A stretch of DNA of 42,793 nucleotides from Cyclobacterium xiamenense (GTDB lineage: Bacteria > Bacteroidota > Bacteroidia > Cytophagales > Cyclobacteriaceae), in contig NZ_WIOK01000039.1 in assembly GCF_009467825.1 (NCBI RefSeq), positions 1 to 42,793 on the forward strand, read 5' to 3'. A program made the translations under genes and the position numbers. Numbering within the stretch: the first letter of the stretch is position 1; each line of letters begins with the position of its first letter. Shown piece by piece: positions 1-42,793 of this stretch. Under the pieces are notes generated by a model that ran no database searches, had not been told where the DNA came from, and saw only the letters and a list, made by a program, of their open reading frames with translations.

Positions 1-407
1 GGGTACCCTTGGGAAATAAGACAACTAAGGAGGTAATATCAAATAAATGAGTTAACTTAACGACTGATACTTTTGGTCCAACATATGGGGAGTATTATAG
101 GGGAGGTTATTTGATATCACTCTTGATTTTTTTACATAATGATTTTTAGATAGTTAAAAATAAATACCGTCATTCAGATTGCTGCGTTTAAAAAAAGTTA
201 ATTCTACCGATGACGTAATTTTACCAGCCTCTGTATCTTGTGTTTTTTGCGTGTACGATGCACAATGAATCAAGCCGCCGCATGCGTAGCGAACCCGTTG
301 CGGCCGCTGCGAAAAATACGAGGCGACAGGTGATACCCTGCCCCTTTCTTTTCTTTTGGTTTTTTTATACCGGCTAATTTCGGAACTTTGGGCCGAAATA
401 GGGAGGC
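1..407. other. Intergenic region, no gene seen
   Basis: I see no supportable coding sequence here. An AGGAGG-like stretch near 28-34 is followed only by a very short reading frame. The last 60 bases lead into the pseudouridine synthase gene and contain pyrimidine-rich runs but no clear TAnnTTTG box. Confidence 0.5.
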
Positions 408-1118
408 ATGAAAAAAATAGACTTTACATCACTGATACTGCTGGAAACGGAGGATTACATCATCGTCAACAAACCTCCCTACTTCGCTACGTTGGAAGAC
501 CGGCATGAAGCGCAAAACATGCTTGCCATCGGGAAGGAGTATTGGGAAGACTTGCAGGTCTGCCACCGGCTGGATAAGGAAACCTCCGGCTGCCTGGTCT
601 TTGCCAAAAACCCCGAAGCCTACCGGCACATCGCCCTGCAATTCGAAGACCGTACCGTAGAAAAAGTGTACCATGCCGTAGCCGAGGGCATTCACGATCT
701 TGATGGCGTTTTGGTAGACCGCAACCTGACGGCCAGCAACAAGGGGATTGCCCGCATTGCGGCACAGGGAAAACCGGCGCAAACGCTCTTCAAAACCCTA
801 AAAACCTATTTTACCCACAGCCTGATCGCCTGCAAGCCGATCACCGGCAGGTTGCACCAAATCCGGGTACACCTGGCCTATCTGGGTGCTCCTATATGTG
901 GGGATACGCTGTATGGCGGCAAGCCCCTCTACCTGTCCCAGCTCAAGCGGAAGTTTAACCTGAAAAAAGATACCGAAGAACGTCCCATCATGCAGCGGGT
1001 TTCCCTACACGCCCGTTCCATTAGTTTTCAAAACCTGGCCGGTGAGCCCATCACTGCGGAAGCCCCTTACCCCAAGGATTTTGCGGTATTGATCAAGCAA
1101 TTAGAGAAGACCAGTTAG
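408..1118 (+). CDS. RluA-family RNA pseudouridine synthase
   Basis: This cytoplasmic enzyme should isomerise a specific uridine in rRNA or tRNA to pseudouridine. The 236-aa protein has the RluA catalytic motif HRLDKETSG at residues 53-61, with the nucleophilic aspartate at D56. The second family motif, GRLHQIRVHLAYLG, is at 147-160, followed by the CGDTLYGG stretch. There is no N-terminal S4 domain, so it is a short, stand-alone catalytic domain like RluC/RluA/TruC-type enzymes. The target uridine cannot be read from the sequence. The gene stands alone: more than 1.3 kb of gene-poor DNA follows it. The ATG start at 408 is preceded by GGGAGG a few bases upstream, which fits. Family assignment is secure; the subfamily is not. 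Confidence 0.9.
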   Translation: MKKIDFTSLILLETEDYIIVNKPPYFATLEDRHEAQNMLAIGKEYWEDLQVCHRLDKETSGCLVFAKNPEAYRHIALQFEDRTVEKVYHAVAEGIHDLDGVLVDRNLTASNKGIARIAAQGKPAQTLFKTLKTYFTHSLIACKPITGRLHQIRVHLAYLGAPICGDTLYGGKPLYLSQLKRKFNLKKDTEERPIMQRVSLHARSISFQNLAGEPITAEAPYPKDFAVLIKQLEKTS

Positions 1119-1438
1119 TAGCAGCGGGATTAACGGAAGAGTGGGGTCCAGGATACCGCTGGAAAGCTAATGCCAGGAACAATCGGTTACAAATACTCCG
1201 GCTGCGCCTTCTGATTACCCAGGGCTACGATAGTGCACCGATAAAGGGAGCGAATTGAGTCTCCAGAAAACCGGATTTTCTATTTCTAATCCGGTAATTC
1301 AAGCGGTCACCTAACTAAAGGAAATCACAATTACTCTCAAAAGCCGCTAATTAGCTTAGATAGCATTTTGCAAAACTCAAAAAGGCCAGTGTTAAAAAGG
1401 TACGGTGCCCGGCTGGAAAAGGAATTCGGCGGTCAATT

Positions 1439-1526
1439 GGGTTTTTAACTTTTGTCACTTTTTGCTTCAGAGCATGTCCCGAGCAGCCAGCGAATCGGGG
1501 GCAAAAAGTAACCAAAAACCCCGCCG
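1439..1526. repeat. Imperfect inverted repeat with GGTTTTT/CTTTTTGC arms
   Basis: The left arm (1439-1465, GGGTTTTTAACTTTTGTCAC followed by TTTTTGC) pairs with the right arm (1501-1526, GCAAAAAGTAACCAAAAACC followed by CCG). About 35 bases lie between them. Similar 'GGTTTTTGGTTACTTTTTGC' arms recur as intergenic repeats in Bacteroidota genomes, in my knowledge. Whether this copy is a REP/MITE or only a hairpin is not known. Confidence 0.5.
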
Positions 1527-1983
1527 CTGTGCATCTTTTAGCTAAAATACGGACGCCCCCCGCGCATAGGCAAACTCCTCAGGTTTTGGTAATAAAAGCT
1601 CGTTAAGAAAGGCAATTACAAACCAAAACCATCGTCAAACATGCCTCTGCCCTTCCCTTCCCTCCGTCCGAATTTCTTAACGCCAAAATCTGCAAGGCGG
1701 AAATTTATCTCCTCTATCTAGTTTAGTGTAGCAAATCCAACTCATAAAACCTTGATCCCTTTATTACAAGTAGCTACCATCTTTGACGAAACGGCTTGGA
1801 AAGAGTCAATTGCAAAGGCCGGCAGAAAAGCGAGCCTGTCCTGAATTTACTCAGGAGGGTGTGGGGATTTCGAGGGGAAGGGTTTTTATCTTGATCTCCT
1901 GCCTACAGGTTTGGTATTTCCAGGCCCAAAAGTAGGAAGAAGAATCAGCGACCACTAAATAGAACCATTGTCCTTCGGCAGCC

Positions 1984-2356
1984 CTAATCAAGGCAATCAG
2001 AACTAAAAATTCGAAAACGAGGGAACAAAAGCATTAACGGAAACAACTTAATCTCCCAACTTGCAATTGGACTCGCAGATTCAGGGGTGTCAAAAGCTAT
2101 CCACACCGGGCTGTGCCCCCGAAAGAAAGACTTGCACAGAGCAGAGCTATCCCATTCATTTCTCCAAATCAAATCGAATCACCTTATACCTCAATTGACT
2201 TTCATCAAAATCCGGATGATATTCGTTGTTTATCGAGACATACAACCCATCCTTTCCTACAAAATGATTGAGACCTGGCAGGTTTTGCACTGGCGTAACC
2301 GGGATTCTAGCTTCCCTAACGAGTAAGTGATTTCCTAATATTAAAGCGGATATCAT
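1984..2356 (-). pseudogene. Possible remnant of a propeller-like secreted protein gene
   Basis: Two overlapping leftward frames look protein-like: 2156-2356 (with GLYVSINNEYHPDFDESQLR, then YKVIRFDLEK) and 1984-2172 (with SFFRGHSPVWIAF). The first ends in a stop just where the second frame becomes available, and further coding-like sequence upstream near 2360-2400 is in yet another frame. This is what a gene decaying by frameshifts would look like. The wording resembles 6-bladed beta-propeller lipoproteins of Bacteroidota, but that is only an impression. It could equally be chance. Confidence 0.2.
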
Positions 2357-2490
2357 CCGAGCTGCCTAAAATATGCGGCTGGGATCAATCGTGAAAGGTT
2401 AGTCATTTCAGCCCGGTCCCTTTTACCTCCACTTCATACCTTTGATGAAAAACAAATTCCATTACCCCCATTTTATTTGTAAATTGAACC

Positions 2491-3096
2491 ATGGACGAAA
2501 ATCGCTCCAACAGCGTAAATGAACCCGCAGCGGAATACGGGCCCTATTCCTATGCCGACTACCTACGTTGGGACCTGGAAGAGAGGATGGAAATCATCAA
2601 GGGGCGGTATTTTAAAATGAATGCCGCTCCCAAAAGGCTGCACCAAAAAATATCCCTGCACATAGCCACCGAATTGTACCAATTCTTAAAAGGTAAGCCC
2701 TGTGAAGTCTATGAAGCTCCCTTTGATGTGCGCTTACCGGTAAAATCATTGAAGAACGAAGAAATTTTCACCGTGGTGCAGCCGGATATTTGTGTGATTT
2801 GCGATCCAAAAAAACTGGATGAGGCCGGTTGCCTGGGAGCGCCGGAACTAATCATCGAAATTCTTTCCCCGGGGAATAACAAAAAGGAACTCCAATATAA
2901 ATACGAAGTCTACGAAGAAAGTGGGGTGAAGGAATACTGGATCATTCATCCGAATGAGCAGACCCTGCTGGTGTATACACTCAAAGCGGACAAGTATGTA
3001 CCCTCCCGGTTATTTACCAGTGGAGATAGCGTCAAATCAGCATGCATCGAAGGATTTGTGCTGGATTTGGAATCGCTTTTTAAGGAAATGGATTAG
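2491..3096 (+). CDS. Uma2-family (DUF820) PD-(D/E)XK nuclease-fold protein
   Basis: The 201-aa protein matches the Uma2/DUF820 family, which has a restriction-endonuclease fold and is common in cyanobacteria and Bacteroidota; its biological substrate is not established. Visible family features are the N-terminal 'SYADYLRWDLEERMEIIKGRYFKM' region (about residues 20-43), QPDICVICD at 97-105, the PD-(D/E)XK-like GAPELIIEILSPGN at 116-129, and the C-terminal YKYEVYEESGVKEYWIIHP (136-154). The likely metal ligands are D99 and E123. The length is normal. It stands alone, followed after 9 bases by a perfect hairpin repeat. A role in transposon or DNA conflict biology is often suggested for such genes but is not shown here. 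Confidence 0.85.
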   Translation: MDENRSNSVNEPAAEYGPYSYADYLRWDLEERMEIIKGRYFKMNAAPKRLHQKISLHIATELYQFLKGKPCEVYEAPFDVRLPVKSLKNEEIFTVVQPDICVICDPKKLDEAGCLGAPELIIEILSPGNNKKELQYKYEVYEESGVKEYWIIHPNEQTLLVYTLKADKYVPSRLFTSGDSVKSACIEGFVLDLESLFKEMD

Positions 3097-3105
3097 CGAG
3101 CGAGT

Positions 3106-3138
3106 AGACCTGTCAGGTTTTGGAAACCTGACAGGTCT
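3106..3138. repeat. Perfect 15-bp-stem palindrome (REP-like hairpin)
   Basis: The arm AGACCTGTCAGGTTT (3106-3120) is exactly reverse-complemented at 3124-3138 with a 3-base TGG loop. It directly follows the Uma2 gene. There is no T-run, so it is more likely a repetitive extragenic palindrome than an intrinsic terminator. 'ACCTGTCAGGTTT' palindromes are frequent in Bacteroidota intergenic DNA to my knowledge. Confidence 0.7.
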
Positions 3139-3204
3139 GAAACCAGACAAGGCTTCTCCAACAAGCGTATTCTTGTGAAAATAAGGCAGTAAACTTTAGA
3201 TTCC

Positions 3205-3236
3205 TTTGCAATTGATGGAATTAACTTCTATCTTTG
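3205..3236 (+). promoter_or_regulatory. Bacteroidota-type promoter for rplM-rpsI
   Basis: TTTG at 3205-3208 and TATCTTTG (TAnnTTTG) at 3229-3236 are separated by 20 bases, which fits the primary sigma factor consensus of this phylum. Transcription would start near 3243 and leave a leader of about 50 bases before the GTG start of rplM. Confidence 0.65.
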
Positions 3237-3292
3237 TGTCCCTTTTTGAGGGTGAAATGTATTTAACAAGCTAATTATTAAACGTTTACACA

Positions 3293-3736
3293 GTGAATAC
3301 TTTAAGCTATAAGACCATATCAGCGAACGATGCCACGGTGGATAAAAATTGGGTGGTAGTGGATGCCCAATCCCAAATCCTGGGCCGGTTTGCGAGTGAA
3401 GTGGCAAAAATGTTGAGAGGGAAGCACAAGCCAAACTTTACCCCTCATGTGGACTGTGGTGACAACGTGATTGTCATCAACGCCGAGAAAATCAGGCTTA
3501 CAGGCAAGAAATGGAACGAAAAGGTGTACGTTCGTCATACAGGATACCCGGGAGGACAGCGCATCGCTACCCCAAAAATCCTGATGGAGAAGGCTCCCCG
3601 GACCCTGGTAGAAAAAGCCGTTAAAGGCATGCTGCCAAAAAACCGACTGGGCAGGAAAATGTACACCAACCTGTACGTATATGCCGGTTCAGAACATCCC
3701 CACAGCGCACAGCAACCAAAAGAAGTAAAACTTTAA
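3293..3736 (+). CDS. rplM: 50S ribosomal protein L13
   Basis: Ribosomal protein uL13 is an early-assembly protein of the large subunit. The 147-aa sequence opens with [20 protein letters not shown] and contains the family core [20 protein letters not shown], then [17 protein letters not shown] and the C-terminal [13 protein letters not shown], followed by [16 protein letters not shown]. The start is a GTG at 3293; it gives the N-terminus usual for Bacteroidota L13, and no upstream ATG would. It lies 12 bases upstream of rpsI, the conserved L13-S9 pair, and is driven by the promoter at 3205-3236. Confidence 0.97.
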
Positions 3737-3748
3737 TGCCAGCCATCC

Positions 3749-4135
3749 ATGGAAGTAATTAACAAAATCGGAAGAAGAAAAGAATCGGTAGCCAGAATCT
3801 ACATGAAGGCCGGAAACGGTGCCATTACGGTTAACAAACGGGCACTGGACAAGTATTTCCCCTTTGAGTTGCACCAAATTGTGGTGAAGCAACCCTTGGT
3901 ATTGGTCAACGAAGACGGAGCCTTCGACATCACTATCAACGTAGACGGAGGAGGAATCAGTGGACAGGCCGAAGCCATCCGCATGGCGATTTCCCGGGCG
4001 CTTTGCGAGATCAACGAAGAGCACCGCGGACCGTTGAAAAAAGAAGGATTCCTGACCCGAGATTCCCGAATGGTGGAACGTAAAAAAGCAGGACGAAGAA
4101 AAGCACGAAGAAGATTCCAGTTCTCCAAACGATAA
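3749..4135 (+). CDS. rpsI: 30S ribosomal protein S9
   Basis: Ribosomal protein uS9 of the small subunit; its C-terminal tail reaches the P-site tRNA. The 128-aa protein has IGRRKESVARIYMKAGNG at the N-terminus, GGGISGQAEAIRMAISRAL in the middle, and the basic tail RKKAGRRKARRRFQFSKR ending in the family-typical SKR. It follows rplM by 12 bases and is followed by rpsB after 45 bases, so the ribosomal genes are probably co-transcribed. No Shine-Dalgarno sequence is seen before the ATG, as usual for this phylum. Confidence 0.97.
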   Translation: MEVINKIGRRKESVARIYMKAGNGAITVNKRALDKYFPFELHQIVVKQPLVLVNEDGAFDITINVDGGGISGQAEAIRMAISRALCEINEEHRGPLKKEGFLTRDSRMVERKKAGRRKARRRFQFSKR

Positions 4136-4180
4136 TTTGGATCATTCTTTCCACAAACTAGAAAACAACAATTTTATTAA

Positions 4181-4942
4181 ATGGCCAATATAGAATATAA
4201 AGACTTACTGGATGCTGGTGTTCACTTCGGACACTTAACAAGAAAGTGGGACCCTAGAATGGCACCCTATATCTTCATGGAGAAGAATGGGATCCATATC
4301 ATCGACCTAAACAAAACGCTCGTTTGCCTTGAAGAAGCATCCAACGCAATCAAGCAGATCGTTCGCTCAGGCAAAAAAGTCATGTTTGTAGCGACGAAGA
4401 AACAAGCCAAGGACCTGGTAGCCGAGGAAGCCAGAAGGCTCAAAATGCCCTTTGTCACAGAAAGGTGGCTAGGCGGCATGATGACCAACTTTGCGACCAT
4501 CCGAAAGTCCCTGAAGAAAATGTCCTCCATCGACAAAATGTCCAAGGACGAAACCTTCAACAACCTGGCTAAAAAAGAGCGGTTGATGATCAGCCGCCAA
4601 CGGGACAAACTGGAAAACGTACTGGGTGGCATCGCTGACCTTACCCGTCTTCCCGCAGCCCTATTTATCGTAGACATCAAACGGGAGCACATTGCGCTCT
4701 CCGAGGCCAAAAAGCTTGGCATACCTGTATTCGCATTGGTGGATACCAACTCCAACCCCAACGAGGTGGACTTTCCGATTCCTGCCAATGACGATGCGTT
4801 TAAATCCATTTCACTCCTGGTGAAAGCTTTCGGTGCAGCCATTGAAGAGGGTTTGTCTGAACGTAAAAAAGACAAAGACGAAGCCAAACTCTCCGAAGAG
4901 GAGGAAGCAAAAAAAGCGGCCGACGCTGAAACCAACGAATAA
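4181..4942 (+). CDS. rpsB: 30S ribosomal protein S2
   Basis: Ribosomal protein uS2 is added late in small-subunit assembly. The 253-aa protein carries [20 protein letters not shown] near the N-terminus, [20 protein letters not shown] (about residues 90-109), [20 protein letters not shown], and [20 protein letters not shown]. The acidic, lysine/glutamate-rich C-terminal tail (about 30 residues) is common in Bacteroidota. It lies between rpsI and tsf, the conserved S2/EF-Ts order. The sequence before the ATG is A/T-rich with no Shine-Dalgarno sequence. A terminator-like hairpin follows it before tsf. Confidence 0.97.
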
Positions 4943-4966
4943 TCCACTTTGACATTGTCGCAATAA

Positions 4967-5008
4967 AAATTGGACACGGGCAAGGGCCTCGTGTTCAATT
5001 TTTGTTTT
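4967..5008 (+). terminator. Terminator or attenuator between rpsB and tsf
   Basis: AATTGGACACG (4968-4978) pairs with CGTGTTCAATT (4990-5000) with one G-U pair and an 11-base loop, followed by TTTGTTTT. This is a good intrinsic terminator that lies between two genes normally co-transcribed, about 45 bases before tsf. Partial read-through could set the S2 to EF-Ts ratio. No TAnnTTTG box is obvious between it and tsf. Confidence 0.65.
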
Positions 5009-5052
5009 ACTGTCACCACCTAATTTTCAATCAACAAAAAATACATAGACCA

Positions 5053-5880
5053 ATGGCTATTACTGCACAAGAGGTAAACAAATTGAGACAAAAGACCGGC
5101 GCCGGGATGATGGACTGTAAAAAAGCCCTAACCGAAGCAGAAGGGGATTTTGAAAAAGCTATTGACATCCTGAGAAAAAAAGGACAGAAAGTGTCCGCTT
5201 CCCGGGCAGACAGGGAAACCAAAGAAGGCGTGGTCGCCACGCATGTCAGTGCGGATGGCAAAACCGGCACGCTGATCTCCCTCACCTGTGAGACCGACTT
5301 TGTCGCCAAAAACGAGGAATTTGGAAGCTTTGCCAATGCCATTTTGGAGGCCGCCGTTAGCGCCAATGCCGACTCCATTGATGCGGTAATGGCCCTGCCC
5401 TTTGAAGGAATTACCATCGGTGAGAAAATCACCGAAATGACCGGCAAGATCGGCGAAAAAATTGAAGTTTCGCACCTGGAAATAGTTAGCGGAGAGGCCG
5501 TAGAACCCTACATACATTCCAATGGAAAATTGGGTGTATTGGTAGCCCTTAACCAGTCCGGAGAAGCCGTTTCCGATGCCGGAAAGGACGTGGCCATGCA
5601 AATTGCGGCCATGAATCCCGTCGCGATAGACAAAGACGGCGTGGATGCTTCGCTCGTAGAACGAGAAATTGAGGTAGGCAAAGAGCAGGCAAGGCAGGAA
5701 GGCAAACCCGAAGCCATGCTGGAGAAAATCGCCCTGGGAAAACTAAACAAATTTTACAAGGAAAACACCCTGCTTAGCCAGACCTTTGTAAAGGATCCCG
5801 GAAAGACCATCGCCCAATACCTGGAAAGTGTCAATAAAGGCCTGACGGTAGTGGATTTCAAGCGTATTTCCATTGGCTAA
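5053..5880 (+). CDS. tsf: Translation elongation factor Ts
   Basis: EF-Ts is the guanine-nucleotide exchange factor that recycles EF-Tu-GDP. The 275-aa protein begins ITAQEVNKLRQKTGAGMMDC followed by KKALTEAEGDFEKAIDILRKKG, the conserved N-terminal UBA-like domain with the GAGMMDCK signature. It continues with LTCETDFVAKNEEF (the TDFV motif that contacts EF-Tu) and ends in the dimerisation region with the DPGKTIAQYL motif. I chose the ATG at 5053 because it gives the family N-terminus; an upstream in-frame start at 5002 would add 17 residues that overlap the hairpin and look non-coding. A terminator follows at 5908. Confidence 0.97.
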   Translation: MAITAQEVNKLRQKTGAGMMDCKKALTEAEGDFEKAIDILRKKGQKVSASRADRETKEGVVATHVSADGKTGTLISLTCETDFVAKNEEFGSFANAILEAAVSANADSIDAVMALPFEGITIGEKITEMTGKIGEKIEVSHLEIVSGEAVEPYIHSNGKLGVLVALNQSGEAVSDAGKDVAMQIAAMNPVAIDKDGVDASLVEREIEVGKEQARQEGKPEAMLEKIALGKLNKFYKENTLLSQTFVKDPGKTIAQYLESVNKGLTVVDFKRISIG

Positions 5881-5907
5881 TTGCCTTTAACAAACCATTA
5901 TAAAATC

Positions 5908-5938
5908 AAAACCTGGCCCTTTGTGGTCAGGTTTTTTT
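5908..5938 (+). terminator. Rho-independent terminator after tsf
   Basis: AAAACCTGGCC (5908-5918) pairs with GGTCAGGTTTT (5925-5935) with one G-U pair and a 6-base loop, and runs into a T-tract. It lies 28 bases after the tsf stop and closes the ribosomal-protein/EF-Ts cluster. Confidence 0.8.
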
Positions 5939-6090
5939 CGTTTTGGGCAAAATCCCAATCGCGTTCTTCCGCTGCACCGGGATTTCATCCTTTTCAGCTT
6001 TGCCGGGTATTTTCCCTACCTCCTAGGTTAGGTTGGCCCGATTAACCAATACCTGATCAGCCTGATATCTCAATTAAAGCAAATCTAAGG

Positions 6091-6256
6091 TGATAAGGGG
6101 GAATTATAGTCGTTTGGCTCTACGGAATCCAAAAGCCTGACGGTCTATCAACCCGATTACATTTTTTAATTTTCGCTAAAAATCACATTTTCAGCAATTC
6201 TCCCTATACCAAAGGGGGCTGGGGGATTTAAAGACGAAAATAGCCCCGTCCTGAAA
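6091..6256. repeat. Direct repeat copy 1 (about 166 bp)
   Basis: This block recurs at 6372-6537, 281 bases downstream, with about six differences by eye. Inside it are GGCTCTACGGAATCC, GACGGTCTATCAACCCGATT and, near the end, CCAAAGGGGGCTGGGGGATT. No start-to-stop coding frame is supportable. The 5,939-6,556 intergenic region is mostly these two copies. Confidence 0.85.
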
Positions 6257-6371
6257 TAGGCTTACGCAAAAAATGCGGTAAATGGAAAAAAAGAGTAAAC
6301 CTAATATAGGATAATGGTGCGTGACCCGGCCTGAAACTGGTCAAAATACAAAAAAATCCCCCTTGCCCCCT

Positions 6372-6537
6372 TGATAATGGGGAATTATAGTCGTTTGGCT
6401 CTACGGAATCCGAAAGCCTGACGGTCTATCAACCCGATTACAATTTTTAATTTTCGCTAAAAATCAGATTTTCAGCAATTCTCCCTATACCAAAGGGGGC
6501 TAGGGGATTTAAAGACGAAAATAGCCCCGACCTGAAA
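6372..6537. repeat. Direct repeat copy 2 (about 166 bp), MITE-like
   Basis: Second copy of the block at 6091-6256. Just before it, AATCCCCCTTGCCCCCTT (about 6354-6371) is an approximate inverse of the AAAGGGGGCTAGGGGATT near the copy's end (about 6493-6511). The unit therefore has imperfect terminal inverted repeats, like a non-autonomous mobile unit (MITE). Confidence 0.8.
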
Positions 6538-6556
6538 AAAGTTTACAGATTATGGT

Positions 6557-6970
6557 TTAAATCAACCCCGCCTGCTGAAGCATTTTTTGGTGGTCAAAGG
6601 CAAGTTCGGGAAGATCGCTGAGCGAAAACCAGGCCACCTCGCTACTATCCGAGCCCGCACGAGCTGTGGCCGGCTGCGTAAGGGTAAATAAAAAAGCAAC
6701 GCTTACCATCCAGCCTCTGGGATCCCTGCCCTTCTCTCCAAATACTCCTACCATTTTCCCTTCCGACACATCCAGGTCAGTTTCCTCCTTCAACTCCCGC
6801 CTACAGGCCTGTTCGGGCAATTCGTATTCCTCCACAAATCCTCCCGGCAGGGCCCATTTGCCTTGAAACGGAGGGTTTTTTCGCTTGATTAGCAAAACAC
6901 GGTTTTTCGACACATCGTGTACCAGCGCATCGCTGCTCAGCGCAGGGCGGGGATAGGCGTATTCGTACAT
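6557..6970 (-). CDS. Nudix hydrolase
   Basis: A 137-aa single-domain Nudix hydrolase that should cleave a nucleoside diphosphate linked to another group. The Nudix box is complete at residues 44-64: G44, E50, then R58-E59-L60 and E62-E63, the Mg-binding glutamates. The N-terminal YAYPRPALSSDALVHD resembles ADP-ribose pyrophosphatase-like and NrtR-like Nudix domains, so ADP-ribose is a reasonable but unproven substrate. There is no winged-helix extension, so it is not a full NrtR regulator. It is transcribed leftward towards the repeat block and is separated from its upstream neighbour by about 90 bases. Confidence 0.9.
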   Translation of the reverse strand: MYEYAYPRPALSSDALVHDVSKNRVLLIKRKNPPFQGKWALPGGFVEEYELPEQACRRELKEETDLDVSEGKMVGVFGEKGRDPRGWMVSVAFLFTLTQPATARAGSDSSEVAWFSLSDLPELAFDHQKMLQQAGLI

Positions 6971-7061
6971 ATTCGATTTAGGGTTGGTTTTTCTGGCCTA
7001 AGCTACACAAAAATCGTGCAACCCCACAGGTCGTCCTTCCAAGCTAAGAAAGGTTTCATTC

Positions 7062-7910
7062 CTATTTTTTGAATTTGAAAAAAATCCCACTCAGCGAGGT
7101 CAGCACGGTAATCAGGAAAAACAACAGGCTAAAGGCAACGGCGACGTTTCGATCAATGCCCACCAGATCGTGCGCATACACAAATACCAATTCCCTGGCC
7201 CCTACACCACCGATGGTCAGCGGCAACACCGATACCGTGCTCGAAACCAGAAAGACAAAGAGGTAAGTAACAAATTGGTGTTCCACTTCCAGGGCCGCCA
7301 GGAGAAAATAGGCGCTGAACAGCTGCAATACCTGGTTTAAAAAAGAGTAGCCGGTACTTACCGGAATGGAGGACATAAACGGGCGAAAAAAAAGATACAT
7401 GACCAAATAAAAGCCGAATGGAAGTGTGGCCATGGCCAGCAAGCCCAGCCAAAACGGCGAGATGGGAAGGCTCCAGTCCAGGTCCAAAAAAAGCATGAGC
7501 CCAAACATCAGCCAAAGCAGCACGGCCAGGCCATTGCCCCGGTCCAGCAGCACGCAATGGATCAACTTCTTCACCGATGCCCCGTGAGTTTTATTGAGCA
7601 AATACACCTTGTATCCGTCTCCACCGATTCCCCCGGGCAGAAACAGGTTGTAAAACATGCCTATCGCATACAATTTCAGGTTTTTGGATTGGGGCAGGTG
7701 CAGGCCAATATCAAAAAAATAGCGGTTTAACCGAAAAGCGCTAAACACCTTGGATACGATAAAAAACAGCCAGGCGAGGGCCAACCAGCCCGGGTGTGCC
7801 GATTGGATGACCCGCCAGGTGGTCTTTGTATCGATTTTATTAAAAACCACATACAGGGCAATTCCCGTCAGGAGAATTTTAAGGAAAAGTTTAAGTCGTT
7901 TTTTGCCCAC
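7062..7910 (-). CDS. Lysylphosphatidylglycerol synthase TM-region-like membrane protein (UPF0104)
   Basis: A 282-aa integral membrane protein with about seven hydrophobic segments and no soluble domain. It fits the LPG-synthase transmembrane family (PF03706 type), the flippase-like part of MprF, here without the aminoacyl-transferase domain. Characteristic stretches are FYNLFLPGGIGGDGYKVYLL in the middle and VSVLPLTIGGVGARELVFVY near the C-terminus (the GGxGxRE motif). It overlaps the upstream glycosyltransferase gene by 20 bases, so the two are translationally linked. This suggests joint work on a polyprenyl- or lipid-linked sugar in the inner membrane. The transported lipid is unknown. Confidence 0.85.
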   Translation of the reverse strand: MGKKRLKLFLKILLTGIALYVVFNKIDTKTTWRVIQSAHPGWLALAWLFFIVSKVFSAFRLNRYFFDIGLHLPQSKNLKLYAIGMFYNLFLPGGIGGDGYKVYLLNKTHGASVKKLIHCVLLDRGNGLAVLLWLMFGLMLFLDLDWSLPISPFWLGLLAMATLPFGFYLVMYLFFRPFMSSIPVSTGYSFLNQVLQLFSAYFLLAALEVEHQFVTYLFVFLVSSTVSVLPLTIGGVGARELVFVYAHDLVGIDRNVAVAFSLLFFLITVLTSLSGIFFKFKK

Positions 7911-8844
7911 CTTGATGAATGGCTTTCACGGTATACGTTTTTTTATTCTGCGACTCAAAGTAGGTACGGACGATAATTTCGGCCACGATACCGGTGGTAA
8001 TCAGCTGCACCCCACCCAGGACCAAAATAAAGCCCACCAACAGTATGGGGCGACCCCAGATATCCTCTCCCAGCAATTTCAGGATAAGCAGGTAAATGTT
8101 TACCAATACACCAACGGCAAACGAGAGCAAGCCCAGCGTACCGAAAATATGGATGGGCCGCTGAAAGTACTTTTGAAAAAAAAGCATCAGGATCAGGTCG
8201 GCAATCACTTTGAAGGTGCGGCTTAAGCCATATTTGGAGGTGCCGTGGATGCGCGGATGGTGCTTCACATCCACTTCCGTCATGCGGGCACCTTCCTGCC
8301 GTGCAAGCACCGGAATGAAGCGGTGCAATTCTCCGTACAAGCCCATGTTTTGGGCAATGTGCGCCTTGTAGATCCGCAGACTGCAGCCGTAATCGGACAG
8401 GTACACCTTGGTGGTGGTGCGGATCAGCCAATTGGCCATTTTGCTGGGCAATTTCCGAAGCACAAAGCCATCCTGCCGGTTGGCCCTTCTGCCGGCCACC
8501 ACGTCCCAGTCTTCGTTTTTGGCCAGATCCAGCATCATGGGTATATCGCTGGGGTCGTTTTGCAAGTCCCCATCCATGGTCACGATGTACTGCCCGTTGG
8601 AATGATCGATGCCTGCCGCCAACGCCGTTGTCTGTCCGTAATTCTTGTTGAAGATGAGCACGCGCGTGTGTTCATTGGCGAGGGCCTTCATTTTCTCCAC
8701 AGAGCGGTCCGTCGATCCATCGTCCACCAGGATGAGCTCGTAAGCGATGGAAGACAGTGCGGCGTAGATTGCTTCCAGTAAGGGGGGAATGTTTCCTTCT
8801 TCGTTAAACACGGTAACAACTACCGAAATCTCTGGTTGGGCCAT
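7891..8844 (-). CDS. GT2 glycosyltransferase, DPM1/GtrB-like
   Basis: A 317-aa family-2 glycosyltransferase with two C-terminal membrane helices, of the dolichol-/polyprenyl-phosphate sugar synthase type. It transfers a sugar from a nucleotide donor to a polyprenyl phosphate on the cytoplasmic face. The GT-A fold motifs are VVVTVFNEEGN (8-18), DDGS (41-44) and DGDLQNDP (91-98). The C-terminal region from about residue 235 has two hydrophobic segments. I chose the ATG at 8844 because homology begins there; a longer in-frame extension to 9054 overlaps the divergent oxidoreductase region and has no family character. It overlaps the next gene by 20 bases. Confidence 0.9.
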   Translation of the reverse strand: MAQPEISVVVTVFNEEGNIPPLLEAIYAALSSIAYELILVDDGSTDRSVEKMKALANEHTRVLIFNKNYGQTTALAAGIDHSNGQYIVTMDGDLQNDPSDIPMMLDLAKNEDWDVVAGRRANRQDGFVLRKLPSKMANWLIRTTTKVYLSDYGCSLRIYKAHIAQNMGLYGELHRFIPVLARQEGARMTEVDVKHHPRIHGTSKYGLSRTFKVIADLILMLFFQKYFQRPIHIFGTLGLLSFAVGVLVNIYLLILKLLGEDIWGRPILLVGFILVLGGVQLITTGIVAEIIVRTYFESQNKKTYTVKAIHQGGQKTT

Positions 8845-9042
8845 ACAACAAAATTTCAACGAAATTACGGTTTTTTGAAAGCGGGGGCAAATGGAGCCGC
8901 AAAAACATTCCCGAAGGCCAAACCCGCCGCCTTGCCAGGGCTTTTCCAGCTGTTGCCGCAGCCGGTAAAATTCCTTATATTGAAAACGAAAACCAGAAAA
9001 CGCTGGAGATCCCTTTTTTATCAAACCAAACGAGAAAACCCA

Positions 9043-10137
9043 ATGAACACGCATTCCAGACGAAATGCCCTAAAGACCCTGGCGCTTGGCAGCAGCCTTG
9101 CCCTGGTGAACCCCCTACAACTCCTGGCCCGTTCCAGGAAAGAGAAAATCGGTGTGGCACTGGTAGGGTTGGGCTATTACAGCACCGACCTTCTGGCCCC
9201 GGCCTTGCAGCAAACCGAGCATTGTTACCTGGCCGGAGTTGTCACCGGCACCCCATCCAAGGCCGAGGCCTGGAAGGAAAAATACCAGATACCCGAGAAA
9301 AACATCTACACTTACGAAAACTTTGATCGCATCGCGGACAATCCGGATATAGACGTGGTTTACGTGGTGCTGCCTCCCTCCATGCACGCCGAATACACCA
9401 TCCGCGCTGCCAACGCCGGCAAGCATGTCTGGTGCGAAAAACCCATGGCGGTGACCAGCAAGGAATGTCAACGCATGATCGACGCCTGCAAGAAAAACAA
9501 GGTGCAGTTGACCATTGGCTACCGCCTGCAGCACGAGCCCAATACCCAGGAATACCGTTCCATTGTGCAACAAAACAAACTGGGGAGCGTCAACTACGTG
9601 GACTGCGCTGCCGGCTACCGGGAAAACCGAACCGACCACTGGAAGCAAAAGAAAGAAATGGGTGGCGGCGTCATTTACGATATGGGGGTATATTCCATAC
9701 AAGGAGCCCGCCTGGGCACCCATATGGAACCGATCGCGGTGGTGTCGGCATCGGCCATCTCCACCCGTCCGGACATCTACAAAGACGGCCTTGCCGATGT
9801 GGTGACTGCCAAGCTGGAGTTTCCGGGGGGTGTTTTTGCCGACATCAAAACCAGCTTTGCCGAAAGCGTGAATTATCTGACCATTGAATGTGCAGAAGGC
9901 AACATTGAAATGCAGCCCTACTCTGCCTATGCGGGAGTGAAAGGAAAAAGCCCATTGGGAGAGATCAATCATCCCTACCAGGTGCCCTGGCAGCAAGCCA
10001 AACAGATGGACGACGATGCCCTGGCTATTCTGGAAAACAAAGCGCCGCTGGTACCCGGAGAAGAAGGCTTGCGGGACATCGCCATCGTGGAAGCCATTTT
10101 GAAATCCGCAGAAAAAGGCAAACGCGTAAAAATCTAA
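9043..10137 (+). CDS. Tat-exported Gfo/Idh/MocA-family oxidoreductase
   Basis: A 364-aa NAD(P)-dependent sugar or polyol oxidoreductase of the glucose-fructose oxidoreductase type. The N-terminus HSRRNALKTLALGSSLALVN is a twin-arginine signal, so the folded enzyme with bound cofactor is probably exported to the periplasm. The Rossmann motif VALVGLGYYS is at about 38-47, and the family signature EKP is at 132-134. The C-terminal domain has MGGGVIYDMGVYSIQGAR. The ATG at 9043 is chosen because it starts the Tat signal; upstream in-frame codons to 8836 run into the divergent promoter region. A strong terminator follows at 10146. The sugar substrate is not identifiable. Confidence 0.9.
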   Translation: MNTHSRRNALKTLALGSSLALVNPLQLLARSRKEKIGVALVGLGYYSTDLLAPALQQTEHCYLAGVVTGTPSKAEAWKEKYQIPEKNIYTYENFDRIADNPDIDVVYVVLPPSMHAEYTIRAANAGKHVWCEKPMAVTSKECQRMIDACKKNKVQLTIGYRLQHEPNTQEYRSIVQQNKLGSVNYVDCAAGYRENRTDHWKQKKEMGGGVIYDMGVYSIQGARLGTHMEPIAVVSASAISTRPDIYKDGLADVVTAKLEFPGGVFADIKTSFAESVNYLTIECAEGNIEMQPYSAYAGVKGKSPLGEINHPYQVPWQQAKQMDDDALAILENKAPLVPGEEGLRDIAIVEAILKSAEKGKRVKI

Positions 10138-10145
10138 TGAAACTC

Positions 10146-10187
10146 CTGCTTTTGGGAAGGCGTTTCTTCCCAAAAGCAGTATTTTTT
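10146..10187 (+). terminator. Intrinsic terminator after the oxidoreductase gene
   Basis: CTGCTTTTGGGAAG (10146-10159) is exactly reverse-complemented at 10166-10179 with a 6-base loop, followed by TATTTTTTC. The 14-bp stem starts 8 bases after the stop codon. Confidence 0.85.
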
Positions 10188-10215
10188 CTTACTTTCGCAC
10201 CTCCTTTTTTACTTC

Positions 10216-11871
10216 ATGAAACAACCGCTGCATTGGACAAACGGCTTTTCCTTGCCCCTGATCGCCTTCCTGCTGCTGATCGCACCGTTTGCCCTGGATT
10301 TTCATCTGCATTATCCGGACGAAATGTATTACACAGACGCCGCCTTGCAAATGATGCAAAACGGGGACTACCTGACCACCTATCTGGGAAACGGGGAGCT
10401 GCGTTTCAAGAAACCCATCCTTACTTATTGGGCCGTACTGGCGGGATTTGAAACGGTAGGCGTTTCCGCCCTGGCCTCCCGACTGCTGTTTTTGCTGGCA
10501 GGGGCTGCCTTGATTCCCCTGGTATACCTGATCGCCCGGATGGCCGGCGGTGACAACCGTCTGCCGCAGTGGTCGGCCTGGATCGCGGCCACGCATCCGG
10601 TACTGGTTTTCAGCAGCACGCGCTCCATTCCGGATATTTTACTGGCGTTTTTTGTTACCCTGGCAGCCCTGGGAGTAACGGGACTGCTTCGATTCGGTGA
10701 GGATGCCCCGAAACGGTACCTATGGTTGTTTTATCTGAGCCTTGGGCTGGCGTTTGAGGTAAAGGGCCTGCCTGCGGCCGCGTTGGGACTCATTGCCCTT
10801 GCCTACTTATGGCTGAATCCCTGGAGGGCCCTTTCCCTGCCGAAGTTGCTGCATCCACCCGCCCTGCTGAGCGGCATTGCCGTTGGCTTGTTTTGGTTTG
10901 TGGCCATGTATCTTCGGTTCGGTCCGGTGTACCTGGATTCCTTTTACGAGGACCAGCTGGGCATGCGTCTTGGGGGCAGGATTTGGCTAATTGCCCGGCA
11001 TTTCTCGTTGGCATTGCTGCTGATGATCGTTTTGTTTGTGCCTTGGTTTCTGCCGGCGCTAAAGGGAATACGTACAACGGCTGCGGCCACCTTTCAGGAA
11101 AACAAGGCCTTTTTTGGCTTCCTTGCTGTATGGGTCTTGTCTATCATTGCCATGACCGGCATGGTATCCACGTTTTACGAACGGTACCTGCTGCCCGTCA
11201 CTCCCCTTGCCGCTGTGGGTCTGGCAGCGCTGCTACTGAAGCAACCGGAAAAAAACCTTCACCGCGGCCTGAAAGCAGCCGCATGGGTTTTTCTGGGCAT
11301 CAACTGGCTATTGCTGCTGGTAGCCCTTTTGCCACTGATTGGCCTGGAAAGCCCCTGGTACCTGTACTTGCAGTGGCTGGCAGGTAGCCTCCTGAGCCTC
11401 TTTCTGGCCTTCCAACTCAAGCTTCCCGCTTATCGGGTTCAGGTGCTGGGAACCGCCATTCTGTTGGTGTTTTTTAACCTTACGCTGGTTTCGTATCCCT
11501 TGTCCATTCCCCATCAGGGGGTACAGCTTCGTGCCCACCTGGAGCAAGCAGCCATCCCGGAAAACAGCCCGATCGCTTTTTTGGGGCATCCCCATTATGC
11601 CAGTAAGATCCGAATTGGCCTGGGAACCGCCTATCCCATGAAAACCTTTGCCCGCCTGGCCGAGGTGCCCGAACAGTATCGGTTTCTGATTTGTGATGCG
11701 CCCACCCTGGAGCAGCTCCCGAAGGAATCCTTTACTAGCCAGTTGGCCAGCCTGAACTGGGACCCAAAGTACTGGCAGGCCATGGTGGATGCAATTCTCA
11801 GCGGAGACACTGCGGAGGCCAAGCGGAAATGGGGCAAAAAATACTACTGGGTGGAACGAATTGCCCCCTAA
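10216..11871 (+). CDS. ArnT/PMT-like membrane glycosyltransferase (GT39/GT83 fold)
   Basis: A 551-aa inner-membrane protein with about twelve hydrophobic segments, of the PMT/ArnT family that uses polyprenyl-phosphate sugars as donors. The first periplasmic loop has the family's acidic pair in HYPDEMYY (D35-E36), followed by GELRFKKPILTYW (KKP, about 64-66), the pattern of ArnT-type enzymes. The C-terminal 130 residues are a soluble periplasmic domain. It likely works with the nearby GT2 polyprenyl-phosphate sugar synthase, which would supply its lipid-linked donor. The acceptor (lipid A, protein or other glycan) is unknown. A 78-base gap holding a terminator separates it from the upstream gene. 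Confidence 0.85.
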   Translation: MKQPLHWTNGFSLPLIAFLLLIAPFALDFHLHYPDEMYYTDAALQMMQNGDYLTTYLGNGELRFKKPILTYWAVLAGFETVGVSALASRLLFLLAGAALIPLVYLIARMAGGDNRLPQWSAWIAATHPVLVFSSTRSIPDILLAFFVTLAALGVTGLLRFGEDAPKRYLWLFYLSLGLAFEVKGLPAAALGLIALAYLWLNPWRALSLPKLLHPPALLSGIAVGLFWFVAMYLRFGPVYLDSFYEDQLGMRLGGRIWLIARHFSLALLLMIVLFVPWFLPALKGIRTTAAATFQENKAFFGFLAVWVLSIIAMTGMVSTFYERYLLPVTPLAAVGLAALLLKQPEKNLHRGLKAAAWVFLGINWLLLLVALLPLIGLESPWYLYLQWLAGSLLSLFLAFQLKLPAYRVQVLGTAILLVFFNLTLVSYPLSIPHQGVQLRAHLEQAAIPENSPIAFLGHPHYASKIRIGLGTAYPMKTFARLAEVPEQYRFLICDAPTLEQLPKESFTSQLASLNWDPKYWQAMVDAILSGDTAEAKRKWGKKYYWVERIAP

Positions 11872-11892
11872 GGGTATTACCAAACGGCAAGA

Positions 11893-11928
11893 AACCAAAA
11901 AAGCTGCGCAAGGGCAGCTTTTTTGGTT
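11893..11928. terminator. Bidirectional terminator between converging genes
   Basis: AACCAAAAAAGCTGC (11893-11907) is exactly reverse-complemented at 11914-11928 with a 6-base loop. The A- and T-runs in the arms let it serve both the rightward glycosyltransferase gene and the leftward rpsU-xerC-hpf genes. Confidence 0.85.
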
Positions 11929-11943
11929 GTGAAAATGCGTTAG

Positions 11944-12249
11944 CTATTGCTTGGCGATAACCAGTTTTTCCTTGAATTTTTTGATCTGCCTTCGCAGGGC
12001 TTCCACCGAATCGTCTGCTGCTGCTTCGAAGGAATCGTTTTGACTTTTTGCAAAAAGTTGCTTTCCGGGTACATTCAACTTGATTTCTACGATCTTATTT
12101 TCACTCTTATCATTTTTATCCAGCCTCATAAAAACTTCTCCGTCAATGATCTGATCGTAATACGTATCGAGTTTATCCGCCTTTTTCTGGATAAAATTGA
12201 TCAACTTCTGATCGGCATCGAAATGAATGGAATGCATTTGTAATTTCAT
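11944..12249 (-). CDS. hpf: Ribosome hibernation promoting factor / RaiA family
   Basis: A 101-aa protein of the HPF/YfiA (RaiA) family that binds in the small-subunit decoding region and protects idle ribosomes. It has the family pattern MHSIHFDADQKLINFIQKK, then EVFMRLDKNDKSENKIVEI and the FEAAADDSVEALRRQIKKFK C-terminal helix. The length is that of the short form without the dimerising C-terminal domain. I chose the ATG at 12249 over a GTG three codons upstream. It lies 31 bases downstream of xerC, in the Bacteroidota order rpsU-xerC-hpf, and is followed by the shared terminator. Confidence 0.93.
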   Translation of the reverse strand: MKLQMHSIHFDADQKLINFIQKKADKLDTYYDQIIDGEVFMRLDKNDKSENKIVEIKLNVPGKQLFAKSQNDSFEAAADDSVEALRRQIKKFKEKLVIAKQ

Positions 12250-12280
12250 AATAATCACTGTTTAAAAGTTTAACTTTTAT

Positions 12281-13165
12281 TTACGCTTTGGGATGTGCCT
12301 GTTCGTACACAGCCTTCAGTTTCTCGATGGAATTATGGGTGTATACCTGGGTAGCAGCCAGGCTGGAGTGCCCCAGCAGGTCCTTGACGGCATTGAGGTC
12401 GGCTCCTTTATTAAGCAAGTGGGTGGCAAAAGTGTGACGCATAAGGTGGGGACTTCTATGGGTGGTCTGAATAAAAAGATCGAGGTATTTTCTGACAATT
12501 CGGTAAATCATCATCGGATAAGCTGCTTCCTTACTGTTTCTAACGATAAAATAGTCATTTCCGTCTGCAAATGAAAATGTTTCTTCGAATAGTTTTTTGT
12601 AGGCAAGAATATTTTTTTGAAGTCGTATAGACACTGGAATTATTCGGTATTTCTTCCCTTTCCCGAGTACCTTGATCTGCCCGCTTTCGAGATCCACCGC
12701 ACGCCAGCGCAGCCCAATCAACTCCGACAAACGCATGCCGGTAAGGTACAGGAGTTGCAAGACCATGCGATCGCGCTGCCCGTCAAAATCTGATCCGTAG
12801 TTTGCCGCCTCCAAAAGGGCTTCCACTTCCTTTTCGGGTATAAAAGCTGGGAGCGTTCTCCCTTTTTTCAGGGATTGAATCTTGACCGTGGGGTCACGGC
12901 TGATGCGACCCGACTTCACCAAAAATTTAAAAAAGGTCCGCAGGGTAGCCATTTTGCGGTTGACAGTTGCGGGCGAAAGGCCCTCTTCTATCAAGTCCAC
13001 CATCCAGGCCCGTATTTCGGAGTGGCCCGCTTCCTCGGGACCCTGCAACCCAAAGGCGTCCACGGAAAATGCGGAGAACTGCTCCAGATCTTTCGTGTAG
13101 GCCAGTACGGTATGCGCGCTGGCCCGCTTTTCGTGTTCCAGGTAATTTATAAATGAAAAAAGCAT
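12281..13165 (-). CDS. xerC: Tyrosine recombinase XerC-like
   Basis: A 294-aa site-specific tyrosine recombinase, probably one of the Xer pair that resolves chromosome dimers at dif. The N-terminal SAM-like domain begins MLFSFINYLEHEKRASAHTV. Catalytic residues are R145 (TGMRLSEL), H240 and R243 (HLMRH), H266 (LGHSS) and the nucleophile Y275 (VYTHNS). The length is that of Xer proteins rather than of mobile-element integrases. I chose the ATG at 13165 because the alternative at 13195 adds ten residues upstream of the family start. Its position between rpsU and hpf is conserved in Bacteroidota and argues for the housekeeping Xer role. Confidence 0.9.
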   Translation of the reverse strand: MLFSFINYLEHEKRASAHTVLAYTKDLEQFSAFSVDAFGLQGPEEAGHSEIRAWMVDLIEEGLSPATVNRKMATLRTFFKFLVKSGRISRDPTVKIQSLKKGRTLPAFIPEKEVEALLEAANYGSDFDGQRDRMVLQLLYLTGMRLSELIGLRWRAVDLESGQIKVLGKGKKYRIIPVSIRLQKNILAYKKLFEETFSFADGNDYFIVRNSKEAAYPMMIYRIVRKYLDLFIQTTHRSPHLMRHTFATHLLNKGADLNAVKDLLGHSSLAATQVYTHNSIEKLKAVYEQAHPKA

Positions 13166-13221
13166 ATCGGTGGTTTCATACACCAATATGCTCAATAATT
13201 TTATGAAAACGAAAGGATTTC

Positions 13222-13416
13222 TTATTTCCCTTCCTGTTCCTGCATTCGTTGTTTGTAGGCGGCTTTAATTACCTCTGTACGTCGGGTTATCGAAGGCTTC
13301 TCAAAATGTTGCCTTCTTCTCAACTCACGGATGACACCGGTTTTGTCAAACTTTTTCTTAAAACGCTTTAGCGCTTTTTCGATGGACTCGTTTTCTTTAA
13401 CGTTTACTACGATCAT
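13222..13416 (-). CDS. rpsU: 30S ribosomal protein S21
   Basis: A 64-aa bS21 protein of the small-subunit platform near the 3' end of 16S rRNA. The sequence starts IVVNVKENESIEKALKRFKK, the family signature, and contains GVIRELRRRQHFEKPS. I chose the ATG at 13416 because an AGGAGGT lies 8 bases before it; a longer in-frame start at 13470 has no family character. It is the first gene of rpsU-xerC-hpf. The strong Shine-Dalgarno sequence is exceptional in this window and is listed separately. Confidence 0.96.
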   Translation of the reverse strand: MIVVNVKENESIEKALKRFKKKFDKTGVIRELRRRQHFEKPSITRRTEVIKAAYKQRMQEQEGK

Positions 13417-13424
13417 ATATATAC

Positions 13425-13431
13425 ACCTCCT
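13425..13431 (-). promoter_or_regulatory. Strong Shine-Dalgarno sequence of rpsU
   Basis: The leftward strand reads AAAGGAGGTG, with AGGAGGT at 13431-13425 and 8 bases to the ATG. The ribosomal genes rpsI, rpsB and tsf in this window have no such sequence. In Flavobacteriia, bS21 helps sequester the anti-Shine-Dalgarno tail and rpsU carries a strong Shine-Dalgarno used for autoregulation. The same control is likely here. Confidence 0.75.
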
Positions 13432-13575
13432 TTCAGCTCGCAAACTTACGAAATCTATCGGGAAACACAAAAGAAATTCTCCTACAACCGGTTTTCTCTA
13501 AATAAAAAAGCCCAATTAGGGCGGAAAAAGCACGGGAATGTTTCCCCCAAAATGAATTAAACTTTATATTTGATC

Positions 13576-14598
13576 ATGGAAAATATTTTAATTACGGGAG
13601 GTGCCGGATACATCGGTTCCCATACGGCAGTAGCCCTGGTGGAAGCGGGCTACCAACCCATCATCGTTGATGACTTTTCGAATTCCGAAAAAAACGTACT
13701 GGAAGGTCTTTCCAAAATCACCGGCCTATCCATCCCCTGCTACGAAGGGGATTGCAACGATCGCAGCTTGCTGGAAAAAATCTTTTCGGAGCATGCGCTT
13801 ACCGGGGTGATTCATTTTGCTGCCTACAAGGCGGTCGGAGAAAGCACCCAGAAACCGTTGAAATATTACGGCAACAATATCTTTTCCCTAGTGGTACTTT
13901 TGGAAACCATGGAAAAATTCGGGGTAGAAAACCTGGTTTTCTCTTCCTCTTGCACCGTTTACGGACAACCCGACGAATTGCCAGTCAAGGAAAGTACGCC
14001 CCGGAAAGTGGCCGAAAGTCCGTACGGCAATACCAAGAAAATCTGTGAAGACATCCTGGTCGATCAGGTTAAAAGCGAGGCGAAACTGGCGGCCATTGCG
14101 CTGAGGTATTTCAATCCCATTGGCGCCCATCCTTCCTCACACATTGGGGAGTTGCCCCTCGGGGTCCCTTCCAATCTGGTACCCTTTGTCACCCAGACAG
14201 GATTGGGTATCCGGAAGGAACTGACCGTGTTTGGTGACGATTACAACACCCCCGATGGCAGTTGTGTCCGGGATTACATTCACGTGATGGACCTGGCCGA
14301 AGCCCATGTAAAGGCGATCAGCTATCTCCGCGGAAAAAACGCACCCTTCTACGACCTGTTCAACGTAGGCACTGGCACCGGAAATACCGTGCTGGAGGTA
14401 ATTCAGGCGTTTGAAAAAGTCAGCAAGCAAGCCTTAAATTATAAAATCGGCCCCAGAAGGCCCGGAGACGTGGAAAAAGTATGGGCCGATACTGAAAAAA
14501 TAACCCGTGAACTGGACTGGCATCCCAAATACACGCTGGAAGATTCCCTTCGTGACAGCTGGAACTGGCAGCTGGCACTTTCCAAAAACCCTGCGTAA
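13576..14598 (+). CDS. galE: UDP-glucose 4-epimerase
   Basis: A 340-aa short-chain dehydrogenase-type epimerase that interconverts UDP-glucose and UDP-galactose (or the N-acetyl forms). The NAD-binding motif GGAGYIG is at residues 8-14, VFSSSCTVYG at 121-130 holds the active-site serine/threonine region, and the catalytic Y150xxxK154 is in SPYGNTKK. LRYFNPIGAHPSSHIGE and the C-terminal RRPGDVEKVWAD are typical GalE. The ATG at 13576 is preferred to a TTG two codons upstream. It is followed after 10 bases by the GH92 gene, so the two may share a transcript. It provides UDP-galactose for envelope polysaccharides. Confidence 0.93.
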   Translation: MENILITGGAGYIGSHTAVALVEAGYQPIIVDDFSNSEKNVLEGLSKITGLSIPCYEGDCNDRSLLEKIFSEHALTGVIHFAAYKAVGESTQKPLKYYGNNIFSLVVLLETMEKFGVENLVFSSSCTVYGQPDELPVKESTPRKVAESPYGNTKKICEDILVDQVKSEAKLAAIALRYFNPIGAHPSSHIGELPLGVPSNLVPFVTQTGLGIRKELTVFGDDYNTPDGSCVRDYIHVMDLAEAHVKAISYLRGKNAPFYDLFNVGTGTGNTVLEVIQAFEKVSKQALNYKIGPRRPGDVEKVWADTEKITRELDWHPKYTLEDSLRDSWNWQLALSKNPA

Positions 14599-14608
14599 CC
14601 CCACCTCC

Positions 14609-16888
14609 ATGACCTCGAATCGTTTCCTCCTGTTTGTACTGCTTGCGCTTTTTCCTCTTTTTGGTTTTCAGTCGAAACCCGAGCCGGAACCGGTAGACCA
14701 GGTCTACCCCCTGTTGGACGCTGCCAATTCCCGGTGGTTTTACTTTAGCTCGGCTACCCGGCCTTTTGGGATGGTCAACCTGAGCCCGGACCACGAATTG
14801 GACGGGGCATGGAACAGTGGTTACCGTTACGATGCCGACAGCATCAAAGGGTTTAGCCATATTCACGCCTGGCAACTTTCCGGGGTCTCGGTCATGCCGG
14901 TTAGCTATACCGCTTCACCCGAAGACCTGCTTTCTGACTACTATTCCCCCTACAGTCACGATCGGGAAACGATTCGGGCAGGCTACCACCGGGTGTACCT
15001 GGATCGTTTTCAGGTCGACGCAGAGCTCACCGCTACCCATCGGGTAGGTTTGCACCGCTACCGCTTTCCCTCTGGAAAACAGTCCGGTGTCCTGTTTCAT
15101 CTGGGAGGAATGTTAGGGCCCAGCGCCATGGTGGAGGGTCGCTTAAAAAAGCTGGACGACCACACCTTGCAGGGAAGCGTTACCAACGAACCGACTTCCC
15201 GGCGCCCACACCCCATCACCGTCCATTTTCAGGTGGCATTTGATCGGCCCATTAGCGGCTGGGTGGAGCAGTCAGATTCCCCCCATATTATTGTGGGCTT
15301 TGGGGAGTTGGACGGCGAAGCCCTGCAAATGAAGGTAAGCATCTCCTACACCCACCCGGACAACGCCCGCGAAAACATGGAAAAGGAACTCTCGCATTGG
15401 GACTTTGACCGGGTAGAACAGGATACTCGTGCCCTGTGGAACGAACTGCTAAGCCGCATACAGGTGGAAGGAAACACCGAAACGCAGCGCCGCCGGTTTT
15501 ACACCGATTTGTGGAAAGCTCTTCAGGGCCGGCGTACCATCAGCGATGTAAACGGCGCCTATCCCGATCACACCGGCGACACCTTCCGGATTGGACAGCT
15601 GCCGCTGGACGAGGCCGGCAATCCCCGTTTCCGGCATTTCAATTCCGATTCCTTCTGGGGCGCCCAATGGACCATAGGTGTACTCTGGTCACTGGTCTAC
15701 CCGGATATTGCCGAGGAATTTGCCAACAGTTTTCTGCAGTACTACCGAGACGGCGGGCTGATTCCCAGGGGCCCTTCGGGAGGCAACTACACGTATGTCA
15801 TGACAGGCGCTTCTTCCACGCCTTTCTTCGTCAGCCTGTACCAAAAAGGGATCCGCGGATTTGATGTGGAAACCGCTTACGAGGGGTTGAAGAAAAACCA
15901 CCTCCCGGGAGGAATGATGAGCAAATCCGGCTACGAGCACCGCACCGCCCTGGGAGGAAATGTGGAAGACTACATCGATATGGGCTACGTCCCCTACCCC
16001 AACCCAAGAGGCCGGTTTGGTGGACACGAACAGGGCGCCGGACAAACGCTGGAATACAGCTTTCAGGACTGGACACTGGCCCAACTGGCCAAAGCCCTGT
16101 CCAAAGAGGCCGATGCACAGCTGTTTTTAGCGCGCTCGCAAAACTACAAGAACGTTTTCGACCCCGCTAGCGGATGGATGCGGCCCAAAAATATGCAAGG
16201 GCAATGGATGGATCCCTATGATCCCTACGACTATGGAAAGGGTTTTGTAGAAGCCAATGGGGCGCAATTTACCTGGTTTGTACCGCATGATTTACCCGGC
16301 CTGGCCGAACTCATGGGCGGAAAAGAAAAAGCAGTGGAAAAACTACAGCAGCAATTCCTGGAAGCAGAGAAACTCGGATTCACCTCCGGCACCTCCCACG
16401 CGGTGGAAACGCATCCCGAATACCGGAGAATTCCCGTCAATTACGGCAACCAGCCTTCCATGCAAATGGCCTATGTGTTCAATTACCTGGACCGTCCCGA
16501 TCTCACCCAATACTGGTCCCGGAAAGTACTGGAGCGTGCCTTTTCCGCACTTAGCCCCCATCTGGGCTACAACGGAGACGAAGATCAGGGCCTCATGGGA
16601 TCCCTGGCCGTGCTGATGAAACTGGGCTTGTTTCAGATGAACGCCGGAACGGAAGAAAATCCGCTGTACGAACTGGGAAGCCCGATTTTTGACAAAGCGG
16701 TCATCCGCCTCCACCCGGACTACTACCCCGGAAAAACGGTTACGATCTGGGCGGAAAACAACGGTCCCGACCGGTATTACATTCAACGAAAAAGCTTCAA
16801 TGGAAAACCAGAAACCGGTATAGGCATTCGCCACCAGGATTTGGTAAATGGAGGGGTTCTGCGCTTGCAGATGAGTGAAATGCCCTGA
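14609..16888 (+). CDS. Secreted GH92-family alpha-mannosidase-like glycosidase
   Basis: A 759-aa calcium-dependent glycosidase of family GH92, exo-acting alpha-mannosidases abundant in Bacteroidota. Residues 1-20 are a signal peptide (MTSNRFLLFVLLALFPLFGF) with no lipobox cysteine, so it is probably periplasmic. The N-terminal beta-sandwich has GFSHIHAWQLSGVSVMPVSY; the (alpha/alpha)6 domain has VEANGAQFTWFVPHDLPGL with a candidate acid E548. NGDEDQGLMGS provides D657 and D659, spaced as in characterised GH92 enzymes. The family's usual GNDDCGQMS is altered, so specificity may differ. I chose the ATG at 14609 since it starts the signal peptide. No SusC/SusD pair is next to it, so it is not in a classic polysaccharide-utilisation locus. 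Confidence 0.88.
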   Translation: MTSNRFLLFVLLALFPLFGFQSKPEPEPVDQVYPLLDAANSRWFYFSSATRPFGMVNLSPDHELDGAWNSGYRYDADSIKGFSHIHAWQLSGVSVMPVSYTASPEDLLSDYYSPYSHDRETIRAGYHRVYLDRFQVDAELTATHRVGLHRYRFPSGKQSGVLFHLGGMLGPSAMVEGRLKKLDDHTLQGSVTNEPTSRRPHPITVHFQVAFDRPISGWVEQSDSPHIIVGFGELDGEALQMKVSISYTHPDNARENMEKELSHWDFDRVEQDTRALWNELLSRIQVEGNTETQRRRFYTDLWKALQGRRTISDVNGAYPDHTGDTFRIGQLPLDEAGNPRFRHFNSDSFWGAQWTIGVLWSLVYPDIAEEFANSFLQYYRDGGLIPRGPSGGNYTYVMTGASSTPFFVSLYQKGIRGFDVETAYEGLKKNHLPGGMMSKSGYEHRTALGGNVEDYIDMGYVPYPNPRGRFGGHEQGAGQTLEYSFQDWTLAQLAKALSKEADAQLFLARSQNYKNVFDPASGWMRPKNMQGQWMDPYDPYDYGKGFVEANGAQFTWFVPHDLPGLAELMGGKEKAVEKLQQQFLEAEKLGFTSGTSHAVETHPEYRRIPVNYGNQPSMQMAYVFNYLDRPDLTQYWSRKVLERAFSALSPHLGYNGDEDQGLMGSLAVLMKLGLFQMNAGTEENPLYELGSPIFDKAVIRLHPDYYPGKTVTIWAENNGPDRYYIQRKSFNGKPETGIGIRHQDLVNGGVLRLQMSEMP

Positions 16889-17012
16889 ATTGGCCGGACC
16901 GAACCAAGTTGGCTCCTCGTTTTTACGGAAAGCAGGTGCATTTTTGAAATAGACAGGCCACATCATGCTGCACATCCATTTGCGTTTGCTGGCACTACAG
17001 CCTGTAGTCGGA

Positions 17013-17942
17013 TTATTCAGGCGCCGGCAGCCGGGTGTACCGGTACAGCACCGGCTGCACCCGCAGCTTCTTTTCGCTGAGCGTAAAATAGCTGTTGCCA
17101 TCCGGGCTGAAGGCGAGCGCTTCTCCCTGGGGTTCCGGTTCGTACGGCAGCAGTTTTGCGGGGTGGCCTAGCGTTTCCTCCAGCGTCAGGTTGGGGTCTC
17201 GCTCCCAATAATAGACCACCCAATAGTTTTTGATGGCTACCTGAAGGCCGTCCGCAGAAATATCCCCGGCTACCGAGAGTGTGATAGGCATCTCCAGCAC
17301 CTTTTCCAATACAACGGTACTCCCATCCTGCAAATCGGCGGCAGCAGCTTTGTACAGCGAGTTTCTAGCGTCTCGTTTCGTCAGCACGTAAAGGTCACCC
17401 CCCAAGGGATCCACTAGCAGGGTTTCCGCATCCTTGGCACCGTCCGGATACCTCAACTTGATTCGTTCCGGTAGTACCGAACGCGCTTCCTCGACGGTAG
17501 GGGGCTCGGGAAAGCGGTAAATAAACAATTCCTCGTGCACACCGAAATTATCGCCAATGTCCCCCAGGTACAGGTACGATTCACCGTCAACCGGACCGGG
17601 GCCGATTGCCAGATCTTCCCAATCCCGATTGGTAACCCCTTCCAGGAGGATGCTACCGCGGTACTTTCCCAGGGTATCAAGTAAGAAGATTTCCGCCGAT
17701 CCTCCGCTGTCGTTGTGTAGGTAAAGTAGCTCCGGAAACTTCCGGGAAACAGCCAACCCGCTGGTCTCATCAAGGAATTTTTCTTCTACCTCTCCCACTT
17801 TTTTTGGACCGCTAAAGAGGCTGTACGTTACCTGGGGGTGTAGCTTTAGGTCGTACTTTTTCTGAAGCTTCTCCGAAAGCAAAAAAGGGATGATCGAAAA
17901 CAGAAAAAAAAGCTTAAGCAATTTTTCAAAAAGAAAACTCAT
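17013..17942 (-). CDS. Secreted propeller-like protein of unknown function
   Basis: A 309-aa protein with an N-terminal hydrophobic segment (about residues 5-23, KLLKLFFLFSIIPFLLS), so it is exported or membrane-anchored. The rest has repeating strand patterns such as ETSGLAVSRKFPELLYLHND, YLYLGDIGDNFGV, GGDLYVLTKRDARN and GEALAFSPDGNSYFTLSE, which suggest a beta-propeller. Acidic DNSG/DIGDN-type loops could bind metal. I do not recognise a defined enzyme family. It converges with the GH92 gene and lies downstream of clpC beyond a terminator, so it is probably its own transcription unit. Confidence 0.7.
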   Translation of the reverse strand: MSFLFEKLLKLFFLFSIIPFLLSEKLQKKYDLKLHPQVTYSLFSGPKKVGEVEEKFLDETSGLAVSRKFPELLYLHNDSGGSAEIFLLDTLGKYRGSILLEGVTNRDWEDLAIGPGPVDGESYLYLGDIGDNFGVHEELFIYRFPEPPTVEEARSVLPERIKLRYPDGAKDAETLLVDPLGGDLYVLTKRDARNSLYKAAAADLQDGSTVVLEKVLEMPITLSVAGDISADGLQVAIKNYWVVYYWERDPNLTLEETLGHPAKLLPYEPEPQGEALAFSPDGNSYFTLSEKKLRVQPVLYRYTRLPAPE

Positions 17943-18030
17943 TCCGCTACGCGTTTAACCAACAACCGATTTGAACAATTTGACTATCACCATTTTTTTT
18001 AGTTAATCCAGGGTAGTTTTCCAACTACCT

Positions 18031-18065
18031 AAAAAAAGGAAAGGACAGCCCCGAAAGGCTGCCCC
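18031..18065 (-). terminator. Terminator of clpC
   Basis: On the leftward strand GGGCAGCC and GGCTGTCC (plus-strand 18043-18050 and 18057-18064) pair with one mismatch and a 6-base loop. They are followed by TTTCC and a seven-base T-run (18037-18031). It lies 39 bases past the clpC stop. Confidence 0.7.
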
Positions 18066-18103
18066 ACTAGTGTATGTTTGAGTTCCCAGCATAAAGCCTG
18101 GGA

Positions 18104-20629
18104 TTAATCTGCTTTTTCCTTTTTGGTGACGCTGATTTCCAGTGCATCACCTTCGCCCAAGTAATCGGCGATGATCACGTCTCCTTCGGACAGTTCTCCT
18201 TTGAGAATTTCCTCGGCAAGTGCGTCTTCCAGGTATTTCTGTATGGCTCGATTCAGTGGCCGTGCACCGTACTGCTTGTCGTAGCCTTTTTCTGAAAGAA
18301 AATCCTTGGCCTTGTCGGTAAGTTCGATGACATAGCCCAGGTCCGTAATCCGCGTGAAGAGTTTTTTGAGACTGATGTCGATAATCTGGTGAATGTGGTC
18401 CTTGGTTAGGGAATTGAATACCACCACATCATCCAATCGGTTTAAAAACTCCGGACTAAATGCCTTTTTCAGGGCATTTTGGATGGTCGATTTCATCACT
18501 TCGTCCATGTTCTCTTCTTTGGCTTTGGATGCAAACCCGATTCCTGCCCCAAAATCTTTCAGGTCCCTCACACCAATATTGGAGGTCATGATGATGATGG
18601 TGTTTCGGAAGTCTACGCGTCTACCCAATCCATCGGTCAGGACGCCATCGTCCAGCACCTGCAACAAAATGTTGAATACATCCGGGTGGGCTTTTTCGAT
18701 TTCATCGAGCAAGACCACGGAATAGGGCTTACGTCGAACTTTTTCGGTAAGTTGTCCACCTTCTTCATAGCCTACATAGCCTGGAGGTGCTCCTACCAAT
18801 CTGGATACGGAGAACTTCTCCATGTACTCCGACATGTCGATCCGGATCAGGGAATCTTCCTTATCAAACAGATAGGTGGCCAGCATTTTGGCCAATTCGG
18901 TTTTTCCAACCCCTGTGGGTCCCAGGAACACAAAGGATCCGATAGGCTTCTTGGGATCTTTCAATCCGACCCGGGTACGTTGGATGGCTTTGGTTAATTT
19001 CTTGATCGCCTCTTCCTGTCCAACTACCCGGCCCTTTAATTCTTCACCCATGTTGAGCAATTTGGCGCCTTCGTTTTGGGCGATTCGACGGGCAGGTATA
19101 CCCGTCATCATGGCAATGACTTCGGCCACGTTATCTTCTTCTACCGTATACCGCTTGGTCTTGCTTTCTTCCTCCCATTTGGCCTTGGCATTTTCCAGCT
19201 GCTCCAGGAGTTTCTTTTCCTTGTCCCGCAGTTGGGCCGCCTCTTCGTACTTCTGGCTTTTGACGACCCGGTTTTTTTCTACCTTGATTTTCTCTACTTC
19301 GTCTTCCAACTTCAGGATGTTTTCCGGAACGTGGATATTGTTGATGTGCACCCTGGCTCCTGCTTCGTCGAGAATATCGATGGCCTTGTCCGGTAGAAAC
19401 CGATCCGAGATGTACCGGTCGGATAGGTTCACACAAGCCTGAATGGCTTCGGCGGTATAATTCACGTTGTGGTGATCCTCGTATTTATCCTTGATGTTCT
19501 CGAGGATTTGTATGGTTTCCTCCGGCGAGGTAGCATCCACCATCACCATTTGAAACCTACGTGCGAGGGCCCCGTCTTTTTCGATGTACTGCCGGTATTC
19601 GTCCAGCGTGGTGGCACCGATGCATTGAATTTCTCCGCGGGCTAGTGCCGGCTTAAACATATTGGAGGCATCAAGGGAGCCACTGGCCCCTCCTGCTCCC
19701 ACAATGGTGTGCAACTCGTCGATAAATAAAATTACATTGGGCGATTTCTCCAACTCGTTCATCACGGCCTTCATGCGTTCCTCAAATTGTCCCCGGTATT
19801 TGGTGCCGGCGACGAGGGAGGCAAGGTCCAGTGTGACCACACGCTTGTTGAACAACACCCGGGACACCTTCTTCTGGATAATCCGTAGCGCCAATCCTTC
19901 GGCAATGGCCGTCTTACCAACACCGGGCTCACCGATCAGAATGGGGTTGTTTTTCTTTCGTCGGGAAAGAATCTGCGCAACGCGCTCGATTTCTTTTTCC
20001 CTGCCAATAATGGGGTCCAGTTTGTCCTCTTCCGCCATGCGGGTAAGGTCTCTGCCGAAATTATCCAATACCGGGGTACGGGATTTTTCTGCACTGCCTT
20101 TGGAACTCCCGGAAGAGCCGCTGGACGAACCAAATAATTTGGAACCTTCTTCGTCGGAATCGTCTGCTTCGGTACCTGACCGGGGCGACTGATCCGTTTG
20201 AAATTCGAGCATTTCCTTTACAGTATCGTAGGTAGCATCAAATTTCTGAAGTATCTGAGTGGCAATATTGTCTTCGTCTCTCAAAATGGAAAGTAGTAAG
20301 TGTTCGGTGCCAATCAGTTGGCTTTTAAATATTTTAGCTTCCAGGTAGGTGATTTTCAACACTTTTTCGGATTGCCTGGTTAGCGGAATATTGGCGAGAT
20401 TTTTGACATTGTGATTTGCCGTACCCTTTACTGCCCGCTCCACGGAATTTCTCAGCTCGTCCAAAGGAACGCCAAGTTTCTTAAGAATGGAAACAGCTAC
20501 ACCTTCCCCTTCACGAATCATTCCTAACAAGAGGTGCTCTGTACCGATGTAATCATGCCCCAATCGCAGCGCTTCTTCGCGGCTGAGGGAGATCACCTCT
20601 TTAACTCTGTTTGAAAATTTTGCTTCCAT
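18104..20629 (-). CDS. clpC: ATP-dependent Clp protease ATPase subunit ClpC
   Basis: An 841-aa Hsp100 unfoldase that feeds substrates to the ClpP peptidase and handles damaged proteins. In order: two Clp_N repeats (about 1-145), a serine/glycine-rich linker (about 155-185), AAA module 1 with Walker A GEPGVGKT (233-240), a UVR-type coiled region (KSQKYEEAAQLRDKEKKLLE, about 455), and AAA module 2 with GPTGVGKTEL and the D2-small C-terminal domain. The UVR segment and short middle domain point to ClpC rather than ClpB. The start at 20629 gives the canonical MEAKFSNRVKEVISLSREEA. It is monocistronic, with a terminator downstream. Confidence 0.95.
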   Translation of the reverse strand: MEAKFSNRVKEVISLSREEALRLGHDYIGTEHLLLGMIREGEGVAVSILKKLGVPLDELRNSVERAVKGTANHNVKNLANIPLTRQSEKVLKITYLEAKIFKSQLIGTEHLLLSILRDEDNIATQILQKFDATYDTVKEMLEFQTDQSPRSGTEADDSDEEGSKLFGSSSGSSGSSKGSAEKSRTPVLDNFGRDLTRMAEEDKLDPIIGREKEIERVAQILSRRKKNNPILIGEPGVGKTAIAEGLALRIIQKKVSRVLFNKRVVTLDLASLVAGTKYRGQFEERMKAVMNELEKSPNVILFIDELHTIVGAGGASGSLDASNMFKPALARGEIQCIGATTLDEYRQYIEKDGALARRFQMVMVDATSPEETIQILENIKDKYEDHHNVNYTAEAIQACVNLSDRYISDRFLPDKAIDILDEAGARVHINNIHVPENILKLEDEVEKIKVEKNRVVKSQKYEEAAQLRDKEKKLLEQLENAKAKWEEESKTKRYTVEEDNVAEVIAMMTGIPARRIAQNEGAKLLNMGEELKGRVVGQEEAIKKLTKAIQRTRVGLKDPKKPIGSFVFLGPTGVGKTELAKMLATYLFDKEDSLIRIDMSEYMEKFSVSRLVGAPPGYVGYEEGGQLTEKVRRKPYSVVLLDEIEKAHPDVFNILLQVLDDGVLTDGLGRRVDFRNTIIIMTSNIGVRDLKDFGAGIGFASKAKEENMDEVMKSTIQNALKKAFSPEFLNRLDDVVVFNSLTKDHIHQIIDISLKKLFTRITDLGYVIELTDKAKDFLSEKGYDKQYGARPLNRAIQKYLEDALAEEILKGELSEGDVIIADYLGEGDALEISVTKKEKAD

Positions 20630-20713
20630 TATATCCTTTCTTATGGTATTATTTCAAATCGTTGATTAATGTTATCGAATTTGTTTTAAAAACACAATAG
20701 TTTTACATATTGT

Positions 20714-21349
20714 TCAATTACTTTTTTCTGAACGGTCCAGGATGCGGTTGGCACCGGGTCCTTCGCAGAACAACAAATCCACAATCGACAAATCCGGTGC
20801 AAAGTCTGCGCCAAATATTTGCTGATACGGCTGCGGGTGATAGATTCCTTGCCTCTCTTTCAGCCTTTTAGGGTGAATCAGCCCCCTAATGTCCCGAAAA
20901 TGGGCTTCCTCTACAGGCGCTTCTTCCACACGCAATTTGACATCCCAGCCCAAAAATTTGAGACAAAGTGTCAGTAATTCCCGGTTAAGATCCAGCAAAT
21001 AGGGATGCTTTTGTAAATATACACGCTCCAGGTCAGAATAAAAATATTCAAAAAAAGGAGCTTTGCCATACGCACTTTGCAATCCCCGCAGGTGGACGTT
21101 TAACCATTTTTGGTCGTAATCGATTCCTAGGTCCTTGATGGCCTGCTTTTTACGAACCCCGTACACGGGTACCGACAACATTTCGACCTTATTGGCCAGG
21201 CGAATCCTTGTTTTATTTACAAAGGATTGCCGACTCAGTTGGTCTCCGGCAACGAGAACGATTTCCCTTGCCCCCCTGACCGCCACAAAATAAGGTAGGA
21301 CGGGCAGGTACAAAGCATCCGCAAGCACTCCGGGTAACAGGTTATTCAT
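20714..21349 (-). CDS. WbqC-family protein
   Basis: A 211-aa protein of the WbqC-like family, found near polysaccharide and envelope genes; its biochemical activity is not established. Family features include the N-terminal YLPVLPYFVAVRGAREIVLV, then RQSFVNKTRIRLANKVEMLS, VPVYGVRKKQAIKDLGIDYD, and YGKAPFFEYFYSDLERVY. There is no signal peptide or membrane helix, so it is cytoplasmic. It lies between clpC and a Sua5/YciO-type gene, each leftward with modest gaps (84 and 53 bases), so it may share a transcript with the upstream gene. Confidence 0.85.
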   Translation of the reverse strand: MNNLLPGVLADALYLPVLPYFVAVRGAREIVLVAGDQLSRQSFVNKTRIRLANKVEMLSVPVYGVRKKQAIKDLGIDYDQKWLNVHLRGLQSAYGKAPFFEYFYSDLERVYLQKHPYLLDLNRELLTLCLKFLGWDVKLRVEEAPVEEAHFRDIRGLIHPKRLKERQGIYHPQPYQQIFGADFAPDLSIVDLLFCEGPGANRILDRSEKSN

Positions 21350-21402
21350 GGGTGGTAAGTTAGGGGTAAGTTAAACGTTCGGCAAAGGAAAAAGTATTTT
21401 CC

Positions 21403-22032
21403 TCAGACGATTTCGTTAATTTCCCCCAGTCCTTCGCGGAGAACTTCTAATTGATCCCCCGTACAATCGATCACGGTGGACGCCACGTTTTGCCCGTAGC
21501 CTCCATCAATCACCACATCTACCAAATCCTTGTACTTCTCATAAATCAACTCCGGATCCGTACTGTATTCGATCACGTCATCCTCGTCGCGAATGGAGGT
21601 AGTCAGAATGGGCTGCCCCAATTCCTTTACCAGCGTCCGCGGTATGCTGTGATCGGGTACCCGGATACCAACGGTCTTTTTCTTACTGTTCAATAGCTTC
21701 GGCACCTTATTGTTCGCTTCCAAGATAAAGGTAAACGGACCGGGCAGGGCTTTCTTCATCATTTTAAAAACCGGCGTACTCAATGCCCGGGTGTACTCGG
21801 CAATATTGCTCAGATCGTAACATATAAACGAAAAATTTTGCTTTTTGGGTTTAATTCCTTTGATCAAACTGATGCGTTCAATGGCCTTTTGGTTAAAAAT
21901 ATCACAGCCCATCCCGTAAATGGTATCCGTCGGGTAGATGATTACCCCGCCTTGCCGCAGGATATCCACGATCTGCCGAATCCTACGGGGATCCGGATTT
22001 TCAGGATAGAGCTTGATAAAGGCTGCCGCCAT
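21403..22032 (-). CDS. Sua5/YciO/YrdC-family L-threonylcarbamoyladenylate synthase
   Basis: A 209-aa YrdC-fold protein. Members make threonylcarbamoyl-AMP, the precursor of the t6A37 tRNA modification. The N-terminal GGVIIYPTDTIYGMGCDIFN is the family's nucleotide-binding stretch, followed by KGIKPKKQNFSFICYDLSNI, the KPFTFIL-like PGPFTFILEANNKVP, and VGIRVPDHSIPRTLVKELGQ, then PILTTSIRDEDD. The pattern is closest to the YciO branch, whose members may not all make t6A. I chose the ATG at 22032 because upstream residues to 22125 lack family character. The second domain of Sua5 proteins is absent. Confidence 0.88.
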   Translation of the reverse strand: MAAAFIKLYPENPDPRRIRQIVDILRQGGVIIYPTDTIYGMGCDIFNQKAIERISLIKGIKPKKQNFSFICYDLSNIAEYTRALSTPVFKMMKKALPGPFTFILEANNKVPKLLNSKKKTVGIRVPDHSIPRTLVKELGQPILTTSIRDEDDVIEYSTDPELIYEKYKDLVDVVIDGGYGQNVASTVIDCTGDQLEVLREGLGEINEIV

Positions 22033-22184
22033 ACAGTTTGCTGGGTTAGGTTCTCCCGGCACCGGCACTGCCGATGCCAAACAGATAGTTAAATTTAACT
22101 CTTTTAATCGCCAATATAAAAGCAAGGCTTGGTTTTTTCTAGGGGATTTTATTTATTCAAAAAAACAAGTCCCTGTTTTAATAG

Positions 22185-22192
22185 TATATTTG
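22185..22192 (+). promoter_or_regulatory. TAnnTTTG -7 box upstream of mltG
   Basis: TATATTTG at 22185-22192 fits the Bacteroidota -7 consensus and lies 67 bases before the mltG start. The matching -33 TTTG is not clear, so this is a moderate call. Confidence 0.45.
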
Positions 22193-22259
22193 TCAAAAAG
22201 ATCGAAAACAAGACCTGTGCGTTCCCCCGGCGTTCCCTGCAGGTCAAGTAAAAAAACGC

Positions 22260-23306
22260 ATGCTTACAGACAAAAAAAAGAAATACCTGCTGGTAGGATT
22301 GGTGGCCGTTTCCGTTTTACTGACCTCCCTGAGTTTTTACTTTTACCAGGCATTTTTTTCGCCCAATACCCTGGTGAACCGCGATGCACCGGAAGTTTTC
22401 ACCATTCCGACCGGAAGCACCTTTGATGCCGTGCGGGACAGCCTGCTGCAGCGGAATATTGTGAACGAGGTGGTTACCTTCAGTTTCGTAGCCAAGGTGA
22501 TGGACTACCCCCAGGCGGTCAAACCCGGGAAGTACACCCTACAACCCAGAATGTCTAACCGGGAACTGATCACCCTGCTCCGTTCCGGAAACCAGACGCC
22601 GGTTAACATCACCTTCAATACCATCCGCCTTCCGGAGGAACTGGCGGAGAAAATTACGGCCGAGCTGGAAATGGACCCGGAAAGCTTTTTGCCGCTGCTG
22701 CAAGACCAGGCTTTTCTGGAGAAGTACGGGTTTGACAGCCTGACGGTCATGACCATGTTTATCCCGAATACTTACGAGGTATACTGGAACCTAAGCCCCC
22801 TGGAACTCTTTGATCGCATGTACCGGGAATACAACCGGTTTTGGACCGATGCCCGGAAAGCCAAGGCCGAAAGCCTTGCATTGAGCCCCCTGGAAGTGTC
22901 CACGCTGGCCTCCATCGTGCAGGCAGAAACCAACAAACGGGACGAACGCCCCCGGGTAGCCGGGGTATACCTCAATCGCCTGGAGCGAAACATGCCCTTG
23001 CAAGCCGATCCCACCCTGCTATTTGCACTGGGCGACTTCAGTATCCGACGGGTATTGAACGTGCACAAGGAAGTGGAAAGTCCCTACAATACCTACAAGT
23101 ACGCCGGACTTCCTCCCGGCCCCATCAATTTGCCGGAAATCAGTTCCCTCGATGCCGTGCTAAATTACGAGGAACACGATTACCTGTATTTTTGCGCAAA
23201 GGAAGATTTCTCGGGATACCATGCCTTTGCCCGGACCCTACGGGAGCATCTCGCCAATGCCAGAAGGTACCAGCAAGCACTCAACGCCTCAAAAATCTAC
23301 CGGTAA
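22260..23306 (+). CDS. mltG: Endolytic transglycosylase MltG
   Basis: A 348-aa inner-membrane lytic transglycosylase that cleaves nascent peptidoglycan strands and helps end glycan polymerisation. One N-terminal membrane anchor spans about residues 9-31. The YceG domain follows, with a LysM-like part (about 45-110) and the catalytic region TLASIVQAETNKRDERPRVA; E223 matches the essential glutamate of the family. The QADPT motif is at 248-252 and GLPPGPINLPEISSLDAVL follows. It is the first gene of a tightly overlapping trio: its stop shares one base with the thioesterase start (TAATG). Confidence 0.93.
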   Translation: MLTDKKKKYLLVGLVAVSVLLTSLSFYFYQAFFSPNTLVNRDAPEVFTIPTGSTFDAVRDSLLQRNIVNEVVTFSFVAKVMDYPQAVKPGKYTLQPRMSNRELITLLRSGNQTPVNITFNTIRLPEELAEKITAELEMDPESFLPLLQDQAFLEKYGFDSLTVMTMFIPNTYEVYWNLSPLELFDRMYREYNRFWTDARKAKAESLALSPLEVSTLASIVQAETNKRDERPRVAGVYLNRLERNMPLQADPTLLFALGDFSIRRVLNVHKEVESPYNTYKYAGLPPGPINLPEISSLDAVLNYEEHDYLYFCAKEDFSGYHAFARTLREHLANARRYQQALNASKIYR

Positions 23307-23734
23307 TGTTTACAAAAGAGCACCAACTCCGCGTCAGGTATGCCGAAACGGACCAAATGGGCTACGTTTATTACGGCAATTATGCCACCTACTACGAGGT
23401 AGCCCGGGTGGAAGCCCTGCGGAGCATCGGGTTTTCGTACAAGGAAATGGAAGCTTCAGGGATCATGATGCCGGTCCTGGAAAACCACAGCCGGTTTTTA
23501 CTGCCCGGAAAATACGACGAGCAGCTGACCATTCGTACCAGCATTCGGGAAATACCCGGGGTACGCATTCGGTTTTACTACGAAATTTTGAACGAACAGG
23601 GGGAAACCATCCATACCGGAGAAACCCTGTTGACCTTTTTGCGAACGGATACGCACCGACCCTGCCGCCCACCGGAACCCTTGGTAGAGTTGCTACGGCC
23701 GTATTTTGAAACAGCTAATCCGTCCCGGTCGTGA
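23306..23734 (+). CDS. Acyl-CoA thioesterase, 4HBT/YbgC-like hotdog protein
   Basis: A 142-aa single hotdog-fold thioesterase that hydrolyses acyl-CoA or related thioesters. The 4HBT signature RYAETDQMGYVYYGNYATYY begins at residue 11 with the catalytic D16; the following ARVEALRSIGFSYKEME fits YbgC-like proteins. The ATG at 23306 overlaps the mltG stop by one base, and its own TGA overlaps the GTG start of the next gene by four bases. The three genes are therefore translationally coupled. This grouping with cell-wall and membrane genes suggests phospholipid or fatty-acid housekeeping, which is an inference. Confidence 0.9.
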   Translation: MFTKEHQLRVRYAETDQMGYVYYGNYATYYEVARVEALRSIGFSYKEMEASGIMMPVLENHSRFLLPGKYDEQLTIRTSIREIPGVRIRFYYEILNEQGETIHTGETLLTFLRTDTHRPCRPPEPLVELLRPYFETANPSRS

Positions 23735-24684
23735 AAAAGCGGATCGATGGGTTTCTGGATCAGCTGCACAAGCAAGCGTTACGGCTAAAGCCGATACACT
23801 TTGGCAATCCGGACCAAAACCTGTACGATGTAGGGAAAATCTTTTTCCATCACCTGCAAAAGGACGACGTGTTCGAACGCGCCAGTGCCATGGCATTTAA
23901 TTTCACGGTGGCCATGTTTCCCTTGCTCTTATTTTTGCTGAACACGATTCCCTTTATCCAGTTTTTTTTTCCGGGCGTGACCACAGCAAATATTTTGCTA
24001 TTTATCCGGGATATTTTGCCCGAGACCGTGTACAACGAAGCCGCCCCGACCATCATGGACATCGTCAGCAAGCCCCGCCAGAGTTTGCTCTCCCTGGGCT
24101 TCTTTTTGGCACTCTACCTGTCCACCAACGGGGTAATCTCCATGATGAATGCCTTCAATGCCGTGTACCGGACCAAGGAATACCGCAGTTTCTTCCGTAC
24201 GCGCCTGATAGCCGTGAGCATTGTGCTGGTGTTGGTGGTGAGTATTTGCGGGGCCGTGTTGGTGATGCTGGTAGGCAGCGATCTCTTATTTCGAATCTCC
24301 GAATTTGAGTTTATTAGCAATACCATTTACTACTATTCCCTGGCCTTTTTCCGCTTTTTTGTATTGTTGCTGCTGTTTATGATCGCGACGGCCTATATTT
24401 TCCGCTTTGCACCCGCGGTTCACGACAAGTGGAAGTTTTTCTCCACCGGATCGGTGGTGGCTGGCTTGCTGATTACGCTGGGTTTTTTTCTGTTCACCTT
24501 TTACTTAAACAATTTCGCCAGTTACAACAAGCTATACGGGTCGATCGGGACGATGATTGCGGTGATGTTGTGGCTATGGATTACCTCCATACTGGTATTG
24601 GTAGGGTTTGAGATCAATGTCAGCCTGGACAAGGCCCGGCATCGAAAGGCGGTTAGGCAGGCAAAAGAGCCGGGAAAAAAATAG
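23731..24684 (+). CDS. YihY/BrkB-family inner-membrane protein
   Basis: A 317-aa protein of the YihY/virulence-factor BrkB family. It has about six membrane helices, and the conserved N-terminal segment is FERASAMAFNFTVAMFPLLL, with GVISMMNAFNAVYRTKEYRS in the middle and YGSIGTMIAVMLWLWITSIL near the end. Its biochemical function is not settled; early annotation as ribonuclease BN was an error. The start is a GTG at 23731 overlapping the TGA of the thioesterase gene (GTGA). It is the last gene before the tRNA-Ser locus. Confidence 0.9.
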   Translation: MKKRIDGFLDQLHKQALRLKPIHFGNPDQNLYDVGKIFFHHLQKDDVFERASAMAFNFTVAMFPLLLFLLNTIPFIQFFFPGVTTANILLFIRDILPETVYNEAAPTIMDIVSKPRQSLLSLGFFLALYLSTNGVISMMNAFNAVYRTKEYRSFFRTRLIAVSIVLVLVVSICGAVLVMLVGSDLLFRISEFEFISNTIYYYSLAFFRFFVLLLLFMIATAYIFRFAPAVHDKWKFFSTGSVVAGLLITLGFFLFTFYLNNFASYNKLYGSIGTMIAVMLWLWITSILVLVGFEINVSLDKARHRKAVRQAKEPGKK

Positions 24685-24715
24685 CCTATTCGACCGATTT
24701 TTTCCCGGTGAATTA

Positions 24716-24746
24716 TTTGTATAAACTAGAATATGACCTACCTTTG
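24716..24746 (+). promoter_or_regulatory. Promoter of the tRNA-Ser gene
   Basis: TTTG at 24716-24719 and TACCTTTG at 24739-24746 with a 19-base spacer match the Bacteroidota primary-sigma promoter. The start site would be near 24753, leaving a leader of about 75 bases before the tRNA. Confidence 0.6.
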
Positions 24747-24828
24747 CAATCCAAATCCCGGGATTTTTCCTGGGAAGCGGGAAAACAAGGGCATTTGGGG
24801 GTACGAATTCCGATTGCCTGGTGAATTT

Positions 24829-24913
24829 AGAGGAGTGGCAGAGTGGTCGATCGCGGCGGTCTTGAAAACCGTTGAACCGAGAGGTTCCGGGGGTTCGAAT
24901 CCCTCCTCCTCTG
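24829..24913 (+). tRNA. tRNA-Ser (anticodon UGA)
   Basis: An 85-base class II tRNA. The 7-bp acceptor stem AGAGGAG (24829-24835) pairs exactly with CTCCTCT (24906-24912), then discriminator G at 24913; CCA is not encoded. The anticodon loop is CTTGAAA (24861-24867) with anticodon TGA at 24863-24865. It has a long variable arm, and the T loop TTCGAAT is at 24894-24900. Its 3' end is the attachment site of the downstream element, and the tRNA remains whole. Confidence 0.95.
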
Positions 24914-24914
24914 C
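24892..24914 (+). repeat. attL core (tRNA-Ser 3' end)
   Basis: 23-bp sequence beginning GGTTCGAATCCC, ending CCTCTGC. It is identical to 40082-40104. It includes the T loop and the 3' half of the acceptor stem, so integration keeps the tRNA functional. Confidence 0.93.
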
Positions 24915-24920
24915 ATAAAT

Positions 24921-24965
24921 AGATCCTAACTAGCTTAAAATAAGATAGTTAGGATCTTATCTTTT
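24921..24965 (+). terminator. Element-borne terminator directly behind the tRNA
   Basis: AGATCCTAACTA (24921-24932) is exactly reverse-complemented at 24946-24957, with a 13-base loop and then TATCTTTTT. It lies 7 bases past the att core, inside the element, and would stop transcription from the tRNA promoter. It could replace the tRNA's own terminator, which now lies at 40127. Confidence 0.75.
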
Positions 24966-24969
24966 TGGC

Positions 24970-24993
24970 GGGGTGTGAATTGGGGTGTTAATT
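24970..24993. repeat. Tandem 12-bp repeats at the left end (candidate integrase arm sites)
   Basis: GGGGTGTGAATT (24970-24981) and GGGGTGTTAATT (24982-24993) are adjacent. The same 12-mer occurs twice in tandem, same orientation, at the other end (39954-39977). A partial inverted copy TTAACACCCC is at 25171-25180. Confidence 0.75.
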
Positions 24994-25368
24994 TTAGCTT
25001 TTCGGAGGACAGGCAGAAAATCAAAAGGCGAATGCCGCAATTCATCTAACACTTTAAAGTGCCAGACCATCCCGAAGAATACCTGAGCGACGGTGTATTT
25101 CATTTTTAATCGTTTGTAAAATGGGATACCAATTTGCGTAGGATTCGGGTATTTGGAAATCATAACCGGTTTAACACCCCCGAAATACACAGCTCTATTC
25201 TGGCCGATTCAAATAAAAATGTGGTATATGCGCTTGATTCCTTGTCCGAATTCCTTAATTTGTCAAATTAATATTGGCATTGGGTGGGCGGCATATTCCG
25301 AATACACGCAGCGGTCCATCCAGGAAATCGCTTTATCCAAATGTTGTGGTTAATTAAACTATTCGATT
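24994..25368. other. Non-coding or uncertain DNA before the receiver gene
   Basis: A leftward 77-codon frame (24957-25190) and a rightward 66-codon frame overlap here, and neither has recognisable protein character or a convincing start. I treat the stretch as regulatory DNA of the element. It probably contains the promoter of the receiver/kinase pair, but I cannot point to a clean TAnnTTTG box. Confidence 0.4.
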
Positions 25369-26034
25369 ATGTTTTATCACATTGGACAACCTAAGAACAT
25401 ATTGGACTTAAATCTGCCCCAACTGAAGCTACAAAGCGTCGAGCGAAAAGATGTTAAGATGGCACTAGTGGATGACGAGCCTTTCGAATATCTAGAGGAC
25501 TTAAAATTTCACGGATTTAATATCGCCTATTTTCCTGATGTAGAGGCAATTGAGTCCCTTTTGGCATATGAGGTAGTTCTGTGTGATATAAAGGGGGTAG
25601 GTAAAAAGTTTAAAAGTAAATATGAAGGCGCTCATGTAATGAGAGAGCTAAACCTAAAATATCCTTTTAAAACGATTTTCGCGTTTACTGGCTACAGCTA
25701 TGACCCTACATTTAATTCGTATTTGAGTGTTGTCGACAATGTACTCAAAAAGGACATTGATCAAGATGAATGGATCGAAGCTTTAGATTTGGCCATCAAA
25801 CTTTCAACCGATCCGATCAAAAGATGGTATAAAATTAGAGACTTTCTGCTTTCCAGGGATGTAACGTTATTCAATTTAACAAAACTTGAAAATGAGTATG
25901 TAAGAATTCTCCTGAACAAAGAAGACATTTCAAACTTCCCGAGTAATCGTGCAACTAAAGGAATGCCTCAGGACTTACGATCTGTTCTTCAATCATTTAC
26001 AGCCAGCTTGATCTTCAAACTTTTGATACCATGA
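25369..26034 (+). CDS. Receiver-domain protein (two-component response regulator-like)
   Basis: A 221-aa soluble protein. Residues 29-145 read as a response-regulator receiver with all key residues in place: acidic pair D35-D36 (VDDEPF), phospho-acceptor D73 (VVLCDIKGVG), T107 (IFAFTGYS) and K127 or K128 (NVLKKDID). The C-terminal 75 residues are helical and contain no DNA-binding or enzyme domain I recognise, so it may act by protein contact. The stop codon overlaps the next gene's ATG by four bases (ATGA), so it is translationally coupled to a histidine kinase. Its presence as cargo on an integrated element beside a restriction enzyme suggests a regulatory or defence role, which is inference. 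Confidence 0.7.
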   Translation: MFYHIGQPKNILDLNLPQLKLQSVERKDVKMALVDDEPFEYLEDLKFHGFNIAYFPDVEAIESLLAYEVVLCDIKGVGKKFKSKYEGAHVMRELNLKYPFKTIFAFTGYSYDPTFNSYLSVVDNVLKKDIDQDEWIEALDLAIKLSTDPIKRWYKIRDFLLSRDVTLFNLTKLENEYVRILLNKEDISNFPSNRATKGMPQDLRSVLQSFTASLIFKLLIP

Positions 26035-27158
26035 GAGAACTGAATTTTAGTCCTGTTCCATTTCTTGTCAGTCCAACACAGATTCCTAAATCAGGAATCG
26101 TTTTCGATTTACCAAGATTCTGCTCGAATGTATTCAATAAGAAGTGTCAGGACCATTATATCGACCTTGTTGCATCAAAAAAATTAGGAGCAGTGCAATG
26201 TCCTTACGGCTTTGCTTCTGAAAAGATAAATGTCAACAATAAGGATTTCATTCTGACAGCACTTAATGTTGAAAAAATATCGGAAAGAAAGAAACTTCAA
26301 AGAAACATCCATAAAAAGGATTTCTCGCCAAGATTAAGCAAGGAAAGTTATAAACGAATTAAGGAGGAGTTTGCGAATTTTATTCAGATGAACTCAGACC
26401 TAACCAATACATTAAAGAATTTTTCTGAAGCACAATTCGACCTTAATGAGAATAAAGAATTGTTAGATAACACCTTTCATGAGCTCAGAAAACTCAATCA
26501 ACAGTTGAAAAAACAAACTGAGACTCTAACCAAGGAAATCAACGCTTATAATCCGAACTATCAGCGAATAAAGTATCTAGGTCTAAATGTGTATTCTACA
26601 TCTAGATTGATTTCTTCAAGGCTCAATACGTATGATTTTATTCTGAATCCGGATTTGGCTCTATCTAATGTTAAAAAGCCAACTCCATTATTTAAGAGAT
26701 TTGAGAAAGTAATCCACTGTTTAAAAGTAGAATCAGAACACAGGGGGGTTAATCTTTACTTGAATGGCAATTCCTATAAAAGGATCAATGCTAATGAGGT
26801 AATCGAATTGCTACCCTTTCTCCTTATAGAAAATGCTCTTAAATATTCTCCAAAAAATGAAGCTGTGAATGTGAAATTTCTGGAATCTGAAGATCTCTTG
26901 CAAATAAGAATAAGAAATTGGGGTCCACGACCGGCAGATCAAGAAGTAAATTCTTTAACAGAGAGAGGTGTTCGAAGCTCAAACGCCGAAGATGTTGAAT
27001 CTGGTTCGGGTCTTGGTCTGTTCCTTTCAAATTTCATTTGCGAAATGCATGGTATTGAAATGGAAATAAAAATCGGCAATGAGAGAAAATATTTGAATAA
27101 TAAAGTGTACTCTGAATTTATTGTCGATTTAAGGTGTAAGGAACTAATTGACGAATAA
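26031..27158 (+). CDS. Soluble histidine kinase-like ATPase
   Basis: A 375-aa protein with no membrane segment. The C-terminal HATPase domain has the N-box LIENALKYSP (N268 region) and the G-box GSGLGLFLSNF (325-335). An upstream coiled-coil region (about 103-175) contains FHELRKLNQQL with H150 as a candidate phospho-histidine. Residues 20-90 form a separate N-terminal region with cysteines (FCSNVFNKKC, AVQCPYGFASEK), possibly a degenerate sensory domain. It is coupled to the receiver gene by a 4-base overlap, so the two should form a phosphorelay pair in the cytoplasm. I do not recognise the subfamily; the signal and output are unknown. A+T content looks higher than in the chromosomal genes. 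Confidence 0.75.
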   Translation: MRELNFSPVPFLVSPTQIPKSGIVFDLPRFCSNVFNKKCQDHYIDLVASKKLGAVQCPYGFASEKINVNNKDFILTALNVEKISERKKLQRNIHKKDFSPRLSKESYKRIKEEFANFIQMNSDLTNTLKNFSEAQFDLNENKELLDNTFHELRKLNQQLKKQTETLTKEINAYNPNYQRIKYLGLNVYSTSRLISSRLNTYDFILNPDLALSNVKKPTPLFKRFEKVIHCLKVESEHRGVNLYLNGNSYKRINANEVIELLPFLLIENALKYSPKNEAVNVKFLESEDLLQIRIRNWGPRPADQEVNSLTERGVRSSNAEDVESGSGLGLFLSNFICEMHGIEMEIKIGNERKYLNNKVYSEFIVDLRCKELIDE

Positions 27159-27312
27159 TAAACTCTCCACATCAAACACTGAAATGAATATGCGAACTGA
27201 GCCTTTTGAAAAATCAATGCGAACCAGAAACTTGGCTGCTTCTAGCAACTGGGGTGGCGCATACTCATTTTAGTTGGACGTTAGTATATATTTAAAAATC
27301 AAACTCTGACAT

Positions 27313-27648
27313 ATGCTCATTCCTAACTCCAACGACAATATTTACCCAAGCAACCAAGAAAATATAAGAGCTATCCTCGACTTTTATTTTCATCTCCCAG
27401 ATGGGGACATTGACTTCTTATTTTCTCAAAAGGAATTAAAGATAAATCAAATAGAATTTATAGCAAGACAGGTCTCAACAAATATGGAATTCTTTAAACT
27501 AAAAGTACCTTATGGACTTACAATTTCAAATCTAATGAGCTACGGAATTGATGCCTTAGCCAAATCGGATCCTAGTAGACATGGGAGTAAAAACCGTCAA
27601 GAAATTGCGAAAGAATTTAGAGAAATAGTTTCTAGAAACCAAAACTGA
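27313..27648 (+). CDS. Small hypothetical protein
   Basis: A 111-aa protein of unknown function. It opens LIPNSNDNIYPSNQENIRAI and ends in a basic helical stretch (SKNRQEIAKEFREIVSRNQN). There is no signal peptide or membrane helix and I recognise no domain. It lies 154 bases after the kinase gene on the same strand and could be its third partner, but the gap makes co-translation unlikely. A weak hairpin follows at 27681. It may be spurious, but composition and isolation favour a real small gene. Confidence 0.45.
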   Translation: MLIPNSNDNIYPSNQENIRAILDFYFHLPDGDIDFLFSQKELKINQIEFIARQVSTNMEFFKLKVPYGLTISNLMSYGIDALAKSDPSRHGSKNRQEIAKEFREIVSRNQN

Positions 27649-27680
27649 AAAAAAACGTGCTACAATCGAGCAGCCCGATC

Positions 27681-27700
27681 TGAGCCAAATGGCTCATTTT
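27681..27700 (+). terminator. Weak hairpin after the 111-aa gene
   Basis: TGAGCC (27681-27686) pairs with GGCTCA (27691-27696), followed by TTTT. Short stem; it may end the rightward transcript before the converging Type ISP operon. Confidence 0.35.
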
Positions 27701-27808
27701 CAATATCTAAAACTACAAATTGGACAGGACTCCTACCTGGCGATTCATTTGATTTTAGGTTGCAGTTCGAGGTCTTCGCTTTTACATTTAAAAGTCCAAT
27801 GCTGCATT

Positions 27809-27925
27809 CTACTTTTTCGACGGAGGCTTGGGGCGACTAACAGGCGGCGGTATGGTTCTTCCTTTCTGTTCTTCGCCTGGGGAGGCCGGTCGAGTAGTCG
27901 GTGTTGGATTATTTTTTTTAGCCAT
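27809..27925 (-). CDS. 38-aa proline-rich microprotein
   Basis: A 38-aa reading frame that starts at an ATG (27925-27923) and stops at TAG (27811-27809). It begins MAKKNNPTPTTRPASPG and ends PPPVSRPKPPSKK; about a quarter of the residues are prolines, with lysines at both ends. Its start overlaps the end of the upstream membrane protein gene (ATGGCTAA), so it should be translated by re-initiation. Position and composition suggest a partner of that membrane protein, for example a disordered cytoplasmic peptide. I know no function. Similar small proline-rich proteins occur beside 3-helix membrane proteins in Bacteroidota to my recollection. Confidence 0.55.
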   Translation of the reverse strand: MAKKNNPTPTTRPASPGEEQKGRTIPPPVSRPKPPSKK

Positions 27926-28355
27926 GATGGTACGCGTTTATTCCAGTAAAAGTTAAAATGCAAAGAATACCTAGCCCGAGCAAAATAATTGAACTGAAAT
28001 TCAATCGGGATATTATTTTGTTTCGGCTATCAATATTCTTTATCAAATTCAGCGTTGAGATATTTTCATCAATTTCCTGGACTGTTTTTTCATTGTACCG
28101 ACTTGAAAGGTAATGCGAAATCAAATTCAGAAATAGCGTAGTCGCCAGAAAAAACCAACCCAACAAAACTACCCAAACAAAAACCGATTGGTCTAATGGG
28201 CTCAATTTGTCAATAAAGGTCACGGTAATGGCCAATGCTCCGGAGGAAATGAAGGTAATATATTTTTCAAAATCGTCATCACTTCTGCTTTTCTGTTCCA
28301 AAACAGCTTGCCGGTGCAAATTTCGTTCTTGAGAATCTCTTTTGGATCGACGCAT
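27918..28355 (-). CDS. Three-helix membrane protein downstream of the Type ISP enzyme
   Basis: A 145-aa protein with a charged N-terminus (MRRSKRDSQERNLHRQ), then hydrophobic helices at about 32-48, 57-78 and 119-138. A polar segment with RYNEKTVQEIDENIS lies between helices 2 and 3. It starts 9 bases after the stop of the Type ISP gene and overlaps the 38-aa gene by 8 bases, so three genes form one leftward translational chain. I do not recognise the family. A membrane-bound accessory to a restriction system would be unusual; it could also be an independent defence or exclusion module that shares the promoter. Confidence 0.65.
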   Translation of the reverse strand: MRRSKRDSQERNLHRQAVLEQKSRSDDDFEKYITFISSGALAITVTFIDKLSPLDQSVFVWVVLLGWFFLATTLFLNLISHYLSSRYNEKTVQEIDENISTLNLIKNIDSRNKIISRLNFSSIILLGLGILCILTFTGINAYHHG

Positions 28356-28364
28356 TTGAATTGA

Positions 28365-31300
28365 TTACGCTTTAAACTCCATTTTCGGCAACCCCTCCAC
28401 AATCTCCACAGTCTTCACACTCACATTGATAATGCCGAGTAGTAGATCCAGAATGTAGCGTGGTTTACCGACTTCTTCTGCCCAATCATTGGGGTCGTTT
28501 TTGATGCCGCTGGCTTTGTCGATTTTTACCTGGTAGCGTTCCATGATCCATTCAATGGCGGATTTGCCGTTGACTACATATTCATAGGCTTTATCCGGTA
28601 TGTTGAAAACCACAATTTTGCTGTTGTAAATGATGGTATCCTTTTGGCCTTTCTTCGGAAATCGCATTTTTTCAACCCGGAAAAAGCCTGAGCCATCTCC
28701 CGAAACTTCTACACCTTCATAAGACGGTACATCTTCATAATTGATATGCAAGTCGGCCAATGCCCGGCCGGCTTTGCTGAACTTCCAAAAATCCCGAACG
28801 TCTTCTACCAGAGGAATGCGGGGTAGCATTTTCTTTAAATCATTGGCAAAGGCGGTGCGGTAGTCCGGGCTGTGTAATATTCCGTAGACATAGTAGAAAA
28901 TATCTTCTTTAACTACATTTTTTCCATATATCTTCTTTGCCCGCTCCAAGATAAAATCAGAAACCCCATCCCTGCGGATGTATTCGCTTTCTCCTGTGAC
29001 ATCAAACAGGCTCGGGCTGTTCTTTTGACGTTCTTCGTAGTAGTATAGGGGGAAGCATTGGGAATCACCATTAAAATGAAGGTTTGCAATTTGGTCAGTA
29101 ATTAAAACTGCTAATCCTTTTGTAGACCCAACACAAGAAACGCAAATAACTAGGTTCGATATATTTGGTGATGGAAAGAGCTTTACATTTTGATAAAGCA
29201 TGGCATTGAAGTCTCTATCGAAATACAGAAACTGCTTACAAAACGGTCGATAAGTGCTTTTATAAATTCTTTCTTTCTTGAATTGGATTTTCTTTCCTGC
29301 CTTAATTTGGTTGCGTAGACCTCTATCCCAGCTAATTTTGGTTTGTTCAGACTCAATGATGTCTTCTACAGTGATACTTGAATTAGCTGAATGTGCCTTT
29401 TGAAAATTCGTAAGTTGTGTATTATAATATTCAATTGAGCCATTCAAATTTATTGTAAGTTCTTTTTTCGAAAAGGAATAGCACCAAACATCTCTACTAG
29501 TATTTAAACCGAGAGAATGAAAAAGAAAGTACGACTTAGTATATGGATCAAATTTTTTATCAGCTGCGATTGGAATAAAAGTATCAAATACATCATTCCG
29601 CTGGTTCAGCCAATCGCCATGTTCATTAGGTTGCAAGGCTTTCCATTTCATTTCTGTATTCCCAACCGACTTGAATTTCTTCACAATCGCCAACTTTTGT
29701 TCCTGGCTTAGGTAGTCGCCAATATCATGGTAATGAATGGTTGCCTGATTATTATTGGCATTTGGTTTTTTCACCAAAAGCGTAATCGAAATAGGAGTTC
29801 GCGAACCGCCACCAAAAACGTTCCCCGCCTCTTTCTGCCTTAATTCTCCTTGAGTTCTTGCATTACCCCGAAGATTAAAAACCCAAATACTCGAAAATTC
29901 TGTTTCTAAGGCTTTACGGAAACCATCCATCCCATTGGCATCTAACCACCCTCCATTTGATACAAAACAAACAATACCCCCTTCTCTGGATAGCCTGTCT
30001 GAACTCCATCTAAATGCTTTGATATAAGCGTCATATAAAGCTTTTACAGACGTAGCGGCACTTCCTTTGGCATAGGTTTTCTCAATTCGTTTATCGAGTT
30101 CCTCGTATTTTAAATTCTTTGCAAAATCATTCTCAGATTTTTGCCCAACCGAATAAGGCGGATTACCCATAATCACCCGCAAAGGCGCTTTCTTTTGTCG
30201 GGCTACTCGTGCTGAGTTTTGCAGAAACATTTCGGAGAAAAGTTTTTGGCTTTCGTCTGTTTCACTCAATTGGAACGTATCAGTCAGTACTATGCCTTCA
30301 AAAGGTTCATATTGGCTCCCTTCGCCTTCGCTCAGGGTGCCAGCAAGTTGGTCGTGATAGGCATTTTCAATATTTACGGCAGCTATATAATAGGCCAGAA
30401 GCACAATTTCATTGGCATGCAGTTCGTGTTTGTATTTACGTGCAAGGTCTTTTCCATCTATTAATCCACTCTGAAGTAATCGGGTAATGAAGGTTCCCGT
30501 TCCGGTAAAGGGGTCGAGTATGTGAATGTTATCATCCGAAATGCTTCTGTCAAATTCCTTCTTCAATATGTCATTTACCGAGTGAATGATGAAATCTACC
30601 ACCTCCACAGGTGTATAAACAATACCCAACTGTTCCACCATTTTCGGGAAAGCTGTTTTAAAGAACTTGTCATACAATTCAATGATGATACGTTGTTTGC
30701 CTTCAGCATTGTCAATGCCCTCTGCTCGTTTACGTACCGAATTGTAAAATTTCTGCAGGGTTTCCGATTCTTCGGCTACCGATTTACCTTCCAAGGCTTC
30801 CAGCATGCCCTGCATAGCATTGGAAACGGCATTGCTTTTTACAAAGGAATACCCTTCAAACAAAGCTTCAAAAATTGGTTTGGTAATGATGTGCTGCGCC
30901 AACATGTCAATCGCCTGCAATTCAGAAATGCTGGGATTGATGTTTTTCTGCAAGCCAGCCAGAAAATTGTCAAATGCCTTGCGTTGGTCGGTTTTGGTTT
31001 CAATGAGGTGTTTGATACGTTCAATTTGCCGGTCGGCAATAATCGCCACATCCTTTGCCCATTGTTCCCAGTATCTACGATCTCCGACTTTCTGAACCAT
31101 GCGTGCAAATACCACCGATTGCAATTGTTCAAATTGTAAGGCCATTTGTCGGTTGATGTCTTTGGTAGTTTCATAAGCATCTGAATCTTCGTTCCAAGCT
31201 TGGGGGTTCCCGTCTTCATCAAATGAATATTCAGGCCGTCCAACCAGGATGTTGTTGGGCTTTTTCTTATTTAACTCAAGTTTGTTTACCGTAGCATTGA

Positions 31301-33248
31301 AGCGGTCATCATGTGCGCGAAGTGCATTCAGCACCGTCCAAACCACTTTGTAGCGTTCGTTGTCATCAAGTGCTTTGTCTGCTTCTACATCTGCAGGGAC
31401 AACCACTGGTATGACAATGTATCCGTATTTTTTCCCAGGAGCCCTGCGCATCACCCGACCAACCGACTGCACAACATCCACCTGGGAGTTTCTTGCAGAT
31501 AGGAACAATACAGAATCCAATCCTGGTACGTCTACCCCTTCACTGAGCACACGTACATTGGTAATGATGCGGCATTCATTGTCTTCGGTTTCTTCTTTTA
31601 GCCAGGCGAGCATTTGGTCGCGCTCCGGTGCAGCCATGGTGCCATCCATGTGTTTGGAGGCTACACTTACCATTTTTTCCTTTTTATCGGCAGGTAACGA
31701 ACCTAAATAGGCATCTGTGGCCGTGTTGTACGTAGCGGTGATTTTTTTAGAAGTGGCAATATTGGCGCAGAAAGCGACTGCACGTTTCATGGGTTCAGGA
31801 TCCGCTTCCCGGGTGCTGCCATCATCGCCCAAAAATTGTTTGCTAAGTGCATTGATGCAGCCTATCAGTTTGGATGCATCATCCGTGGTGATTTCTGTTT
31901 CCTTATCGGCAATCATGCGCTGTACAGCTGGAGGAACATCTTTATCATTCAGTGTCAGAATCAGGACCTTATAATCGGTCAGTAAATCCCTTTCTACAGC
32001 TTCACCAAACCCAATCCGATATATTTCTTCCCCATACAATGCCGGATCATCCATGGAGCATAAAATGGCTTCTGCCTGGGCTGCCTTGCTTTTGGTGTTG
32101 TCATCATACAGCCGAGGGGTAGCCGTCATGTATAAACGCTTTTTTGCCCTGATAAAATTGGCATCGTGTACCCTGGTAAATGCCGATTCATCTTCACCTG
32201 CCAAGGAAACACCAGTGGTTCTGTGGGCCTCATCACAAATGATGAGATCAAATTCAGGAAAGCCATTTTTAAGCAAGACCTGTTGGGCCCGGGCGATCAC
32301 TTCAATTGATTGGTAGGTTGAAAACACCACCGTCATTCCCGGCCGTTCATTTTTCTTGATCTGTTCAAACTGATGAAGAATAAAATCTGAATTTGTAGAT
32401 GCCGGAAAGGCCAGATCGACCACGCTAAAAGAATCTGTATCTTGGTTTTTGCTTTTTTGTTTGGTGATATCCGGATCTGAGCAGATGGCAATGGCATTGA
32501 TGGGTTCGTTGGCATCTGCACTCCATTCCCGAAGCGTTTGGCCCAGTAGGGCAATGGAAGGGACCAGGAAAAGTATCAACCCTTTTCCGTCGGTTTCATG
32601 TTCAGCTATGCGTAGTGAAGTGAATGTTTTACCGGTACCGCATGCCATAATAAGCTTTCCCCGATCTTGCTGCTGAAAATGTGCATGGGCTTTTTCCAGG
32701 GCTTCTGTCTGGTGGGGACGAAGCGATTTTTTAGGGGTGCGGGCCTGCTCTCCATGAACGCCATTTTCGAGTTGTTCCCAATCCACGGGAGAATCCACCA
32801 AATTGAACAGGTTGATCCGAGTGACCGGAGGGTTTTGGTTCTTAATGGCCTGTTCTGCATTTGTCCCCCAGTTATTGGTTGTCGAAATCCAAAGCCGGTG
32901 AGCAAACCGGGTTGTTTGAAATTGTTCATTCTTGAATTCCCGGCTGGAGGTAGACAGAAAACTGTCCACTGCAGGCTTGTTAATGGTTGAATTCTCCTGA
33001 AAGCATTTGCATTGTACTGCCCAGTAATCCCCCTCATGGGTGAGAGCTACTAAATCAATCCCCGTGTCCCCGCCACCTAAATCAAGCTTTCCCGGAAATT
33101 CATTCCATAACCAGACGTTTTTAAATTTATATGCATACTGCGGATCAGTTCGTAAATAAGCTTGCATCAACCGTTCGAAACGGGCTCCTTTGTCTTGTTC
33201 TGAAAAAGCAATTTTTCTGTATTTGTCCAGGATTTTTTGAAAACTCAT
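28365..33248 (-). CDS. Type ISP restriction-modification enzyme (single chain)
   Basis: A 1,627-aa protein with nuclease, translocase, methyltransferase and specificity parts in one chain, as in LlaGI and LlaBIII (about 1,580 aa). Residues 1-160: Mrr-like PD-(D/E)XK nuclease with D65 (DTGIDLVAL) and Q79-C-K81 (WAVQCKCF). About 170-620: SF2 helicase with ACGTGKT (202-208), DEAH (339-342), TATPRL (375-380) and QSVGRVMRRAPGKK (594-607). About 860-1250: N6-adenine methyltransferase with IVYTPVEVVDF, DPFTGTGTF (912-920) and NPPY (1029-1032). The rest is the target-recognition region. It methylates one strand of an asymmetric site and cleaves after translocating complexes meet. All catalytic motifs look intact. 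It heads a chain with two small genes. Confidence 0.93.
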   Translation of the reverse strand: MSFQKILDKYRKIAFSEQDKGARFERLMQAYLRTDPQYAYKFKNVWLWNEFPGKLDLGGGDTGIDLVALTHEGDYWAVQCKCFQENSTINKPAVDSFLSTSSREFKNEQFQTTRFAHRLWISTTNNWGTNAEQAIKNQNPPVTRINLFNLVDSPVDWEQLENGVHGEQARTPKKSLRPHQTEALEKAHAHFQQQDRGKLIMACGTGKTFTSLRIAEHETDGKGLILFLVPSIALLGQTLREWSADANEPINAIAICSDPDITKQKSKNQDTDSFSVVDLAFPASTNSDFILHQFEQIKKNERPGMTVVFSTYQSIEVIARAQQVLLKNGFPEFDLIICDEAHRTTGVSLAGEDESAFTRVHDANFIRAKKRLYMTATPRLYDDNTKSKAAQAEAILCSMDDPALYGEEIYRIGFGEAVERDLLTDYKVLILTLNDKDVPPAVQRMIADKETEITTDDASKLIGCINALSKQFLGDDGSTREADPEPMKRAVAFCANIATSKKITATYNTATDAYLGSLPADKKEKMVSVASKHMDGTMAAPERDQMLAWLKEETEDNECRIITNVRVLSEGVDVPGLDSVLFLSARNSQVDVVQSVGRVMRRAPGKKYGYIVIPVVVPADVEADKALDDNERYKVVWTVLNALRAHDDRFNATVNKLELNKKKPNNILVGRPEYSFDEDGNPQAWNEDSDAYETTKDINRQMALQFEQLQSVVFARMVQKVGDRRYWEQWAKDVAIIADRQIERIKHLIETKTDQRKAFDNFLAGLQKNINPSISELQAIDMLAQHIITKPIFEALFEGYSFVKSNAVSNAMQGMLEALEGKSVAEESETLQKFYNSVRKRAEGIDNAEGKQRIIIELYDKFFKTAFPKMVEQLGIVYTPVEVVDFIIHSVNDILKKEFDRSISDDNIHILDPFTGTGTFITRLLQSGLIDGKDLARKYKHELHANEIVLLAYYIAAVNIENAYHDQLAGTLSEGEGSQYEPFEGIVLTDTFQLSETDESQKLFSEMFLQNSARVARQKKAPLRVIMGNPPYSVGQKSENDFAKNLKYEELDKRIEKTYAKGSAATSVKALYDAYIKAFRWSSDRLSREGGIVCFVSNGGWLDANGMDGFRKALETEFSSIWVFNLRGNARTQGELRQKEAGNVFGGGSRTPISITLLVKKPNANNNQATIHYHDIGDYLSQEQKLAIVKKFKSVGNTEMKWKALQPNEHGDWLNQRNDVFDTFIPIAADKKFDPYTKSYFLFHSLGLNTSRDVWCYSFSKKELTINLNGSIEYYNTQLTNFQKAHSANSSITVEDIIESEQTKISWDRGLRNQIKAGKKIQFKKERIYKSTYRPFCKQFLYFDRDFNAMLYQNVKLFPSPNISNLVICVSCVGSTKGLAVLITDQIANLHFNGDSQCFPLYYYEERQKNSPSLFDVTGESEYIRRDGVSDFILERAKKIYGKNVVKEDIFYYVYGILHSPDYRTAFANDLKKMLPRIPLVEDVRDFWKFSKAGRALADLHINYEDVPSYEGVEVSGDGSGFFRVEKMRFPKKGQKDTIIYNSKIVVFNIPDKAYEYVVNGKSAIEWIMERYQVKIDKASGIKNDPNDWAEEVGKPRYILDLLLGIINVSVKTVEIVEGLPKMEFKA

Positions 33249-33400
33249 CGAATATAAAAAACGTTAGGGTTGCACGTTATTTTCCTTTCAAAGCAAAAAG
33301 GAAATTTAGGTTTTGATGCCAAGTCTAATTCAGGGTAATGATACAAAAAAAATGGGATAAATCGGAACGCTGCGGTACTACGCTTTTTTTACTGTAGGTT

Positions 33401-33823
33401 ATCAAAATCCTCAAACAGCAAGATGAGGGCTTCAAAGTCGTAGATATGCCCCAAAAGCATTGAATCAGCTCTGAAGTGATTTACAGGCTTCGAAATGAAT
33501 ACTCAGGCATGGTTTACCAAACGGCAGATCGAGTGGTCACCTATGTAGTGGAAAAAGCCTTAGCGAAACGGATCATGAAGCCGTTCAATACAATCTTTCG
33601 AGAAGATGTGCTTGACGCCTATCTAAATGGTCCGATTACGCTGACCCAACGAATAGCCGATACAAGAAAAGTTGATTACAACAATCTGCATCCCTCCAGT
33701 TGCCAGGATATAGGATCATCACGATTGTGCGGCATGGCGCTTCCAGAGGAAAACCTAACAAAACGGGTAGGCAAAAAGCTGCCCACAAAGCAGTCTAAGA
33801 GACCATTTCGATCGGCATGGTAA
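33401..33823 (+). pseudogene. Decayed IS3-family transposase remnant
   Basis: In one frame, 33401-33520 reads IKILKQQDEGFKVVDMPQKH, a stop (TGA), then ISSEVIYRLRNEYSGM. This is the helix-turn-helix start of an IS3-family OrfA. The following frame soon gives KPFNTIFREDVLDAYLNGP and RIADTRKVDYNNLHPSS, which match the end of OrfB (the FNGxFRxxxL ... YNxxRPHxSL region). The middle of the transposase, including the DDE core, is missing. So it is a fused, internally deleted and stop-interrupted remnant between the Type ISP gene and the next cargo gene. It is not functional. No terminal repeats were identified. Confidence 0.75.
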
Positions 33824-33885
33824 AATTCAAAACAAAGGACTACATTTACAATCTTTCAAAATTCCCGTGATTTACCAATAGATTA

Positions 33886-34569
33886 ATGACAAATTCAAAA
33901 AATGATATAAAAATATCAGCCCGGTTTGGTTTATTTCTATCTAATTCAAATCGATGGGTAGCTCTACTATTTATAATTTCATTGAATTTGCTTTTTCTTA
34001 ACCATTTTGCTCCAAAAATTATTATTTCTGATTTTTGGTTTAAATTGTGGATGATTTCAGAAAATATAATTTATTCCCTAATCGCAGCAAGTATTTTCTA
34101 TTTCTTTTTGGAGGTTTTACCAAAAGTTGAAGCTCAAAAAGAATTTTTCTTACACGCACATCTTATGCAGGAAAAATTGGTTGCCAATTTAATATTTTTG
34201 AAAGAAATACTTGATTCAGTCCCTGATAGTGATAATACTAAAAAAATCGAAGAAATAATTTACAATTCAGATGAAGAAATACCACATCCATTATTCCCGA
34301 TTGGTGATTCAAACATTCTTTGTATTATAAAAGGCATAAATAAAACAGCTAAATATGAAGCTAAGCTTCTTCAAAAATTATACGGACATCTGCCAAAGAA
34401 CATTACAGGGATTGCAATTGATGCGGTAATGGAAAGTATTGCCAAGAAATCGAAATTACCTACTAAAGGAGAAATATCAGAGATTAAGCTTGCAGTAGAT
34501 TTACATCTTACCGTTCTTGCCTCAATTGAAGCCCAGATCATACGTTACGTTAGTTTGACAAAAAAATAA
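33886..34569 (+). CDS. Membrane-anchored hypothetical protein
   Basis: A 227-aa protein with two N-terminal membrane helices (about 25-45 and 57-82; WVALLFIISLNLLFLNHF and IIYSLIAASIFYFFLEVLP) and a cytoplasmic domain of about 140 residues that is helical and charged. No enzyme motif is visible. It is strongly A+T-rich compared with the chromosome, like other cargo of the element. It is transcribed rightward, converging with the terminase small-subunit gene and adjacent to the IS remnant. A role in phage exclusion or membrane disturbance is possible from context only. Confidence 0.6.
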   Translation: MTNSKNDIKISARFGLFLSNSNRWVALLFIISLNLLFLNHFAPKIIISDFWFKLWMISENIIYSLIAASIFYFFLEVLPKVEAQKEFFLHAHLMQEKLVANLIFLKEILDSVPDSDNTKKIEEIIYNSDEEIPHPLFPIGDSNILCIIKGINKTAKYEAKLLQKLYGHLPKNITGIAIDAVMESIAKKSKLPTKGEISEIKLAVDLHLTVLASIEAQIIRYVSLTKK

Positions 34570-34629
34570 GTCTGTTACCACTATCATTTTTAAAATCTAG
34601 TTCAAGTAGTATTCCTTTACCTTTCCTCA

Positions 34630-35145
34630 TCAGTTTCTCGAATAATAGTCATTTATTTGCGCAAAGAAATTTTCCTTTGCCGACGCGTTGGCCTCCTGAT
34701 TGGGTTTTACCAACTCCCACAGCCGCTGGAGGGCTGCTAGTTTGTCGTGGAGCTGGACTTTTACTCCCCGGTCTGTTTTTTCCAGGTTTTTGATAGCAGG
34801 AGTTTTCTCGGGATCCATTTCCTGCAGTTCCTTTAGGCTCCAATCTGAATTGAATACATCGGTGATGTCAGAAAATGCAATGGCAGCCAGTTCCCGGAGT
34901 ACACGTTCCTGGGTGATACCCAACTGCTCCATGATAGGTTTGGTTTTAAACCGAATGTAGTTCAAAATATCAGGTTTTTTCAGGTTTTCAAACCCTTGCT
35001 GACCGGCACATTTTTCTGAATAGCCGGCTTTCATCGCAGCATCGGTAGCATTTTTGGAAATGATGTAATGGTCTGCAAATTGGATTTCTCTATCAGTCAG
35101 TGTGACGGTTTCTTTTCCGATCTGTATTGTCTGTTTTTTTGCCAT
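34630..35145 (-). CDS. Phage terminase small subunit (TerS)
   Basis: A 171-aa protein of the Terminase_2 family, which recognises the packaging site and directs DNA to the large terminase. Visible features are LTDREIQFADHYIISKNATD and AAMKAGYSEKCAG (helix-turn-helix, about residues 16-48), ITQERVLRELAAIAFSDITD (about 97-116), and the C-terminal VQLHDKLAALQRLWELVKP. No large terminase, portal or head gene is in the window. It is the last gene of the leftward core and is preceded by a 348-base non-coding stretch with direct repeats. In phage satellites a lone TerS redirects helper packaging; that is the likely role here. It could also be a leftover of a prophage. Confidence 0.88.
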   Translation of the reverse strand: MAKKQTIQIGKETVTLTDREIQFADHYIISKNATDAAMKAGYSEKCAGQQGFENLKKPDILNYIRFKTKPIMEQLGITQERVLRELAAIAFSDITDVFNSDWSLKELQEMDPEKTPAIKNLEKTDRGVKVQLHDKLAALQRLWELVKPNQEANASAKENFFAQINDYYSRN

Positions 35146-35493
35146 GACTTATGGGGTTAAATAGCGAATATTTTAATTTTTTAGTTACAGGTGTCCGGGA
35201 TTTTTTAAGAAATGCCAATTAATTCTTTCTTTTTACTTCTATCGCTTAGTTGATGCGAAATGGAGCATGGAATGATGTCAGAAAAAAAACTAATCACCAT
35301 CTTTGAATACCTTTCTTTAATACCTTTCTTTAGTAGCTTTCTAAAACACCTTACTAGAGAATCTTTCTATAGGTGCAAGTCATTTGTTGGGTAATTGTCG
35401 TGATTTTGTTATTTACAAGTGCCATTTTATCATTTTTTTACTTGTCCCTTACTATAGGTGTCAGTATGGTGTAACACTGGTGTTCTCATGATG
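35146..35493. other. Non-coding stretch upstream of TerS
   Basis: No gene. It holds tandem 13-bp repeats (35306-35344) and two CTATAGGTG words (near 35370 and 35453). It could hold the TerS promoter, an origin, or the packaging or replication site of the element. Confidence 0.5.
35306..35344. repeat. Three tandem 13-bp repeats (iteron-like)
   Basis: AATACCTTTCTTT occurs at 35306-35318 and 35319-35331, followed by a degenerate copy AGTAGCTTTCTAA at 35332-35344. They are head-to-tail with no spacer, upstream of TerS. Iterons of a replication origin or TerS/regulator binding sites are both possible. Confidence 0.6.
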
Positions 35494-36198
35494 TCACTGC
35501 CCATTTAGTGCCCGGATTACCCTTTCCCTGGCCTCCTTTTTCTTTATTTTTAAGTCTTTTTGTCGTTTGGATTTTCGCCTTTTTTCAACTTGCAATACCA
35601 GGTCGTCAAGCGTCATGGAGAACGAGAAATAAAATCCTCTGGTGTAATGGGCATAGTAGACCAATCCCCAGTTCAATTCCAATTCTTCAATGATTTTTGT
35701 TGTTTTCCACCGGGTGGTATATTCCTGCAATTTTTCTGGTAACTCCTTCTGCCAGTCCCTATTTTTAAATCTGACTGGAAAACCTGCCATCCTCGCAAAC
35801 ATGAAATTGTTATCGGCCTTTCCGTAGGGTTGGGGTAAATTGATTGATTTAAGGGCAAGGAAAGCAAGTAGACATACTTTCTCAAAATCCGATTTTTCAT
35901 TATTTCGAAAATCCCAAAATATTTTAGTTCCTATCCCAACCATAGGAGGCCTTTCCGGAATGGAGTCCATAAGTTGCTCGCCTCGTTGTTTGATCGTTTT
36001 AATGGTAATATTGCAAACGGATAAATAATCAGCTGCATCTTTTATTCGATCGCCAATTTCTCCACTTTCATGAGATCGGGCACGATGGTAAATAGCATAG
36101 TGGAGAATATTGCGAAGACACCGCTCGCAATGAGCCTCGTCGATTAAGAAGCCGTGCAGCAATTGAATTGGGAAGTTGAAATATTTTTGCTCCATCAC
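35494..36198 (-). CDS. Hypothetical protein of the satellite core
   Basis: A 234-aa protein with no membrane segment. It opens MEQKYFNFPIQLLHGFLIDE and contains CERCLRNILHYAIYHRA near residue 24, a central FARMAGFPVRFKNRDW region, and a very basic C-terminus (EKRRKSKRQKDLKIKKKEAR). The basic tail suggests nucleic-acid binding. I recognise no named family. Its start overlaps the VRR-NUC gene by four bases, so the two are translationally coupled. Its position between nuclease and TerS fits a replication or packaging accessory, but nothing in the sequence proves it. Confidence 0.65.
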   Translation of the reverse strand: MMEQKYFNFPIQLLHGFLIDEAHCERCLRNILHYAIYHRARSHESGEIGDRIKDAADYLSVCNITIKTIKQRGEQLMDSIPERPPMVGIGTKIFWDFRNNEKSDFEKVCLLAFLALKSINLPQPYGKADNNFMFARMAGFPVRFKNRDWQKELPEKLQEYTTRWKTTKIIEELELNWGLVYYAHYTRGFYFSFSMTLDDLVLQVEKRRKSKRQKDLKIKKKEARERVIRALNGQ

Positions 36199-36713
36199 AT
36201 TAATTGATCTATAGCCCTAAAAAACTCATGCAAAAAGCCGTCAAATGACCTGGCGATGATGTAAATGCCTCCTGCCTGTTCAATCCGCTTTTGGTACTGC
36301 TTCTGTGCATCGCTCTGCCGATCATTGCCAATTTTCACTTCCACTTTCACGGACAGGCCGAATACCGTTGCCGAGATATCCGCGGTTCCCTCCGTGGAGG
36401 TACCGCGAACCCATTCGACCGAACCAATCGACCGTCTTGCACCGGTGATTGGGTCCGTGTAGGTTTTGGTGTTATCTACCTGCCTACCCATGCTATTTAT
36501 CCGTTCCGCAATGCCTCCCTGCAGCCGGAAGAACTGAATAATCGCCTGTGTTAACTCATTAGCTGTTCGGTCCTGGAATCGTTTTGGTTTGTTTCGCGCA
36601 TATACGGGGATCAATGGTCTGTCCCGGTAGGTGAATTCATGCATTCTTTCTGACAATTGTTTTAAAGGCTGTTTGTCAGATTTTTTGTCCCAATTGATTT
36701 GATATTTTTTCAT
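36195..36713 (-). CDS. VRR-NUC-like PD-(D/E)XK nuclease
   Basis: A 172-aa protein resembling virus-type replication-repair (VRR-NUC) nucleases, which cut branched DNA. The core is GTADISATVFGLSVKVEVKI: D112, then E125-x-K127 provide the D...ExK metal site. DAQKQYQKRIEQAGGIYIIA (about 135-154) supplies the usual Q-x3-Y-type helix and last strand. The N-terminal 40 residues are basic. It is the second-to-last upstream gene of the TerS side of the core and overlaps the next gene by four bases. Phages and satellites use such enzymes for replication or junction resolution. Confidence 0.75.
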   Translation of the reverse strand: MKKYQINWDKKSDKQPLKQLSERMHEFTYRDRPLIPVYARNKPKRFQDRTANELTQAIIQFFRLQGGIAERINSMGRQVDNTKTYTDPITGARRSIGSVEWVRGTSTEGTADISATVFGLSVKVEVKIGNDRQSDAQKQYQKRIEQAGGIYIIARSFDGFLHEFFRAIDQLM

Positions 36714-36837
36714 TTGTCACGTTTTCTTGTTAAGCCCATTTTTCGGCGTTTATAGCCATTAAGAGGATATTAAAGTAGATGATCGCCAAAACATCAATAA
36801 AAGCGTCCTGACTTACCTAAAGTATGCTCTGGGAAGG

Positions 36838-37308
36838 CTATGTTGGACCGGTATCAATAGACCTCAGAATTTCCAGAATTTTTCTGGTAATTCTGGCCTG
36901 TAAATCCGGTCCTGTGGGGCTCTCTGAATCCAGCACATACAATCGGAAGCAGTGTCCATCGGAGCAAAACCGAACCAAAATCAACCGTTTCAATGGCTTC
37001 CCTTTCTGAAATATGGGCATACCACCATAATGCCACCCTTGAAAGTAAGTAGGCTTCAATTCCGTAAAAACCCGGTAAATCCCATGCTGTCTGCGGGATG
37101 AGAGAAAGCAGGCGCCCTGCCCTTGCTTATCGTCTGAAAATTCGATCTGCAATTCATCCGCGAACACGGTGTGCGATACCGATAATACCTGCTCGGTAGG
37201 GTCTTGTCGAAACCAATGGCTGGTTTCGTATTTTCGGTAATACCTGGCCCATGGAGGGGTCTCCTTTGTTTTGGTACCGGCAAGGGAAGGAATAATTGAA
37301 TGATTCAT
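36838..37308 (-). CDS. Hypothetical protein of the satellite core
   Basis: A 156-aa protein with no membrane segment. It includes YRKYETSHWFRQDPTEQVLS, then GACFLSSRRQHGIYRVFTEL and a C-terminal helix ARITRKILEILRSI. I recognise no domain. Its ATG at 37308 overlaps the stop of the helix-turn-helix gene (ATGA), so the two are coupled. Similar genes next to excisionase-like regulators in Bacteroidota elements seem familiar, but I cannot give a function. Confidence 0.6.
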   Translation of the reverse strand: MNHSIIPSLAGTKTKETPPWARYYRKYETSHWFRQDPTEQVLSVSHTVFADELQIEFSDDKQGQGACFLSSRRQHGIYRVFTELKPTYFQGWHYGGMPIFQKGKPLKRLILVRFCSDGHCFRLYVLDSESPTGPDLQARITRKILEILRSIDTGPT

Positions 37309-37586
37309 TTTCCCTTCTTTTTTCCGGTTTCCAATGCCTCCAATACCTTTTCCAGATCATACCGAACCACGGATCCTACCTGGATATAGGGAATTCGATT
37401 TTCTTTACGCCATTTGGCAAGCGTCGGTCGGGTGACATTGAGTTTTGCCAACAACTGGTCAGTGTCGACAATGATTCTTTCTTTTTTTTCTTTTCCTAAT
37501 TCCTCTGGATGTTTAAGGTCAAGAAGGAGTCCTTCAATATTTGCCAATCTGGCATCAAGGACTGCGAAGGGGTTTTGAATACTCAT
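37305..37586 (-). CDS. Helix-turn-helix excisionase-like / AlpA-like regulator
   Basis: A 93-aa DNA-binding protein. After an N-terminal helical part (LDARLANIEGLLLDLKHPEE) comes a winged helix-turn-helix of the excisionase/MerR type: DTDQLLAKLNVTRPTLAKWR followed by KENRIPYIQVGSVVRYD and the KVLEALE helix. Such proteins act as excisionase and/or as activator of satellite or island genes. I chose the ATG at 37586 over an upstream start at 37649 because the latter covers a likely operator. It is coupled to the 156-aa gene by ATGA. The direct repeats at 37638-37655 upstream may be its operator. Confidence 0.8.
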   Translation of the reverse strand: MSIQNPFAVLDARLANIEGLLLDLKHPEELGKEKKERIIVDTDQLLAKLNVTRPTLAKWRKENRIPYIQVGSVVRYDLEKVLEALETGKKKGK

Positions 37587-37635
37587 TTCTGCAATTGATT
37601 TAGTTTGCAGAAATATTATTCGGTTTGTAAATGCG

Positions 37636-37655
37636 CAACCGGTTGGCACCGGTTG
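37636..37655. promoter_or_regulatory. Candidate operator: 8-bp repeats one helical turn apart
   Basis: ACCGGTTG occurs at 37638-37645 and 37648-37655, a 10-bp period; the same bases also form a hairpin (CAACCGGT at 37636-37643, ACCGGTTG at 37648-37655). It lies 50 bases upstream of the helix-turn-helix gene and 8 bases past the stop of the 281-aa gene. Confidence 0.5.
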
Positions 37656-37663
37656 AAAAAAAA

Positions 37664-38509
37664 TTATTCCTCTACTGAAAGCGAGGCTATTAAAGTTTTC
37701 ATTTCTTCATTTGCCTTTTTTTTCTTTTCCTCTGGAAGTCGTTCAATGGCCCACCTGTAATCATTAATTCTATTTTTTTTTTGAATTTGGGATCTTAGCT
37801 CTGAACTGTTCTTGTATCGCCGTATTGGTTCTGTTATGATTGAGAATATATCAGCTAGTTTTTTACCGTTTTTGTAACCATATTCCGTGGCTATTTTGTC
37901 GAAATCGTGGTTGTACGGTTTTTCGTTTTTGAAATAGAGAAGAAGGGCAAGTTTCTTTGTTGAAGCACCATCTTTGTATTTCTTTTTTTGGATTATTGGT
38001 TCATTGGTTTTACCCTGCAAAAAATTATATTGGCCTTTCTTGTGATTCAAGAAACTTTCACGGAGCTTCTGAACGTCCTTGTGACTGAGTACAAAAATGT
38101 CTTGAATTTGTCGGAATGTTGAAAGCACCTCAGCATTGATCTGAGTTTGATTCAGCCCGTCAAACAGTATGGCATCTGATCCAATCTGGTTTCTGTTTAC
38201 CACAGCATCTTGAAATTTAGGATTTTTAAAATACTCTACAATCAATCGAAACCCAGATTTCGTCAACCTATCAAATTCCTTCAGCCTATTTTCCTTTTTC
38301 GGGACCAAAGAATCCGTGAAAATTAAAATGACTCCATCGACAAAATTATGCCAATCTACTCGATTTCCTTTCCCTTCATTTGCTATCAGGTAGGCCATTT
38401 GCAAGAACATCTTTGGCTTCCCATTCAAAAAATCAACAAATGAATGAGAGGCGATTCTATGAACCCACATTGAGAGCCTTTCTGCAACAGGATTATCGTT
38501 ATTTTTCAT
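37664..38509 (-). CDS. Hypothetical protein next to the integrase
   Basis: A 281-aa soluble protein, basic and A+T-rich. It opens NNDNPVAERLSMWVHRIASH and has KFQDAVVNRNQIGSDAILFD in the middle and a C-terminal region with DKIATEYGYKNGKKLADIFS. No catalytic motif is recognised. Placed between integrase and excisionase-like genes on the same strand, it might be the element's replication initiator or regulator; this is inference from position. The start at 38509 leaves a 68-base gap from the integrase stop. Confidence 0.6.
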   Translation of the reverse strand: MKNNDNPVAERLSMWVHRIASHSFVDFLNGKPKMFLQMAYLIANEGKGNRVDWHNFVDGVILIFTDSLVPKKENRLKEFDRLTKSGFRLIVEYFKNPKFQDAVVNRNQIGSDAILFDGLNQTQINAEVLSTFRQIQDIFVLSHKDVQKLRESFLNHKKGQYNFLQGKTNEPIIQKKKYKDGASTKKLALLLYFKNEKPYNHDFDKIATEYGYKNGKKLADIFSIITEPIRRYKNSSELRSQIQKKNRINDYRWAIERLPEEKKKKANEEMKTLIASLSVEE

Positions 38510-38577
38510 TTGCTATAACTGTTGGACTCCCATGAATATCCTCCTTGGGAGTAATAAAAAATTCCACCTTTTTTGTT

Positions 38578-39906
38578 TCAACCCGCTTTCAAAATATCCA
38601 TTTTACCCCATACCCGTTCCATTTCGCTGATGCTATGGGTACGGCTCAGGTTCACATACCGTTTGAAACTGGCATAGGATTCATGACCAGACCACTTCAT
38701 TACGGTTTCTACCGATGCACCACGCTCCAGGGACAGCGTACAGAACGTTTTTCTACCGGTGTGCGCAGATACAAGTTGATGCTTAGGGAATACCTGCTTT
38801 AGTTCTTCGGCTCCCCTAAATCGGACGATCTCAACGGGTTCATTTATTTTTGCCACCTCACATACCTCCTTGATATACTTCGATAGCTTTTGGTTGGAAA
38901 TTTTAGGGAGCGGGTAGGCTAAATCGCTGTATTTTTCCAGTATTTCCATGGAAATCGGGTTTAGTGGGATTTCCCAGGGCTTGCTGCCTTTTTTCATCGT
39001 TAGCTGGATGGTATGGCCTTTGATATGTTCTCGCTTGAATTGAGCATAATCGGAATAGCGCATACTGGTCGCACAAAGGAAAATGAAAATATCCCGGGCT
39101 TTTATGTGCCTGCTGACTCCCTTCAAATCACATTCCTTCAATGCTTTGTATTCCGATTCCGAAAGGGTGATCACTTCTAATTTTTGACGTTTGATGGTAA
39201 AATCCCGGTAGGATTGATTCATTTCGATTCCATGCTTCCGGGCATACCCCAATAAGGTTTTCAGGGTACTCAGTTGTTTGGCAATGGTGATATTGTTCAG
39301 GGTTGTCCTTTTTTCGATTAGGAATGATTGGAATTCCTCAAAAAATGAAAGGCCAATCAAATCAAAAGTAATTCTTCGGCCGGACCAAGCTTCATATGCT
39401 TCCAGGTGATTTTTCAACTGCTTATACACGCCTAAACTCTTCTTAGCTCTGCTGGCCCGGTTGCGCTCCACATAGGTATCAATAAATTCAGCGACACCCG
39501 GAATTCTTTCAGTGGGTTTTTGAGGACCTTTTATTCCAGTAGCAGTATTGGAATTTTTGAATGCTGAATAAATATCTTCGATAGAATATTCCTTGTCAGC
39601 TAATCTGAATCCATCCTCAATAAAATCAAGTTGGGACTTAATTTTTATCAGGCGTGAATTGATACGATTAATATCCGATTCCATCAGAAACAATGTTGCA
39701 CTTGCTCCTGCATGTTTTGAATACACTTTTTTGTTGAGGTAAATCGCTTTCTGATTCGATTTATCCCAATTGCAAGGTGGAATATTGATTTCTGTTGCGA
39801 TACGCTTTCTCTTTTGAGAAACCGAAATCATGCAAGAGATAGGGACCAAGCCCTCCTGATTCATTTTGTCCTGTCGGGTTTCGAACCGAATTGTAAGTTT
39901 TGCCAT
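38578..39906 (-). CDS. int: Tyrosine-recombinase integrase of the element
   Basis: A 442-aa site-specific recombinase that should insert and excise the element at tRNA-Ser. Domains in order: an N-terminal arm-binding part (LTIRFETRQDKMNQEGLVPI), a SAM-like core-binding domain (about 137-240) and the catalytic domain. The catalytic set is R283 (ATSMRYSDY), K305/K306 (TMKKGSK), H382 and R385 (SAHTGRKTF), H408 (WSGHES) and Y417 (FKRYVN). It is of the long Bacteroidota mobile-element type, unlike the 294-aa chromosomal XerC. I chose the ATG at 39906 over a GTG three codons upstream. Tandem 12-bp repeats lie 48 bases upstream and may be bound by it. Confidence 0.93.
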   Translation of the reverse strand: MAKLTIRFETRQDKMNQEGLVPISCMISVSQKRKRIATEINIPPCNWDKSNQKAIYLNKKVYSKHAGASATLFLMESDINRINSRLIKIKSQLDFIEDGFRLADKEYSIEDIYSAFKNSNTATGIKGPQKPTERIPGVAEFIDTYVERNRASRAKKSLGVYKQLKNHLEAYEAWSGRRITFDLIGLSFFEEFQSFLIEKRTTLNNITIAKQLSTLKTLLGYARKHGIEMNQSYRDFTIKRQKLEVITLSESEYKALKECDLKGVSRHIKARDIFIFLCATSMRYSDYAQFKREHIKGHTIQLTMKKGSKPWEIPLNPISMEILEKYSDLAYPLPKISNQKLSKYIKEVCEVAKINEPVEIVRFRGAEELKQVFPKHQLVSAHTGRKTFCTLSLERGASVETVMKWSGHESYASFKRYVNLSRTHSISEMERVWGKMDILKAG

Positions 39907-39953
39907 CTTTTTCACAGTTTACAACAATGCAAGATACAAAAAAAATTACAATT

Positions 39954-39977
39954 GGGGTGTTAATTGGGGTGTTAATT
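39954..39977. repeat. Tandem 12-bp repeats at the right end (candidate arm sites)
   Basis: Two perfect adjacent copies of GGGGTGTTAATT (39954-39965, 39966-39977), in the same orientation as the pair at 24970-24993. They lie between the integrase start and attR, so integrase binding there could also repress its own gene. Confidence 0.8.
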
Positions 39978-40081
39978 TTTTTGATTTGGATTACGATCCA
40001 TTCATCTTTATGATCTAAAATGCCTTCTAATTGTTTTTAAAATAGCTTTTTTAAGCAATATCAGTAAATACCTGTAAAATA

Positions 40082-40104
40082 GGTTCGAATCCCTCCTCCT
40101 CTGC
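40082..40104 (+). repeat. attR core
   Basis: Exact copy of the 23 bases at 24892-24914, without the rest of the tRNA upstream. The 5' boundary is at 40082: the base before differs from the tRNA (A versus G). Confidence 0.93.
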
Positions 40105-40126
40105 TTTTAGTCAATCAAATGTTTCG

Positions 40127-40163
40127 AAAAGCCCCTAATTTTAGCGTTTAGGGGCTTTTTTTA
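40127..40163 (+). terminator. Displaced native terminator of tRNA-Ser
   Basis: AAAAGCCCCTAA (40127-40138) is exactly reverse-complemented at 40148-40159 with a 9-base loop, and runs into TTTTTTTATTTT. It is 22 bases past the attR core. No gene lies just upstream, so it most likely terminated the tRNA transcript before the element inserted. Confidence 0.75.
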
Positions 40164-40764
40164 TTTTGTATCCCCCCAATCTTACTTACTATTTTCCTAT
40201 TTTTTGCGGAATAATCGAGACCCATTCGTTTTTCCATCGAGACCTATTTTTGGATTGGTGATCTTTTTGGTGATTGTGGAAAATCACTGGTTTTGACATC
40301 ATACGGAGTCTAATTTTGTGCTGTAGACCAAAGCACACTCTTATGGATTTAGGATCAGAAAAGGTATTTATAAGAATCCTTTGGAAAATAATAAATCCTG
40401 AGACTTCAGGGCTTCACCTAGTGACTCCTCACTAAAAAAAATACAGGTTTTATTAAACGCTCTGAACTCTCCAGGCATAGCACCGGAGCGGCGGGACTGG
40501 CTTTCCACTTACTTTGTTTCGGATAACGACCTTCGTGCGCAAGCCCATTTCACTCGTTGAAACAGTCAACTTTTTGACCTATATTCACAATCCCAGGTTC
40601 ACACATCCAACATAAGTCGTGGCATACTAACAAAGCGTTAAAGGAAGGCGGTTAATTGACAGATATAAGGTGGTTATTTGGCACTTAAGCAGAATTTTTG
40701 GTCAAATAAGTTCGAAATGGATTCAATAACATTCCCGGTACCAACAAAATAAATAACGAAACAG
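40164..40764. other. Non-coding region before the TOTE gene
   Basis: No gene seen over about 600 bases. A G+C-richer patch near 40470-40500 (CATAGCACCGGAGCGGCGGG) differs from its surroundings and may be a repeat fragment. No clear promoter box for the next gene was found. Confidence 0.4.
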
Positions 40765-42693
40765 ATGAACCAATATTCAGAAAATGAAAAACTGAATCTG
40801 TTCAAAAGCCTCTTCAAAGGTAGGGAGGATGTCTTTGCTATACGTTGGGAAAAAGCTGCCCAGTCCGATGGAGGAAGGATTAAAAGCGGATATATGCCTG
40901 CATATCAGTATGACCCCTACATGTATAGGCTCCATAAAATGAAGGGGGGCTCCTTCAAAAACTACAAAGACAAAACCTACCTACCACTTACTGATCAGCA
41001 ACTTCTAAAGCATTTCAATGGGGATAAATTAATTGGCATTTATCCATTGTTACAGGAAAATACATCCTGGTTTATCGCTGCAGATTTTGATAAAGAGAAA
41101 TGGGCGGAGGAATGCCGTAAATTTCTCAATATTTGCAATGAACAGACTATTCCGGCTTATCTGGAACGATCCCGCTCCGGTAAAGGAGGTCATGTGTGGA
41201 TATTTTTCGACAAGCCCTATCCTGCAAGTAAAAGTCGTAAAATTTTAATCTCACTTCTGGAACAGGCAGGTATCTTCTCTGTTTTTGACAAAAGTTCCAG
41301 CTTCGACAGACTTTTCCCCAATCAGGATTTCCTTACGGGAGAAAAGTTAGGCAATTTGATTGCATTGCCACTATATAAACCGACCATGGAAGAAGGTAAC
41401 AGTTGTTTTGTAGATGAACAATTTAACCCATATCAGGATCAATGGGAATTTTTGTCGTCAATCCAGAGGGTGACTGTATCTCATCTTGATACGATCTTTC
41501 ATTCACTCCACCCAAAGAACGATCATGTCCCAAACAACATCGATTCAGGTAAGCTGCATATACAACTCAACAATTTAATTCACCTTAATCGGTCAGGTAT
41601 GACACCCAAACTGATCAATTTTCTAAAAGAGGAATTAAATTTTGCCAATTCGGAATATTTCATTAAAAAGAAAAGTGGCAGAAACACATGGGGAACCGAG
41701 CGGTATTTCCGGTTTGTAGAGGAAACAACGCATGAGATAATTCTTCCGAGAGGATTTATAGGTAGATTGATCCGGTACTGCAAACAGCAAAACATTGATT
41801 TCGAATTTCAGGATGAACGGAAGAAGCAGGATCCTGTTTTATTCACAACAAATTTCAGTCTAAAGTCACACCAGAAATCCGCAATTGAAGTTACCTCCCG
41901 CAAAGAATTTGGTGTCATTACCGCACCTCCAGGTTCCGGAAAAACAGTAATCGGGTTGAAGATAATTGCTGAAAAACAGCAACCTGCTCTGATCGTGGTG
42001 CATCGTAAACAGTTGCTGGAACAATGGGTTGAACGGATTCAGGGTTTTCTGGGCATACCGAAAAACGAGATTGGTAGGATAGGACAAGGAAATGCCAAAA
42101 CCGGAAAAGCGATTACGGTAGCAATGATCCAGAGTTTGGGTAAGTATCTTGACAAACAGGAAACAGATGAATTTGCCCTGTCTTTCGGGATTATTATCGT
42201 TGATGAATGCCACCATATCCCAGCAGAAACATTCCGAAATACCATTTCAAACTTTCCGTCTTACTACCAATATGGGTTAACGGCAACTCCTTTTCGGAAA
42301 GGAAATGATGGCAAAATAATTTTTACCCATTTGGGCGACATCATTGCAGACATTAGACCGCAGGAAATTGAAAAATACAAGCAGGCAAAAATAATCGTAA
42401 GGGAAACGGCTTTAGATATTCCCTTCAATCCAAAAACAGATCCGTTTGAAAACCTATCAAAGGTATTGGTTCACGATTCTGCCAGAAACAAGTTGATACT
42501 TGGGGACATTAGCACTGAATTGAATAATGGGAAAAAGGCTGTTATCATTACAGAAAGAAAAGAGCATATTGATGCGCTTTATCAGTTACTGAAACAGTCT
42601 TTTGAAGTGGTGACACTTTCTGGGAAAGACTCGGAAAGCAACCGTAATGCAAAATGGCAAATACTCAACAGTGGAAATTACCAGGCACTAAGG
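40765..42693 (+). CDS. TOTE-type primase-helicase, truncated at its 3' end
   Basis: At least 643 residues of a fusion between an archaeo-eukaryotic primase domain and an SF2 helicase, as in TOTE conflict systems. Primase: FIAADFDKEKW with D107 and D109, then RSRSGKGGHVWIFFD with H143, then NLIALPLY (198-204). Helicase: APPGSGKT (387-394), DECHH (480-484), LTATPFR (505-511) and the start of the second RecA lobe (KKAVIITERKEHIDALYQLL, about 590-609). The protein stops after NSGNYQALR, before the expected GxGxD and QxxGRxxR motifs, so it lacks the end of the helicase and any C-terminal domain. The break coincides with the palindromic segment at the window end. It lies just outside attR, so it is separate from the element. 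Likely disrupted. Confidence 0.85.
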
Positions 42694-42793
42694 TAGTGTT
42701 AGCTCAACTCTGTCTGGCTTCCCTTCGGGGGGCTAGCCCCCCGAAGGGAAAATTCACTATTTTTTTAGGACTCTGTCTTCAGATCCAGTTCCA
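42690..42793. mobile_element. Probable boundary of an insertion in the TOTE gene
   Basis: The helicase frame stops making sense at about 42690 and ends in TAG three bases later. The following DNA begins AGGTAGTGTTAGCTCAACTC, contains a perfect 32-bp palindrome, and runs out of the window. This looks like the end of an insertion sequence, but I cannot name the family and the other end is outside the window. Confidence 0.4.
42719..42750. repeat. Perfect 32-bp palindrome
   Basis: TTCCCTTCGGGGGG (42719-42732) and its exact reverse complement (42737-42750) flank CTAG. All 32 bases are self-complementary. It may be a sub-terminal hairpin of an insertion sequence, blocking outside transcription. 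Confidence 0.85.

Follow-up and report, generated by a model that had tools for sequence, protein, structure and literature searches.

A tRNA-Ser-integrated element with a lone terminase small subunit in Cyclobacterium xiamenense, a candidate PICI-like phage satellite

The window analysed here, a stretch of 42,793 nucleotides from Cyclobacterium xiamenense, contains an element of 15.19 kb that is most probably an integrated phage satellite with a PICI-like organisation. The element carries genes for excision, probably for its own replication, and for marking its DNA for packaging, but none detectable for a virus shell, and relatives of similar plan with other anti-virus cargo lie next to tRNA genes in related bacteria; it is therefore most likely a parasite of viruses. 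A PICI-type satellite candidate had been proposed in a preliminary description of this DNA, and the proposal is supported by the recognition of its small terminase subunit (TerS) as a Terminase_2 protein and by close relatives that are not prophages.

The ends of the element are clearly defined by exact 23-bp direct repeats lying 15190 bp apart. The core of attL (24892..24914, + strand) is the 3′ end of a tRNA-Ser (TGA) gene (24829..24914, +; ARAGORN), which serves as the integration site, and attR lies at 40082..40104 (+); a particular 23-mer is expected by chance about 3e-10 times within 18 kb. Two tandem copies of GGGGTGTKAATT make up a left arm-type site (24970..24993, +) and two tandem copies of GGGGTGTTAATT a right one (39954..39977, +). 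These four matches, all at the two ends of the element, are the only ones in the window, at least four being found in none of 100 shuffles, and the arm domain of the integrase would presumably bind them. The GC content is 0.40 in the element and 0.49 in the chromosomal sequence to the left of the tRNA gene. The 15.2 kb size and tRNA site of the preliminary description stand, whereas the element, extending from 24892 to 40104, reaches well past the 34630..39906 given there. The tRNA-Ser region is present in all 11 other Cyclobacterium-genus genomes sampled, from which no clean empty site was obtained; one locus of the genus (L335) matches the left end of the element over 62 bp at 76%, and another (L332, in genome G298) matches the right flank of the window, with another integrase element there.

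TerS (34630..35145, −), which stands without a large subunit (TerL), matches PF03592 (Terminase_2) at E = 5.2e-32 (111.8 bits; cut-off 26.1), and this was the profile on which the preliminary description had made its reading depend. The protein also matches the PHROG terminase small subunit at 1.1e-28, and a profile of four TerS relatives matches the solved TerS 3zqp at 2.1e-14; the element TerS belongs to the same sequence family as the SF6/SPP1-type proteins (3zqp, 2cmp), which in phages have TerL alongside, whereas none was found here. Of the 213 phage records that match it, none reaches 60% identity. A tree of 132 TerS sequences places the window in a ten-member clade made up exclusively of lone TerS (SH-aLRT 95); the tree omits second copies (L073, L075, L225, L239 and L026), the fusion L164, ORFs below 120 aa, identical rows, L224 (the TerL-linked TerS of G100), the broken TerS of E5, and L358–L361. 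The dN/dS values of three close TerS pairs (0.12, 0.21 and 0.11) indicate that purifying selection is acting on the gene in these pairs, and broken TerS comprises one copy (E5) plus fragments in G294 and G292. After the conserved HDK, eight of the ten clade members have 2–18 residues, two of these being cut by contig ends, compared with a median of 40 in 103 TerL-linked TerS, and the tail is kept in the window (36 residues) and in L027 (38). If the C-terminal tail of TerS binds TerL, the packaging role of the short-tailed proteins is therefore in doubt.

The PHROG, Pfam and PADLOC scans of the element revealed neither a large terminase nor a portal or capsid gene, and gave no convincing tail match, in agreement with the core devoid of these genes described beforehand. 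Of 13 main ORFs chosen, ten were scanned with PHROGs, the ORF at 27313–27648 with PADLOC, and those at 27918–28355 and 28365–33248 with PADLOC and Pfam. Matches of the HTH protein to a TerS PHROG profile (0.0076) and of the kinase-like cargo protein to endolysin (0.14) and tape-measure (0.43) PHROG profiles were taken for chance, and the element showed no recognisable gene for interference or capsid size. Capsid-forming PICIs (cfPICIs) have their own capsid, portal and TerL genes, and the element, where none of the three was found, fits neither these nor a temperate phage or prophage. Pfam scans of 12 of the 13 ORFs (E up to 1 or 0.01) gave no relaxase family, which sets the element apart from integrative mobilizable (conjugative) elements.

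The genome itself yielded no prophage in searches with the TerL models phrog_2 and A7, two portal profiles and a single capsid profile, and a helper must therefore come from outside. Its two weak phrog_2 matches (5.2e-5 and 5.6e-4), both outside the element, look generic; proteins of 319–355 aa matching phrog_2 at E 1e-7 to 1e-3 occur in 17 of 17 genomes searched, this one included, and we take them to be generic ATPases. The TerL of G073 contig 1, itself a row of A7, was missed by phrog_2 and found by our own TerL model, and A7 missed the Rhodonellum TerL, which phrog_2 found at 8.9e-13; since each misses one TerL, both were used along with the portal and capsid families. Portal PF04860 was found in one of seven carrier genomes and capsid PF05065 in one of nine, in both cases Rhodonellum, where the TerS element lies on a different contig, and an SPP1-type portal in none of nine. 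The PHROG scans of elements E2, E3, E5, E12 and E13 were partial, and the searches in E4 and E6 covered TerL and some large ORFs.

All ORFs of the leftward core reported earlier, namely integrase, 281-aa, HTH, 156-aa, nuclease-like and 234-aa proteins and TerS, are present. The tyrosine integrase (38578..39915, −) probably starts at 39906, because homology begins at that ATG, and matches Phage_int_SAM_5, Phage_integrase and Arm-DNA-bind_5, each above the Pfam cut-off. The AlpA/Xis-like HTH_17 protein (37305..37649, −), a putative excision activator, scores 26.6 bits against HTH_17, slightly below the Pfam cut-off of 27 (the HTH protein of L027 reaches 44.7), and matches a PHROG excisionase/regulator at 2.5e-5. 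The nuclease (36195..36713, −) was previously assigned to VRR-NUC, and here its nuclease-like character holds, whereas VRR_NUC itself scores below the Pfam cut-off (14.4 versus 23.8 bits); "VRR-NUC-like" is nonetheless fair because of the PHROG matches to an endonuclease (1.4e-6) and a Holliday-junction resolvase (3.3e-5) and the GTAD, E, K, D and Q invariant in eight sequences. Among solved structures the nuclease profile finds the nuclease 4qbo at only 0.019, and the phage record collection gave no match to the protein. The 156-aa protein (36838..37308, −) has a homologue in L027 (27% identity). Its predicted model is beta-rich with a pLDDT of 64.6, and a lipocalin assignment was rejected, the best Foldseek lipocalins, engineered or natural, having a TM of about 0.2 with no match at E ≤ 0.001. 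The 281-aa protein next to the integrase (37664..38509, −) has homologues in L358 and L359, and profile comparison of two such integrase-adjacent families found them unrelated. For the 281-, 156- and 234-aa proteins, three of the seven core proteins, no convincing family match was found.

The 234-aa protein (35494..36198, −), with homologues in five other loci, is probably a replication initiator, because 13-bp iterons and a recurring ACCTATA motif accompany its gene. The tandem iterons (35300..35342, −; TRF), obtained in none of 200 shuffles, occupy the interval between the gene and TerS and form a putative replication origin, together with an ACCTATA motif at 35368 and another at 35453 (35368..35459, −); the motif occurs twice in each of three other loci with the 234-aa gene, and iterons or ACCTATA lie downstream of it in five of six. 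The replication origin of SaPIs is iterated as well. In L064, L077 and L358 the corresponding slot holds a helicase or primase gene (AAA_25, DUF6371, D5_N/DUF5906), and it is from the iterons and these same-slot genes, not from Pri-Rep homology, that we infer a replication module. The 234-aa profile found no convincing solved structure (best E 0.13), and searches with the protein gave no relative in viral contigs and no match in the phage record collection; the family is unrelated by profile comparison to a 284/304-aa family of the same slot, and an AlphaFold model built on an alignment of two sequences was discarded (mean pLDDT 43.5). Since the iterons directly precede terS in the window and in L027, they could in principle be a packaging site (pac) of TerS instead of an origin, but this is unlikely, as iterons or ACCTATA follow the 234-aa gene also beside TerS of other families (L062, L063), and in L359 even where TerS is not the next gene.

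The remaining ORFs are accessory. The largest encodes a full-length type ISP/IIG restriction-modification enzyme of 1627 aa (28365..33248, −), matched by PADLOC REase_MTase_IIG over residues 1–1625 and by Pfam Type_ISP_C and ISP_coupler. A predicted PDC-M43 pair consists of a PDC-M43A-like candidate defence protein (25369..26034, +; PADLOC 7.5e-12, no Pfam match) and a PDC-M43B-like, histidine-kinase-type ATPase (26031..27158, +; PADLOC 1.3e-11, HATPase_c above cut-off). The anti-phage cargo announced in the preliminary description is thereby borne out as PADLOC matches, and a defence activity of these genes may be surmised from their sequences. Alongside are ORFs of 111 aa (27313..27648, +; no match in PADLOC), of 145 aa (27918..28355, −; no match in PADLOC or Pfam) and of 227 aa (33886..34569, +; no convincing match in Pfam, PHROG or PADLOC), the latter two with hydrophobic stretches by eye.

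Fifteen TerS copies of this kind in Cyclobacteriaceae, the window's included, were examined, weaker matches of G447, G415 and G382 lying outside this set. Eight are found in repeat-bounded elements of 7.6–21.8 kb, the 7.6-kb one being that of Litoribacter ruber, and these occupy tRNA genes of five kinds, Ser(TGA), Ser(GGA), Asn, Arg and Val; for five of 13 loci inspected no att repeat was found. All eight bounded elements have one integrase, one TerS ORF (one of them broken) and no TerL, a finding that bears directly on structural genes in close relatives, which the preliminary description had named as the sign of a decayed prophage. Seven of them also encode an HTH protein like the window's, with none seen in E13. 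The TerL model evidently works, since 119 of 152 TerS ORFs have a TerL match in the same locus, none of them among the Cyclobacteriaceae rows; in the lone group of 33 ORFs, five enterobacterial and several contig-edge rows are not satellite evidence. The prediction of a similar core with different cargo in other Bacteroidota came true in the Cyclobacteriaceae relatives, the cargo across elements being type IIG restriction-modification with PDC-M43, Hma, Avs4 with type I restriction-modification, or type I restriction-modification. L027 shares the gene order of the window from the 156-aa protein through the nuclease and the 234-aa protein to TerS, with identities of 27–43%; its integrase is 23% identical, and it has no blastp match to the HTH protein or the 281-aa gene. 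L358, at tRNA-Ser(GGA) in another genus, shares 79% identity in the integrase and 44% in TerS with a differing replication module, which suggests that modules have been exchanged between such elements. L360, which is not att-bounded, has a weak TerL match (329 aa, 6e-6) roughly 6 kb away from its TerS, beyond a tRNA-Leu, taken for a generic ATPase, and L362 (G404, 33% identity) was rejected as a satellite, since it has TerL and is a phage. In the wider kin phage-like genes are not wholly absent: the 234-aa gene stands with a phrog_83 TerS in L062, with a phrog_309 TerS, TerL and an amidase-like match in the distant cousin L063, and an order-level cousin (L061) carries a tape-measure gene.

These relatives bear on the choice between the satellite and its alternatives. 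A decayed prophage, which lost all structural genes and acquired defence genes, would account for the phage-type TerS and nuclease, for the broken TerS of E5 and the fragments in G294 and G292, and for TerS, TerL and the amidase-like match of L063. Yet the lone TerS group into a single supported clade, three close pairs are under purifying selection, and all eight bounded elements, which occupy tRNA genes of five kinds, retain integrase and TerS, seven of them with the HTH gene as well. Decay striking each element independently would not spare the same gene every time, and this explanation is strongly disfavoured and the least probable of all. Hardly more probable is a defence island that moves solely through its integrase or in some other way, its TerS-like protein being a DNA-binding regulator or a packaging-blocking decoy. 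Such an island would agree with the missing C-terminal tail in most clade TerS, the absence of detectable phage in several carrier genomes, and a nameable cargo consisting entirely of defence genes, but TerS accompanies the integrase in all eight bounded elements and the HTH gene in seven, and the Pfam scans of 12 of 13 ORFs recognised no relaxase. Moreover, the 234-aa gene stands beside TerS of several PHROG families (also phrog_83 and phrog_309), which points to a need for packaging and not to one regulator.

The satellite reading can be compared with known systems. The accessible text of PMC6092414 characterises PICIs by an integrase, a replication module and a master regulator in conserved organisation, a size of about 12–15 kb, an att site that prophages never use, genes with orthologues in known PICIs, and induction, packaging and helper interference. 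At 15.19 kb the element agrees in size; of the organisation, its integrase lies above the cut-off and its HTH_17 match 0.4 bits below, and the same tRNA-Ser holds the other integrase element in G298. Gram-negative PICIs of E. coli and Pasteurella, as presented in that text, are alike in size, att-bounded integration, accessory genes, absence of structural genes and the order int, AlpA-like regulator, replication, (terS), whereas the element's replication proteins match no Pri-Rep-type family, its integrase is of the Phage_int_SAM_5 type and it has no known helper. SaPI-type PICIs described there also have an integrase, replication genes followed by an origin, and their own TerS directing packaging, as the element's presumably would; they differ in phylum, and no Stl-kind repressor family is among the window matches. 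The strings Bacteroid-, Flavobacter- and Cytophag- are absent from the same text. The PICMIs of Vibrionaceae, in the accessible text of PMC10803314, similarly combine int, AlpA and replication genes with defence cargo. Their model comprises an integrase, AlpA, a DUF3987/DUF5906 primase and Fis, its AlpA including PF12728, the HTH_17 profile that the element's HTH protein nearly reaches, and the cousin L077 (Algoriphagus sediminis) matches the DUF5906 primase profile. The element falls outside this model, as Pfam scans of 12 of its 13 ORFs gave no DUF3987/DUF5906 primase or Fis profile, and it has a TerS, while the word "terminase" does not appear in that text.

As a satellite, the element would excise, replicate, be packaged by a helper and transfer. 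Upon infection by or induction of a helper phage, the AlpA/Xis-like HTH protein and the integrase would excise it at the tRNA-Ser att site, and the nuclease and the 234-aa protein would replicate it via the adjacent iteron origin. Its TerS would recognise element DNA and recruit the helper's large terminase, whereby satellite DNA would enter helper capsids, and the integrase would insert it at the tRNA-Ser of the next cell, where the type IIG enzyme and the PDC-M43 pair may protect the host from other phages. A broader reading, tentative though quite conceivable, would be a Bacteroidota satellite lineage with a new replication module (nuclease, 234-aa initiator and 13-bp iteron origin), in which packaging genes are swapped per helper, with a Terminase_2 TerS in the window, Litoribacter and a Cyclobacterium-genus genome, a phrog_83 TerS in L062, a phrog_309 TerS plus its own TerL in L063 and the tape-measure gene in L061, and in which tRNA-specific integrases and defence cargo would be interchangeable.

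The recurrent TerS-bearing, capsid-less elements are best read as a PICI-like satellite family in Bacteroidota, a phylum for which our literature search, with most subscription papers outside its reach, found no phage satellite described. Phage satellites carry immunity genes in Proteobacteria and Gram-positives, and an element family with restriction, Avs and Hma cargo suggests a specific way in which defence systems could be carried through Bacteroidota. Helper dependence is testable in Litoribacter ruber, Cyclobacterium jeungdonense and Rhodonellum psychrophilum, the last with its own resident prophage, and the pairing of one replication gene with several TerS families would provide a natural experiment on the matching of satellites to helpers.

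The element E1 (24892-40104), carried by a genome of 5.78 Mb (G000), is bounded on the left by a tRNA-Ser(TGA) gene (24829-24914), the 3′ end of which forms a 23-bp att core, and on the right by attR (40082-40104), where the same 23 bp recur exactly. The tRNA integration site and the size of about 15.2 kb given in the preliminary description are thereby borne out, with 15.19 kb between the cores, and the GC content is 0.40 within E1 versus 0.49 in the chromosomal part to its left. Just inside the left and the right end lie two tandem copies each of GGGGTGTKAATT (24970-24993 and 39954-39977), which look like integrase arm sites and are here considered putative ones; with at most one mismatch the motif has four matches in the whole window, all at the ends of E1, where shuffles expect 0.64 and 0 of 100 reach four. 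In E12, an element from another genus (locus L358) whose integrase is 79% identical to that of E1, the motif is likewise found inside both ends, exact at 1360 and with one mismatch at 11767, and the five matches in this locus at two mismatches are no more than chance. Mobility of E1 through site-specific integration is well supported.

The 244 bp adjoining attR (40105-40348) are 98% identical to the sequence after tRNA-Ser in genome G298, where the match extends into the start of the integrase gene of an element, and the stretch is what remains of another element at this tRNA-Ser site, with its integrase cut off in the window. Beyond the remnant lies a TOTE-type primase/helicase gene (40765-42696). 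In other genomes of the genus (L327:2094-2200, L328 and L329), the sequence after the same tRNA-Ser starts with tandem 12-bp repeats of TCAGGGGCGAAT, which resemble arm sites of yet other integrases, making this tRNA gene a possible hot spot.

Leftward from attR, the genes of E1 follow the order claimed for the core, namely the integrase, in which three Pfam domains exceed the cut-off, the 281-aa, HTH_17 and 156-aa proteins, the VRR-NUC-like nuclease, the 234-aa protein and the terminase small subunit (TerS). The stated lack of large terminase (TerL), portal, capsid and tail genes also holds, as no convincing match to these or to lysis proteins was found among the 13 main ORFs, the weak ones having E-values of 0.0076 to 0.43. 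From TerS to the tRNA, the cargo consists of a 227-aa ORF, a type ISP/IIG restriction-modification (RM) enzyme present in full length (1627 aa), 145-aa and 111-aa ORFs and a two-gene PDC-M43A/B-like pair, a candidate defence system according to PADLOC, in agreement with the anti-phage cargo proposed earlier.

A sample of 291 genomes from the order contains TerS homologues in 20, and profile A4 detects them in 13 of 196 sampled genomes of the family. A scan of named genomes yielded 70 TerS loci, of which Cyclobacterium, Litoribacter, Algoriphagus and Rhodonellum together hold eight. Fifteen family copies were compared (the window, G000 contig 73, L027, L265, L260, L256, L258, L263, L028, L077, L078, L358, L359, L360 and L361), the most distant being L361 (32% to the best reference). 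In eight of the 15, the element lies between direct repeats that include the 3′ end of a tRNA gene; the search covered 13 copies, all but the contig-edge L077 and L078, and found no such repeat for the contig 73 copy, L263, L028, L360 and L361. Besides E1, the bounded elements are E2 (L027) of Litoribacter ruber (7.59 kb, tRNA-Asn, 46-bp repeat), E3 and E4 of C. jeungdonense (19.58 kb, tRNA-Asn, 46-bp repeat, and 20.25 kb, tRNA-Arg, 51-bp repeat), E5 and E6 (L256-L258) of Cyclobacterium SYSU L10401, which lie in tandem at one tRNA-Asn (20.6 and 21.8 kb) and differ in cargo, E12 (10.6 kb, tRNA-Ser(GGA), 27-bp repeat) and E13 (L359; 9.7 kb, tRNA-Val, 45-bp repeat).

With the profiles used here, a single integrase, a single TerS and no TerL are detected in each of the eight elements, the TerS of E5 being broken to a 71-aa ORF by a stop inside the match, and seven have a like HTH protein, with none seen in E13. 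E2 retains the 156-aa, nuclease, 234-aa and TerS genes in the order of the window at 27-43% identity, together with an integrase 23% identical to that of E1 and an HTH_17 protein matched by Pfam and not by blastp. E13 has homologues of the integrase, TerS, 281-aa, nuclease and 234-aa genes in a different order and no visible 156-aa homologue, and in E12 the HTH protein is 73% and the 281-aa protein 35% identical, the TerS is a different one (44%) and an AAA_25 helicase and a DUF6371 gene take the place of the nuclease and the 234-aa gene. A PADLOC scan of five bounded elements, E3-E6 by selected large ORFs, found type IIG RM and PDC-M43 in E1, HmaA and HmaB in E3, Avs4 and type I RM in E4, a DrmD/HKD-Snf2-like helicase in E5 and a type I restriction gene in E6, the 850-aa ORF of which had no match. 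The preliminary description proposed to look for the same core with different cargo elsewhere in Bacteroidota, and a similar core with different cargo was found. A second lone TerS is present in the genome of the window, on contig 73 near tRNA-Arg(CCT) (L261:2160-2600), 57% identical to the window TerS and 85% to the TerS of E4; between 74 and 126 kb of this contig, neither an integrase nor an att repeat was detected.

No known family matches the 234-aa protein. The stop of its gene is followed in the window by 13-bp tandem repeats (35300-35342), and E2 has a 13-bp array of its own at this position. The repeats were equalled in 0 of 200 shuffles in the window, L027 and the order-level cousin loci L062 and L063, in 18 of 200 in L359 and in 33 of 200 in the cousin L061; among 30 window genes taken as a control, the sole score of 0 of 40 belonged to the 234-aa gene itself, and the genes that occupy this slot in E3, E8 and E12 gave no such repeats (56, 107 and 36 of 200). 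The motif ACCTATA, picked after inspecting the sequences so that its shuffle count is not blind, occurs eight times in the six loci versus 0.26 expected (0 of 500 shuffles), twice within 250 bp downstream of the gene in the window, L027, L359 and L063 and not at all in L061 and L062. Because the repeats or the motif also follow this gene in loci whose TerS belongs to a different family or does not come next, we read them as a putative replication origin and the 234-aa protein as its presumed initiator.

The VRR-NUC-like nuclease is found in 58 viral loci from uncultured phage contigs; among nine loci examined, TerL was present in eight and the nuclease was recognised by blast in eight, both in seven. 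That it is common to such contigs suggests a phage source for the nuclease. The gene is widespread there (L271, L272, L290, L294, L324 and others), with a large gene as its neighbour and TerL downstream, the long contigs being mostly about 30-38 kb, and these phages could be related to helpers.

The main alternative is a decayed prophage. A TerL match lies in the same locus for 119 of 152 TerS ORFs, mostly overlapping or adjoining, and the TerL model therefore detects TerL where it is present. In a TerS tree of 132 rows (103 TerL-linked, 29 lone), the window belongs to a ten-row clade, all lone and all Cyclobacteriaceae (SH-aLRT 95), and three close TerS pairs have dN/dS of 0.12, 0.21 and 0.11 with synonymous changes far above the others; in three wider pairs synonymous sites are saturated. 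In whole-genome searches, alignment A7 found TerL in none of seven carrier genomes. With profile phrog_2, Rhodonellum had the single clear match (8.9e-13) and every genome searched had weak ones; A7 and phrog_2 each overlooked a TerL detected by the other or by the TerL model used for the loci. Portal PF04860 (1/7 carrier genomes) and capsid PF05065 (1/9) were found in Rhodonellum both times, and portal PF05133 in none of nine. Structural genes in close relatives had been named as the mark of a decayed prophage; those of the Rhodonellum prophage (TerL, portal, capsid) are on contig 10, apart from its TerS element on contig 4, and no TerL was detected in the bounded elements. In locus L360, a weak TerL match (329 aa, 6e-6) lies about 6 kb from TerS, beyond tRNA-Leu. 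Judged by sequence, E1 is very unlikely to be a decayed prophage.

Other features speak against a satellite. After the conserved HDK residues, the C-terminal tail of TerS has 36 residues in the window and 38 in L027. The remaining eight rows of the clade, two of them cut at contig ends, have tails of 2-18 residues, versus a median length of 40 (quartiles 36-47) for the 103 TerL-linked TerS, six of which have 20 or fewer; the short tails would count against the satellite reading. So would the phage genes in two loci of the order that hold cousins of the 234-aa gene. L063 combines an integrase, HTH, 234-aa and two phrog_309 TerS genes (L063:6745-9212) with TerL and an amidase-like protein, with no portal or capsid among the ten ORFs of this stretch scanned with PHROGs, and may be a satellite that has both terminase subunits. 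L061 (3772-7650) combines an integrase, HTH, nuclease and 234-aa gene with a 1292-aa tape-measure protein (PF20155) and a DUF5681-like ORF, with no TerL detected in the locus by the TerL model, and is possibly a tail-altering satellite or a phage remnant. L062 has a phrog_83 TerS beside tRNA-Met. A similar plan of integrase, DnaB helicase and TerS without TerL in the locus is seen in an IMG/VR viral contig (L154), and L149, L150 and L153 have the same TerS.

A large satellite survey of 2023 may already have predicted satellites in Bacteroidota. PMC6092414 and PMC10803314 are the sources for PICI criteria and PICMI, respectively, and PMC11389934 serves as a review; PMC12324425 deals with other elements. 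On balance, E1 is probably a phage satellite of PICI-like organisation with partly new core genes, which would be packaged by a helper. In Rhodonellum psychrophilum (L263, genome G294), a second, fragmented TerS is located about 3 kb away from the intact copy. The TerS element and the prophage of this species are a candidate natural helper pair.
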